Assembly: GCF_964355755.1 (NCBI RefSeq)
Contig: NC_092677.1
Span: 5,647,001 to 5,711,000 of the forward strand
DNA length: 64,000 nt
From: Antedon mediterranea
Taxonomy: Eukaryota; Echinodermata; Crinoidea; Comatulida; Antedonidae
Direction: 5' to 3'
Shown: one piece after another, positions 1 through 64,000 of the stretch
Layout of the letters: each line of letters begins with the position of its first letter
How positions within the stretch are numbered: the first letter of the stretch is position 1
The notes under the pieces: model-generated
What the model was told of the DNA's origin: nothing
The model's input: only the letters and a program-made list of their open reading frames with translations
The model's database searches: none
Position numbers and translations under genes: made by a program

Positions 1-877
1 AAAAAAATGCAAGCACTACAGCAGTTTTATGACAAAAATTAGGAAAATTATATGTTCTTGGCATTGATAATAAAAACATAGCATTTTTTACTGTCCTAAC
101 GATTATGTAAATGCAGCCTTCATCATACATTGTTACTACCTGTCTTCATCTTGAGCTGGTAAATACAACAGTAATAGCAGAAGTGGAGAAAGGCAGGAAA
201 CGTTCACGATCTATTTGCTCATAAAACACACTCAGCATTTGAATAACCTTTTTTATGTTGCTCTTTCAACAGAATTTATCATAATTTCCCATCACTTGGA
301 ACACTAATAACAGTATAATTAGCTTGATGTGGCAGAATTATATTAAACCAATGACATCCTCTGGTTGGCAGAAACTGTAATATATGTGACAAATTGGTTG
401 ACAATCTTTAGTGAAAAAACGTTTCCTTCCGCAGTTTTTGGGACCTCTTAAATGGGAATTGGTTACTGTCTCCCTTTGGAATTGTTTTCCTACAGTATCT
501 TTATCCGTCTGGCAACTTTGATTGCTAAAACTAATTTTCTTAATCTTCTGGTATTTATTTGTTATTAAGTACTTTGAGGCTTTTAACATTATGCGCTACA
601 TAATCTAGAATTATTATTTTTTTTGTTGGGAACCAATAATTACTACTTTACAATAAACAAAATTACTATCCTTATAAAGAGCAATTGAAAAAAACATATT
701 TTTATTCGAAATTTGAACTTTAATTCATACAATTTACATAACATGCAAAATACAACACTAAATTAAAACAAGACAAATTTATAATCACTCAAATATCTAG
801 TAGGTTAATGAGACGTAATCTCTTAAATACATGATGAGCATCTAATTTATGGATCCACAGTAACAATGAGACTAAAA
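1..877. other. No gene seen at left edge
   Basis: AT-rich sequence downstream of the decayed Ig exon of block A. In block B further Ig exons and a sialidase domain follow at the equivalent place. Nothing comparable is visible here, so any counterpart would lie beyond the window edge or is lost. Confidence 0.4.
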
Positions 878-934
878 TCAAAAAAGACCCTGTGCATACA
901 AACTGTAATGATCATCTGGCATTTGTATATAAAT

Positions 935-1278
935 TTCAACTAATAACATTCCACAACAACTGTATATTTTCTGTCTTCCTTCAACTTCTACTTCACATAT
1001 GTATATTCCTTCATCTTCAGATTTAATGTTTCTGATTTCAAGACACACCTTATTCTTATTAATATATGCACATTGACAGGGTAATCCTAAATTGGTTTTT
1101 AAATTTTCAGGTGAGTTTATTGATGTCAGGAAGGTCTTTGCTTCTCCTCCAGCATGCTTATACCACTTGATATCGGATATTACAGCTGAATCATCAAAGT
1201 ATGTTATATTTAAAAACAATTCAACATATTTTCATCCCTCATTAGTAGTAACATCAGGAATCTCCATTTTGAGAGCAG
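935..1278 (-). pseudogene. Decayed Ig-domain exon (block A)
   Basis: This is the paralogue of the intact Ig exon at 40889-41242. Shared features are WYKH, LTSINS, CAY/CGY, LEIRN and a Y-I-C-E-V G-strand. The acceptor is kept (intron ends ...TTTTTATAG before 1278), but an in-frame TGA lies at 1232-1234, where copy B reads through. The splice donor that follows the final strand in copy B (GTAATA) is also gone here. A nonsense codon plus a lost donor make this a pseudo-exon, although an intact-looking C-terminal half stays open. Confidence 0.7.
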
Positions 1279-2145
1279 CTATAAAAACAAGACCAGGAGA
1301 CAATAATTCTTTAAAACTGAATTTTATTACTGGACTTGATTTGCAGTATTTAGCTTAAAAAATGCTTTACCTACTTTATTTAAGAAATTGCATTTGACTA
1401 TTTTAAAATCATTCATATAATTATTAATTGTATAGCATTTTATTTTATCTTTATCTGTATTCTGTTGAGTTTTATGTTGTCAGATGAATTTGAGATCTAG
1501 AAATTAAATTTCTAATATAGTTGTCAACTCATAATGATTAATGGAAGATACACACTTGGAGAAAAATAAAATGCATTACCTTATACACAGAAAAATAGAA
1601 TAGTAGTACTTTAGGGTTAAGTGTCTTTAGTTTTGGGGTTTTTCAATGCCTTGGGTATTTAATAGAGGTAACTAATACAGTATTCATGAGTGTTTTAAGC
1701 ACTGATTTGCCACCACCACACAATGTGAGAAGAGCTGCTTTAGATCTAGGTGATCAAGATAGTAATAAGTTTTGGATTATTTAAAAAACCTAAAAAAAAA
1801 AGTTTTCCTTGGTATGTACAACCATAATGACTAAATATTTTACTTTAACAATACAAATTTAAGGTCTTACTTTCCTAGATAGAAATTGTACTGATATCCT
1901 AATATTTAGAACTGTCAATTCAATCTTGTCTTTTGTCCGTAACGTACATATTTTCGCAGTTCTATTTTTAGCAACAGGATTCTTTCACATTAACTTTTTT
2001 TTGGAAAGGGGGTATGTGGTATATTTAATATATAGAATTTAAACCAATTACCAGAACATTTTTATCAATTGATTTTCGACTTAGACTCCATGATTTAGAA
2101 AAACCAAAATAATAATAGTAGTAGCTTTTACTTTTGTAAAATATA

Positions 2146-2193
2146 AGGGCCTGAGGCCTATTTCATGTTCGAATAAAATCTTGAATTGAATTG
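2146..2193 (+). repeat. Retroposon 3' tail (GGGCC-GAGGCCT family)
   Basis: A short segment with GGGCCTGAGGCCTA followed by GAATAAA and TTGAATTGA repeats. A second copy of the same motif order is at 54386-54420. This looks like the 3' end of a LINE- or SINE-type retroposon; the rest of the element is not recognisable. Confidence 0.4.
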
Positions 2194-2334
2194 ATAATAT
2201 TTTGTTTGTCCGTCCTTTTCGTTGAATAACACTCTTTTACATCAAGCACAATACAATTTTCATCTTTGATAATTATTATGATGATTTCTGAAGTCACATT
2301 TTGCAGAGGAACTGTAAATAAAGTAACACATTAC

Positions 2335-2646
2335 CTTCCTTAACTGTCAGCTGTGTAGAATCTTCCAGCTTCTTTTCTCCATCAACTGGCTTCACTTCAC
2401 ATTGATACTTCCCAGCATTACCAAGTATAAAATTCTTTATCTTCAAAGACAGAATGCTATTTTGGTAACTTGTTACTTCAAATCTGCCATCTTTAGAACC
2501 ATCCTTAATCTCTGTTGTGCCATCTTCCTTAATCTTCTTCCACTTGTAACCTGTTAATGGCATATCTGCTGGTCCATATCTGCACTTCATTTCAAAATTA
2601 CTGACACCACGTTCTGTTGAGTAGTTTGGATTTACCATTTCAATCC
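2335..2646 (-). CDS. Ig-domain exon (block A)
   Basis: A single Ig domain on one phase 1-1 exon (312 nt), with the B-strand Cys in FEMKCRY, the core Trp in YKWKK and the F-strand Cys in GKYQCEV. It is closely paralogous to 41813-42127. Acceptor ...TTTTGAAG at 2647 and donor GTAATG at 2334. The junction codon with the preceding half-Ig exon would be TGG rather than the TGC of copy B. Its neighbour downstream is a pseudo-exon, so this copy may be a relic. Confidence 0.65.
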
Positions 2647-2938
2647 CTTCAAAAAATGTGAACATTTTAGATAACAATTTTGTGCAGTTTGATTTCCATT
2701 TTCAAATAGATTAAGAACATACACATAGTAGTATTTTGTCAAAAAAGAATGAAGCTGACTTCATTTTAATAACCTTTTATAGGATATTTTAAATATTCTT
2801 TTCTGTATTCCAATAAAAATAAATGATACTGTTTTTTTCAAATATTATGTGCATATATTGTATATTTAACTTATGTCATCAACACTTTCTATAGAGTATC
2901 TTATAGGGATATTAAAGAAACAAATTATAAAAACTCAC

Positions 2939-3070
2939 AATAAACAGATAAATTGTTGACACCTCGATACTGCTGTCTACTGCCATCTATGCTGCAGTGG
3001 TACTCTCCTGAATGAGATCTCACAGGATTTGGAATTGTTAGGTTGATGCCTCCTCTACCATTTGTAGACA
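2939..3070 (-). CDS. Half-Ig exon (C-terminal half, block A)
   Basis: A 132-nt phase 1-1 exon that encodes only strands D-G of an Ig domain: ...LTIPN, then SGEYHCSI with the F-strand Cys, then NNLSVY. The N-terminal half with the first Cys and the Trp is not in this exon or the one before it. The paralogue is 42391-42522, of identical length. The acceptor is ...TTTTTTCAG and the donor GTGAGT. Confidence 0.65.
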
Positions 3071-3328
3071 CTGAAAAAACATAAATTAAATACACAATTG
3101 TTTTCCCATAAATTGAGCTTTCAGTTTGAAATAAAATATTTTCTTTTTTTTGTTATTCATCTAAACTGAGACATTTGAATTATATTCTGAACTATGTTAT
3201 GTTTTACAAGGGAAGAGTGAAATTAAGTTTCACCAATCCACTATAAAATAAATGCAACCTTTTTAAACTAGCTTATAGGAATATGCAGTCGTTCCTGTAG
3301 TATAAATTAAAAGAAAATAGATGTGTTG

Positions 3329-3353
3329 TTACTTACTTGTATATGAACTTGAT
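3329..3353 (-). CDS. Terminal coding exon, copy A
   Basis: Phase-2 entry after a T-rich intron end (TTTTTTTTTTAG). It encodes RSSSYTSK and then TAA. The stop lies inside AAGTAAGTAA, which is itself a good 5' splice site (A|GTAAGT). If used as a donor, the frame would run on into the half-Ig exon at 3070. Copy B (42839-42866) has the same arrangement. Confidence 0.55.
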
Positions 3354-6300
3354 CTAAAAAAAAGAAGCAATATGAAAATAAATAAAATCAAGTAATTGCT
3401 TAACCAGAGTTGAAAGATAATCTATATTAGGCATAATAATTGAGTATTCATTAATTTCTGTTCCATTAAAATAGCGGTCATAAAATAAATAATTTTTATT
3501 CTGTTCACTATTATATACTAGAAAAAGATCTTTAAATATCAAATAAAATCAACTTATTCTTTCAAATCAAAATAAGGTAAACACATAACTTCTTAATTCC
3601 TTTTTTTTTGTAAAATGAAAACAGAATAAAAATAATAAAGCTCATTAAAAGGCTTTTTTTTTTTTTTTTGAAATATATATTTAAAAATAATTTGTTGTTG
3701 AAAAAGCCATGTTAAGGTCACATACAGGTTATTTATATTTATATTTCCTTGATAAACCGTAATTTAAAGAAAAGCAAATAGGCAACCAGAAGCCCATTTA
3801 TTTTAAATAAGCAAATTAATTTGACTTTTTTAAAATCAGCAAATTAATTTAAAAAAATTAAAACTGGAATATCTAAATTGGTGTGATTTAATTCATCGTT
3901 ATTGGTTATATTTTGTGGGACAATACATTTTTAAATATAAATAGTAGAGATTATGAATACAATACCAACAAATTGACACAGAAATATTATATCAATTTAT
4001 TATATTATATAAACATTGCAGCAAGCATCAATATTGATGCATGTTGCTCTAACCATTATTTGTGTAATTTGTTTGTAGACAGAACTAAATGTAAGCAAGC
4101 AATGAATGAAGGAAAACATTACAGTAGTACATGATGATATAAACAGCAACAAGAGTAAGCAGGAGAATATCTTAGAATCCAATGGTACATGATAAAAATA
4201 AATGCTAATAATAATATATGTATATAACAATAAATGCTAATGTAAATGCTATTTTACAAGCAACAGTAGATGATGAAAAGAAAAAAGGTATTGTAGGAGG
4301 CACAGTAGCAAGCAAATTAAACAGGCAACCCATAAGCCAAAGTTAAAGATAAATTATTCAAAATATGTTTTAGATTTAAAGTGCATCAAACCTGTGAATT
4401 AAAATACAATTGTAGCTTAATTCCGATTTGAATAATTTGTTTGTAAGAAGATATTGAACACTGATAAAAATTGGAAATCATTATTTATCTCCATTTTATG
4501 TTTTCGCACCAATTAATAATTGATTAATAGGCACACTTTTTAAAATCACATTCATTTTCATGCCGTGATTGAGAATTACACTATGCCATACAGTGCTCAC
4601 AGAATTTGAAGAAGGTTGCCTTCCAAATTCTTTGATGTCCTTTAGCGATAGCCAAATGAAAAAGAAATAACAAACTTGTAGACGAATATAATTTTGCAAT
4701 AAAATATATTACCACACATTCCACAAACCATTACCTTTTAGGTGAGTCATTTGCTAGGACAATAAAAAAATAAACAAAGAATACATTCAGTAAAGTTTTA
4801 AAAGTGACCAAGGTGTTTTGCAAAAGGTAATGACAAACTTATTTATTTCAGTTTCATCTTTTTTGCCTTAACACCAAAGCTACAGTATAATATAGAGTAA
4901 AGAAACGGTCTGCTTTAAGAAATAGAAATTCACAATTATTAATTAATATTAATTAAAACAATAAAAATACAATGAAAGATATGCAACAATATAATTATGA
5001 TTATTATGTATAAATATGCTTTACTCTGTAATAAGGACAAATACTTTCCTCAATTTGTAATTTGTTTTGTTGTATAATAAATTAGATTGTATTGTATCTT
5101 TAAAATGCATGTTTTTACTTCTTTCTTTTACTTTTTTACTATGTCAACATCATTATAGTTTACATAATGCAATGTAAAGCAATACAAAGAGTTAGACCTT
5201 TATTTTGTTTAAATTGTCACATTCTTTGAAATACCAAGTATCTGACAACATTTAGACTGGAACTCAAGTTCAAGTCTTTTAGCAAAAATGGCAACTGTAA
5301 CCTTTAACATTCAAAAGTCTACAAATAAATGGTTTTTAACAAAAAAATATGCAAAGAACAGAATATTTTTTCTTTTTATCTAGCTTTTAGTGTATAAGTT
5401 TTGCTTGAAGTTCCATGAACATACAAATCCAAGCTAAATACAGATACCACAACTGACCTAGTCATACCTACTGTACTTACGAATCTCAGCTCACAAGTCA
5501 CATATGTCTTAATGATTCAAATAAGACTGAAGATTTTAATATTTTTAATATTTTTATTTTTTTGGTTTAAAAAGATATATTGCCCACCTAAACAATTTTT
5601 ATTTTTTTATATTTTGTTGTTGAATGTATGCCATTTTAATTTCACATAGTTATTCACTTTGACTAAAAATTGGATCACCAAAAAATGATTTACCTTTAAA
5701 AAACTGTAATTTAAATTTAATTGTTTATTTATTTTTTTTTTTACAAGTGAAATCAGTATGTTTGTTGTTTTTTTTCCTATGGAAGTGAACAACATTAAAA
5801 CTGCAAAATCTGGTTTATTAATCTTTATTTTTCATTATTTGGGTGACAATACATCTTTAAAAAAAAGCAGAAAAAAGATGCTGAAAAAAATGTCTAAAAC
5901 CCATGTGTGTAGATGTAAGACTAGATCAAGAATAACGACTTTACTGTCATACGTGCCCATGCATTTTTTCAAAATTATACTTATATTTAGAATTTATTAT
6001 CAACAAACATTATGCTTGACCAATTTTTAAGAGCTGAAGAATGGGTTAGCTTGAACTAATAACTACTGAAGGTACAATTATGATGACTTCATTTGCAATA
6101 CCTAGGTTTGTCATATACTGCACAGCAAACTTCCTATGTACACAAACCCAGCACAAGTGCTTACAAGAATATTTCCAAACTCAACAACCAGTTATTGGTA
6201 GTTCAACGAGATCAACCAAGATATTTTCAGTCTGCTTAATATTTTATTTACATCACATGGTGAGAATCTTGTTGAATGTTATTAATGTATCATATCTTCT

Positions 6301-9300
6301 GCATGTGGTCTTGGACAGCATGTGATTAATAAAATGGCCATTTGTTTTTTTTATAGTAAAATTAAATGCATTTTTGCTTTTTTTAAAGTATTTTGTTTTA
6401 CCTTTAGGATGTAGCACTCCTTCTGATAATTCAAAATAAGAAGTTTGTGCTTCGGTTCTTTTTATTTTCTTAGATGTACTGGGACGTAAATCGAGATCAA
6501 CATATTTTATCTCTTTCTATAAATAATTAAAATAGATAACTACATAAACATAACAAATGACACCTGTTAAATACATTCATTGTTCAACAAGGTACTTTCT
6601 TCAATTGGTCGGATTGAAAATATTGTTATTTTTGCAACAATTGGTTTTGTTAGATTATCAGCAATCAAATGTTTCTACATCTAAGTGTACTGTATAAACT
6701 TACAGGTTTCACAGATTCAGGTAGTATTTTTTTATCTTTTCCAGATATTCCTATGATGACAAAATATCAACTTTACATAAAATTGAAAACACTATATTTG
6801 GTTTTTTTAAAAAGATCAATAATGCTAGATCTCAAATTGAACCAAATCTAAGAGCAGTGATTATTATTAAGTTTTACTTGTTCTATTTCAAAACAAAAAA
6901 AATGGTTTAAAAGTTATGATCTTAAAATTTAAGTAACCACAAGTAAAAGGTGTGACATTATAGTACCATAATAGTGTTGTGGTTAATTGCAAAAATCCAA
7001 AAATTGCACAATATTGTAATAGAAAGGTTAACATTATTTTAAAAAAATCATCCGCAACTACTGTACTAACAATTTTAATTATAGCAAAAAACAAAGCAAA
7101 AACTTTAAAAAAAATTGTTTTAAATGATATCACCAGTAGGGTTTCTGCCATGTCCTAAATCCGCATAAGTGACGGGTTTATCTTTCTTCTGTGAAAATAT
7201 TTAAATTACATAAATTTGGAATCGGAAATCATTTTGGAAATAAATCATAAATTTCAAAGGTTTCATTTGTTTCTATTTATGGTTTAGAGACTATCACAAA
7301 TTGTAAACAAAAGTGATTTAATAAATAATATTGATTTCTTTACATTTTTCAAATTTAACTACATAAAACTGATTTCTTTTATAAAGCTTTTAAAGTAAAA
7401 CAATTTCTTACTGTAATACTTCTGCCAATGCGTCTTCCTTAATAATTAAATAAAGAAGATAGTATAATTTAATAAGAACAAAGTATTTTAATCTTAGTAT
7501 AAAATAATACTGTTTAACATTTTCAGTGAACAATTCACATAAAAAGTCCCCAGCATTTCAATAGTGCTGCAGTACTTTATTCACGGGAGGTACCAACCAA
7601 GAAAGAAATTGCTTGGCCTTTCTCTTTTTCATTTCATTTCATTTATTTATTTGACCAACAAAACATAATATACAATGTACAAAGATGAATTGGTCAGGGA
7701 CTGCTAAAGTAATACGATTACTGTAACTACAAGAGTCAGCAGTCCAATGATCTTAACTAAAATATATAATTTTATGAACAAATAAAGTAAAAAGCTGTGA
7801 GTATACAACAAAAAAAAGAACAAAAATGATATACAAAAAAGTTGAATAAAATAGTATTAGTATTTTAGTTACATTTTTAATTAAGTTCAGAAGAAAACAC
7901 TGTATTCTGGTAGATCTTGTGTAATGTAGCATCTACTGTAAATAGTAACAAAATATAATATGTACATCTTGAAGTTGTTGCCACTTTGATTTTCCTTAGT
8001 GAGCAAGACACAACACACTAGAGCCTAACACTTTAGTAGAATAATACAGTAGATATGAAAACCATTGTTCTATATGAGCATAGGTGTAGATGTTTCTTAT
8101 CTAGTTTTAAATAATACACTGTTCTTCTGTTTTATTGCTGTACAGTAGGTAACTATGAGTTTTACAACATGACTGCTAAGCAGTAATCAAGCACTTACTG
8201 AATATTGTTTTTATTATTTACTGTGGAAGGGTAGATATTTTCGGGATGGTAATGTACACTATAAAACATCACACTACATACTACATTCACAAAATTAAAT
8301 GGTCAATAAATGCAAGATCTAAGAATTAAGATTCAATTAAAAATTCCTATTTGGACTGTTTATCTTTCTTATACCAGCAGCTTAAAGCTGAACAGAGATT
8401 AATGGTTAGGTTTACAGTACCTTCATATTCAGCATTTCCACCAGATGTTCCTTGATGTTCTGCTAAATGTTCTTCATCTTCATCATCAGGATTTATCTTT
8501 GAAATAAAACATTTTTAATGCAGTTCAGGCTGATGCTAGCAAGAAATTTTCTTTGCCAAAATATCAAAAAGTTAGAAAATTGTTTATCCTGACAATAGAA
8601 ATAATAATAAACATGACCAACCTCAAACCTTTGTCCGGATATAGCAGAGATTGTTATTGGCTGTTGTTGGCTATGTGAACTTGATGTGATGAAAACTTCT
8701 GTTTCATTGTCCATCATCTGATACTCTTCACCACTTCTAATACCACAGTACATATGACAAATACAAATTAAAATTAAACTACAGCATGGACCTTTGGAGC
8801 GTCTTTCATGAAAGTTCATATTTAAACAAATCTGTGTTGCATTTAAAAAATTGGTTATTGATCTCTAAAGATTTCAAATTATTTCTATTTAATGTATAAA
8901 CGTTACTAAACTCACCTGTTTCCATGTCTCTTATCTTTATTTTTGTATCTAACTATTAAATAAACATAACAGATATTTGACCAGAAACAAACAAAACAAT
9001 TATCTCTTATGAAGTGAATTAATGTATAGTATTAATATTGTACATATGAATGTTATTATTAGTAAACATACCCTAGTAAAGTACAATAATGAACATTTTT
9101 ACTTTGAGCAATTGTATGTCACATGAATTTCCGTATGGACAAATAAAATGAACTATGAACTATGAACTATAATTGCAACAATTCACTCAACATTTTAAAC
9201 TATTTTTTAGCCCATCAGCAACCAATCAGATATAGAGGGCAGTGTTACTGAAATTGGCTGATAAAATACAAAAAATAACACACATACAGTGCAATACATT

Positions 9301-12300
9301 TTAAATAGTCATTCCATTTACAACCCTGAATGTTCAACATATGATTCATCTATTGAATTAAAGATGTATTGTTCCTTGAAACACAAAAAATGAAGGTCAA
9401 AATATTCTAAATTTAAATTGGGTATATCAAAGTAATATTAAAGTTAGTAAAAAATTCGAGCCAAAAACAACAAGTTTACGTAATTAACAGGTAAAATTTG
9501 ATTACATTTCGTCTGGAAAATCGTTGCTAGCGAAAGTAAACTAAGATTTCAAACCACAAGTATGCATTATGCATTGCTAATTTGTTTTCAACTCGTCACG
9601 GTTGAGAAGGTGTTTTCACACAGATCGGGAGGAAGTTTATGATTATGCATACAGAGTAGCCAAACAAATCGTGTTGCATTATGGGATATATTTTGATCGA
9701 AAACTTTGACTGGAAGTAAAAAAAACGTCTGTATTTCAGATAAATGATTTTTTGGTGAACGTTAATAACTATTATGATACTTCAAAATGACCCACCTTTT
9801 TTCGAAATCTTTTTTTTTTTTTTTTTTTTAAATTAGTCAAAGGGACAATACATCTAAAGGGACAATACATAAAAAGAAAGTAATTAACTAATTATCATAT
9901 GAAACTATCATAAAAACTCACAGGGAATGTCCCATTTTCTGCCTAGTCTATTAACAAAAAATGTAGTGTTTTCCCACCGACACTACAGTGAAATACAAAT
10001 TTGTTTTGCAATGAGAATATTCATATCCGCAATGAGGAAAACTTCATATTAGACAGACTGGTAATCATTAATAAAGTTATCTAATGTACTATATATAAAT
10101 GATATCATTAATAGTAGTAGATAACTATATTTATGATTATCATAGATATTTTAAAAATAATAAAAAGATATTACTTACATGATTTGATGCAGTATTCAAC
10201 ACAAAAAAATCCACAAAAGTAAAGGCAGCAATAACAGACAAACTGACAGACTGTTTTCCAACTACTGAATTGCTGTTGATTTGAACCAATCACCTTGTCT
10301 TCTTTTTTTATTTCAACCGTCTTGAACCTTGCAATACTTGGACGGTATTTAAAACTCATCTCAACTGGTTTACCACCTTCAACTGTCACTGTATTAATAT
10401 CTGTATTGCTCCACTCAATATTCTTGTAATACATAAAATCTAAAAATAAAAATTTAAACAATCTTACCCATAAAAAAAAAATTAATACAATCATATAAAT
10501 AAATTATTTGCTGAACAGAATACTATATTAAATACAATACCGTATTTATTCATAAAATTAATAAATTTAACAATCTCATTTGTCGCTAAGGGCCTGTTTG
10601 GACAAACAGTAATTGAATATGTAAGATTGACGCATGCGGCGAATACATCTTGGCCAAGGGAATAAAAAGTGCAAACAATTAACTACTAACTTTACCGTGT
10701 ATTTCAAAAACTAGCGAACAAGATTTGTTTTGATAGTCTTCACCTCTACACCATACATTATTGTACATTCCTATCCTGACAAACTATTCAAAACTTTCTA
10801 TATAAAAGTCAAAGATAGTAAGGTCTCGGGTCCATTCTGCAGTTGCCACAGATTGACTTCTTCATCAGTACTTCTATGAATGGATGATTAGTTGGGAACA
10901 TGAACGCTAGTTAATCATACCCAGTACCGTTTTGATCGTATGATCATTCGGGAAAACACCTCACAATGCTGCGAAGGTACATCATCATTAAAGCAAATTA
11001 AACTCATATTGTCAAGTTAGGCAATGGCAGCTACAGTATATCGGCTGAATTATCGTTATACATAATTCGGTCTCAATTTGTAAGGTTGATCACAAAAAAA
11101 CGACAGAAAATAGTAGTAGTTTATGGAAGATCATGACGGCAGTGGTACCGTCGCATGTGGGATAAAACTGGAATTATAACACAGTACAATTTTGACTGGT
11201 GGTCATATGAAATATGACTTTGACAACGTAAAATTTTTAACGTTTAATGTGTAAACTTGTCTAGCACATATAAAAGCCAAAGGTTGAGAACACTTGATTT
11301 GATCCAATTAAAAATAACCAATAAAGGAACTGAAAGTGAAATAGTTTCAAAGATAATCTCAATGTGCATGCTATTCAATTGATAATAATATTAAATAAAT
11401 TAATAATTCAGGGAAAAGATGCTTTACTTACAAACAAGGAGCAGTAACCATAGGAACAGACAAACAACAATCAAAGCAATCAGGATGATATAGAATGATC
11501 CTGGACCTGCTGGAATAATAATTCAGTATTTTCCAATTATTATTATTATTATATTTATATATGTATCATTTTTTTGTAGAATCAGTTACAAATAATTTAA
11601 AAACCTGTATTTATCAATTTTTAAAATTCAGATGAAATACTGTGACTGTCACTGTCAAGTAAACGTTGTGGCTGTACCAATATACAGTTTGCTGATTTTA
11701 TTAGATCATGCTGATATGCCGCAATGATTATAATAATGTGGCCATGGCAACAGACAAAATAAACATTTTACTATAGCCTGCAATTCTATTTGTTTTGAGA
11801 TTGCCATATACAAAATTTCTATATCAGTTCCTTGTTTTTAGGACCCAAGTGGAAATAAGTTTTTAACTTTTCTTGGCATTCCTTGTAATCAAGGCCTGTG
11901 TTTCTGTGCAATTGTTTTTTCTACTTTTTTTTTTGCATTGTTTTTATTGTTTTTTAACCTTGATTACTAAATAAAGAAATTCAAATTCAAATTAAAAAAA
12001 CTTACTCAATTTTAGTATGGTAAATAAGTACATAAGTGGGTTTGAGTCCCACACAGAAATTACTGCACTTGCATATATTTCCGCAAGTATTCTCAATGTA
12101 CTTAGTATAAAGTACAAATTACGTCAGAGTAGGGCAAAACATTATTTATTATTTGTTTGTTGTTATTTAAAAAATACACAATCAACACTTGTTTTGCACT
12201 GTTAGTGAAACATCTATAAAGCTAACAAAAACATGAATTGAAACAAAGTATAAATTAAAACAAAAGCATAATTTTAAAAATAAAATAAAAATGTATAAAG

Positions 12301-15300
12301 AACACTGCATCGATACTACCACAATAATATCAAAATTGAAACCTGTCATAAGAAAACATAATATTGTCAATCATGACAATTTTAATGACTGTATTGTTTT
12401 TTAATACATAAAATTTGTTAACCAGCACTATTGTTAAACTGATTAAAAACGAAGTTGTAACATCTTTAAATGTATTTTTCTTCTTCTTTCTTATCTATGG
12501 TGAACTTGCATCTTAATAAATAGTATGGGAAATTTCTAATCTTTTTTTAGCCCTTAGGTGAAAGTGAATTAAAATGGCTTTCAAAAAATGAATTATTGAA
12601 TTACCTTTTCAGTGGGACAATCTTTAAATTTAAAGCAGGTTTTTTTTAGATCATGACGGCAGGTACGGTCGCATGTGGAAAAAACTGGAATTATAACACA
12701 GTACAATTTTGACTGGGGGTCATTGAAATATGACCTTGACAATGTAAATTCCTTTGAGTTTACTGTGTAAACTTGACTAGCACATATAAAAGCCAAGGTT
12801 GAGAAAACTTGATTTGATCAAATTAAAAATAAACAATAAAGGAACTTGAAAGTGAAATAGTTTCAAAGAAAATTTCTAATCTTTTTTTAGCCCATTTAGG
12901 TGAAAGTGAATTAAAATGGCTTTCAAAAAATGACTTATTGAATCACCTATTCAGTGGGACAATCTTTAATTTAAAAGCAGGTTTTTTATGTTACCCCTAA
13001 TTATTATATTGCTGTGAACAAAGCTCCTATTTCTATGAACTTATGAGTCACTGTAGCTTTGTGAATGAAATTAAAGCATATCTCCACAAAATAAGAAAAG
13101 GAAACTTAATTTGCCAATGGTTCATTGCAAATACAAAAACAACTGAGTTTCAATAAGACATAAAAACAAAACAAAAATTGATTTCTAGCCAAATTATCAA
13201 GGACATTTTGTTTTTATATATTTTTGAGAAATGTTCAAGAATAATCTAATCATATGTTCATCACTAATAACTACACAAAAACAACAGTTCCAATCAGACA
13301 TAAAAACAAAACTTGATTTCTAGCCAAATTATCAAGGAAGTTTTGTTTTTTATTTTTTGGGAAATTTCCAAATACCGTAATCATAAGCGATTGCCTTTAC
13401 TATTCTTCTTAAAGGTGGCAATCCTGATCAAAATTCATTAACAATGGAAAAAAAACAGCTACAGTACACATTCTATTCTCTCGTATTACCCACTAGTTCA
13501 GACTACCTGCACTTTTATGCCCGACGATACATCATCAAAAGCATATTGATTGAAATATCTACATACATGCTGTACATGGTGTACCACAAACTTTATAGCA
13601 ACATATTCTCTCTATTCATAAAGGCTTTTGCAACAATTCACTATTTGCCCCAATCGTAAGAAAAGTTTCATTGTTTGTGTCTTATTGGATTGCATTTCTG
13701 CTGACAGGATGTTAGGTCATTGTATTACGTCTAAATAAACATAATGCAAAGGATAATAAGCAGGATATCCGTACATTAAAACTAAGAAACAGTTTAAATA
13801 ACAATTTAAGTTTATACAATGTTAAATTTAGTATAATTACCGACATTACAGTTTTCTAGTGTTGTTGTCTCATTAAGCCTTGCATTCTCTGCATAGCAAG
13901 TAAGAATTGATTGACATATCTCAATTTTTATAGTTGTTGTATTTTCTTCGTTCTCAGCCACTTTTCCATCTTGTAATATCAATACTAATGATGGCTTGGG
14001 ATGGCCATCTGCTGTACATGTTGCAATACCATCTTCAGATGTAAAAGTAACAGTGATATCTAAATGAAAAATATCAGTTAATTTCAATTTAATGTGATAT
14101 GTTTTAATTAAATTTTGCGATACACCATGATATGTAGTTCTAAAAAATTTAGTTTTTCGACGCTACGATCATTTTAGAAGTGAGGTGTTGTCCTGAGGAT
14201 GGAAACTTTGAGAAACTCAACCATTTTTTTAGACATACGTGTAAACTGCAAACTTATATAACATATTGATTTTTGCCATGTTGGATATGGTGAATGAGGT
14301 AGAAAATCACTGAACCTAGTTGTGTAGCTTGGCTAGTACTAATAGAGATAGGATCATACTCATTTGAATGAATCAAAATACGAATATTAACATCCACATT
14401 GTATTAAAAATGGGAATATTTCCATGGATTGAAAATTCAATTAATTAGACAAAAAATCATTTTTTATGGTTTACATACAATATACTATCAAGTGTTTTCC
14501 TTCACTTGTTTTAGCATTCTCTCCTTTAAACTGATCACTTTCTGCTTTACATGTATAATTCCCAGCATCTTCTTCAGTAGCTGATTTAATCTTAAGAACC
14601 GACTCTGTACTGTTATTTGCAATCTCATATCTAGAAGGGTTGTTGGTGTTGACTGTCTGTCCATCCTTATACCAAGTAATGTGAGGAATAGGATCACCAT
14701 CAGGTATACTACAGGTAAAGGTCACTAATTGACCTTCGTAGATAGTACTTTCTGAGGCAATAAGAAGTGGTTGATCCAAGTCTGAGGTAAACAATTAAAT
14801 GCAAGAAAATATGCAACATTATTCTTAGCAGTAAACTATAAACCACTATTAATATTATCAAACACTTCTTTAAATCACTTTCAGAGGTTTATACAATTCT
14901 AATACGTTTGGGAACATTTATCTATGCTACATTGATTTGCCAGATGATTTGTTATTTCTTTAAATATAAAAAATGATTTTCTATTTGAAACACAACAAAA
15001 TAATCACTACATATTTTATTTACACATATGATATAATAATTATATTGAAATAGTGTGTTTACTTACAATATACAGTTAGAATAGATGGATTTGATTGTTC
15101 AGTATATCCATCATTTTTACGTATCTCACAGTGAAATATTTTTTTAGAATCACCTCTCATTGGCTGTGAAATCCCCAAGTCAGCTTTTCTAGGTGTTATG
15201 TTCAATGTAAAACGTCCATTGTTTAACTTCTTATCATTTACAAGGTTTGAATTGATGATGAATCCATCTTCATTTAGTTCATCCCATTGTATTACATCAG

Positions 15301-15682
15301 GTGCAGTAGTAAATTGTGAATAATCACAAGTCATCACCACTTCAGCATCACCTTCCTTGGCTGTCTGGTTGGCTGCTGTCACCAACTGACAATGTGCTTC
15401 TGCAAATTAAACATACAAACGTGTTATAACCCTTTTAAAATGCCAGAGAGAATAATGATCCTAAATTGTGTAACCATGTGAGATGCAAAATACAAAATTG
15501 TAGGCTGATGTAAACATTGTAGTGGTCGTTAATAAACCACTAGGGTAAGTGATTAATTAAGATGGAAACATTTTAAGAAATACTGTATTTAACTTTAATC
15601 AAAGCAGCTTACCTTTTATAGTAATATCCAGTAATATTACTACAGCTACAAAAGACTGAAATAATAAACAAGAAATATTCAT
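3329..15682 (-). CDS. Ig receptor with ITIM-like tail, copy A (gene span)
   Basis: Spliced gene read on the minus strand. Exons in order: 15682-15613, 15399-15067, 14781-14479, 14059-13841, 11509-11432, 10439-10179, 8952-8916, 8736-8622, 8496-8421, 7437-7412, 7188-7134, 6750-6704, 6516-6402, 4753-4735, 3353-3329. All junctions keep one frame: a leader, three Ig domains, a membrane segment and a tail with YxxM (EEYQMM), VTYADL and IKYVDL motifs. Known biology: [ISLV]xYxx[LV] motifs recruit SHP-type phosphatases when phosphorylated, and YxxM recruits PI3K. Inference: an inhibitory or paired immune-type surface receptor. It is unrelated by gene order to any named vertebrate gene, so no symbol is given. 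First exon and promoter were not resolved. Confidence 0.75.
4735..4753 (-). CDS. 19-nt tail microexon, copy A
   Basis: Encodes ANDSPK plus two bases (phase 1 to 2). The acceptor is ...TGTCCTAG and the donor GTAATG. It is the same length and phase as copy B 45952-45970, and that conservation is the main support. Confidence 0.55.
6402..6516 (-). CDS. Tail exon with IKYVDL ITIM, copy A
   Basis: A 115-nt exon (phase 0 to 1) encoding KEIKYVDLDLRPSTS... and ...TSYFELSEGVLHPK. IKYVDL fits [ISLV]xYxx[LV]; TSYFEL is a second tyrosine site resembling an ITSM but ending in Leu. The copy B counterpart is 47528-47645, whose second site reads TPYFEF. Confidence 0.8.
6704..6750 (-). CDS. Small GIS-type tail exon, copy A
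   Basis: A 47-nt exon (phase 1 to 0) encoding GISGKDKKILPESVKP. It pairs with the following IKYVDL exon. Copy B has two such exon pairs. Donor is GTAAGT. Confidence 0.65.
7134..7188 (-). CDS. Tail exon with VTYADL ITIM, copy A
   Basis: A 55-nt exon (phase 0 to 1) encoding KKDKPVTYADLGHGRNPT. VTYADL fits the ITIM consensus. Copy B (49642-49741) carries the cognate VTYAEV plus an upstream IIYENV that copy A lacks. Confidence 0.75.
7412..7437 (-). CDS. 26-nt tail microexon, copy A
   Basis: Encodes GRRIGRSIT across the junctions (phase 1 to 0). It is needed to restore the frame between 8421 and 7188. It has the same length and phase as copy B 50272-50297, and strong splice sites (TTATTAAG and GTAAGA). 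Confidence 0.65.
7622..7745 (-). repeat. Possible retroposon 3' end with (ATGAA)n tail
   Basis: On the minus strand the segment ends with GTTGGTCAAATAAATAAATG and then repeated ATGAA, which is typical of the 3' tails of CR1/L2-like LINEs or of SINEs. No coding remnant was recognised. Confidence 0.4.
8421..8496 (-). CDS. Acidic tail exon, copy A
   Basis: A 76-nt exon encoding INPDDEDEEHLAEHQ followed by GTSGGNAEYE (phase 0 to 1). The donor of copy B (TCTG|GTGAGT) is mutated to GTGGAA here, and a later GTACTG restores the phase, adding seven codons that include a Tyr. Counterpart: 50845-50899. Confidence 0.65.
8622..8736 (-). CDS. Juxtamembrane tail exon with YQMM, copy A
   Basis: A 115-nt exon (phase 2 to 0) encoding RSGEEYQMMDNETEVFITSS and a Ser/Gln-rich remainder ending GQRFE. 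EEYQMM is a YxxM motif, the family consensus for PI3K p85 SH2 binding. The donor is the unusual GTTGGT, shared with copy B at 51424-51586, where the Tyr is Ser (GEESRM). Confidence 0.65.
8916..8952 (-). CDS. Basic juxtamembrane exon, copy A
   Basis: Encodes FRYKNKDKRHGN (phase 1 to 2). The basic run fits a stop-transfer anchor just inside the membrane. It would follow directly whichever membrane exon is used. Copy B: 52061-52094. Confidence 0.65.
9134..9170 (+). repeat. (ATGAACT)n retroposon tail
   Basis: GGACAAATAAA followed by three tandem ATGAACT units. It looks like a LINE/SINE 3' tail on the plus strand, inside an intron of copy A. Confidence 0.4.
10179..10439 (-). CDS. Cys-rich membrane exon, copy A
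   Basis: A 261-nt symmetrical exon (phase 1-1). Residues 1-60 (YKNIEWSN..., VEGGKPVEMSFKYRPS..., KKEDKVIGSN) look like the A-C' strands of an Ig fold with Phe where the B-strand Cys should be. The end is a hydrophobic, very Cys-rich stretch (TVCQFVCYCCLYFCGFFC). The copy B exon (52368-52628) has identical length and is highly conserved. Including both this and the 11432-11509 exon would give two membrane spans and put the ITIM tail outside. Mutually exclusive use of the two is therefore likely. Confidence 0.7.
11126..11360. repeat. Dispersed direct repeat, copy 1
   Basis: About 235 bp (from AGATCATGACGGCAG to GTTTCAAAG) recur at 12648-12885 with substitutions and small indels. It lies in an intron upstream of the Cys-rich exon. 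Origin unknown. Confidence 0.6.
11432..11509 (-). CDS. Transmembrane exon, copy A
   Basis: A 78-nt exon (phase 1-1) encoding AGPGSFYIILIALIVVCLFL and then WLLLLV. This is a clear single transmembrane helix. Splice sites ...ATTCCAG and GTAAGT. Spliced directly to 8952 it would be followed by FRYKNKDK, a normal type I topology. Confidence 0.75.
11968..11991 (+). repeat. AAATAAAGAAATTCAAATTC retroposon-like tail
   Basis: AATAAAG followed by AAATTC repeats and A-rich sequence, resembling a retroposon 3' end. The body upstream is not identifiable. Confidence 0.3.
12535..12995. repeat. Imperfect tandem repeat with embedded direct repeat
   Basis: The segment from AATTTCTAATCTTTTTTTAG to AAAGCAGGTTTTTT occurs at about 12535-12645 and again at about 12871-12990. 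Between the two lies the second copy (12648-12885) of the 11126-11360 repeat. So an about 336-bp unit is present once in full plus a partial second copy. Confidence 0.6.
13134..13390. repeat. Tandem duplication in intron
   Basis: Two diverged copies (about 13134-13250 and 13277-13390) share AGACATAAAAACAAAAC and TTGATTTCTAGCCAAATTAT plus AAGGA. It lies in the intron between the third Ig exon and the transmembrane exon. Confidence 0.55.
13841..14059 (-). CDS. Third Ig exon (C2-like), copy A
   Basis: A 219-nt exon (phase 1-1). The Ig signature is GIATCTADGHPKPS with the B-strand Cys, and LTCYAEN with the F-strand Cys. The canonical core Trp is replaced (VLILQDGK), so it is a short, divergent C2-type fold. 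Potential N-glycosylation sites are visible (NTT, NET). Copy B: 55578-55805. Confidence 0.8.
14479..14781 (-). CDS. Second Ig exon (I-set-like), copy A
   Basis: A 303-nt exon (phase 1-1) with classic Ig features: VTFTCSIPDGDPIPHITWYK (Cys and Trp) and EDAGNYTCKAE (the Asp-x-Gly-x-Tyr-x-Cys motif). Donor is GTATGT. Copy B: 56236-56541. Confidence 0.88.
15067..15399 (-). CDS. First Ig exon (V-like), copy A
   Basis: A 333-nt exon (phase 1-1) encoding EAHCQLVTAANQTAKEGDAE, MTCDYSQF (B-strand Cys), IQWDEL (Trp) and FHCEIR (F-strand Cys), ending ILTVY. It is the membrane-distal domain and directly follows the leader. Copy B: 57441-57767. Confidence 0.85.
15613..15682 (-). CDS. Leader (signal peptide) exon, copy A
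   Basis: Starting at the ATG at 15680-15682 the frame reads MNISCLLFQSFVAVVILLDI, then TIK, then donor GTAAGC (phase 1) in frame with the first Ig exon. This is a plausible signal peptide. A TTTCAG acceptor lies inside, so the coding part may instead start at 15655 after an upstream first exon. Copy B needs such an exon, because TAG precedes its acceptor. Confidence 0.6.
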
Positions 15683-18600
15683 TAAAAAAAGTGCTACAAT
15701 TCTTTATGTTTATTTTTACTGGAATTTGCCAATTTTATAAATAAATTAACATCAGACTTGAATAAAAAGTAATTTCTAATTTCAATATTAACAGCAAGTT
15801 GTTCATTTACTTGGAAAGTTCGGATGGCACTCACAAAAACAGTGATGCCGTAGTCAAATACTCGACGTCATAAAAGTATAAAATATCTTGGTATCTTTAT
15901 TTCAATTTAAAAAAACCTTAAAACAGCCAAAAAGCTTGATTTAGGATTTTTTTACAAAAGGCCTTCAATTAAAAACATCAATTACAAACTTGATTTCATA
16001 TAAAAAATATAGTGGTAATTACATTTATAGCAGTATCATCATCATCATCATCATCATAAAAAACGTTATATTGTTGTTTGTAGTATAAATGCCACAAATA
16101 ACGGTTTACAACAATGATATCATTATGTTATGTATTATCATGTAATCTATTTATTCTTTCCTTAGTATTATTTTGTCCGTCAATTATCTTTCAATCAATT
16201 TCATCTGGCTATGTCAATTTTTCAGAGTATATTCCTTATGGCCAGGAATCAATGTGATTATCTTGTCACGATGCACAATCAAAAATTATGCACAATTTAA
16301 CGAAATCATGTTTCAATGTAATCATATCTATCACAATTAAACCAAATTTGTTTGTTCATAAATTTCAGGTCATATTTCATCATATGGCAATTCAATTACA
16401 TGCGTAGCAAATATAACGCATGCGTAAGGATGCTTAAAATTTTAAAAATTGTCAACATTTATTTTCGTTGAAATCAGAGTATGTTTCAGGCAATTTTAAG
16501 TGTTTAAAAAATTGCCATGAATGATTTCTGTTTTACAACCTTTCTTTAGTAATTTCATCATATTTTATTCACTTTTCAACTTGAAACCATGTTATATAAG
16601 CATGTCATTTCCTTAAAGTGTATGTATCATATGTATGATTATGAAATTAAGAGAAAAAAAGTTGATTACATCATCACTAATTGCATATTAAACACAAAAA
16701 TAATTTAAATGAATGAATTAAATCTAGTTTTATTTCATTTTTGGTTGTGATAAAATTAACTTCCAGTCACGTTGCGCTGCTTGACTGTCACATTTGAAAT
16801 TGGTAATGTTTTATTGTGGCCACGCTATTTTGTATAAGTCGCTATATACATTTTCGTCATTTAGATTATATTGTCCCTCTGAATTTTGTTGTTGTTGTTA
16901 AAAGGGTCCTACAGTAGATACTGTTAGTGTTCTAGTCTAGAACTTAACTTAAACCAAAGCTAAAATATACCTAGTCAAGACTTCTTACTGGTAGCCTTAA
17001 TGGCGGTGGTGCGAAGAATTGTCTAATTTTGTAATAAAATTATTTGCTTACTTTCATCATTTAAATTCACTCTCTGACCTCCTATCATCGATAGTCGATC
17101 CAGTCCAGATTTTTCTGTGCACAATAGAAAGAAAAACTATTCACAAATATTTATAAGCTGCCCATTGTCCAATCACAGAGTGATTTATTTTTGTTCTAAT
17201 CACTTTCATTTATAAAATTTGCACTGGATATTTGGGCACTCTACAAAATAAAAAAAAAAGAAGAAAAATATGAGGAGCAACTGGTCATGTATATAAAAAT
17301 ACGATATAAAGATTAAAGCATATCATATAGAAGGAGTGGCATGCAAAAAAAAAAACATGGGTCTAGGCCTAGGTCCAGCCTGTGTATTTTTAAAGGCCAG
17401 GTGCAGGCAAAAAATCATATTTATCCAATAATTATCGATCTATAGTTTCCCCTATATGTTTCATAATTTTTGGGATTTTATTTGTGTTACACGAGCTTGT
17501 TGGAAATGGATTAAGGAATAGAAGGATATGCATCAGTTTGAGATCAAAGCTTCCATGACTCTAACCGCCGACAATGTAAAAACAAAATAAACAATTTAAT
17601 TAACCGTTGTTAACAATGAAATGGTCGTGTGCCTATATATTGTTTACTGCACATGCTCAACAACCTTTAACCTTGTTGGCTATGCTACTCACGTTTACTT
17701 AATTGTTTGAATATGATGACCTTTTCAAATTAAAAACAAAGTTCATATGTCTGAAGGAAAATGTTTTGAGTAATAACATTATTGAAAATTGGAAGAAAAT
17801 TGATAACGTTTACGCGATATGCGCTCTATTGAATGTGACGAAGGTCTAAATTTCACATGAATTCATATCTACAACTCATTACCTTTTAGAATAATTTTTA
17901 AAAATGGGGGGTCACCAGCCATCTCGGACAGCTATAATCGATCGAAAAAAGGCATATTTTTATACAAATTTGCATATAATGGCCCATTTTCAAGCGCACG
18001 ATTTTTAAAGTTTGACGTGCATGTGTGTCATTATTTTAAATTCATAATTCATCAAAAATGAAAGGAACTTATCCCAAAAGGTATATACAGAACAAAATCA
18101 AGTGCAAAAACGGTTTGTCTAAGCTGCGCGAGAGCTAAGTACGTAAAAGTGAGCATTTTATAACTTTCAAAGCGCGCGTACGCGCGAAAATACCAAGGTT
18201 CAAAATTTTGCTGATGATACAGGAAGATGACCCTTGACATGAAGCATCCGTGTGTCCAAGTTTCATTCGAAAAAGGCTGTTTCGTGTTAGTTTTGAATTT
18301 ATAGTCATATTTTCATTAAACCATTTGTTGCACAACTACATATACGTGCATCTGCTGGCCAAGTTGCAACATAACTGCTACCACCGTTTTTGAGATCTGC
18401 TGCTGCGGACAAAAAATGAGCAGACTAAAAAATGAAATCTTTGACAATAACAATAATTACTAATATAACTTGAATTTTACGTTTCTTGGCCTAGTTAGTA
18501 TTTTAACTTCAGAGTTCACTGTATTTTCATGCTAGGCCTATATAGAGCAAACATTTTTCACAGTATATCCACCATCTTTTTTCACCTTCTAGGGAGTCAC

Positions 18601-18975
18601 CAGACATGTTATTACATTAGGTTAAACTACCTATCTTCCTGGTTTTTATAGCAGAATTTTGCTAAATTTTGTATTTGACCATGCATAAGGGAAATTCATG
18701 TTTTTTCGTCTAAACACAGGTTTTATATTTAAAATTCATGCCTGTACCTGAGCTTTAAGACACACAGTACAAATCCTAGAAGGGGGAGGGGAGGGGCTAT
18801 GCTGGAATAGTAGCTGAACAACATACTAGCCTACCAATAAAGGGGCCTCTTGCTCTGTGTGTGTGCCACACCTTACTTCAACCAAAGCCTGGTGATTGGC
18901 TAGTGGTTATGTCATCCACATCACATCCAATCACCGGGATACATCACCACTGACTCTACTACTCTCTGGCAAACC
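15683..18975. other. Upstream flank of receptor copy A
   Basis: No gene is recognised. It should contain the promoter and any 5' exon of receptor A. An ATC microsatellite (16035-16057) is present, and a GC-richer stretch at about 17880-18420 looks like dispersed repeat but was not assigned. Confidence 0.35.
16035..16057. repeat. (ATC)n microsatellite
   Basis: About seven to eight tandem ATC units. Confidence 0.9.
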
Positions 18976-19821
18976 AAAGAATATATATCACAAGAATGAG
19001 TATTCCGCGATTTTTGCATGAGAAATTTGTAACAGAGAGCTCCAGTGAGTGATGCCCGCCCTCATAAGGGTGGATGTATACATACTAAATAAGACTTGAT
19101 TTTATAGACATGATACATGTCACATTAAATAGAATTATGATGATAGTTTTTGCAATTGTAAACTATTTTATAATACATATTTATTAACAAACTAGTGTTT
19201 ATTCACTTTTACAGACAATTATTTACTAACATGCTAAGTTAGTTCACAAAAAAGGCCCAACACAGCAACACCAAAAACCAACGAATATTACTCAGCACGG
19301 CCTATTCTCTACCATTGCCGTGTGCTACTGTACGCCCGGTAAATTAAGTATTGTTTTTATGATATAAATTAGTATAAAACACATGTTATTAATAGGAGAA
19401 AATGTTAAATGTCATTAACATTTATTTGTTTTACCAGAAACAAGTTAAATATAGGAATATTATTAAACTATCCTTTGTGAAAACCCGTAAACACCAACAC
19501 GCCCGGTCACGCTATCGTAGCGCCCGGTTGATAAATCAAACTGTTTATACGGCAGTTTTTACTAAATAAATTGCATAAAACGAACAATTAAATATTCAAA
19601 TACTAGTACAGTATTTAACATGATGTTGGCATGTAGTTGATAACATTTTTTATCATGAAAATACTAGCTACCGGTGGTCTAGCCTTTGATTATTGAAACC
19701 GTCACAAAAAGTTGTATACATCCCAGATACATCCACACTTATGGCGGCGCCCTACCACATGGACAATATTACTGTTACAGAGAAAATCGCGGATTACTCA
19801 TTCTTGTGATATATATTCTTT
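18976..19821. mobile_element. Inverted-repeat (MITE-like) element 1
   Basis: The left end reads AAAGAATATATATCACAAGA and continues ATGAGTATTCCGCGATTTT. The right end is its near-perfect reverse complement, ending at 19821. Homology continues inward for about 100 bp (GGTGGATGTATACA against its complement near 19720-19745). Total about 850 bp, no coding capacity seen: a non-autonomous DNA element. Confidence 0.65.
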
Positions 19822-20108
19822 GCTTCAACAAAAGGCTGGCCTAGATTAGATCGATCTAGCCTTAGAGACCTACTAGGCCCAGGCAGGGTAGCCTATCCCC
19901 CATGGCCCAGCCATTATTATTACTACTAGGCCCTAAACACCAAACGGAAACAAACGATACCAAATGAGAATCAGAATGGTGTAAATACCTACCAAACGAA
20001 AATAGATAATTGATATTATGATAAAATTATTTATGAAAAGCCAATTTTTATAGCACCAGGCGCTAGCCTCCTACTAGCTAGTTCCGTTTCGTACCTGTCA
20101 TTTATTTC

Positions 20109-20845
20109 GTAACTTTATTGTGAGTACCACACCTTAGAATTAGGCCTCAAAAATACTTTTAACGAAGGAGATCAAATAGGCCTAGCCTAGATCCTTTAAA
20201 TTGATGAATTTACAGACGTGTTTCTCGCACAGGTTCGTGAATTTTGCATACGCCATGTTCAATGTTGTTGTTTCTATGGAGCGCCAAAAGAGCAATCATA
20301 ATAGAGGGCTAAAAACTCAGTATAATGCGTATATTTAATGCATTTTGTGAAAATTACGTTAAATTTTAAAATATTTTGTCAATATCAATGCAACAAAATT
20401 ATTACTGTTGATAATGTACATGGTTTTCGCAGTTTTCATTAATTTTTAAGAATGAAAATCGACACTGTTTGTTTACCTCAATGATCTAAATAATATTCCT
20501 CTTAGTCGTAAGTTGATATTTGAAAACAGCACATTATTAGCAGTAAAATGTTACAGCATTTTTATTGACAAAATATATTAAAATTAAACGTGTATTTCTA
20601 TAATAGATGTATTAAAAGAAGACGCATTCCACTGAGTTTTTAACTATCTATTATATTTGCACTTTTGGCGCTCCAAAGAAAAAAAATATTGAACTTCGAG
20701 TATGCTAAATTCGCGAACGGTATGCGAGAAACATGTTTGTAAAATCATCAATTTAAAGAATTTATTTGTTACTTTTTATGTGATTCTTCTTCATAAAAGT
20801 ACTTATGAGGCCCAATTTTAAGGTGCGGTATTCACAATAAGTTAC
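20109..20845. mobile_element. Foldback element 2 with ~190-bp arms
   Basis: The left arm starts GTAACTTTATTGTGAGTACC; the right arm ends with the imperfect complement at 20841-20845. Matching landmarks on opposite strands are ACACCTTAGAATTAGGCCTC, TTTAAATTGATGA, GTTTCTCGCA and GGAGCGCCAA. The centre (about 20300-20650) is unique. No ORF is visible. Confidence 0.7.
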
Positions 20846-20893
20846 TAAACAAGTTTGGAGTCAAAAAGAAGTCGAAATAAAAACAGGTAGATA

Positions 20894-20923
20894 AGATAAG
20901 ATAAGATAAATTTATTGAACGAA
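20894..20923 (-). repeat. (GATAA)n, possible retroposon tail
   Basis: Tandem GATAA units followed by ATTTATTGAAC. On the minus strand this is a TTTATCTTATC-type tail like those of LINE/SINE copies. Confidence 0.4.
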
Positions 20924-21193
20924 CGCTTTTGTATCAGCGGCACACGTTTATAAGACGGCAATTGTTCATTTACAAGGCAATGTAAAAACAAAAAGAAAAG
21001 TATCAAAAAATAACATTTAAGTCTTAACTAAGAAGCGAATTATACAAGTAAAATGAAATTAGTAAAAACAAGGTAATCTTACATATCGAACAATACTTAA
21101 CCTATATGATGGAGTTAATGTTATTATCTATTTATTATCAGTATTATTAATATTTTCAAGTTTTAAGCGAATATATTATCATTATTATTACTA

Positions 21194-21194
<1 letters not shown>

Positions 21195-21229
<35 letters not shown>
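21195..21229. repeat. (AT)n microsatellite
   Basis: Uninterrupted AT dinucleotides just left of the LTR retrotransposon. Confidence 0.9.
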
Positions 21230-21230
<1 letters not shown>

Positions 21231-21355
21231 GCTAATTGATTTATTATACTGTTATTATTAAAATAAATGCAACTTTTATATGAATATTTGTTCTTATTAT
21301 ATTTAATATTAATAGTTATTTGTAATTTAATTAAATGTGATACAATTTTTATTAT

Positions 21356-22046
21356 TGTAATATAATGTTGCGTTGTTGAGGTACTAATGAAGGACTCTGA
21401 CTCGCTTGACTGTCGTAACACATATATTGTTTATTCAGTATAATACTTCAGTACAATATACAACTATAAGTATAGATAAGGAACGGACGGTCAATGATGC
21501 TGTCAGTGAGGTGTGGAGTGTGTAGGTCTGCTTCTGAAGAAGTGGCTGTGAGGTGTGTGCTCCGTGAAATGGCTGTAAGGTGTGTGCTCCGTGAAATGGC
21601 TGTAAGGTGTGTGCTCCGTGAGGTGGCTGTAAGGTGTGTGCTCCGTGAGGTGGCTGTAAGGTGTGTCTGGGCCCTTCTGAACTTGGGGGTATATTGGCTC
21701 AGTTCATTAGCATAATGTCATTACATCATCTGTGAGGGTAACGATTGGTCCTAAGTTGATCCAGGGGTGTTTAAGTGGGAGTGATTAACGGTATAATAAG
21801 GTATTTCTGTGATGGATGACACTGTCAAATCTGTACTTAAATAGTGTCGATCACTCCTGGTTTAACGATGGGAAAGTCACAAAATTAAGCTAAGTGTTTT
21901 CTTTAGGGATTCTATTATAAACTAAATGGTCATTAAAACATCTGGACAAACTCTCCTTTGGACTTTCTGGGTCAAGTTTGTGAACCTATTTGAATTCCGA
22001 TACAAAGGTCAATTTCTTAAATATAAAAGTATATCTTTATATCACA
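21356..22046 (-). repeat. 3' LTR of the retrotransposon
   Basis: A 691-bp copy of the LTR (plus-strand view TGTAATATAATG...ATATCACA). It is 107 bp longer than the 5' LTR because of extra 27-bp tandem units at 21551-21658. It borders the polypurine tract on its internal side. Confidence 0.93.
21551..21658. repeat. Four 27-bp tandem units inside the 3' LTR
   Basis: The unit contains AGGTGTGTGCTCCGTGA and TGGCTGTA, with two variants (GAAATGG twice, GAGGTGG twice). The other LTR has no complete unit, so the expansion or loss occurred after insertion, or during reverse transcription. Confidence 0.9.
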
Positions 22047-22047
22047 T

Positions 22048-22071
22048 CCCTCTGTTTCCCTTTTTTTTTTT
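22048..22071 (-). promoter_or_regulatory. Polypurine tract (PPT)
   Basis: On the minus strand an A-rich run followed by GGGAAACAGAGGG lies one base before the 3' LTR start (ATG-TGATAT). It is the expected primer site for plus-strand DNA synthesis. Confidence 0.85.
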
Positions 22072-22169
22072 CTGCAAAATCAAAACAAATCTCATCAAAT
22101 ACGTAGACTATGCTATCATTAATTTAGCAAATGTCGTAATTTAAAAATAATCTTGCAAAAACAATTTAA

Positions 22170-25100
22170 TCAGTAATTCGTTGCATTATACAAACGTTTT
22201 ATGAATCGTTTTGGCGATCCACTTATCGGTATCTGTTTATCATTAATGATCTCTTTAATCAATTTATCTGTATCGTTATATCTGTCAATATTCCACCAAA
22301 ATTTGCGATCATTAGATTCGTGTTTTGTTTTATCAGTGTTGCGTTTGGCTGAAGTCGGTTTAGAATACGAAACTAAAACTTGGAAATGTCCTGCTTTAAA
22401 TCTACCTCGGTTTAATGTCATACTTGAATCATTAGGTGCTGTCATAATTAGATTAGTTTGTTCCTTAATTTGTTCCTCTTTCATTTGGAATGGGGCTGCT
22501 AATCCCATGTTATTCTCTACACAGTCAATGTAAGGTTGCAAGTTAAGGGGTTCTACTTTAGTTGGATGTGTAAGGGTATCTGATTGCAATTGGGCTGGTG
22601 TCCTATCATGTTCGTCTACAAATTCAACATTGGTTTCGTCATTTACTACATTAATGGTGTTTTGGATTTTATCGTTATTATCATCAGTTGGTTCATTCAA
22701 CAATTGTTTAAGTTTTTGTAGATGTGTAAAATTTTTGCGTTCTTTGGGTGTTCTCATAAAACAGGGTTTCAGTCTGTTATAATTGAATACGTCGCGAAGT
22801 ATTTCTCCTTTAATCGTCGCTAGGATGTAGTGTGTTCTGTCTAGTACTTCATGAATTACTAATGGTCCGACCCATTCTGCGGCGATTTTCTTTGAATTTG
22901 CCGTTAGTGATGATGATGTTGGCTTGTATAAATATACGAGTTGTCCTACTGAGTAAATTGGACTTTTTTCTAAGCGTTGGGAAATCTTTGAGTTTTGGAC
23001 GTTTTGTTGTGTTCGCTGTAATTGTAGCATTGTCTGTGAAATGTTTTGAAATTTCTTCTTGAGATGTTCAAAGTATTCTTCATAGGAATGAGACAATCCT
23101 GAAATAGGGTTAAATGCTAATGAGGTCAAACTTGGAGGTTGGCGGCCAAAAACTAATTCGTAAGGGGAGTGGTTTCCTAGATGTGGGGATGAAAACGAGT
23201 TATAAGCATAACATGTTGTTGATACAAATCTAACCCAATCTGTTCCGAATTGGTTAAGGTTGACTTTTAACAGGTCCGATACGGTGCGGATATGACGTTC
23301 AACTTGTAAACTACCGTGATTGTGGACGCTGATGATTTTCCTATCAATATTAAGGGTGTTACATAATAGTGTTAATAATTTTCCTGTAAGGGAGGTTGCT
23401 GCATCTGAAATAAGACGAGATGGGGGCCCAAAAATACTGATGACCTTTTGAATTAGTGCTTCGCAAATTGTTTCGGCATCAATGGATTTCAAAGGTACAC
23501 AAATCAAAAATCTAGTTATCTCATCACATACTACCATAATATGTTTAAAACCTGAAGGTGATGTTGGCATACTCTTAAAATCTAGACTGAGTGTATGAAA
23601 GGGACGGTAAGTTGCTGGTACTCGATCGTGTAAAGGACGTAATTTATCGGTTTTGGGACGAAATTGTTGACATCTAAGACACGCTTGGGTATAATTGTTG
23701 ACTTTCTCAAACATAAGGGGCATGTAAAATAATTTCCTAATAGTAAGGTAAGTACGCATCGTACCTTGGTGGATACTTAACAAATTGTCGTGATACTGAG
23801 AAATAATAGTCTCGGCTAAGTTTTCAGGAACAGCTAATTGCAATACAAATTCTCCACCTTTATCTTGGAAAAATAAACGGAATAGTAAACCGTTGCACAA
23901 TATGTACTGCTCTGACTTATTCTGAACTGCACGAGCTGCTTTCTTATCAGCTGGAAGGATATCATGAGCTAAATAATCGTAAACTGGCTTAAAAAATGGT
24001 GAAGTTTCTTGTTCAACGCGTAATTGTTTAACATCTATTGGGAGGTTATAATCTCTAATTATCTTTCTTTGAATAACATCCATTAATCTATCCAAGTCTT
24101 GTTGTTTTGGGATGTGTGCTGACTTAAATTCAGTTATGTTTGGTACTAGTGGTTTGGGAGATGTATACAATTCAACTGGTACATTTCGATGTGTAGTATC
24201 TTTGCTTTGCTTATTTTTGTCTACTAGTCGTTCCTCTGGAGGTTGTCGAATGTTTACATTACGTATTGGGGGTGGCGTTACGATAGGTGGCGTTATGATA
24301 GGCGGTGATCGATGTGCGTTTGTTTGTTGTCTCGTGATTATTTGTGGTGTAGCGGTAGGTTGAGGTGTAGGTCGCGTGTTTGTTGTCACTGGGTTTTGAA
24401 TAATGACAGGCGTTTGTTTGGGTTTGGGTTTATGTAGGTCAGGTATATTTATTCCCATTTGCTTGGCGTATGACCTTGTTACTGGTCTGCAAGTAGATGT
24501 GTTTGTAATCGGGTTAAGAGATTCAGTCTCTGTAATATTAAATGCAATGGGTACAACTTGATCAATTTCGGAATCGTCGTCACGAGGGGCTCGGGAGAGA
24601 AAATCTGCTAAAACTAATTCAGTTCCTTTCTTATAACCAATTTGGAAAATGTATCCGGACAATCGTAATATTAGTTTCTGTAAACGGGGTGTACATGGCT
24701 GATCTTTTGAATTCCAAATTTGTACAATTGCTGAGTGGTCTACGAATGCATCAAATTCGCAACCCTTTAGTAAATGTCGAAATGTTGAAACGTTAATGTA
24801 AAGTCCAAATAACTCTAATTCTGTGACGCTATATCGTTGACAGGCTTGTGGTAAGATTTTGGAATAATAACCTATTATGTGTTCTTTACCGTTTACTGTT
24901 TGTGTTAAATATGAACCTGTTGCGGTTCTTGAAGTGTCGCTATATAGCGTAAATCTACCTTCTTTTCTAGGCATTTGAAGAGTTGGTGGTTTAACCATTA
25001 ATTGTTTAATTTCGTCAAATGCTTTCTGGTGTTCAGTAGACCAACAAAATTTTCGGCGTTTGCTTGCGAGTGTGTGTAACGGACGTAAAATTGATTGTAT

Positions 25101-26879
25101 TTGAGGGAAAAAATGGGATACATAATTTACTGCACCAATAAATCGTTTAGTTTCTTTATGGGTTCGTGGGACTGGCAAATTTCGGATAGCTGCACACCTG
25201 TCGCCTAATGGTGTGATACATGCGTGTCCTGAAGAATTAATCAGGATGGTGTGTCCCATATATTGCACTTTATTCTTGAATAACTTACATTTCTTTGGAC
25301 AAATTCTAAAACCATTTAATTGTAGGGCTTGTAAAACGGAAACAAGGTGCTGCTTATGAGCAAATTTGTCTTGGCTAAATAAAATAATATCATCATGATG
25401 GGCGATACAGAATTCTCTAGAATTTGGGATTTCATTTAAAATTTCGTCAATCTTTGCTTGAAATATACCTGGTGAAACGTTTAATCCTTGTGCTAATCTC
25501 TTATAATAATAATGCTTTCCACCATGATATGAAGCTATACCTGTGTATTGTTGGGCATGTTCGGCTAATGGTACACAGTGGAACGCTGATTTCAAATCAA
25601 TTACGCTAAGAATCTGTGCATTAGCGTTACCTATTGTTTTCAGAGTTTCGGCTAATAATGGGAATGGGTGATTAATACGTTTTATCCTGGAATTTAGATA
25701 GCGAAAGTCTGTGACAACTCTTTTATCTTTTGAATTTTTCTTTGAAACAAGAAGGACAGGGGAAGTATACGATTGGTGTCCTACTGCTAAGATTCCTAAT
25801 TTGACTAATTTGTTCAATTCGGCCTCAATAACATGTTTGTCTTTGTTTGTCGCGAAGTATGGTCGAATAAAAAATGGTTCATCGTTAGAGAGGTGTATGT
25901 CAGCTTTGAAGTTTGGGCAGCTAGATAGTTCACCGTATAGTGAAAATGCATTTCTGTTTTGTTGTAAGGTTTTATACAAATCTTCTTTTTCTCTATGTGT
26001 TAAAACGCTGTCTGTTAAATCAACTTGTTTTCTAATTATTTCTTCCTCGGTTAAAGTTAGCAATGGGTCTGTACGTTCTAAATGTGGGTACTTGTTTGCG
26101 TTGTCATTGGTCAACTTTATTCTATCAATTGGTAGGTCGTTAGTAACTGTTACAAGGTTGGTTAAGTGAAGGCTCGCGATAGGTTGATGTGTATTTAGAG
26201 ATACGTTTCTGTTTGTGTTGTTAGTGATATCAATGTTGGTTTCTCCTCTATGTAATTTTACTAACATGTCTGATGGACAAAGTTTTGAAATATGGGTGGT
26301 TGCATGTAGAACAACATCAGAATTGCGTACGAAGGCGGGAACCCTTCCTTTTAATTTAACTGTTTTAGTATCACCGGGTTTAAGAAAAATCTTGTGTACT
26401 GGACGAAAGCTAAAAATCTTTGGTCTAATGCGAAAGGTGTTTTCCTTAAAATTTAAAGTACCGTCGAGTTCAGACAATGTTTCGGTTCCAAGTATCAGGT
26501 CAATACCTGTCAAATTTTTAAAGATTAATGCTGAAATTTTAAATTTGTATCCTTGGATAAATAATTCGAATTGCACTAAGTGGTTGGCATATAAGAAGTC
26601 ACCGTTACCTAATCGAAATTTAGTTGTGTTCACTTTAACTGGCTTTAGACGCGATAAATAAAGTGAGGAATTAACGTACGATTGTGAGATTATAGTTCTA
26701 GTTGAACCACTGTCAAATAAAGTTAAAACATTTCTACCATCTGGTAAATTTCCTTTAACGTAATTTCTGTCGTTAAGTAACAAATCAATATTATCTGAAT
26801 TCCCTAAGTATTTTGCCTTAAAATTGTCGTATTTAGTATGGGGGGCCAGATTATAGGCGGCATCTAGTCCCCTTTTTAA
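22170..26879 (-). CDS. pol: Retrotransposon Pol polyprotein
   Basis: About 1570 codons. Residue numbers here count from the TTG at 26783, because no ATG suits; the frame is open up to 26894 and overlaps the end of gag by -1. Protease: FDSGSTRTI (about 23-31). Reverse transcriptase: VVTDFRYLNSR, with the catalytic box AHHDDII (about 461-467) in place of YxDD. RNase H: about 610-745 (YSDTS, TELEL, ADFLSR). A Pro/Thr-rich linker at about 780-850. Integrase: HHCC finger, then a D,D-35-E triad (LDFKS, ISDAA, QVERH, about 1067, 1126, 1161). A GPY/F module (WVGPL, YNRLKP, about 1300-1340). The C-terminus (about 1495-1535) resembles a SAP helix-extended-loop-helix. No internal stops. Confidence 0.92.
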   Translation of the reverse strand, partial: LKRGLDAAYNLAPHTKYDNFKAKYLGNSDNIDLLLNDRNYVKGNLPDGRNVLTLFDSGSTRTIISQSYVNSSLYLSRLKPVKVNTTKFRLGNGDFLYANHLVQFELFIQGYKFKISALIFKNLTGIDLILGTETLSELDGTLNFKENTFRIRPKIFSFRPVHKIFLKPGDTKTVKLKGRVPAFVRNSDVVLHATTHISKLCPSDMLVKLHRGETNIDITNNTNRNVSLNTHQPIASLHLTNLVTVTNDLPIDRIKLTNDNANKYPHLERTDPLLTLTEEEIIRKQVDLTDSVLTHREKEDLYKTLQQNRNAFSLYGELSSCPNFKADIHLSNDEPFFIRPYFATNKDKHVIEAELNKLVKLGILAVGHQSYTSPVLLVSKKNSKDKRVVTDFRYLNSRIKRINHPFPLLAETLKTIGNANAQILSVIDLKSAFHCVPLAEHAQQYTGIASYHGGKHYYYKRLAQGLNVSPGIFQAKIDEILNEIPNSREFCIAHHDDIILFSQDKFAHKQHLVSVLQALQLNGFRICPKKCKLFKNKVQYMGHTILINSSGHACITPLGDRCAAIRNLPVPRTHKETKRFIGAVNYVSHFFPQIQSILRPLHTLASKRRKFCWSTEHQKAFDEIKQLMVKPPTLQMPRKEGRFTLYSDTSRTATGSYLTQTVNGKEHIIGYYSKILPQACQRYSVTELELFGLYINVSTFRHLLKGCEFDAFVDHSAIVQIWNSKDQPCTPRLQKLILRLSGYIFQIGYKKGTELVLADFLSRAPRDDDSEIDQVVPIAFNITETESLNPITNTSTCRPVTRSYAKQMGINIPDLHKPKPKQTPVIIQNPVTTNTRPTPQPTATPQIITRQQTNAHRSPPIITPPIVTPPPIRNVNIRQPPEERLVDKNKQSKDTTHRNVPVELYTSPKPLVPNITEFKSAHIPKQQDLDRLMDVIQRKIIRDYNLPIDVKQLRVEQETSPFFKPVYDYLAHDILPADKKAARAVQNKSEQYILCNGLLFRLFFQDKGGEFVLQLAVPENLAETIISQYHDNLLSIHQGTMRTYLTIRKLFYMPLMFEKVNNYTQACLRCQQFRPKTDKLRPLHDRVPATYRPFHTLSLDFKSMPTSPSGFKHIMVVCDEITRFLICVPLKSIDAETICEALIQKVISIFGPPSRLISDAATSLTGKLLTLLCNTLNIDRKIISVHNHGSLQVERHIRTVSDLLKVNLNQFGTDWVRFVSTTCYAYNSFSSPHLGNHSPYELVFGRQPPSLTSLAFNPISGLSHSYEEYFEHLKKKFQNISQTMLQLQRTQQNVQNSKISQRLEKSPIYSVGQLVYLYKPTSSSLTANSKKIAAEWVGPLVIHEVLDRTHYILATIKGEILRDVFNYNRLKPCFMRTPKERKNFTHLQKLKQLLNEPTDDNNDKIQNTINVVNDETNVEFVDEHDRTPAQLQSDTLTHPTKVEPLNLQPYIDCVENNMGLAAPFQMKEEQIKEQTNLIMTAPNDSSMTLNRGRFKAGHFQVLVSYSKPTSAKRNTDKTKHESNDRKFWWNIDRYNDTDKLIKEIINDKQIPISGSPKRFIKRLYNATNY

Positions 26880-26884
26880 AAATC
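26872..26884 (-). promoter_or_regulatory. Candidate -1 frameshift site between gag and pol
   Basis: The sense strand reads GAT TTT TAA AAA GGG G in the gag frame. A one-base slip at T TTT T converts the TAA stop into TTA AAA AGG and enters the pol frame. The downstream GGGG can pair with the CCCCCC at about 26841-26846 to form a small stem. The frame relation is seen directly; the slippage mechanism is inferred. Confidence 0.55.
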
Positions 26885-27841
26885 CTGCTGGTGGCTAGGG
26901 TAGTAATTGTTTGACTGTTGGTATGGGTATGGCGGGGGATAGTTTCCGTAAGAGCGGTTTTGTTGTCGGCAGTGCCTTGCTATGTGGCCTGGTTTCCCGC
27001 AGTAATAACAGGTTGGGGGAGGTTGTCTATATCTTGGGGTCGGTGGGGTCTGGAATCGGGGTTTGTATGGGCTTGGGCTTCGATTTCGTCTTGGGACATA
27101 ATTTCGGGTGGGGGAACGTGAGCGTCGAGTATCATCATTAAGGGATCGTTTTGTTGTGGCCATGTCTAACTTGAGAGAATTTATCTCATGTTGGAGCGAT
27201 TCGAGACTATTAGGCCTATCTGTTTCCTTATTGATATTGAATGAAACTTCCCGTGTGGCATCATCTACGGAAAGGTCAAGGTAATTTTGTGTGCTATTTA
27301 CAATATTTTCAATAGTGGCATCGATTGGGGTGGACATGGCTACAGCTGCTCTACATTTTGGTGGAAGGGTCGAAATAAATTTATTCTTTATCTGCTGGTC
27401 AGCGTATCCAATTCTGTCTGCGGCTTGTTTGATTTTGGTTAAGTGCTTTTCGGCGTTGTCGCCAGTGGTGTATGTAATTGAATCGTATTCTCTTATGTGC
27501 GCATAGATTGATTTGTTTTTACTAAACCTGTTGATGAATTGGGTTTTTAAGGATTCCAGTGAATCAAACTGCTTTCCCTCAATCCAGAGTCTAGCTTGGC
27601 CCTGAAGGCTACGTTTAAAAATACTTATTACATTAATTAATTGGGCATTGTTTACAGGGTTTTCTAACGTGTGGGCCTCAAGGTAGTCGGTAAACGATAA
27701 GTAATGTGCACTACATTGGTCGTGATCGGTTATGGAACCGTCATATCTTTTGGGAAGGAAATCGGTTTGTCTTAGGTGGGGCACGGGGTGAGGATTGACG
27801 GGCTCATTTAAAATTACTTCGTTATCAACAACGTCGACCAT
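26876..27841 (-). CDS. gag: Retrotransposon Gag protein
   Basis: 321 residues from the ATG at 27839-27841. The core (about 45-200) has the Ty3/gypsy Gag feel (YLSFTDYLEAH, WIEGKQFDSL, FINRFSK). It is followed by an Arg/Ser/Pro-rich stretch and one CCHC zinc knuckle, CYYCGKPGHIARHC (about 278-291), then a Tyr/Pro/Gln-rich tail. It forms the capsid and binds the RNA. The stop TAA (26876-26878) directly follows a TTTTT run that probably directs -1 frameshifting into pol. Confidence 0.92.
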   Translation of the reverse strand: MVDVVDNEVILNEPVNPHPVPHLRQTDFLPKRYDGSITDHDQCSAHYLSFTDYLEAHTLENPVNNAQLINVISIFKRSLQGQARLWIEGKQFDSLESLKTQFINRFSKNKSIYAHIREYDSITYTTGDNAEKHLTKIKQAADRIGYADQQIKNKFISTLPPKCRAAVAMSTPIDATIENIVNSTQNYLDLSVDDATREVSFNINKETDRPNSLESLQHEINSLKLDMATTKRSLNDDTRRSRSPTRNYVPRRNRSPSPYKPRFQTPPTPRYRQPPPTCYYCGKPGHIARHCRQQNRSYGNYPPPYPYQQSNNYYPSHQQDF

Positions 27842-28018
27842 ACTTTATAATATTAATTATTAATCAAATATCAAAACAATTTAGTGTATATGTAAACTCT
27901 CACTTTTTCAATAAAGGTTACAAATCAAAATTCGAAATGGTTTCGACTTACCCCAAATGCTTCGGATCCAATTAAAATGAATTAAAAGAATGCAAAAGTG
28001 TTCAAAAATGTTTAAATG

Positions 28019-28140
28019 TTCAAACAACGAATTAAAAAAAAATGCGAAAGGTGTTCATCAATGTTCAAATTTTCAAACAACGAATTAAAAAAAATGCGAA
28101 AGGTGTTCATCAATGTTCAAAAAAGTAAATGTTAAAAAAA
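28019..28140. repeat. Tandem repeats in retrotransposon leader (1)
   Basis: Repeated units with AATGCGAAAGGTGTTCATCA and ATGTTCAAA, about 58 bp each, upstream of gag. Confidence 0.75.
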
Positions 28141-28229
28141 ACGATCGAAAAAAAACGGCGTGAAGTTGAAAGTGTCCAAACGAAACAGTTCTTGTCCGCT
28201 TGCTTCTGTTTTGATTCTTCTTGGGTCTT

Positions 28230-28435
28230 CCTCGATTATCTTCTTTGTCTTTATCCAATGGTTATAATTTCATAAAATTTCTGCTTGTCTCGATTTCATT
28301 CAAATATAATTTCAGCTTGTCTTTTGTGTCTTCCTCGATTATCTTCTTTGTCTTCATCCAATGGTAATAATTTGATCAAATTTCTGCTTGTCTCGATCTC
28401 ATTCAAATATAATTTCAGCTTGTCTTTTGAGTCAA
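28230..28435. repeat. Tandem 103-bp repeat in retrotransposon leader (2)
   Basis: Two copies beginning CCTCGATTATCTTCTTTGTC, at 28230 and 28333. They lie in the untranslated leader between PBS and gag. Confidence 0.85.
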
Positions 28436-28540
28436 AGTAAATTTCTCTCCTTTCAAACAAATATGGTTATTTTTGTCTTTGTCTTCGTCTTCGTGTCTTG
28501 TTAAGTGTTTATTTCTTGTTTTCTCACTCCGTTCCTTATG

Positions 28541-28559
28541 AAATTTGGGTCTTCCACCA
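28541..28559 (-). promoter_or_regulatory. Primer binding site (PBS)
   Basis: Immediately internal to the 5' LTR the sense strand reads TGGTGGAAGACCCAAATTT, starting with the TGG complementary to a tRNA CCA end. The tRNA isotype was not identified. Confidence 0.85.
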
Positions 28560-29143
28560 TGTAATATAATGTTGGGTTGTTGAGGTACTAATGAAGGACT
28601 CTGACTCGCTTGACTGTCGTAACACATATATTATTTATTCAGTATAATACTTCAGTACAATATACAACTATAAGTATAGATAAGGAACGGACATTCAATG
28701 ATGCTGTCGGTGAGGTGTGAAGTGTGTTAGTCTGCTTCTGGAGAAGTGGCTGTAAGGTGTGTCTGGGCCCTTCTGAAACTTGGGAGTATATTGGCTCAGT
28801 TCATTTGCATAATGTCATTACATCATCTGTGAGGGTAACGATTGGTCCTAAGTTGATCCAGGGGTGTTTAAGTGGGAGTGATTAACGGTATAATAAGGTA
28901 TTTCTGTGATGGATGACACTGTCAAATCTGTACTTAAATAGTGTCGACCACTCCTGGTTTAACGATGGGAAAGTCACAAAATTAAGCTAAGTGTTTTCTT
29001 TAGGGATTCTATTATAAACTAAATGGTCATTAAAACATCTGGACAAACTCTCCTTTGGACTTTCTGGGTCAAGTTTGTGAACCTATTTGAATTCCGATAC
29101 AAAGGTCAATTTCTTAAATATAAAAGTATATCTTTATATCACA
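28560..29143 (-). repeat. 5' LTR of the retrotransposon
   Basis: A 584-bp LTR, TG...CA ends, nearly identical to 21356-22046 but without the 27-bp unit expansion. As the 5' LTR it should carry the element's promoter; no core motifs are assigned. Confidence 0.93.
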
Positions 29144-29223
29144 TTATACTATTTAGTCTTATTTTTAGTACTGTATTATTTATTTATTTTATTTAGATTT
29201 AGGTTACATTATATAATTTTGAA

Positions 29224-29224
29224 G

Positions 29225-29252
<28 letters not shown>
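29224..29252. repeat. Poly(A) tract
   Basis: An uninterrupted run of about 28 A followed by AT-rich sequence. Confidence 0.9.
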
Positions 29253-29256
<4 letters not shown>

Positions 29257-29460
29257 TAAAAATATAATATATTATTGAATTAGATAAATGGTAAAATAAT
29301 GTTAGTAGATAATATGGTGGGCGGTAAATATTTATATATTATATATTAAGTGTAGTCTTTCTATGTCTCTTTCTATGCAGCAGTTAAGTATTGTTTACAG
29401 TGATAGTCTACAATTTCACCGATTCTCTCGGGTGCGAAACGGAACTAGCTCCAAAAAGTG

Positions 29461-30452
29461 TCCGAATTTATGTTAAAAACAAATTTAGCAACAAAAAAAT
29501 AATATCTATGGCACGCCCATAGTGCATTTAATAGGAGAACAATGAGTATTAAACAACAGATCGTTTATCATTTGTGTTTCTCTTACTTTTATCGTTTTAA
29601 CATAAAATTGTTGATGAAAAAAAAAAGATTAACGTAGCCTTAATATAAATAGATATTAAATAATACTGTATATTTGTGAACGAATACAGTATCCAACAAT
29701 TACACGCCCAAATTGCATTAGTGTACATGGTCATAATTAACGTAAGTAGTAGTACAGTCCGAGCAAACTTGGGAAATACCTGTATTTATAATAAATTAAT
29801 AATAAATAAATATTTTGAAGACATATGGTACCATGATTAATTTATATAATAAAAAAAACCTTTTATTCACCAAACAATACATTTATATTCGCCGCATCAT
29901 TATTTTGTATATTTATGTACTAAAATAAATAATAAACCCAATTCTATTCTTAATTAAATCATATTTATTTTAATTAGGCCTATTTATTAAATTTTAAATT
30001 TTTATATATCTTTTTAAAAATTGAATATATTTGCAAAGGCTCTGATAACCTTTGCTTTCGGTCAATATGATGTTTCCTAAATTATTATTATATTTGATTA
30101 AAACGATCAAAGAAGAACACAAATGATATTCGATCTGCTGTTGTTCAATACTAATTATGTATTTGTACTTTGTACGACTATTTCGTGTTTGAATGTTTTT
30201 TGTATAAATTTGTTTTGCTTAATGTTTTGATGTTTTTGTGTACTTTTTATACGGTATTTATGTAAATGCAATACTTTCAGTTTCTGCTGCTTTTTGGTAT
30301 ATACAGTACTTTATACTGTATATGTTTTTTATACCGAAATAAAATAAAATGTTCTCCTATTAAAGGCTCTATCGCGCATCGGCGTGTCAACGATACTCTC
30401 GTTTGGTTTTACTTTTTGTTGCTAAATTCATCATTTTTGACATAAATTCGGA
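29461..30452. mobile_element. Inverted-repeat element 3
   Basis: The left arm (29461-29540) runs from TCCGAATTTATGT through AAATTTAGCAACAAAAA to TTTAATAGGAGAAC. The right arm (30351-30452) is its imperfect reverse complement, starting GTTCTCCTATTAAA and ending ACATAAATTCGGA. The interior of about 800 bp is AT-rich and has no ORF. Probably a non-autonomous DNA transposon; the exact ends are uncertain. Confidence 0.6.
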
Positions 30453-32889
30453 CGATTTTCTATAAAAGTTGGGTTTTCATAATTAATAAGAAATTTGAAA
30501 TAAACGACAACTAAGGCACACATTTTTTTGCAACAGAATTTTTAATACTAAACAAAAAGTACAACAGGCGCCTTCAATTAAAGACCACTTCGTCAGACAT
30601 GTTTCTCCTGTAGGTCTAAAAATTATAAATATTTGTGCTGCGTTGGTAATCCCTAATATTTGATTGATTTCTTCTAACCCTAACCCTTTTATTGTGTGAT
30701 ATTTGAGCAGTCTGTACTGTACTTTCGTTACTATACTATGATTACATTTTAAATGTTTTATTCTGAGACATCTTGTTTGTATGACTTCCAACTGTTTAAT
30801 CACAGCACATCTTGCGGCGCATATTCAATAATGTTTGAATGAGCACAAAAAAGGTAGTCTTTAATTGAAGAGACCTGCATTACATTCCAGTTTTTATAAA
30901 ATATTACACCGTAAATAAATAGTACGCTACTGCGTTTTTACTGTTCTGCAGCCCAAAATGCTGATTTGGTTTATACAAAAAATAAAATGCAGAAGAAATT
31001 AATTCCTTTAAAGTATAACTTTTACAATGATTAGGCCTAATACACCTTTTGCGATGGGTATAACATTATACAAATGTTCAACGCATCATACAATAATATT
31101 AATTACTTTAGTGACATAGTCGAATGATGGTGGTCTGAACCAAACATACTAAAATAAAATCAGAAAGAAAAGGAACAATCTTTGGCTGAAGTATGAGCAT
31201 ACTTGTCCAGTTCATATTATAGGTCAGCTGAGAAGAATAAACTATAATGTTTAGGAAATTAATACTTAGAATACCAATATTACCATTAAAATAAAATGAT
31301 ATTATCATAGAAATGTGCCTTATATAAGTGTTTAATGTTAACAATACTGGCATTTTCTTTTATTTAATCTTCTGTTTTTGTTATGTATTGTGATATCTGA
31401 GGATATCTACATTATAATAGGGGATATTTAAGAGAGAGGGAAAAAATGTTCAAGAAATTGAAAAAAAGGAAACAATACAGCAGAAATAAGAATACGAATG
31501 ATAGGAGAATGGAAAGAACATAAGGAATGGTCTAAATAGTAATTACCTGTATAATAAATTCACAGTCATAAAGAAATTGTTAAGCACCAAATCACATCAT
31601 GGACATTAATTAAATGGTTAATGTATATACATAACTAATTTTTGAAAATATAGCTAATAACTGTATAATAATTTGCATTATAAGATAATAAATTTCAGGT
31701 TTAGTTGTTGGAACCAATATGTTTGTCAAAAATACAATTTTTGGCCAAATAAAATATAATACCAAATACCAATAATAACAATATAGAATAAATCCAAAAA
31801 TTGAGAAAACATAGGTTAAAATAGTACTATAATTAAATTAGAACATTTCAGATATTATATATATATATTTTTCTCATTCTCACAGATTTCCTCATCTTTA
31901 TCGTTTCAAATTAATTAATTAAATTTCTGTATATCACCGGGCGGTTTAGAATTAATGTTCTGTGCCTGATTTGTTTATATATATATATCAATATATATTT
32001 TTTTTGATTGAAAAAAAAGACATGTGTTTTAGATTACTTGAAACCATTTTAAATTTGATTAAAAGTACGGTATTTTTTAAATTAGGCAAATCTAATACAG
32101 AATTAAACAAAATAAAAAATAAGTAAAAAAATCCAATACAGAATTATTAATTTCAGTATAATATAAGACCTACTAATTGAAATGCCTGTCAATTTTTAAA
32201 AGCATTAGCTCTAAATTTGTCTAAAATGACAGTAAAACTATGAAAAATGCAATTAGAAAAATGTAATCAAAACTACTATCTACTTATCTATTTATTTATT
32301 CCGGATTAAATGTTTAAAAAGTACAAGGTCTAAATTCTAAAATGTAATAAATGAGTAAAAGGTCTGAGTATTTGATTAGTATTCCAGCTTCACCACCTAA
32401 GCTACTTTCCTATATCCCAGCCTTATATGGCCTACTACTATCCTACATAATTGGTTGGACTAACATGCAAAAGGCATAAGTAATGTGTGATATACTGTAA
32501 ATAATTAATACTGTCCAAATATAGAAATTACATTTAATTCACTTTCATGTACATGTTTTTTGCAGTGTAATTGGTGTTTTTAATGTGGAACATTTTTAAA
32601 AATAAATCTTATATAAACATGATTGATGTTGACATTAAAAGGTCACTTTAGAATATTTTGATTTTAATGTCCAAATCAAGATAGTATTAGTTTTATTAAA
32701 AGTTATGTGTATAAAGATGTTTACAGTATATTTTGTAATGTAACTTGAAATGTAACATTTTAATTTATGTTGCTAATGATTCAGCCAATTTCCAACTGAG
32801 TTGGTGTTTTAAAATATATATCACATCAGAATTGTTAAGCCTTCTGAATGCAATCAACCGAGCAACATGGAAACCAGGTTAATTCATAA
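30453..32889. other. Intergenic, downstream of the sialidase gene
   Basis: AT-rich sequence, no convincing gene. A 106-codon open frame at 30483-30803 has no recognisable family and biased composition. A minus-strand AATAAA at 32692-32697 could be the polyadenylation signal of the Ig-sialidase gene. Confidence 0.4.
32692..32697 (-). terminator. Candidate poly(A) signal AATAAA
   Basis: About 195 bp downstream of the sialidase stop on the coding strand. A single hexamer in AT-rich DNA is weak evidence. Confidence 0.3.
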
Positions 32890-33192
32890 TTATTTTAACA
32901 TAATTTTTTTGTCAGAAATCAACTGCATTCCAATGGTATAGCCCTTTGTTTCTGAACCATAACTGTAAACACATACTATTCCCTCTGCTTCTTCTTTCCC
33001 TTCTTTTACACTGTAGTAAGCTAGGTCAGATTCTTCTGCATTCACTGCACCTAGTGTACACAACTGAGACCAGGTTTTACAACCATCTTCACTTAGGTGA
33101 AGTGTAAGATCCTTATTTGTTTCATTTCCATGACTTGCCATTGCTATTTGGAAGAAGTCATCTTTCTTGGCTGGTAAACGTACAATACCACC
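32890..33192 (-). CDS. Sialidase-fold exon 7 (C-terminal)
   Basis: GGIVRLPAKKDDFF..., then NKDLTLHLSEDGCKTWSQ (a degenerate Asp-box), ESDLAYYS (aligning with the region of the catalytic Tyr in the family), then CVYSYGS... and a stop. The third active-site Arg expected just before DLTL is Asn/Lys here. Ends the gene; 100 residues. Confidence 0.8.
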   Translation of the reverse strand, partial: GGIVRLPAKKDDFFQIAMASHGNETNKDLTLHLSEDGCKTWSQLCTLGAVNAEESDLAYYSVKEGKEEAEGIVCVYSYGSETKGYTIGMQLISDKKIMLK

Positions 33193-36100
33193 CTAGATAA
33201 AAAAGCAATTTAAGGACAAATTATACAAATAATGAATTTATCCAAGGAGTAGCAGAGTTCAATACAACATTTTTTTTTCTACAGTATAACTTCTAATTCA
33301 TCAAATCTTTTATCAGAATGAACTGCTTTAATTTTTCTACACAGTAGTGATGACAACATTTTAGAATATGTACATTAAAATAGACAGGTAGTGTTATACT
33401 ATACAACTACATTATACAAATACTACAACTAGACAGACAACACTAGAGATACAAACTTTCATATTGTAAAGTACCTGGTATTCTGGATTTGCATCTTCAA
33501 TCTGGCCTTTATCACTGTATATATGGAAACACTGCTTAGAGCCCTCCAATGAACAGCTGATGTAAACCTGATCCTTAGCATATTCAACAACCTAATAAAA
33601 TCACAGGATATGATAATATGGCATTTAGAGATCTCTACTAAAATCTGTGTGAAAAAGTGATACCACAATTTCAAATAAACGCAATGGAAAATTCTTACTT
33701 GTATATGTTCACCTAAGGTAGCATCTGGTGGAGCATCTGGTGGTTTAACATCTGTTGTCCAGATGTCACCATTATCATCACTTGTCATTACAAATAGTCT
33801 TCCTGCAAAAACAACAGCACAAATAACTTAAATTAAAATAATTAAAATTAATGGTCAGATCAATGCCATAGTGTATGGAGAAATTTTAATTATTATATTT
33901 AAAATCTCTGATTGGTTATGTAGAGGCAGCTCCAGAGCCATTAAAATAAACTTGCATGCTTTAAAAATGTCTCACACAAGCTATAGTGACAAAGCATGTA
34001 ATCTGCATCTTTGGAATCAGCTTATCTGTAAAAATGCTTCTGTACTGTGTTCTTTGTAGAGCGCTATAATATCAATTGTTATTATTTATTACTTGTTCAG
34101 TTTACAAGAATAGTTGATGTAGATGTTGATATTAATTTCCTAAAACAATAAAAAGGCTTTGCCATCATCTTTTGTATTTTTTTTTAAGACTGGCAGATGA
34201 ATAATTTTATGTTCATAATTATTCAGAAACTACACTTTTCAAGAACTATCTCTGTACACTACTTACTATAGAATGAGTACACCCTCTACATTCTATAATT
34301 GTATGTAAAGGGTGAAATGAGGAGGACAATAATCTCTATATTAATTATGTCAGGAAACTAAGAATGAGAAAGAAATATGAATTGAATATTGTATGTGCAA
34401 TGTTTGAGGGCAATTATTTGACAACTCTTTCAATGCTACTTTCTTACGCTGATCATTTTTCAGCTTCAAAATTCCTGCAATAACCAATTTTCCAGAATTT
34501 AAGCATACACCATCACCTAAACCTGAAAAACACAATGTATTTTTTGTAAGAAAATCAAGAAAACAAATTTTCCTGATAAACATTATAAACCAAGTAGAAG
34601 TAAAAATAAAATAAAATAGAACAAACAAGAAGATGTAGATTCGGATTAAATGTTTCTTTTGCTTCATACCTATGGTAAATGTGTTTAGAATTGTGAATGA
34701 AGTAAAATGACAATTGTATATGTTAACAAATACAAAATAAGAAATGTTGATAAATTATGTTATGAGTTAACATAAAAGAGAAAACAATACAAGCAGAAAA
34801 TATGTTTATGATGATTTTTCAAAATATATTTTAAAAATAAAAAAATATGTAATGTAAGTGAAAATATATGTAAATGCAAAAAAAAAAAAAAAATGTATGT
34901 TAACGAATAAAAAATATGTATGTTAATGGATAACTAGAAAAAAAAAAATATGTAATAGGAGAAGAATACAAGCAAAGATTATATACTGTATAGATAATAC
35001 ATAAAGTTTTTAAAATTAAAACATGTTGATAAATTATCTTATGAGTTAACAAACATTTTTTTTTTTTTTTAAATCAAGCAGAAAATATATGTATGATGAT
35101 ACAAACATAATTTTTTTTAAATCAAATTATGTTTATGCTATAAAATATATGGAATAACATTAGTAGAAATGTATGTTGAACATAAAAGTATGTATTTAGT
35201 TGGAAAATAAACTATGTATTTAGTTGGAAAATAAATTATGGATTAAAAAAAAAAGAAGGTAAATACTCTAAACATAATATGTTTAACTGTAAATAAACAA
35301 AAAAAGTTAAGTGTTCAAAGATAACAATGGGAAAGAAAAAAAACTAAAAAAGAACTGTACTGTAAAATTATTATATTATGTATTTATGGAATAAAAGTGG
35401 GATGAACCCATGTAAGACAAAAAAATGACAATTGTAATGAAAAAGAAATATTGAAGTAACAAACCCAATAAAATATTTCCCTGTAAATCCTAATATAAAT
35501 CAAGCATACAGTATACTTACTTAGACTATCTACTGGAAAGCTTGCCAAATCTAGTTGTACATCATTTGGTCCTTTCCATTTCTCTCCATTATCATCAGAT
35601 TCCATCATCATTATCTTCCTCTCTTTTGTGTTTTTATTTTCTCTAACACACATGATAATTACCTTTCCATTGTTCTTATCGGTCACAATTGGTACTAGAT
35701 TGTGAATTCTGTGCAGTAAATAGTACAAAAACAAATTGTTAACACTTTCAATCATGTTAACCTTAGTTTTTTCCATTTTACAGTATTTCTTCCCTACCCC
35801 CATCCCCTCCCACCCCAAAAAAGTAAATAAATGGAGGAGGAATATAATTAGTTAATTTGCTATACAGATACAGATTTATGAAAAATAAATAAAAACACAA
35901 AAAAGATACCAACATCTTTTCTGAATTATAGAGATGGTTTTGGTGTAGCATTCTGACACTTTTATTTGATAACTTTTCAGCAACATCAATGATAATAATC
36001 TATATGCAAGAAAAATCCTCAACAACTGATTCTGCATTGCCAATTATCCCTCATGGAAAACACAATAGTTTTTAGGGCCATACCAGATTATTATTGCAAT

Positions 36101-39100
36101 ATCCCATTTCCATACCTATTATCCTTCTCATGTAAAATCACTCTTGGTTTTTCCCATTTAATCAACCTCTTTATGTTTATCTTTCCTCTTCTCATAATTA
36201 AATCTGATTTTTGCTCACAAAAGACAAAAAAATGAGAATTTATACAGATCACTGCAGGATATCTAAAAAATAAACAAAAAAACATCTCTATAATAATGTG
36301 TACTGTATATTCAAATTCAAAGGTTTATTATAATTATATATATTATTTTGTATCCTCCATTCAAAAGAGCTTCATGCTTGTATATTTAATGACCATACAG
36401 TAAAAAGAAATGGAACTTTAGTTATATGGGGAAAAAAGAAAGCAGAATAGAAGCTGTTACTAACATTTATACATTTAAAGTTTAAATATGTATTAAATTT
36501 TTTATTTTTTTTAATACAGAACATTGCTTTAAATTTCTAGATACAAACTAGTTTCTTATCGCATATAGGAAAAAATCTCTCTTAGACCAACAAAGTAGTA
36601 GAGAACTAAAAAAAAATGTAAATACAAACCTCTCTAATAAACAAATTTTAATTCCATATTAAAATATTCTGTGTAATATTATTTGTAGATGGTGGATAAA
36701 AATGGTCATAACAATTACCTGTAAATGTTTCTTGGTTCCTTATCAACTGCAGCAAACACATCCACTAAAAATAAACCAATTTTGTAGTCATAATTAAGTT
36801 AAATATTATTTTTGTATGTCATTTTGTATGAAATTTTAACAATTTTAACAAAAAATTCATTGCAATGCATTGCATATTGTTGATTTTGTCAGAATAATAA
36901 AGATTTATCCATCAATTATCTCATACATTTAATTATTGCAATGATTGCATAGTTAAATCTAAAAATCCAAATGAATTAGATCTGGTAACAAATTTGTATC
37001 TTTTTTAAATTTCCATACCTAAATTAAACAAATAAATTAACTTTTAAAAGGGTCACAAAAAGACAGTGACTTCTCTCATGAGGACCCTTAGAACAAAACA
37101 AACAAAAAGATCTATTGAATATTTACTTCTAAAGAAAATGATTTTTATACCATACACTAAAGTAATTTGCAAAAAAATTTCTTATTTCAAATAAACATCG
37201 CTCTAAAATATCAACCAAGTGCGTCATTCCTATACGTATGCATCACTTTACCTCTGGGAGTTATGGTAATATTTCTGATATTATTTTGCAGTGCGCATTA
37301 TTTTAAATGTATTAAAAATAAATAATAAATTTAATAATATGACTGTTAAAATGCTATGATTTTAAAATGTTACGCTGACAGTTGCATTTATTAGGGCTAC
37401 AATATATGTTTTGGGAAATAAACTACAGTACTATTCATCAGAATCCGAGAATAGCAATTCATTCACAGGATAGGGCATAGGCAGAAATTGTGAATTGAAA
37501 TGGTGAAGCTAATCTACTTTTACATTGTCAAAATTAAAAGTGGGAGATGGGGTGGGCTGGGCCACTCTTCACATTGTGTTACAGGTTACTTTTGAAAAGC
37601 AAATAACCAAAATTAGGGTTCTGGAGGCAAAAGCTGAAAAACAATTGGCTTACATTGTACACACAGGCTCGATGCTCTTGTATGTAATAGTTTATTTATA
37701 ATACCAATCTGTGTAAGTTCACAAATGTACTGTCCAGCATCAACTAATTCCACTTTCACAAACTCTAAGCAGGACCCATTACCATCAAAAGTTACATTGC
37801 ATCTTTCTTGTACTTCTTTGAATATTTTCTTCTGTTTTGATTTATCAGAAGACCATATCAATTTTTTTACTGAATTAGTCTTCTTATACCAACTGACGAC
37901 AATATCTTTATCCTTTATTTTATATTTGCAAGTTAAAGAAGCTTTTCCTCCAACTGATGTTGCAAAACTATCATCCATGTCTAAAACTAAAAGATAAGAT
38001 ACTGAAATACTTAATGAATTTCTCATTCATCTATTTCTATAATTCTATTCAGGCCATGTCAAATTACCATGGAAATGTGCATACCTGTAATTTATCATAT
38101 TGACAGACATAACGTCAATAAGGTTGAGAGGGTTTGTATGCAAACTTTACAGATCACACACAAATTGATATGTTTTACCAGCTCTAAATAACTCATAAAG
38201 AATCATAAGAACAGCGTGCTAGAGTTTGTTCTACAGGCATAATGAAAGCAACTTGACATAATTTCAGAAAGAATTTGGCTCAGTGAATGAACCACAATAA
38301 CACTTATATCAAACATACTTACAGCAATCCACAACTAATCTGCTTGTTGCCGAGTGGATTTCACTATCCTTTCCTTCTGTCACACATTCACAAAGGAAGT
38401 CACCAGCATCAGATTTTTCAACCTTAGAAATTTCAAGATAACCTGCCTGCTCTTTCTTACTAAATTTAACTTTAAATCTGCCAAAAACTGTGAAACTATC
38501 ATCAGCAAGTTTCTTCCATTTATCAGATTCATATTTATAGAAAATAAACTCTTTAATTGATCTTTGTATTGGTGATGTAGTAAAAGGAATCTTAAGGTTT
38601 TCTCCTTCAATAGACCGTACAATTTCTTTCATTTTTAAAACTGGATCTATAAAGACAACAAAAACATATATTGTAAGTAAATTACCAAAAAAAAAATATA
38701 CCACACAAAAATTAGGTTTTTTGTCAGATATTTTTTAAAATAGTATAAATTAGTATACTATAAAGACTACTATATAAATTAGTAGTTAATTGTTTATTAC
38801 ATTTTAATTATATATAAAATATAATATTATCATGATGATTTTTTTTTTATTAAATAATATTTTTTTTTTATTTATGGACATCATTTCATTCAAACAGGTC
38901 TTCAGCTGAGCTAAAGGATGATTATGTGTTTAGATGTTTGGATTCTGTTTTTCTTTAAAGAGATTAATGTTTTGAGATTTCATTGCTTACATAAAGAATA
39001 GGTAATTTCACTTCAATGACTTTATTTAGATTTACTTTTTTTCTTGCTTTCAAACGACATTTTATATTCAATTTAGCTATTGGCATTGTTCAAAGAATAA

Positions 39101-42100
39101 ACAATGATATAACACATAGAAATAAACACACTTGGGAGAATTGCATGGTGATTCAGAAAAAGAACATTGAATTATAGCAAAGAGCAAAGCAGGACATGAA
39201 ACTGTACATTCTCTTTTACAAAATTCTGTAAAATATAAGCACTATACACAGATGCTCGTTTGAAAACACTGCACTAAAATAAAAAAATGCCACACAACAA
39301 TATGCCAACAGATAATCCACAATAGTCAGGAATGAACTGAAAGGGTGAGAGCCAATGATGGATATAGATGAAAGCACTGAAAAAATGACAATGTACATAA
39401 AAATGACAAGGATTATTAGAGATCTTTTCTAAATCACAGCATAATGAGAGATATAAAGGTGAAGCTTTTATGGGTAACAAAATCACTGCATTGGTTAAAA
39501 AATACAAATACATACACTTACCAAATCTTTTATAAACAAAAGTTATGTTTACATTTTTGTGAAAATTTCTAAAATAAAGATACTGGACAAACCATGTTAC
39601 TGGAAATATTTATTTCTTAAAAATGTTCAAAAATAGGTATAGACAAACATCAATTAGTTTCTGAATCTGAAAGTCTATTCCTGGTGTTTCTTGGAATTTA
39701 GAAATTATTAGAAATTCTGACATAGTGAAGAAGATTAAACTTCAACAAAAATCAATATTTTCCCATTTATAATTAATATCATGTATATAATTTTTTTTTA
39801 TTGTGTTCTAAATCAAATCATCTTTGCTTCATAGTACACATATGATGTGGATAAATCATGAGGATCTTAATTTAAGATTGGTATATCAACATTATATTCT
39901 ATTACTTCATTCAAAGAAAACAAAATGTTTTAACACTGTACATTGTAAAGTATATAGAAATAAGGAATAAGGACCTCAAAGTGAGTATTCTTCTTCATAT
40001 TGATACTAATTATTAAATACTATTATTATTATTATTTATACAGATCAGAAATATAATATGGGTGATACCTGTTTTTTTTTTAAATATTTACCTACCAGAA
40101 TTTATAAATTTGCCTTTTAAAATAAAAATATTTGGCAAATTATGTATCATATGGTGGAAGGTATTGATTTCAAGTTAGTGTTCCTTGATATGCAAGACTA
40201 AATTGACCAAGACTTGTCTGTTTAAAATCAATAGAAATGTCTTTTCTTGAATTAAGTCATTTGACTAAATAAGTCATTTGACTAAATATGAGATTAAGTT
40301 GACCAGACTGTAATTAGGGATTAAGGGAGGATATCAATAGAGGTGCCTTTGTTTATTGATTTTTTAAATTTATTTTTATATACAGTGATAAAGTCTAATA
40401 AATAAATGACATTAATTAATATTAATATTAAAATATTTTTATTGATTGTCTTGATTATATTATATTGATTTCAATAACAATAAGAAGAAATTAAAGTTAA
40501 TAATTAACATCTTCAACATCAGGCAGATTGAAAGTGTAGGTCCACTTTTAAATTCTAACAATACAAAAGATAGTTTCCATTTTTAGGCTCTATTTAAAAA
40601 AAGAAAGACTTTAAAACAAAGGTTCACACTGATAAAAAATACAGTATACATAACACTTTGCTTGGCATTACCACCCACTACATGCAGTATAGTTCCAGAC
40701 CAAACAATCCAACAAATTATTAAGTTTCAAGAATGAATCCGTTCATCAATTCCAAACTAAAGTATTATTAAATTTGATCGACACTACCTCTGAAAAAACT
40801 TCAAGGAATGGCACACCCTTGGTAACCTCCTTAATACCAACATTCTGATTATGATCCTGTTGTATATCTGTAGATTTAGGTGTATTACCTTGAACTGTTA
40901 ACCTTCCAGAACACCTGTGTATTTTGTGTACTTTGTGTATTTTGTGTTGCTCCGTTTCTTTAAATTCAACTTCACATATGTAATTTCCTTCATCTCCAGA
41001 TTCAACATTCCTGATCTCAAGATATGCACTGCTTTCATTGACATATCCACATTGATAGCGTGATGTTGAATCAAGTGAATTTATTGATGTCAGCATCTTG
41101 TTTTCTTTACCTTCAACATGCTTATACCATGTCACATTGGACATTTCACCATAATTCTTAACATTTGTTAACTTCAGTATCAAATTAACATAATTCACAC
41201 TCTTTCTGGTAATAATGGAAGGAATATCCATTATGAGAGGAACTACAAAAACAAGACAAAACAAATCATCACAATATTGTGTATATCACAATTTGTTTGC
41301 AAATAATTAATAACAGGTATGTGCATGCAATACATATAGAATAGATACGATAAGGTTTCTTGTTTTATTACAACTGTGAATGATGACTTTAAGTTTCAGA
41401 TTGAAAAATCCATAGTTGTTCACACCTTCATGATAAACAGACTCTACAATGTTGTGTTGATGTCTAAGATGGGGTCACCAAGAAACCACTTTATCAGGTT
41501 CAATTGTTTTTTAATGATATTTATGCCCAGGACAGTCTTATAAGGGCCTAAATTAGTAAGTAAGTTGCTTTTTGAAATTTTGGTATTATAATAAGTTCAA
41601 TTTTTTTTCTCTTTTGTGGTGTAAACACCACTTTTATTCACATTAATATCATCTTTCATGTTATCACCATAAAATCATATTATTCATCACATTTTTGTTA
41701 TATTGTACATAATATTCTACATTTATTACAGTGAATTAGGCTGATGATAAATCAGTATATTCAGAAATAAGAACATTTCATCATCTTTAAGATTATTTCA
41801 ACATAAAATTACCTTCCTTAACTGTCAGCTGTGTAGTGTCTTTTAGTTCTTTTTCTCCATCAACTGGCTTCACTTCACATTGATACTTGCCAGCATCACC
41901 AAGTACAACATTCTTTATCTTCAAAGACAGAATGTTGTCTTCTTGGTAACTTGTTACTTCAAATCTATCATCTTCTTTACAATCCTCAATCTCTGTTGTG
42001 CCATCTTCCCTAATCTTCTTCCACTTGTAACATGTTAATGGCATATCTGATGGTTCATATCTGCACTTCATTTCAAAATTACTGTTACCTTCTTCTGTTG

Positions 42101-42522
42101 AGTACTTGGGAGCTGCCATCTCAATGCCTTAAATATATAATATATATAATAATATATATAAATAATAAAAATATATATAGTACAAATATTAATTGAATGA
42201 ATTTATGACAAGTATAATATAATATTGTACTACGGTTGGGGCAACATTTTTTGTTACTTGATTTTCTCATCTTTATCTTTTCAAATTAATTAATTTTCAG
42301 CATATCACTGGGCAGTTTAGGATATATTCTGTGCTTGTTAATTTATATATTATGATTAGCCTACTAATTTAAATTCAAAATAAAACTTACAATAAACAGA
42401 TAAATTGTTGACACCTGGATGCTGCTGTCTACTGCCCTCTATGCTGCAGTTGTACTTCCCTGAATCAGATCTCACATGATTTAGAAATGTTAGGCTGATT
42501 CTTCCTCTACCACTTGTAGACA
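32890..42522 (-). CDS. Ig-sialidase fusion gene (gene span, 5' end open)
   Basis: Exons 42522-42391 (half-Ig), 42127-41813, 41242-40889, 38646-38323 and 37980-37654 (four Ig domains), then the sialidase-fold exons 36764-36719, 36262-36116, 35708-35521, 34522-34448, 33802-33699, 33591-33475 and 33192-32890. All Ig exons are phase 1-1; the last donor is phase 1 and the first sialidase acceptor also phase 1, so the chain is one open frame of about 810 codons. The sialidase (GH33, six-bladed propeller) signature includes NIYRYPA, and SDDNGEKW and SDDNGDIW Asp-boxes. The fusion rests on phase and order; no transcript is available. No leader exon was found between 42522 and 42839, so the start is unresolved. 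Confidence 0.65.
33475..33591 (-). CDS. Sialidase-fold exon 6
   Basis: 117 nt, phase 0-0: VVEYAKDQVYISCSLEG..., IYSDKGQ. With the end of exon 5 it gives GEHIQVVEY, like the family segment holding the catalytic Glu. The exon contains no Arg, so the second Arg of the triad appears lost. Confidence 0.75.
33699..33802 (-). CDS. Sialidase-fold exon 5 (Asp-box)
   Basis: RLFVMTSDDNGDIWTTD, a clear Asp-box (SxDxGxxW), then a Pro/Asp-rich loop and GEHIQ. Phase 1 to 0; donor GTAAGA. Confidence 0.85.
34448..34522 (-). CDS. Sialidase-fold exon 4
   Basis: LGDGVCLNSGKLVIAGILKL..., matching the G-x-G-x-x-L...LVVPAY-type strand of animal sialidases. Donor GTAAGA; frame joins exon 5 as ...NDQ|R|RLFV. Confidence 0.7.
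34740..35240. repeat. AT-rich imperfect repeats in intron
   Basis: TTGATAAATTATGTTATGAG near 34747 recurs (TTATCTTATGAG) near 35026. A 26-bp unit GTATTTAGTTGGAAAATAAA is tandem at about 35190-35240. Confidence 0.55.
35521..35708 (-). CDS. Sialidase-fold exon 3 (Asp-box)
   Basis: RIHNLVPIVTDKNNGKVIIM, then MMMESDDNGEKWKGP, an Asp-box in its normal place after a blade's first strands. Phase 2 to 1; donor GTAAGT. Confidence 0.85.
36116..36262 (-). CDS. Sialidase-fold exon 2
   Basis: With exon 1 it completes IYRYPAVICI, the position of the family's RIP/YRIP motif. Then FFVFCEQKSD, resembling the LLAFAEKR strand, but the usual Arg after it is Ser. Phase 2-2; donor GTATGG. Confidence 0.8.
36719..36764 (-). 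CDS. Sialidase-fold exon 1 (Ig-sialidase junction)
   Basis: 46 nt: LDVFAAVDKEPRNIY plus AG. It enters in phase 1, exactly the phase of the preceding Ig donor (37654), and supplies the first active-site Arg (NIYR). Confidence 0.7.
37654..37980 (-). CDS. Ig exon next to the sialidase domain
   Basis: A 327-nt phase 1-1 exon. V-like Ig: ASLTCKYKI (Cys), VVSWYKK (Trp), and DAGQYICEL (D-x-G-x-Y-x-C). Donor GTAAGC leads in frame to 36764. Confidence 0.85.
38323..38646 (-). CDS. Ig exon (Cys-variant) of Ig-sialidase gene
   Basis: 324 nt, phase 1-1. It has EKSDAGDFLCEC (F-strand Cys) and GENLKIPFTT where the B-strand Cys is replaced by Phe, with no obvious core Trp. This is a disulphide-less Ig-like domain. 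Donor GTAAGT. Confidence 0.75.
38800..40888. other. Large intron, no feature seen
   Basis: AT-rich intronic DNA between two Ig exons; no coding or repeat signature recognised. Confidence 0.4.
40889..41242 (-). CDS. Ig exon of Ig-sialidase gene
   Basis: 354 nt, phase 1-1. VTWYKHVEG (Trp) and GDEGNYICEV (F-strand Cys), with the B-strand Cys position a Leu (LILKL). A KIHKVHKIH insert precedes the last strand. It is the intact paralogue of pseudo-exon 935-1278. Confidence 0.82.
41813..42127 (-). CDS. Ig exon of Ig-sialidase gene
   Basis: 315 nt, phase 1-1. FEMKCRYEP (Cys), YKWKK (Trp), GDAGKYQCEV (Cys). Closely paralogous to 2335-2646. Confidence 0.85.
42391..42522 (-). CDS. Half-Ig exon of Ig-sialidase gene
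   Basis: 132 nt, phase 1-1: strands D-G only (RISLTF, SDSGKYNCSI, NNLSVY). It begins 317 bp downstream of the receptor B stop. A joined frame from the receptor B terminal exon (donor A|GTAAGT) would be open. Confidence 0.7.
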
Positions 42523-42788
42523 CTTAAAAAACACAAAAACAAACAAAATATCATCTAAAATTTAATTTCTTCATTTTATTACTTTTAATTGTGAAAGTAA
42601 AAATGTTTCATTGATGTGCATTGTCTATGCATCGGTACATTCAACATTTCAGACATTTTATGAATTCAGTGTGTCAAGAGTTTTGTTATAAATTTCTTTC
42701 TAAAATTAAAGTTAATTAATTTAATGGCTTCCAGAAATATTAGTTTAACAGGAATCTTATTTTTAAATTAAAAAAAAACAACAAATAA

Positions 42789-42794
42789 TTTATT
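42789..42794 (-). terminator. Candidate poly(A) signal AATAAA, receptor B
   Basis: On the coding strand it lies about 45 bp after the receptor B stop; a second AATAAA is at 42575-42580. It supports transcript ends between the two genes; single hexamers are weak in AT-rich DNA. Confidence 0.4.
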
Positions 42795-42838
42795 TTGCAT
42801 CTAATTTGTGTATTTAATAATTACAAAAAAAAATAATG

Positions 42839-42866
42839 TTACTTACTTGAGTAAGAAGTTTTAGAT
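42839..42866 (-). CDS. Terminal coding exon, copy B
   Basis: RSKTSYSSK then TAA. As in copy A, the stop sits in AAGTAAGTAA, which doubles as a potential splice donor. Acceptor TTTTTCAG. Confidence 0.6.
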
Positions 42867-45800
42867 CTGAAAAACAAAAAAATATACATTATAAAAAATT
42901 AAGAAAAAATACAGATTTAGAAATGGTGCTGAAATGATCAGAGTTCATTGGTCTTTCCCTCTACAATGTAATTTATTTATATTTGTAATAATTAGAAATA
43001 ATAAAAAAAATCACAATGAATATTATCAGTACCATATTAACATTTTATGAAAAAAAAAAGGTGTTTGGCATGCCAGACAGTAGTGATAAATTATCTATAT
43101 AACTTTTTTTTTCAAAACTAAATATATTCTATATTTGTAAAATTTGACCACTATCAATAGTGAAAAGTTCCAAATTATACAAATGATTATGTAAAATATG
43201 GAATAAAAATGTATATTTATTCATTTATGTTGTGGTAAATTCATATAACAAATTTGCATTATTACTATGCAAATTACAATAAAATCTATAAGCTGATCTT
43301 TTGACATTCAACAAATTTCCTCTATGTAAATTGTTGCCTTTAATTAATGGATGAAATCATAAAAATGTAAATTTGAATAAAGTGAAACATAAAATTTAAG
43401 TATTTATTTTCTACATAACACACAGTTACTATTTAAAACATTATCTATTTAGTATAACATGCGATACAAGAAGAAACATTCTCCCAATTCATAAACATTC
43501 ATTAGTTGTATACTATTTTAATAGGTTTAATTCAAATAAATTAATATAAAATAAAAGCAAGCTTGTGTTTAAAATACTCAAAAAATAAAGATGCACAAAG
43601 CTAAAAATTCCCAATTGAAGTTATAAAAAAAAATTTAATGTACAGGTATAAAATAATATTCAATGTAATATGGTAATGAGTTTTGAATCAAATAATATTA
43701 CAGATACAAATAATGGCAAATTATTGAAGAAATAATCTGGTAAGTTTATGTACATGATACAGGATTCTGAATTATCACAAGTAGTCATATTATAAATGAT
43801 ATAAATGGCCAGATGCAGCGAGAAGTGAATGGCAAGAATATATACTACATATCTATGTATTTAAGTGTATTTTGTAGAAGACTGCAACCAAGGTACGAAC
43901 AAAACAGAGGCAATGGCAGGCAATGAAAGACTGTATATAATCTATGGTAAATAAAGCAACCAAAATTATGTATGCAAAGTATGTAAATTATTATAGTACA
44001 GTATTAGGGACAGCAGATAATGAAAGGAAAAAGTTAAACTACCAGATTAGTCAGGCAAACCCTAAAACCGATAAAGATAAATTGCCACAAAAAAACAAAA
44101 ACAACACAAGAACTAAATTGTTTGCCAAAGAAAAAAATAGATTGCTCGTTCTTCAACATTCGCTCATAAAATGTTTTGTAAAAAAGCATGCACATGAATT
44201 AAGCATAAGGAATCCTATTCACGCAGTTTTATTTGGGTTTTTTTTTTAGCTGATCTGAAGAATCTGAAATCCTCCATTTATCATGGCTTGTAAATTAGAC
44301 TCATTTAAACAAACCCAATTTGTGTTTTGTATGTAACATTAAGGGTTGAGGGATGGGGGAAGAAGATAGGTACAAAGAGGAAACATTTTAAAATATATTC
44401 TTATCCACTCAGTAACGAAATATTGTTTTTAATGTTTTATAGGCCTATAAATAATATACCACTAAATACAGTAAAACATTTACGATTTAATACGGTACTT
44501 TGTTAAAACTCTCACTGTCATAGTCGATTGAAATAGTAAAGTACATGTAACGATACACCACTACGACGTTTATATATTTTTAAATTATTAATTAATACAA
44601 ACGTTGAGAAGCAACTGTCAGTAATAACGTTTATTTATTTGTATATTATATGTTTATAATCTAACAGTAGGGCCTACCCACACTCACAGTAATAAAGTTT
44701 ATTTGTATATATTTTTATATTACATCTAACAGTACCAACACTCACAGTAAGAAATTTACGATTCAAATTGCGATCAAAAGTGGTTAATACCTTAACAGTA
44801 TTGTACAGCATTGCAATACTATTTATGTTTATTCTCCATGGGGGCCCATAAATCTAAATCTATACCTCTATGGTTAAACCAAATAATTTGGAATGTTTAT
44901 TTGTATATTATATGTTTATAATCTAACAGTAGGGCCTACCCACACTCACAGTAATAAAGTTTATTTGTATATATTTTTATATTACATCTAACAGTACCAA
45001 CACTCACAGTAAGAAATTTGCGATTCAAATTGCGATCAAAAGTGGTTAATACCTTAACAGTATTGTACAGCATTGCAATACTATTTATGTTTATTCTCCA
45101 AGGGGGCCCATAAATCTAAATCTATACCTGTATGGTTAAACCAAATAATTTGGAATGTTCCATTCATCACAAATCAATACATTTGTAAAAACGTATATTA
45201 AATGTATCACAATAGTATTTTTTAAGAAAATCGGCCTGTCTTCAACATTATGATACTGTACTCGAGCTGTTCAACCGGTTTTCAGCTATTAAAAACAATT
45301 ATCGAAGGAGGAGATAGGAAAATGCGAAGCCTCCTCGCATTTTTGTGGCGGGTATTTTTCAAGATGGACATCCATTAGACAGTGTATACCACGATCGGAA
45401 AACACCCCTATTTGGGGCAAATCGTTGAACCTAAATTCGTTTTAATCGTCAATAACTAATTATCTAACTTAATTTAATTAGTAAACAGGGTTACATCAGG
45501 TGGTTAAAATCAGTACCGAAAGTACGAACCAACTTTATATACCATCGAGTAAAAATTCTAGAAGTAAGGCGCGATTTACCGAATTTTGCCCTTACGTAAA
45601 TTTATATATAGATACTTAAGAGGGTTTGGTGTCATGTAAGGTTTTGGCAATTCTCATAGCAAAAAACTATAAGCATTTCACTACTTTGCATAGATGTAGA
45701 TGTGTTGTACATACTGTAACTAGCAGAGAGGTTTTGAATCGTGAAAGAAATAGAAATGGCTGTAGTAACTCTTTGGTCACATAGCATGAAGTACTTCGTA

Positions 45801-48800
45801 TAATAAATGAAGTTTTATATGTTAGTGAAAAGTTATTTTGTGTAATTTTGAATATAATGGGTAAATATGAACAAAAGAGCTTTGCTGGAAGTGTATCTTT
45901 ATCATAAAAAAAATCCCAATAAAAATAAAAATCAAATACCAAAAACATTACCTTTCATTCAAGTCTTTAGCTAGAACATGAAATAAAAAATAATACAACA
46001 GTTAGACAATACAGGTGTGATGATGGTATAATAGCAACAAAAAAATACAAAACTATATAGTACAGTAATTATTAGGATTTTGAGTGGTCATTGTCTTATC
46101 AAATATCAAACAACAACATTGGGAATAGGTTATGGAAATACACTGGTACATTTATGACAGTACAAAATAACAATTAAAAGTCCAACATTCTTGTTTATAA
46201 CAATTTAAACTTAATCGGGTGTAAGTGTAAGACGGCATCTTAGCGTATGATCATTTTTTAATTTGAGAATAATGTGGTAGTAATATTTTATTACAATTTT
46301 AAATAGCCTAATAATAATTTAAAGGTCTTTATCTTGAGTGGAAACATGTTTGCTATGCGTTTTATGTAAATGGTCATAAGAAATAACATAGATTCTATAT
46401 TACCATTACCACTTGTCTGTGTAAATTGGCCATTAGAGGAAAGTATTTTGTTCAAAGTGAAGAATAAACAGAAAAAGATCAGAAAAATTATATCAATAAG
46501 AGTCATTACAAAGTACCAGTATGTATTATAAATACAAACACCACAAGTACAATGGTAATCATTAATACATATATAATACAATGGATACATTTATAATAAT
46601 GGATACATTTATAATACAATGAATAAAAATACAATACAATGGATACAAATACAATGAATGTAAAATAACACAAAGTACTGATAGTATATTAAAGTAATTG
46701 AAGCTCAGTCTGCAATTGAAAGAAAACCTGTAATGGGTATAAAAGCATAACAAACAATAATGACTACTACTAAAAAAGAAAGTGCAATCTATTCTATTAA
46801 ATATTTGTTAAAACAATGGCGTAATGGCTATGAGCACTCACTGGCTTAGTCCAAGGGTTCCTAAGCTTATAAGGGCTCCTGAACTGCGCCCAGACATAAC
46901 AATTTGTCAAAAAAAAGGCTAAAATGCCTCAAGGCCTCCAGCGTTTGAGAGCCATTTTGGGTCGCTAAACTGCGTTACAAAAAAATTAATAAAAAGATAT
47001 TCATTTATGTTAATATACAATAATTGGTACTTTTTCTATACCAACAAACAATTATATTTTTTTCAATCAATCAATCAATCAATCAATAAACTTTGGAATG
47101 TATAGAATTATAGAGTACTACTACATTTTCATGAATGAAAGTGATGATTACAAATAAAATATCATACAACAGATTCAAATAGACTGTATAATACAATAGT
47201 TCAACAAAGCCAGCTTGCACAACGTGCAGTTGAAAAGTAAAAAGCTGAAATTACAACACATTAGCATCATTTAAAATATATATATATATATATATAACCA
47301 AAAAAAATATATCAAAATTTGAGATAATAAAAGGAAGAAGGCGGGTTCCTAGAAAGCTACAGGATCTTGAGTTGTGGTGTCTGTGAGACAGAGGAACGAA
47401 GGGACAAATCAACAGAAATATCCAGCTAAAGCATGCATTTGTAAAAATTTGTCAATTCTACTGAAGTAAAAAAAAATGCATTTAACAAAACTTTTCTACA
47501 TTTTTTTTTTGGAGACTTTCAAATTACCTTTAGGGTGCAACACTCCTTGAGAAAACTCAAAATAAGGTGTCTGTTCCTCGGTTCTTATTATTTTCGATTT
47601 ACATGTACTGGGACGCAAATCTAGGTCAACATATTTTATCTCTTTCTATAAATAGAATAATTGCAATAATAGAAAAAACATGTATCTGTAAACTATCCTT
47701 TTATACCAATATATAAATCCAACAAGGAGATTTTCAAATGGTTTGTTACCATATTTGCAATTGATACCATTGGTATCTCATATTTTAAAACATTTTAACT
47801 AACTTACAGGTTCTGCAGCTGGTTTTTCCTTTTGATCAGTTTCCGATATTCCTATATTGAAAAGAATATCCACTACAATTAAGTATAATCAACTGACTAG
47901 ACTACTCCTATATGATGAATAGATTTATACAAATTAAAGAAATTACTAATAAATAAATTATGCGCTCAGAGGGCGTAAAATTATTCTTCATATTGAAGAT
48001 AAAGATACAGATAACTCAATATTTTAATAATCATGACGTCACCAATATATTAATTTTCCTGAAATTTAATAGGTATTTTCTACTAATATTTAAACCAAAA
48101 TATTAATAATTTGAAAATTGTTGACACTATCTATGATACTACTACCAATGATATTGTAAACCAACGATGTCGTTGGTTAAAATGCCTTTTCTGAATATGT
48201 AAACAAATTAATATAGTTGTCAATAAAAATATAAAACAAGTCTTCTATTCTTTATGAGAGTATTGATAGAAGTTACACTGTTTTCAATCTACATTTCAAA
48301 ACAACTATATACCTTTCTTAACAAGCTTTCCCTGGGATACTTCCATATACGGTGTTTGTTCTTCATTACTTATAATCCCTCCTGAGGAGGTACTGGCTTG
48401 AAAATCAAGATCCGCATATTGAAGCTCTTCTTCCTAACATTTTCATAAACTAATCAATATCTCTTTTAAAAAAACAATCTAAAATGGACAAATTAACTAA
48501 TTGCCAGATTTTGAATAGACAAAATAATTCTTCTATCTCAAACGAATAAAGAAATGAAAATTAAACAAAAATGTTTTAAGGGATTTTGGTGTATATTCTC
48601 TAGCAAAAAAGTCAACTTTGCTAAGAAATTATCTTTAATTTGCAAAAGTGTCCGTCTAAAAATCTAAAATACCTTGTGTTTATCTTCAATTTCTGATATT
48701 CCTATAGTAGCATATAAAAGAAAATTAATTAAAACATGATAAAATAGATATACCACTTTGAATGAATTACTGCATGTATGTACTATAATTATTTACTACA

Positions 48801-51800
48801 TATATAATACTAGTCTATAACTTATTTTACTTTACATTTAAAATGCAATTAAAATAGTTTCAGGTAGCATATACAGTACATTAAGACTGTAAATTAATAA
48901 ATCAAAAACAAGATCTACAATCATGCTTTCTACAAAAAAAAAAGTTGTTTGTAATATAAATATCGTTTGTATTATTACGTTTGTTAGTTTCGATCAATTA
49001 AACACAACATTTAAATGTTAGAAATTATCTATTCTACAAAATGAATATACACAAAAGAAGATGATAATTATAAAGTATAAGACATTATAAAATGCAACAC
49101 ATCAAACCAATCAACTATGACTCAGACTAAATGCTAAATATGTTAGTCTAAAAAAGAAAAAAAATATAATAAATAAATGATATGCTAATCCAATACTATA
49201 AAATTAATATACCAATCAGAACAATTATATATTTTAAAAAACCGTCCACTTACAAAAATAAAAGCATGGGTAGATTAAAAAGCGGGACAAATAGGTTTTG
49301 TGGTTACATAGGACAAATGTTAAGCTGTCTATTTCTACACTATAACTGCAATACTAATTCATTATAATTAGTAGAAAAAAATCGGCAGCATAATGAGAAA
49401 GGTTAGTAATGTATGTTTGGTCAGTTGTTAGTAAAAATTACACACATTGCAGTGAAATCATCTAAGAACTGTCCACAATGACAAAGTTAAGCATACATTT
49501 TGCCAAATGATATTCTTCCAAAAATACACTCACTGGGTGAAGAATAATAAAATGAAGTGATTTTTTTGGCATTTTTTTCTACTTTGCTACTGTACTTATT
49601 GTAAATAAGCAGCAAAATTGTCTTTAAAAATATGACATCACCAGTAGACTTTCTGCCACGCTGTCCAACTTCAGCATAAGTGACAGGTTGTTCAAATGAC
49701 ATAGAAGAACCAGATTCAACATTTTCATAAATTATTTCGTCCTGTAAATACATTTTGGCCAAGTCACAATAGTAATAATATCCTGGACTTATAAAGCGCC
49801 TAATGTTGTGAATGACCGGCGGCTTGCAGCGTAACTGGGCTAAATTGTGCACAAGTGAAACAGGGGTAGATGGCCAAGTACAATGGGGTAACCACTCCTG
49901 GGATGCACTGGATTCTCGCAAACCAGGTTTGTAAACTGGACATCCAGTCCAAAAAGACTAATTTTTACCAATGAAGAACACATTTTGTTTTGCGGCACAC
50001 CGGCCTTATAGCACTTAACCACTTGAATCAACATTGCTTTGATTATTATATTCACACGTTTAAAAAAAACTTAATTTTAATACTGGATATCTAGATAGAC
50101 ATAGATCATATTTTCTATAAATGCTTCAGAATTGATGCATATGTCTTTACACAATTATTGTCATATAAATTGGGATTACATAACTTTAAAAATAGCTATA
50201 ACAATATATATATTCAAACATTTTTTGTGCATGCCACTGCGTTTTTAAAGTTTTTAAATAAAGATTCTTACTGTATAACCGATGTTGAAGGATCCTCCTT
50301 AAATAAATATAGAACAAACAGATATTGTAATATTAACAACTTCTAATACAAAAATAAATAAACCTGTACTTCATTAGCAATTTTAACAATACAATAATTA
50401 AATTTCTGAGACAGAATAGTTTGCTTGATTGTGTTTGGCCACTCTATAACTACTCCCTTAACACACCCTGCCCCCATCCCCACTTCACCGTCCACCTCAG
50501 TAATAACTGCTGGTTAATTGAGAAAAATAATTTGTAAATGCAAACATTGACAGCTTTAGAATTCACTGTATCGTAAATTATTGTAATGTTTACTGTAACT
50601 TAACAATCAAATAAAAACAAATTCTACAATAAATGTATACTCTATTGCTCATAAAGAGTCAGAGAAACCTAAACAAAATAATAAGTTGATTGATTGATTG
50701 ATTGATTGAAGTAAGAGATATACATTCAACTCTATTGAAACAGGACTTTTTGGAATGCATATCAAGTAAAAAATTAATCATGTTCCACCTGAAGCTAAAA
50801 AAAAGTAATCAAGAGAATAAATAAATAGCAAAGTTTATACTCACCAGATGTTGCTTGATGTTCTGCTAAAAGTTCACTACCTTCATCAACAGGATTTGTC
50901 TTCGAAAACAAAATTGAAACAGATTTTACATTATTTTAAGCATGTTTTAAAATACTGTAATGTTTTTTTTCAATATGACAGTAAAATACGTAGAATAAAT
51001 CAATTCTTTTTAAAATCAACATTATTAATTGTTGGTTGTTTGATGTGGTAGGTAATTTCTTGCCTTGACAGTTGTAAAATAAGATGATTTTGAGATTGAT
51101 AGGAAATTCAGAAAACGTAAATAAATAGCAAGATAGCAAGGCATAACATTGTAAGCATATATGCTATATTTATTATCTATTTAAGAATTTGTAGAAAAGT
51201 GAAAAAAATACAATATACTGTATATTAACATACAAAATAACTAGACATAATTTAATGTTAATGACACAAAATAATGGTAGAATTAATTATTGACCTAGCA
51301 TTTTAAGAGTAAGGTTTGGCAGTAGATATTTATATACGACAGATATACCAATATGATATAAAATAGATAATTATTCATATATGGTCTTTTCAAGTTAGTT
51401 GATACTATTCTCATAGTACCAACCTTTGATGTTTCTCCAGATTTAGGAAGTGCAGCAGTGTCTTCAGTTTCTGCAGACTGGTTTGGTGAACTGGATTTGA
51501 TTACAACAAGAGGAACATCTGCACCATCAGGTTCTTCTCTTTCACTGCCGTTCATGCGACTCTCTTCACCACTTCTACTACCACTGCTGTTGGGTTGACA
51601 CAATAAAAGAAAATAATATTACAACACAGGTACCTCTGTACCATCAAGACATTCTCTTTCATTCACCCTCAGCTGATATTCTACACTCCTCTGTTGCTAC
51701 TGGGTCAATATAATAAACAGTTGTTTTGTTGTAAATTGAAATCAAATTTATTGTGAGAGTTTTTCATACTTTGATTAAAATTAAAAAAAGTAAAAATAAT

Positions 51801-54800
51801 GTATTTAATCATGCTAGGTAAATGTAAGTTCAGTATTCAGTTCTGAACGTAGAGGAATGAGCTGTAGTGTTAGGAGCTCATTTTACTAAGCCTCTGCTTT
51901 ATGTGGTAGGGTGGCCAGTTTCTTTCCACGCCGCCTTATCCTCTCTAGTATTTTCAGGTACTCATTTACCGCTGAGTAGACTGGAAGTTGTCGGGAATTT
52001 AACCCAGGTCTCTCTGTACCCAACTTCTTATCATCATGTTACAATGGTGAAAAATCTCACCTGTGTTTCTTTTTATCTTTACTGTTGTATTCAACTATGA
52101 AATAAAACAAAGAGTTAATGCATTAATACAATATATTGAAACGGACAAAAACAGTCAGTACCTAAAACATTTTAGTAAAAAGGAAAATGAATAAATAAAT
52201 TGAAATTTGAATATAGAAATCATTATTTACATATCATTTTATTGTCCAATAAAAAATAATAATTACATTATTCAAATGATTATTTGAAAAAAAAATTGAA
52301 ATAAAATGGTTTGAAAAATATTAATATACTTTAGGATAAATAAAAAATATGTAATACAGTAACTTACCCGATTTGTTACAGTATTCAATACAAAAGAATC
52401 CACAAAAGTAAAGACAACAATAACAGACAAACTGACAGACTGTTTTACAACTACTGAATTGCTTTTGATTTGAACCAAGCACTTTGTTGTCTTTCTTTAT
52501 TTCAAAAGTCTTGAACCTTGCAATACTTGGACGGTATTTAAAACTCATCTCAACTTGTTTACCACCTTCAACTGTCAATGTATTAATATCTTTATTACTC
52601 CACTCAATATTCTTGTAATGCATAAAAACTAAAAGTAAAATATTATCCTTAATATTTAACATTATTTTAATGTATTGTTATTATCAAACTTTATATATTA
52701 TTTGAAAATAAATTATTGTATCTAGAATAATTTGTTTATTGTTCTCTGGCATTGTCTGTGTAATATTTTCCAGAACATATGGAATTGGTTTCCAACGAGA
52801 ATTTAAAATGGTGTAAACAAATAAACAAAGAAGCTATTATCAATTATTATAATACATTCTACATTAATCATGGACATTCATTTTTTTTACATAAAAATCT
52901 GAATGAAGAAATAATAAAAAAAAATGGTATAAAACAGTATAATGAATAATGTTAATGAATGAATATTAAAATCCTAAAAGAAAACTATATTTATTTAAAT
53001 TCCATCTAAATACACATGCTAATTGCTATGAAATTTATATAAATATTATTTAATTCACTGTGCAAATAAGAGCACTGAGGCAGACATACCTTATTGGATT
53101 CAAATGGGGCATTTAAAAATAAACCAATTGAGGGATAATGTTATATGCATGCTATGCAAATGAGGCAAATATTTAAACATGGGAGATGATACTTTACTTA
53201 CAGACAATAAGCAGTAACCATAGGAACAAACCAACAACAACAACAACAATCAGGAGGATGAACGATCCAGCACCTGAATATACAAAAATAGTCAAGACTT
53301 CCATTAATAAAATACAGATACATTTTTTGAAAGCTAAGGTATTGCTTAAAACAGAATTATTGATATTATAATGAAATTATTAAGCTAACTTTTAAATACC
53401 AAAAGCACTAAAATATTTTAAAATGCTGGCCAGAATATCATCAACTCTTAGTAAGTCAAATATGATATTTTACAGACATATTAATCATTGATAATAATAC
53501 AATTTTACATTTGTTAATTTTGTAGGTGTGGTTACTATAACACAGGAACTCCAGTACACTGTGATGTTTTATTTTTAATCTATACAAAAAAATCACAATG
53601 ATTCAGGATGACCCATTTAATACTTATATTGAAAATTCTTATCTATAACTAAATTGTTTACTCATCTAGAAAATAATAGGAAATTGAATAAAGGAAGTCA
53701 TTCAGTAAAGCCTAGTAATGTGGTAATACAGATGAGTTTTCTGCCATTAGTACGACGGATATACAGAAAGAGCATTACCCCTCTTAAAGCAAATTAGATA
53801 ATGGTGAAAATCTGTATACTTTACATTTATTTTACCAACTTGACATCACGATCAAGTTCATTGAATTGAGCAATAATGGTGCAACAACCTCATGTTTTAA
53901 AAATTAGGAACACAAATGCCATAAAAGTTGCACTAATATGCCTAGATAGAATAGATCATTTTGCTAGATGCTAAATTTTGTCCAAAATATATGCTAAGTT
54001 AAGAAAATTTATGCTAGCACTACTACTATTACTAAGGACTGATTTGTGATAGACAATTATATCGAACATAAGTCCTTTTGGCCTATCTATATCAATTCCT
54101 AAAAATGTATATCTGTGTTTACTGGAATCAAGTATTAGTATACTATCTGAATAAAGGTTTTTTTAAATTTTCTTTGCATATGCATTGTTATACAGTAATT
54201 AAATTCAATATTTTCTAAATAAACATGTTTGAATGGGCGCCATTAAATTTTAATGAGTGGGTAGGTGAATAGCTAGTGTTAGCAACATGAATTTAGCAAA
54301 TTTATGATGATTCTTTTGAAAAAAGACAAAGTGTATTATAACTAAAGACAACTGTACCGTATGTAACTTTCAATTATACTGTAATTGGGCCAGAGGCCTC
54401 TATACATGATTGAATAAATGGCCTAGGTCACGTGCCTAGGAACGAACGAATTTCATATATAATGGATTGAGTGAAAGTTTGTATTTTTATTTTATTTTTT
54501 TATTGGTTTGGTTTTTTAAATATTTAAGTGAAATAATAACAACATGCATAAATTATTCTTATAAAAAAAATGCTGATTGGAATATTTACTGTACCTAGAA
54601 ACATTCTAATATAATTCAATAATAATAAAATACACTTTTCAGTTAATAAAAAAACAGCTGTCAAAAGGGAACACTATACTATACTGTATATATCAGCTCA
54701 TTATACTGTAGCATTATGTTTGATTGGAACAATACTACAGTAGTAGAGGAGAACCACTGATAAATCTAAATAACAATTGGAATACAATTTTTTTACAATA

Positions 54801-57800
54801 GTAATTTTGCAAGATTAAACAATTTATAAGTACTTGTTATAATAAGTTTTTTTTAAAATGCAGGTTATTTCCCTAATTTGTCCATTCTCAGAGAGTGAAA
54901 TTGTTTCTAATAATAACAGTGAAACAAGGAAGAACAATTAAAGCAAACTGAAATTGAAAGTTGTATACATTTTACAACTTCCTTTGTTTAAATTTTAGAA
55001 CTTTGTAGGATAACTAAATATATTAAATTATTATTGGAAACATACGAACATCAAATAAAACTTTAAAAGAATAAATTAAAATTAAAGGATTTCAAATTTA
55101 AAATTATATTTTCAATTGCAAAAGCATTGATAAAATAAATTTGCATTGACAAGCATTGAACGACCATGTTAACTTTTATTAGGATTCATTATTTAGATAT
55201 GCATACCAAACTGGCTACCAGCAAAATCATTTGAGTTTGGTGTCAGTCCTACAATAAAAATGTTTGTGAGACATTTTGCTTCTACTAATGTAGAGTTTCA
55301 TTTCCATTCACAATTTATTCATTATAAAACACTTTTCATACTGCAACAAACACATAGCACTTATGAATGTTTACTGTTTACTTCTAGTTTTTGCATCTAA
55401 TCTATACAAACATGTACCTAATGGTTAATTATGCGCATACAGATAGCACATAGTATTTGATTTAAACTGTACGATATGCACAAGTATTATTGAATAAGAA
55501 AGAAAATTAGGAAATTGCAACGTAATTCATGAATGCCTTACTAAATAGTAAATTTAATACATTACCTGCTACATTACCTGCTTCATTACACTCCTCTAGT
55601 GTTGTTGTGTCATTAAGCTTTCCATTCTCTGCATAACATGTAATATTTGATTGACATATCTCATCATTAATTTCTATAGTTGCTGTATTTTCTTCTTTCT
55701 TAACCACTTCTCCATCTTGTAATATCAATACAGATGATGGCTTGGGATGGCTCTCTGCTGTACATGTTGCAATGCCATCTTTAGATGTAAACTTAACAGT
55801 GATAACTAAAAGCATTTAAAGATCAGTGTGAATGCACATCTCGTACAATGTACTAATAAAAATAAAAGCATTTAAAGATCAGTGTGAATGCACATCTCGT
55901 ATAAAATGTAAAGCTGGCCACTTAAAAACTAGTTTTAGTTCATGTTCATAAACACCTCAAATTTCTGTATTCAATTCTTGATTTTTTCAGAAATACACAG
56001 TAGGTTATACTTTGCTGTGTTCTCATGAAACAACATAAGTTGTTGTTGATACATGAGTACTAACAATAAATCACATCTTGAATCACACATGAATACATTT
56101 CAAGTAAACAGATCAGTGGTAAATTTGATAAAAAATCATCCCAAACCTTGGCAATCAGAATTTCACAACCCCACTATTTTAATTATAATTAATGTATGTA
56201 CATGGATTAGGTGATGTTTTTTATATTTTACATACAATATCCAATTATGTTCAACTGTTTTCCAACACTTGTTTTAGCATCATCTCCTTTAAACTGATCA
56301 CTTTCTGCTTTACATGTAAATATCCCACCATCTTCTTTAGTAGCTGATTTAATCTTAAGAACTGACACTGTACTGTTACTCGCAATCTCATATCTAGATA
56401 GGTTGTTGGTGTTGACTGTCTGTCCATCTTTATACCAAGTAATGTCAGGAATAGGATCACCATCAGTACTACAGGTAAAGGTCACTGATTGACCTTCATA
56501 GACAGAGCTTGCTGAGGCATCAAGAAGTGGTTGATCCAAGTCTGAAATGAAAAGATGAAAAAAAATGAACTAGCTTTACAAAATTATATTTACTAAAAGT
56601 TGATGCTAAATATTGTATCAAAAAAAGAACAAGCCAACATCCCTTTTTAGATCTAATGAATTTTTACTGTTTCTGGTTTGTTATTTATGTACTCAACTCC
56701 AAAAGAGATGAAAGAATATACTGTAGTATAGTTTCCACATTAACTGTAGACTAAAGTGCTATAATTAATATATTATAATATTACAAAACATATGTTTTAG
56801 TCATAATCATAAAGGGAATGCGATTCATGCAAAAAGAGCCATTTAAAGAAAATTTGACTTGAATTGAAAATAGGTAGACATTAAAGTACTTTATATAACA
56901 CCTATATAAATTCCTGCCATTTGATTGGACGAATGTGGGTCACATGGCGTGCAATAGTACGCACTATTCAACGATCGTTAAATAGTACTTTTTGAAACAT
57001 TTTTGTTTGTTATTTAGATGTTATATAAAACAAATAATGGATGTTTTGTATTCGTGTAATGGTACAAATAATGGCACTTGGTGAATGATGAAAGGTTATA
57101 TCAACTCGGCTTTGCCTCGTTGATATAACCTTTCATCATTCACCTCGTGCCATTATTTGTACCATTGCACTCATAAACATTCATTATTTGTATATTATTT
57201 GATATGTTCAGTATTATGCTAAAATTAGGTGGTACCCAGACTGTTAATTGAGTAAGAAGTAGTGGTTTCAAAACCTTTATAATAGTTGTTAGTGCAGTGA
57301 ATGATATTATTATTTGATCAATTTAATTAAAAATAACAAATTTAGACTTGGGAAATTACATATAACAGTGATTTTAGAATGATTTATGAAAATAGAAAAA
57401 TTCTTTTGATCTTTAGTCTATTTTATGATATTATACTCACAATATACAGTTAGAATAGATGGATTTGAGGTTGCAATATCTCCATCCGTTGTTCGTATCT
57501 CACACTGAAATGTTCGTTCAGAATCACCTCTGGTTGGCTGTGACATCACCAAGTCAGCTTTCCCAGGTTTTATGTTTAATTTAAAACGTCCATTTTGTAT
57601 CTTCTTATCATTTACAAGGTTTGTAGATCTATCTTCATACAGTTCATTCCATTCTATTGTATAAGGTGTAGTAGATGTAAATTGTGAATAATCACAAGTT
57701 ATCACCACTTCAGCATCACCTTCCTTGGCCGTCTGGTCAGATGTTGTCACCGACTGAGGAATTGCTTCTGAAAAAAAAAAGCATAAAAAAAACCACCAAA

Positions 57801-58097
57801 TCATGAGTTAATTTAAACATAACACGAGTATGATCTGTAAATGATATTACCTACTTTTACAATCTGCTAATTTCCAAAGTACAGTTATATACAAAAATCA
57901 AATAATATTGTCCATAATGAAATGTTGTTGATACTGTATTTAGACCACATCCAACTTTATACATTATCCATACACTTTGTCCTTTTTAACATTATGACAT
58001 ATTAAAAAGATAAGACATCAAAACAGTTACATGAAAATAGCTTTTACCTTGAATAATACTCAGCAATATCACAAGGAAACATACAGCTTTTAAAGCC
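42839..58097 (-). CDS. Ig receptor with multiple ITIM-like motifs, copy B (gene span)
   Basis: Exons: 58097-58049, 57767-57441, 56541-56236, 55805-55578, 55248-55207, 53273-53202, 52628-52368, 52094-52061, 51586-51424, 50899-50845, 50297-50272, 49741-49642, 48701-48673, 48433-48313, 47851-47808, 47645-47528, 45970-45952, 42866-42839. Every phase matches and the stop is in frame (673 codons without a first exon). Leader, three Ig domains, short stalk, membrane exon(s), then a tail with IIYENV, VTYAEV, LQYADL, TPYMEV (ITSM-like) and IKYVDL. Known: such motifs bind SH2 phosphatases (ITIM) or SAP/SHP (ITSM), and YxN binds Grb2. Inferred role: inhibitory surface receptor of immune-type cells. An upstream exon with the ATG must exist but was not found. 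Confidence 0.78.
44634..45157. repeat. 262-bp tandem duplication
   Basis: Two nearly identical 262-bp units (starting TTATTTGTATATTATATG at about 44634 and 44896), differing by a few bases such as CCATGGGGG and CCAAGGGGG. Within an intron of receptor B. Confidence 0.92.
45952..45970 (-). CDS. 19-nt tail microexon, copy B
   Basis: AKDLNE plus two bases (phase 1 to 2); acceptor ...TGTTCTAG, donor GTAATG. Same size and phase as copy A 4735-4753. Confidence 0.55.
47065..47100 (-). repeat. (AATC)n, possible LINE tail
   Basis: Tandem AATC then AATAAACTTTGGAATG. On the minus strand it is a TTGA/TTGATTGA tail of the kind ending the LINE at 62515. Confidence 0.45.
47277..47296. repeat. (AT)n microsatellite
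   Basis: About ten AT dinucleotides. Confidence 0.85.
47528..47645 (-). CDS. Tail exon with IKYVDL ITIM, copy B
   Basis: 118 nt, phase 0 to 1: KEIKYVDLDLRPST... and EEQTPYFEFSQGVLHPK. ITIM IKYVDL; the second Tyr site TPYFEF does not fit ITIM/ITSM at +3. Confidence 0.8.
47808..47851 (-). CDS. Small GIS-type tail exon (second pair), copy B
   Basis: 44 nt, phase 1 to 0: GISETDQKEKPAAEP. Partner of 47528-47645. Confidence 0.65.
48313..48433 (-). CDS. Tail exon with LQYADL and TPYMEV, copy B
   Basis: 121 nt, phase 0 to 1: EEELQYADLDFQASTSSGG and NEEQTPYMEVSQGKLVKK. LQYADL is ITIM-like; TPYMEV fits ITSM (TxYxxV). Absent from copy A, and a sister of 47528-47645 by exon-pair duplication. Confidence 0.8.
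48673..48701 (-). CDS. Small GIS-type tail exon (first pair), copy B
   Basis: 29 nt, phase 1 to 0: GISEIEDKHK. Partner of 48313-48433; both missing from copy A. Confidence 0.6.
49642..49741 (-). CDS. Tail exon with IIYENV and VTYAEV, copy B
   Basis: 100 nt, phase 0 to 1: DEIIYENVESGSS, then EQPVTYAEVGQRGRKST. Two ITIM-type sites; YEN could also bind a Grb2-type SH2. Confidence 0.82.
49765..49990. repeat. Possible dispersed repeat (SINE-like)
   Basis: A more GC-rich island between tail exons with TATAAAGCGCCTAATGTTGT and CAAGTGAAACAGGGGTAGAT. It looks like a dispersed repeat, not coding; no family assigned. Confidence 0.35.
50272..50297 (-). CDS. 26-nt tail microexon, copy B
   Basis: GGSFNIGYT across junctions, phase 1 to 0; acceptor TTATTTAAG, donor GTAAGA. 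Needed to keep frame; mirrors 7412-7437. Confidence 0.65.
50694..50718. repeat. (TTGA)n microsatellite
   Basis: Six tandem TTGA units; may be a LINE tail. Confidence 0.7.
50845..50899 (-). CDS. Acidic tail exon, copy B
   Basis: 55 nt, phase 0 to 1: TNPVDEGSELLAEHQATS; donor GTGAGT. Counterpart 8421-8496. Confidence 0.68.
51424..51586 (-). CDS. Ser/Glu-rich juxtamembrane tail exon, copy B
   Basis: 163 nt, phase 2 to 0: SSGSRSGEESRMNGSER, then ADVPLVVIKSSSPNQ and LPKSGETSK. Donor GTTGGT. Longer than copy A, and without its YQMM. Confidence 0.65.
52061..52094 (-). CDS. Basic juxtamembrane exon, copy B
   Basis: 34 nt: FEYNSKDKKKH (phase 1 to 2); stop-transfer charges. Donor GTGAGA. Confidence 0.65.
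52368..52628 (-). CDS. Cys-rich membrane exon, copy B
   Basis: 261 nt, phase 1-1, same length as copy A: YKNIEWSNKDINTLTVEGGK..., then TVCQFVCYCCLYFCGFFC. A half-Ig-like (A-C') stretch followed by a hydrophobic span with about eight cysteines. A likely alternative to the 53202-53273 transmembrane exon. Confidence 0.72.
53202..53273 (-). CDS. Transmembrane exon, copy B
   Basis: 72 nt, phase 1-1: GAGSFILLIVVVVVVGLFLW then LLLIV; one transmembrane helix. Acceptor ATATTCAG, donor GTAAGT. Confidence 0.78.
53380..55200. other. Large intron, no gene seen
   Basis: AT-rich; only a retroposon-tail-like motif at 54386-54420. Confidence 0.4.
54386..54420 (+). repeat. Retroposon 3' tail (GGGCC-GAGGCCT family)
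   Basis: GGGCCAGAGGCCTCTATACA then TGATTGAATAAATG; second copy of the motif at 2146-2193. Confidence 0.4.
55207..55248 (-). CDS. Stalk exon, copy B
   Basis: 42 nt, phase 1-1: GLTPNSNDFAGSQF. A short hydrophilic spacer between the third Ig and the membrane; no copy A counterpart seen. Skipping it keeps the frame. Confidence 0.5.
55578..55805 (-). CDS. Third Ig exon (C2-like), copy B
   Basis: 228 nt, phase 1-1: GIATCTAESHPKPS, SNITCYAEN. No core Trp. A second in-frame donor follows 12 bp downstream (55566), from a duplicated GTAATGTAGCAG. Confidence 0.8.
55808..55912. repeat. Short tandem duplication in intron
   Basis: AAAAGCATTTAAAGATCAGT and GTGAATGCACATCTCGTA occur twice in a row, about 56 bp apart; the first copy starts at the 5' edge of the third Ig exon. 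Confidence 0.85.
56236..56541 (-). CDS. Second Ig exon (I-set-like), copy B
   Basis: 306 nt, phase 1-1: VTFTCSTDGDPIPDITWYK, FTCKAESDQ. Counterpart 14479-14781. Confidence 0.88.
57030..57200. repeat. Long hairpin (foldback element 4)
   Basis: Two arms of about 80 bp around a loop at about 57109-57115; the inner arm contains TGAATGATGAAAGGTTATAT and its perfect complement. It lies in the intron between first and second Ig exons; MITE-like. Confidence 0.85.
57441..57767 (-). CDS. First Ig exon (V-like), copy B
   Basis: 327 nt, phase 1-1: EAIPQSVTTSDQTAKEGDAE, ITCDYSQF, IEWNEL, FQCEIRT. Counterpart 15067-15399. Confidence 0.85.
58049..58097 (-). CDS. Leader exon (second part), copy B
   Basis: 49 nt, phase 0 to 1: ALKAVCFLVILLSIIQ, a hydrophobic signal-peptide core. 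The codon just before the acceptor is TAG, so the initiator must be in an upstream exon. Confidence 0.6.
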
Positions 58098-58599
58098 TAA
58101 AAATTAGAAAAAGGCTGAATATCAATTAGTGTGTATGCTCACTTTACATGTCGTAATAATGTCTAACTAAACATTTTATTGAATTGAAATTGAACTACGA
58201 CAATGTCAAGTTTGAGGTTTGCGATGGCTTGAGATTATGAATGTCTAAATGTTCATTTGATAAACAAATTAATTTTGAAGTTTTCAAGTCATTTAAAAAA
58301 AAAGGCAATATTGGTTAAAAGCGTGAGATTTTAGGTGCATGGTGCGCGACCTTGAGGTTGGGTAAAACGCATGAGCGCGAGACTGGAAATGTATGGACAT
58401 TATTACATTAGACGTACTGTACAGTACAATAGATATGTATTGAACTGGAGATGAAATGTATACATACTGTTGCTTTTATATACCGTACAGTAGTAGTGCT
58501 CTGTCTGGTGTTGCCAAAATGATGTAGCGCGGAAAACTGAACAATACATTAGGCAGCTGTTACCCTTTTAATTTTAGGAAATTTAGGAACTTAGGAATC

Positions 58600-59535
58600 T
58601 GTCCTTGGTCTGTTACTGTTCTTGATATACATAAATGATTTACGTCGTGTTAGTGATACTCTACATGTTGTTTCATTTGTTGATGATACTCACTATTTTT
58701 TTTAAATAATAATATTATTAATTTGTATAATAACTTTAATAGCAAATTAACAAAGATTTGTGCTTTTGATAAATACTACTAAAACCATTAAAAAAAAATG
58801 TAATACACACCGTAAAAATCTAAATTTAAGCTAAAAAATCTAATGGCAAAGAAATCTTAATGGCAATATCATCGAACAGCCATCAAAAGTATATTTGCAA
58901 TAAAATATCCAAATATATTGAGATTTTAACAAACTGAAGCAGCCAACTTTACCACTAATATCATAAAAATTCTTAAGTTAAAGAAACGAGTTGTAAGAAT
59001 TATTTCATTATCTCATTTTATTGCTCATGAGTCATAGTGAACCTATTTTAAGAAGTTGAACATTCTAAATATTTATGATCTACAACATATAAGTTTTATC
59101 TATTATTTATATATACATGTAAATAATGTATTGCCCAATCTCTTTCTTAAACATGTCTTGTAAACATAACGTATGTAACATTTATCATCTTAGAAATACC
59201 AACAGATTGGAAGTACCATTTACGAGGCTAAACAAGACTAAATTTTTGTTACAGATGGTCCTAAGTTATGGAATGAACTGTCTATGGAAACGACTTGCTG
59301 TATAGAAACCTTAAAATATTTTTATAATCTGTTAAAAACATATATTTCCAAATACAAATAATGTGCCATAATTGATTGTTTGTTTAGGGGTTGGTGTTTG
59401 ACAAGTTCTTTTACTTCTTTTTCCGATCCCAGATACAGTTTTTATTTAATGTTACCATTTAAGTTATTGTAAAACTAAATGTATGCTTTTTTTATTTCTT
59501 GAACTGTTTCTAAATAAATTTTGAATGAGTGAACA
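58600..59535 (+). mobile_element. Degenerate LINE fragment (plus strand)
   Basis: Pieces of a non-LTR RT in shifting frames: LLLFLIYINDLRR, VSFVDDTHYF (the FxDD box), LKKRVVRIIS, then LRNTNRLEVPFTR and LWNEL. It ends near AAATAAATTTTGAATGAGTG. Many frameshifts and stops; dead copy. Confidence 0.75.
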
Positions 59536-59639
59536 AGTTATGAATTTTTAAGTCTCTGATATGTGATAACAAGTATGACCGTTGAGTTATGTTTTTGGTT
59601 ATGCCTAAGGCTACTACTAAAAAATCCTAGCTAGTACCT

Positions 59640-59790
59640 ACTGTACTACTACTAGGAAGGCTGGGAGGGCCTATCTAGCTAAGCTATGCCTATAGTAGGG
59701 ACCTATAATGCCTGCTTAAGTGCTATACTATAGGCATAGACTAGTAAGTACTAGGCCTAGGCCTACTACTACCTAGTCCGAATTACGATC
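59640..59790. repeat. AGGCCTA/CTAG-rich tract (left)
   Basis: Dense CTAGTA, AGGCCTA and TAGGCCT palindromic words, continued at 61740-62040 on the other side of the 59796-61735 element. Confidence 0.6.
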
Positions 59791-59795
59791 ATCAC

Positions 59796-61735
59796 GGTCG
59801 CGTTTCATTTCGGTCGCGTGTCAATTAAGGTCAAGGTTCAACAATATCGTTTGTGGTGTATAGCGCGTCAATTATGCAAGCATACGAAAATGGATGCTAT
59901 TATAGAATTGAATAGACTTAAATGTCAGATTTAACTCTCTTTCAGCAGTCGGTACGTATAGTAATTCGAATTTATAAACCTGTTTGCATTTTTAACGATT
60001 TTGATCTATATTTTAAGGATACAACAAGTAGCTTACGAAGAAGACTCCAATATGTTATAATTATGAATGAGTAAATTGGGAATATTTGTTTGGTAGCAGT
60101 TAAAATCAGTGAGAGAGAGACTTAACTATATGAGCTTTTTTATACACTGAAAGACATTATTACGATTATGTAATACATTTTTTAAAAGCATAATGCATTG
60201 ACATGTCGCATTATGTCTCGTGCTATTGAATTAGAATGAAACCATATTGTCTGTTGACTTTGTATGCTTATTGTTAACATATGAAATACAATAAAAACAG
60301 AAATAAAGAAATAAGCTGAATTGTCTATTTTACCTTTTTGTGTCTATTATTACCACAATACAAATGGAATGGGTGTAGCTTTTTTAGATGAATTATTATC
60401 AAAAAAATATTCGTAAAACGAAAAAAAAAATGTCTACCATGTCCCTCCATCCAGTGTATAATTATTAGCTGTCAAGAAGAACTACACCGCTAACATAACA
60501 ATCGTTAAATACTACTTTTCCAGTCATTTTTTTCTTTAAAAAATAATTTTTTAAAAAACATGATGAAACGCTGATTGTCCACAGACAACGTAAAGCTGGC
60601 GGCAAAAATGTCTTACATTTTACAAAGTCCTACATTTGTAGTTGCAATTTACTAAATCTACAGCATTAATTTTCCAAAGAAGCCCCTCTGTTAATTTAAA
60701 AAGTAGTCTTAAAAAGAAGCCCATCTTGAAATGTTCTTAAAAGAAGAAACCACCACTGAGCCCTTTTTTCAAAGTTTTACTGTATTGTGATGTATAAATT
60801 TAATTAGTGGCAATAAAAAAATATATCAGCATAAGCACGCAAAAAGAGAGCGCGTGTGCAGCGGGGAAACAATGCACGCATCCCAACAAAAGGGCACAAA
60901 GCTCATTGTATTTGTCGGAAAAAGTAACGCACGTAAAAGGAAGTAGCGAACAAATGAAATTGGGCGAGCGGCTACGCTTTGGTTGATCAGCGAGATCGCT
61001 CCTTAACGCTGGATCGCACGTTATATCAAATGATGTTCGCAATATGTAATTAGATGAGATAGATGTAAATATTGCTAATAAATAGAAGATTAAATAAATA
61101 GATAAAATAACGTCTGTAGATGTAAATAGAGATTAACATTGGTAGGCCTAATAAATAAAAGATTAAATACATAGATAAATTAAATAACGTTTGTAGGTGT
61201 AAATAAAAAGGTTTCAATTTGAATGATGAATGTAAATAATTGTATATGCGTTTTTGATTAAAAAATAAAAAGGTGGAATGATCATTGACAACAGTTGGTT
61301 AAAGAACTGATAAATGTAAATGTATGTAAATATTTGTGATGTTTTTGTTTTTAAAATAAAAAGATGATCATTAAAATTAAAAAAAGTGTAAAGTGAGTTT
61401 GTTTGCTATTTGCTATTACGTCAGAAACAAATAGAATATTACAAAATATATTAAAATATAATGCTTAAGTTATAAAAACATTTTTAAAAACGTTAAACTA
61501 ATAAAATACTATATTTACAATATTTATTTAAATATAAAGATTTATTATATAAAAACATTTTTAAATAAACACATAAAAACCTTAATAGAGCCTATCACTT
61601 CGATCTTTAATTAGCGCTTACATTGTACACTACTGCAATTGTCAATGCAGTAGTGTACAATGCCATTGAGCGGCGTTTCATAGAAATCGCCGGAAGTTCG
61701 ATTTACCGGAAGCGCGACCGAAATGAAACGCGACC
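59796..61735. mobile_element. Element with 23-bp perfect terminal inverted repeats
   Basis: GGTCGCGTTTCATTTCGGTC plus GCG at 59796-59818 and its exact complement at 61713-61735, flanked by CAC on both sides (possible 3-bp target duplication). About 1.94 kb, no transposase ORF; contains an inner 17-bp hairpin (61621-61662). Probably a non-autonomous DNA transposon. Confidence 0.65.
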
Positions 61736-61739
61736 CACC

Positions 61740-62040
61740 CCTAGTCCTAGACCACTACGGCGCTAGGGCCTAATATAGACTAGGCCTAGTTAGTGTGGAA
61801 TTCGTTAGTGTTAGGTAGGGGCCCAGCTAGACTACTGTAGGCTAGCCTAGGCCTGCTGGGCTGGCCCTACTAGATAAACCCTCTAGCCTAGCTAGGCCTA
61901 GCCTAGCCCAGCTAGGCCCAGAAAAAGAAAGCGGAGAATCTTAAACCAAACTAAAAACTGCTTACTAACTTTATGTCTAGGTCCAGGCCTACTACTATTA
62001 GGAATAGGCCTAAAAGTAGGCCTAATAGTGGGTCTAATGT
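61740..62040. repeat. AGGCCTA/CTAG-rich tract (right)
   Basis: Many overlapping CTAGGCCTA-type words with unusually high GC for the window. Confidence 0.6.
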
Positions 62041-62514
62041 TTAATGCCATCACTCTTCTAGTTCTACATCCTTCTTTTACAATTAACAACGTAGCGTATT
62101 TTATGTGGGGTGGGGAATTCCCATTTCTTTCTTTCTTTTTCTACGTAGCGCCACCAGCGGACGTTTCGAAGTTTTTGTATCGATCAATCAATATTGGAAC
62201 TAGAAAGATGAGGGAACTCGGACAGTGCAGCATATGATTATTATAAGTATAATTCCTCTACATATGATTTCCCCCGAATTATTTTGTCTTAGTGCTGAGT
62301 GTGATTAGGCTATTTGCAATAAGAACTTTTTTTTTTACTTTCTTATATTTTATTATTTTCGACTCTTTAATAATTATTTTATATTGTAATTTCTTTTTGA
62401 CTATGAAACTAACGTTACCTTCTCAGTATCAGATCGTTAGCTTTTGAAAATTGTCTCTTATCTTTTAACACTGGCATGAGTGAAAATAATAATAAAAAGT
62501 GGTGCAGGATTGTG

Positions 62515-63550
62515 ATCAATCAATCAATCAATCAAAGTAACATTTATTTCTCTTGTCTTTCATAGAAAATAAAAATTAACAGTAAAAATTATTAAAATAA
62601 GAGGGGCAACATTCCTAAAAAGCAAAGCTTGTATAAGGCAGCCCATAGAAAATGAAAAAAAAAAAAAACAGGACAACACGGGAACCGGAAACAGGACAAA
62701 AACAGTAATGAAGACTTTTAGATTCAGGGTACCGAAAAGACTAAATATCAAAACTACAATGAGTGAAAGGATAATTAAACATAACTAGATAAGAGGTGCC
62801 GTTTCAATTTAAAAGAAAAACTCTTCTTAGACAAAGCACTTTTTATATTAACTGGTACGTTATCCCAAAGTTTAGGACCAGTGAACTTAATGCTATGTTT
62901 AAAAGAAGTAGTTTTAAAAAAAGGAATACGTATTTGATTTGCGCTCCAAGTACTGTGGTTATGAAAATTAAGATTGAAACTAAATAAATCATTAAAGTGT
63001 GATGGCAGGATCGAGTTTAGCCATTAATTTAGAGGAAAACACTTTGTTGAAGATGGTTAATATCCTGAATTTTAAGAAGACCAAATGAAGAAAATAAAGG
63101 ATTGAAATGGGATAAAGGAGGAGCATTTGCTATGTATCTTACGGTTTTCTTTTGGATCAATAACAGTTTGTTTAAGTAGGACGGGTATGTATTACCCCAA
63201 ATAATATTACAGTAAGTGAGGTAAGGGAGGATTAGTAAACAGTAAAGATCCGGAGTATGTTTTGAGGGATGAAAGATGATAATCTATATATGATACCAGA
63301 ACTTTTGGATATTTTGTTTTCGACTTGAGTAATCTGATGTTTCCAATTTAGCTTACAGTCCAGATAAACACCAAGAAATTTAGTTTTCTCAACAATAGGT
63401 ATTAATTGATCTTTAATTTTTAGTTTAAAAGTACTAGTATTTAGTGGTATTTGTGAATTTTTGAACACCATACAACAGCACTTTTTTAGATTAACAGAAA
63501 GTTTGTTTGCAGAAAAGTATGTTTTGATTGAGATTGACTACATATCTATA
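62515..63550 (-). mobile_element. 5'-truncated LINE fragment (minus strand)
   Basis: Minus strand: ANKLSVNLKKC, FLGVYLDCKLNWKHQITQ, then PYLTYCNIIWGNTYPS and QKKTVRYIA, then FTGPKLWDNVP: the thumb and C-terminal part of a non-LTR reverse transcriptase. Broken by frameshifts; ends in a (TTGA)n tail at 62515-62536. Confidence 0.82.
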
Positions 63551-63743
63551 TGTGGTTCAATTTGGTAACTGAAAAAACGTGTTGAGTAATCCAGGAAAGA
63601 CACAGGAAAGACACACGCGATCGACTACGCGGAGGTACTTATCCATACTTTACAATCATGGTACACACAAAAAAGGTGCAGCCATACTGTACATAACAAG
63701 GCCAACAGCCATTAAGTCGCGTGCTACAATGCATAGTGATACC

Positions 63744-63816
63744 AGACCGACAGACAGACCGACAGACCGACAGACAGACCGACAGACAGACAGACAGAGA
63801 GACCGACCGACCGACA
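63744..63816. repeat. GACA/GACC microsatellite
   Basis: About 70 bp of interspersed GACA and GACC tetramers. Confidence 0.9.
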
Positions 63817-64000
63817 TAGTGAACTATACTGACCGAAATTACTGAACATGTTTAAAAATGTTGAAATGTTTAAAAACATTTATTTTTTTAAATTTACACG
63901 TGCGTAGCCTGTCACTTTCGACGTGCTCGTATAACGTAATTTCGAGTTGAAAAGTAAGTCAAGAAAACAGAAATCGGGCAAAAAGAGTGCGCAATAACAT

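Follow-up and report, generated by a model that had tools for sequence, protein, structure and literature searches.

An immunoglobulin-domain chain probably joined to a degenerate sialidase propeller beside an ITIM-type receptor

An array of immunoglobulin (Ig) domains and a sialidase fold are very likely fused in one chain at 32890..42522, within the tandem unit termed R, of the DNA analysed here (the window, 64,000 nt in all, with its first letter as position 1). The best explanation, which we consider probable, is a real Ig-domain chain joined to a degenerate sialidase beta-propeller, a member of a clustered family that may act as a recognition module beside an ITIM-type receptor. Judging from its residues, the propeller would no longer cleave sialic acid. 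Together with the fast-changing Ig domains it may constitute a non-catalytic recognition module, either lectin-like or protein-binding, in innate immunity.

The chain has twelve exons, all on the minus strand: a half-Ig exon, four Ig exons and seven sialidase exons. Re-reading bore out the count, strand and coordinates given by an earlier, sequence-only reading of this DNA. The half-Ig exon (42391..42522) is the second half of a V-type Ig and matches the V-set profile at 0.0037, which is below the cut-off. It is followed by Ig2 (41813..42127; V-set, 1.9e-8), Ig3 (40889..41242; I-set, 1.4e-5), Ig4 (38323..38646; V-set, 9.5e-5, below the Pfam cut-off) and Ig5 (37654..37986; V-set, 1.8e-7), and all five exons are of phase 1-1. 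Matches of the full Ig exons to V-set or I-set thus span 1.9e-8 to 9.5e-5, and three of the four are above Pfam's cut-off. The Ig5 acceptor is at 37986 or 37980, of phase 1 either way, and the expected splice partner of Ig5 is the first sialidase exon, S1 (36719..36764). This exon has 46 bases, is of phase 1-2 and carries the YR of the YRYP motif; its length is 46, 46, 49 and 46 bases in units R, L and B and at locus L033, respectively. The remaining sialidase exons are S2 (36116..36262), S3 (35521..35708; Asp-box SDDNGEKW), S4 (34448..34522; 75 bases in all four units), S5 (33699..33802; Asp-box SDDNGDIW), S6 (33475..33591) and S7 with the stop (32890..33192; a near Asp-box, SEDGCKTW). The YRYP motif and two strict Asp-boxes (S3 and S5) had been claimed and are present, as is the 37654/36764 junction of a phase 1 donor with a phase 1 acceptor. 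The joined reading of the twelve exons gives 811 codons without a stop, where about 810 had been claimed. Taking 0.071, the frequency of stops in the introns of this gene, the probability of 326 open sialidase codons is ~3.5e-11 and that of the whole chain ~1e-26, figures that flatter the case because the exon ends were picked for openness.

Searches with the translated chain found both folds that had been proposed, Ig (V-set/I-set) and the sialidase propeller (BNR_2). The seven sialidase exons of R match Pfam BNR_2 at E 1.2e-15 with 58 bits, and the four units read score 49-58 bits, all above the Pfam cut-off of 31.4; the C-terminal 144 propeller residues alone give an E of only 0.21. Aligned with human NEU2, the propeller has a local score of 85, and 200 shuffles have a mean of 31.9 and a maximum of 49. 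As gauged by sequence comparison, the homology to human NEU2 exceeds chance. A profile from four copies has matches to 21 PDB sequences with E no higher than 0.01, and the majority of these carry the name sialidase; the C-terminal half by itself gave one PDB match, at chance level. NCBIfam showed no match, and Rfam returned nothing at gathering scores for the 64-kb window. A single-sequence AlphaFold model of exon S7 has a mean pLDDT of 43.7, too poor for structure search.

By its residues, the propeller is predicted not to be an active sialidase, and the earlier use of the term for an enzyme found no support: each of the four aligned copies lacks at least four of the six catalytic residues. 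The loop with the acid/base Asp (NEU2 D46; exon S2) is deleted in each of the aligned copies and is absent also in four pairwise settings for R. The second Arg of the carboxylate-binding triad, NEU2 R237 (exon S6, where R has a residue other than Arg), is replaced by Ser or Leu, and the third, R304 (exon S7), by Asn or Asp, Asn in R; these replacements are in all four copies, and the exact partners move between pairwise alignments. The nucleophile Tyr (NEU2 Y334; exon S7) is replaced by Glu in four of four. NEU2 E218 aligns to Gly, with an adjoining Glu in R and L only. In the (F/Y)RIP motif the Arg, first of this triad, is kept in every copy, the Ile in none and the Pro in two. Two NEU1-like genes of this genome (contig C5), taken as comparators, keep the catalytic residues as far as these fall within the aligned exons. 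That the chain is an active GH33 sialidase bearing Ig adhesion domains is extremely unlikely: the YR of the FRIP motif, the two strict Asp-boxes and, in R and L, the Glu beside the E218 position favour it, but none of the four copies has the D46 loop or retains R237, R304 and Y334. Also opposed to it is the full conservation of the six residues in five animal sialidase subgroups, as described in the available text of PMC3431349 for a set to which only sequences having these residues were admitted.

The arrangement of the chain recurs within the genome from which the window comes. Of 20 loci that match S7, 13 have an Ig5-type exon of their own upstream in the same orientation. S7 lies downstream within 12 kb in 15 of the 17 Ig5 matches; random placement would give ~0.0003 per match, a figure to be read with the shared duplication ancestry of the loci. 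The family is clustered: contig C8 has 18 loci within ~1 Mb, and a separate contig, C3, has one, at which Ig5 and S7 are linked. The order Ig to sialidase is common to units A, B, R and L (a stitched 344 kb); in A, neither Ig5 nor S1 was found. All four loci that were read in sequence and keep both exons join them phase 1 to phase 1, and the Ig5-S1 intron has 889 (R), 274 (L), 254 (B) and 273 (L033) bases. Unit L enters the window with its half-Ig and Ig2 exons (2336..3070, minus strand), and its Ig4, Ig5 and S1-S7 are just outside. The pairing at 13 of 20 loci and the like phases at four of four uphold the proposal that an Ig array and a sialidase fold share one chain. No animal sialidase with an Ig array was seen in the available text of the literature entries listed.

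Two neighbouring genes might be considered instead, an Ig gene that ends after Ig5 and a sialidase-like gene that starts within the intron 37653-36765. At seven of the 20 S7 loci no Ig5 was found, and there is an AATAAA at 37392 in the intron, though AT-rich sequence often yields such sites. But scans of the Ig5-S1 intron for phase-1 start exons gave none in R, none in L and one, weak, in B; at three of four loci an intron of 254-274 bases offers little space for one; no in-frame ATG lies in S1; and the linkage of Ig5 to S7 is found at 13 loci, one of them on another contig. Two genes are thus very unlikely. A decaying relic, i.e. former genes of a rapidly turning-over cluster whose expression has been lost, is distinctly unlikely as well. 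It would be in keeping with a stop within Ig3 of unit L and a stop-bearing sialidase copy that adjoins this unit, and with unit A, which has no detectable Ig5 and S1 and in which the sequence ahead of S2 resembles, by eye, a retroelement remnant. In addition, one Ig5 match has five stops, five of 22 S7 matches contain stops (some possibly natural ends), and no start exon is assigned to the chain. The dN/dS of the sialidase part is 0.62-0.80 in six pairs, and therefore some constraint is indicated; values of 0.6-0.8 are also among the points for a relic. The pooled Ig exons have a dN/dS of 0.49-1.21 and an ITIM exon 0.08 (one pair).

The probable chain of Ig domains and degenerate propeller is preceded in its own tandem unit by an Ig receptor (47528..58096, minus strand), which makes up the first half of R. 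The receptor has a signal-peptide-like exon (58096-58048), then three Ig exons and a linker, a transmembrane exon (53273-53202) and, between 52094 and 47528, ITIM-like tail exons. An Ig ectodomain, a transmembrane helix and ITIM-like motifs are found together in exons 58096-47528, adjoining the Ig-sialidase exons, and they support the proposed location next to ITIM receptors. Part of the receptor exons of R is conserved in unit L, and in three units, A, R and L, an ITIM-type Ig receptor precedes the Ig-sialidase chain.

A further exon, V1a (52368..52628, minus strand, phase 1-1), encodes a 59-residue Lys/Arg-rich stretch and then a Cys-rich hydrophobic segment. It is present in all five units and in each is accompanied by the first transmembrane exon; these include B, which yielded no receptor Ig exons, and C, which yielded no ITIM exons. 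Possibly V1a is a second transmembrane exon that leads into the Ig-sialidase chain. V1a was rejected as the first half of the half-Ig: joined, the two score 25.5 or 23.9 bits against V-set, but two of nine shuffled V1a sequences, placed ahead of that second half, gave 25.3, which exceeds 23.9, and the gain is therefore no evidence. Two mini exons, c10 (45952..45970) and c11 (42839..42866), are also on the minus strand, and the phases of c10 fit c9 and c11. In A, R and L alike, c11 when read through ends in Ser-Lys-stop, and its GTAAGT can equally serve as a donor of phase 1 that keeps the frame of the half-Ig exon. A c11 of 21 bases with a tail ending in SVYKW-stop is forbidden by the splice donor.

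A start exon conserved between copies was not found for the Ig-sialidase chain, and no signal peptide was assignable to it; its description as secreted or surface was not borne out in this regard. We tentatively suggest that the receptor's transcription unit also expresses the chain, through an alternative 3' end. With less confidence than the other steps of the mechanism, the unit would then yield either an ITIM-ended receptor or an Ig-plus-propeller form. A related explanation, which overlaps the preferred one, is that the chain is no separate gene and forms just an alternative 3' half of the gene for the ITIM receptor. In its favour, the stretches with splice signals that recur in A, R and L downstream of the last ITIM exon and ahead of the half-Ig exon are c10 and c11, their phases continue into the half-Ig, and c11 also reaches a stop in these units. 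The Ig, transmembrane and V1a exons of R are all of phase 1-1, weak evidence because this phase is common in Ig genes. Yet unit B has an open Ig-sialidase half although its ITIM exon is broken and none of the three receptor Ig exons was found there, and Ig and propeller domains joined behind an ITIM tail would face the cytosol. This explanation is accordingly doubtful. Perhaps the same unit encodes a one-pass ITIM receptor or, with V1a included and the ITIM exons skipped, a two-pass protein with the Ig array and dead propeller outside as a diversified glycan or microbe sensor. The exon joints of such a two-pass protein are all of phase 1 in R, and the model is considered rather unlikely.

A sialidase fold as a non-catalytic part of a multigene, fast-evolving Ig family located beside ITIM receptors would, if true, be a new way of recognising glycans or of telling self from non-self. 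It would also provide a testable case of immune families built by the joining of an enzyme fold to Ig arrays. This raises the question of whether one switchable unit encodes both inhibitory signalling and recognition.

The animal GH33 sialidases (NEU1-NEU5) resemble the chain in being, by sequence, of the same Asp-box propeller family, in the Arg of (Y/F)RIP and in the Asp-boxes of S3 and S5. Unlike them, the window chain has lost at least four of six catalytic residues, has Ig domains ahead of the propeller and belongs to a clustered family. The trypanosome trans-sialidase family includes inactive members, in which a propeller without catalysis may bind rather than cut. The chain shares with these a sialidase propeller with lost catalysis and possible binding, but it has also lost two carboxylate-binding Arg residues, and Ig domains precede its propeller. 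Micromonospora viridifaciens reportedly has a bacterial sialidase with an immunoglobulin module, according to the title of a reference. An Ig fold and a propeller within one chain are common to both, whereas the bacterial protein is active, carries a galactose-binding domain and has its one Ig module behind the propeller, and the window chain has an Ig array ahead of it. Siglecs and the vertebrate paired ITIM receptor families combine tandem Ig domains with an ITIM tail, the ectodomains evolving fast and the tail being conserved, and in these features they parallel the system described here. Siglecs differ in that sialic acid is bound by a V-set Arg rather than by a propeller.

The twelve exons proposed at window 42522-32890, minus strand, in the sequence-only reading (a half-Ig, the Ig exons Ig2 to Ig5 and the sialidase exons S1 to S7) were recovered in full. 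They show AG/GT splice sites and agreeing phases, and the joined frame runs for 811 codons with no stop. The four full Ig exons correspond to Pfam V-set or I-set, Ig4 falling under the Pfam cut-off, and S1-S7 match Pfam BNR_2 (E 1.2e-15). The C-terminal 144 residues by themselves give a BNR_2 E of only 0.21, and therefore assignment of the propeller fold rests mainly on residues N-terminal of these and on the colinear full match. Alignment with human NEU2 gives a local score of 85; the maximum of 200 shuffles is 49.

The Ig array and the propeller are very probably fused in one chain. Support in the window comes from the phase match at the Ig5-S1 junction (37654 to 36764), for which the chance expectation is one in three. 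S1 has no in-frame ATG, and no start exon was found by an in-window scan of the 889-base Ig5-S1 intron. The window lies at C8:5647001-5711000 in a genome of 354 Mb and 18 contigs. With flanks added, it displays five tandem units, all on the minus strand: R, the window's own; L, which begins inside the window and ends outside it; and A, B and C on the opposite side. Units A, B, R and L have the common order half-Ig, further Ig exons, sialidase exons; in C, sialidase exons were not found at E 0.01. Ig5 and S1 are both present in R, L and B, with phase 1 on either side of introns of 889, 274 and 254 bases, respectively. Neither was found in A, where the sequence upstream of S2 resembles, as judged by eye, a retroelement remnant. 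Beyond the window and its flanks, C8 carries 13 more loci; the one read in sequence has Ig4, Ig5 and S1-S7, again with phase 1 on either side of a 273-base Ig5-S1 intron.

Several other features are found in this region. Immediately after unit L, which has an in-frame TGA in Ig3 (window 1232-1234), comes a degenerate sialidase copy, interrupted by stops, at -5685 to -7672 in window coordinates. A single open frame of 1574 codons, possibly a mobile element, occupies window 22173-26894 on the minus strand, and a large imperfect palindrome at 20102-20852 matches its own reverse complement at 73% across 787 alignment columns.

Genome-wide, the S7 search yielded 22 matches, or 20 loci once pieces were merged, and the Ig5 search 17 matches; both counts are lower bounds. 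Eighteen S7 loci are on C8 (4.78-5.76 Mb), one is on C3, and a weak one is on C2. An Ig5 of its own is found upstream, on the same strand and within 12 kb, at 13 of the 20 S7 loci, and S7 is downstream of 15 of the 17 Ig5 matches; these loci are related by duplication and are not independent, the C3 locus, on a separate contig, being the most independent. The seven S7 loci that lack Ig5 include the C2 match, unit A and the degenerate copy beside L. Two Ig5-like exons on C4 (C4:12719970 and C4:12730359; 58% identity) have no S7 match within 12 kb, and the linked Ig5 match at C8:4911014 has five stops.

A passage of PMC3431349 gives six key sialidase residues, in NEU2 numbering R21, R237, R304, Y334, E218 and D46. 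The sialidase regions of units R, L, B and A were aligned with NEU2 and with two NEU1-like loci on C5 of the same genome, L003 and L004. In all four copies R21 is present, the D46 position is inside a deleted loop and Y334 is replaced by Glu; pairwise alignment of R with NEU2 is consistent on these three points under four settings. R237 is changed to Ser or Leu, R304 to Asn or Asp, and the E218 column is Gly, with an adjacent Glu only in R and L, the four pairwise settings disagreeing on placement of these three residues. By its residues, the domain is predicted to be a sialidase-like propeller and not an active GH33 enzyme, and catalysis has very likely been lost. Of the "Ig-sialidase" originally proposed, the propeller fold stands, given the BNR_2 match and the NEU2 score above shuffles, but an active enzyme is not supported. 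At the NEU1-like loci, L003 keeps R21, D46, R237, R304 and Y334, its E218 exon being outside the aligned pieces; L004 keeps R21, D46, R237 and R304, with the E218 exon and the Y334 part outside.

In R, L, B and A, every sialidase exon present reads open, with length differences in multiples of three (exon ends placed by hand). dN/dS for the sialidase part is 0.62-0.80 over six pairs (Z for dS > dN, 1.3 to 2.5). Pooled values range from 0.46 (S2) to 1.09 (S4) per sialidase exon and from 0.49 to 1.21 for Ig exons. For R versus L only, dN/dS is 2.6 in the half-Ig, 0.87-1.36 in three receptor Ig exons and 0.08 in one ITIM tail exon, a sign of strong constraint; short-exon values are rough, since dS varies much among exons, and gene conversion may act. 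The pattern reads as one in which ectodomains evolve fast and the tail slowly.

The ITIM receptor neighbour noted earlier is borne out. Tandem Ig receptor copies with ITIM-like tails are at window 47528-58096 and 6403-15400; the receptor upstream of the chain has a signal-peptide-like exon, three Ig domains, a linker, a transmembrane exon and a tail whose exons carry motifs that include VTYAEV and LQYADL. The Ig-sialidase chain may start as an alternative 3' end of this receptor gene. Between the last tail exon and the half-Ig, two stretches with splice signals recur in A, R and L, the mini exons c10 (45952..45970) and c11 (42839..42866; not listed for A versus L at E 0.05); everything else that aligns there consists of AT-rich sequence or simple repeats. 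Read through, c11 gives Ser-Lys-stop in A, R and L; spliced at an internal GTAAGT, it is in frame with the half-Ig. In all three units the conserved sequence CAAGTAAGTAA can be read in two ways, as the closing Ser-Lys-stop of the ITIM tail and as a splice donor whose frame fits that of the half-Ig exon. It is found in R at window 42839-42866, in L from 3353 down, and in unit A near 125480-125449.

The chain may instead have a first exon of its own. In R, four ATGs in 47524-42523 begin frames that resemble signal peptides and lead to a fair phase-1 donor, weaker candidates of this type are found in two Ig introns, and an in-frame ATG reads into Ig5 across the Ig5 acceptor; no candidate ATG ahead of the half-Ig is in a block common to R and A or L. 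A third possibility is a two-pass product via V1a. This exon (52368..52628) adjoins the transmembrane exon in all five units and encodes a charged run followed by a hydrophobic segment rich in Cys. V1a as completion of the half-Ig was dropped, as a shuffle control gave no support.

An Ig chain ending in a propeller without the catalytic set recurs as a cluster of copies; in A, R and L it is found behind an ITIM-type receptor. The propeller would serve for binding or have a structural role, and the Ig and propeller pair could act in innate recognition; as a whole, this reading of the clustered chain appears reasonably probable. Glycan binding by the propeller is rated lower and is somewhat doubtful, because two of the three Arg residues that hold sialic acid are gone. 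Among the literature matches listed, with a coverage that leaves aside most subscription journals, no animal protein combines Ig domains with a sialidase propeller. The architecture may already exist unnamed in predicted proteomes, and reference lists name, by title, a bacterial sialidase that carries an immunoglobulin module.
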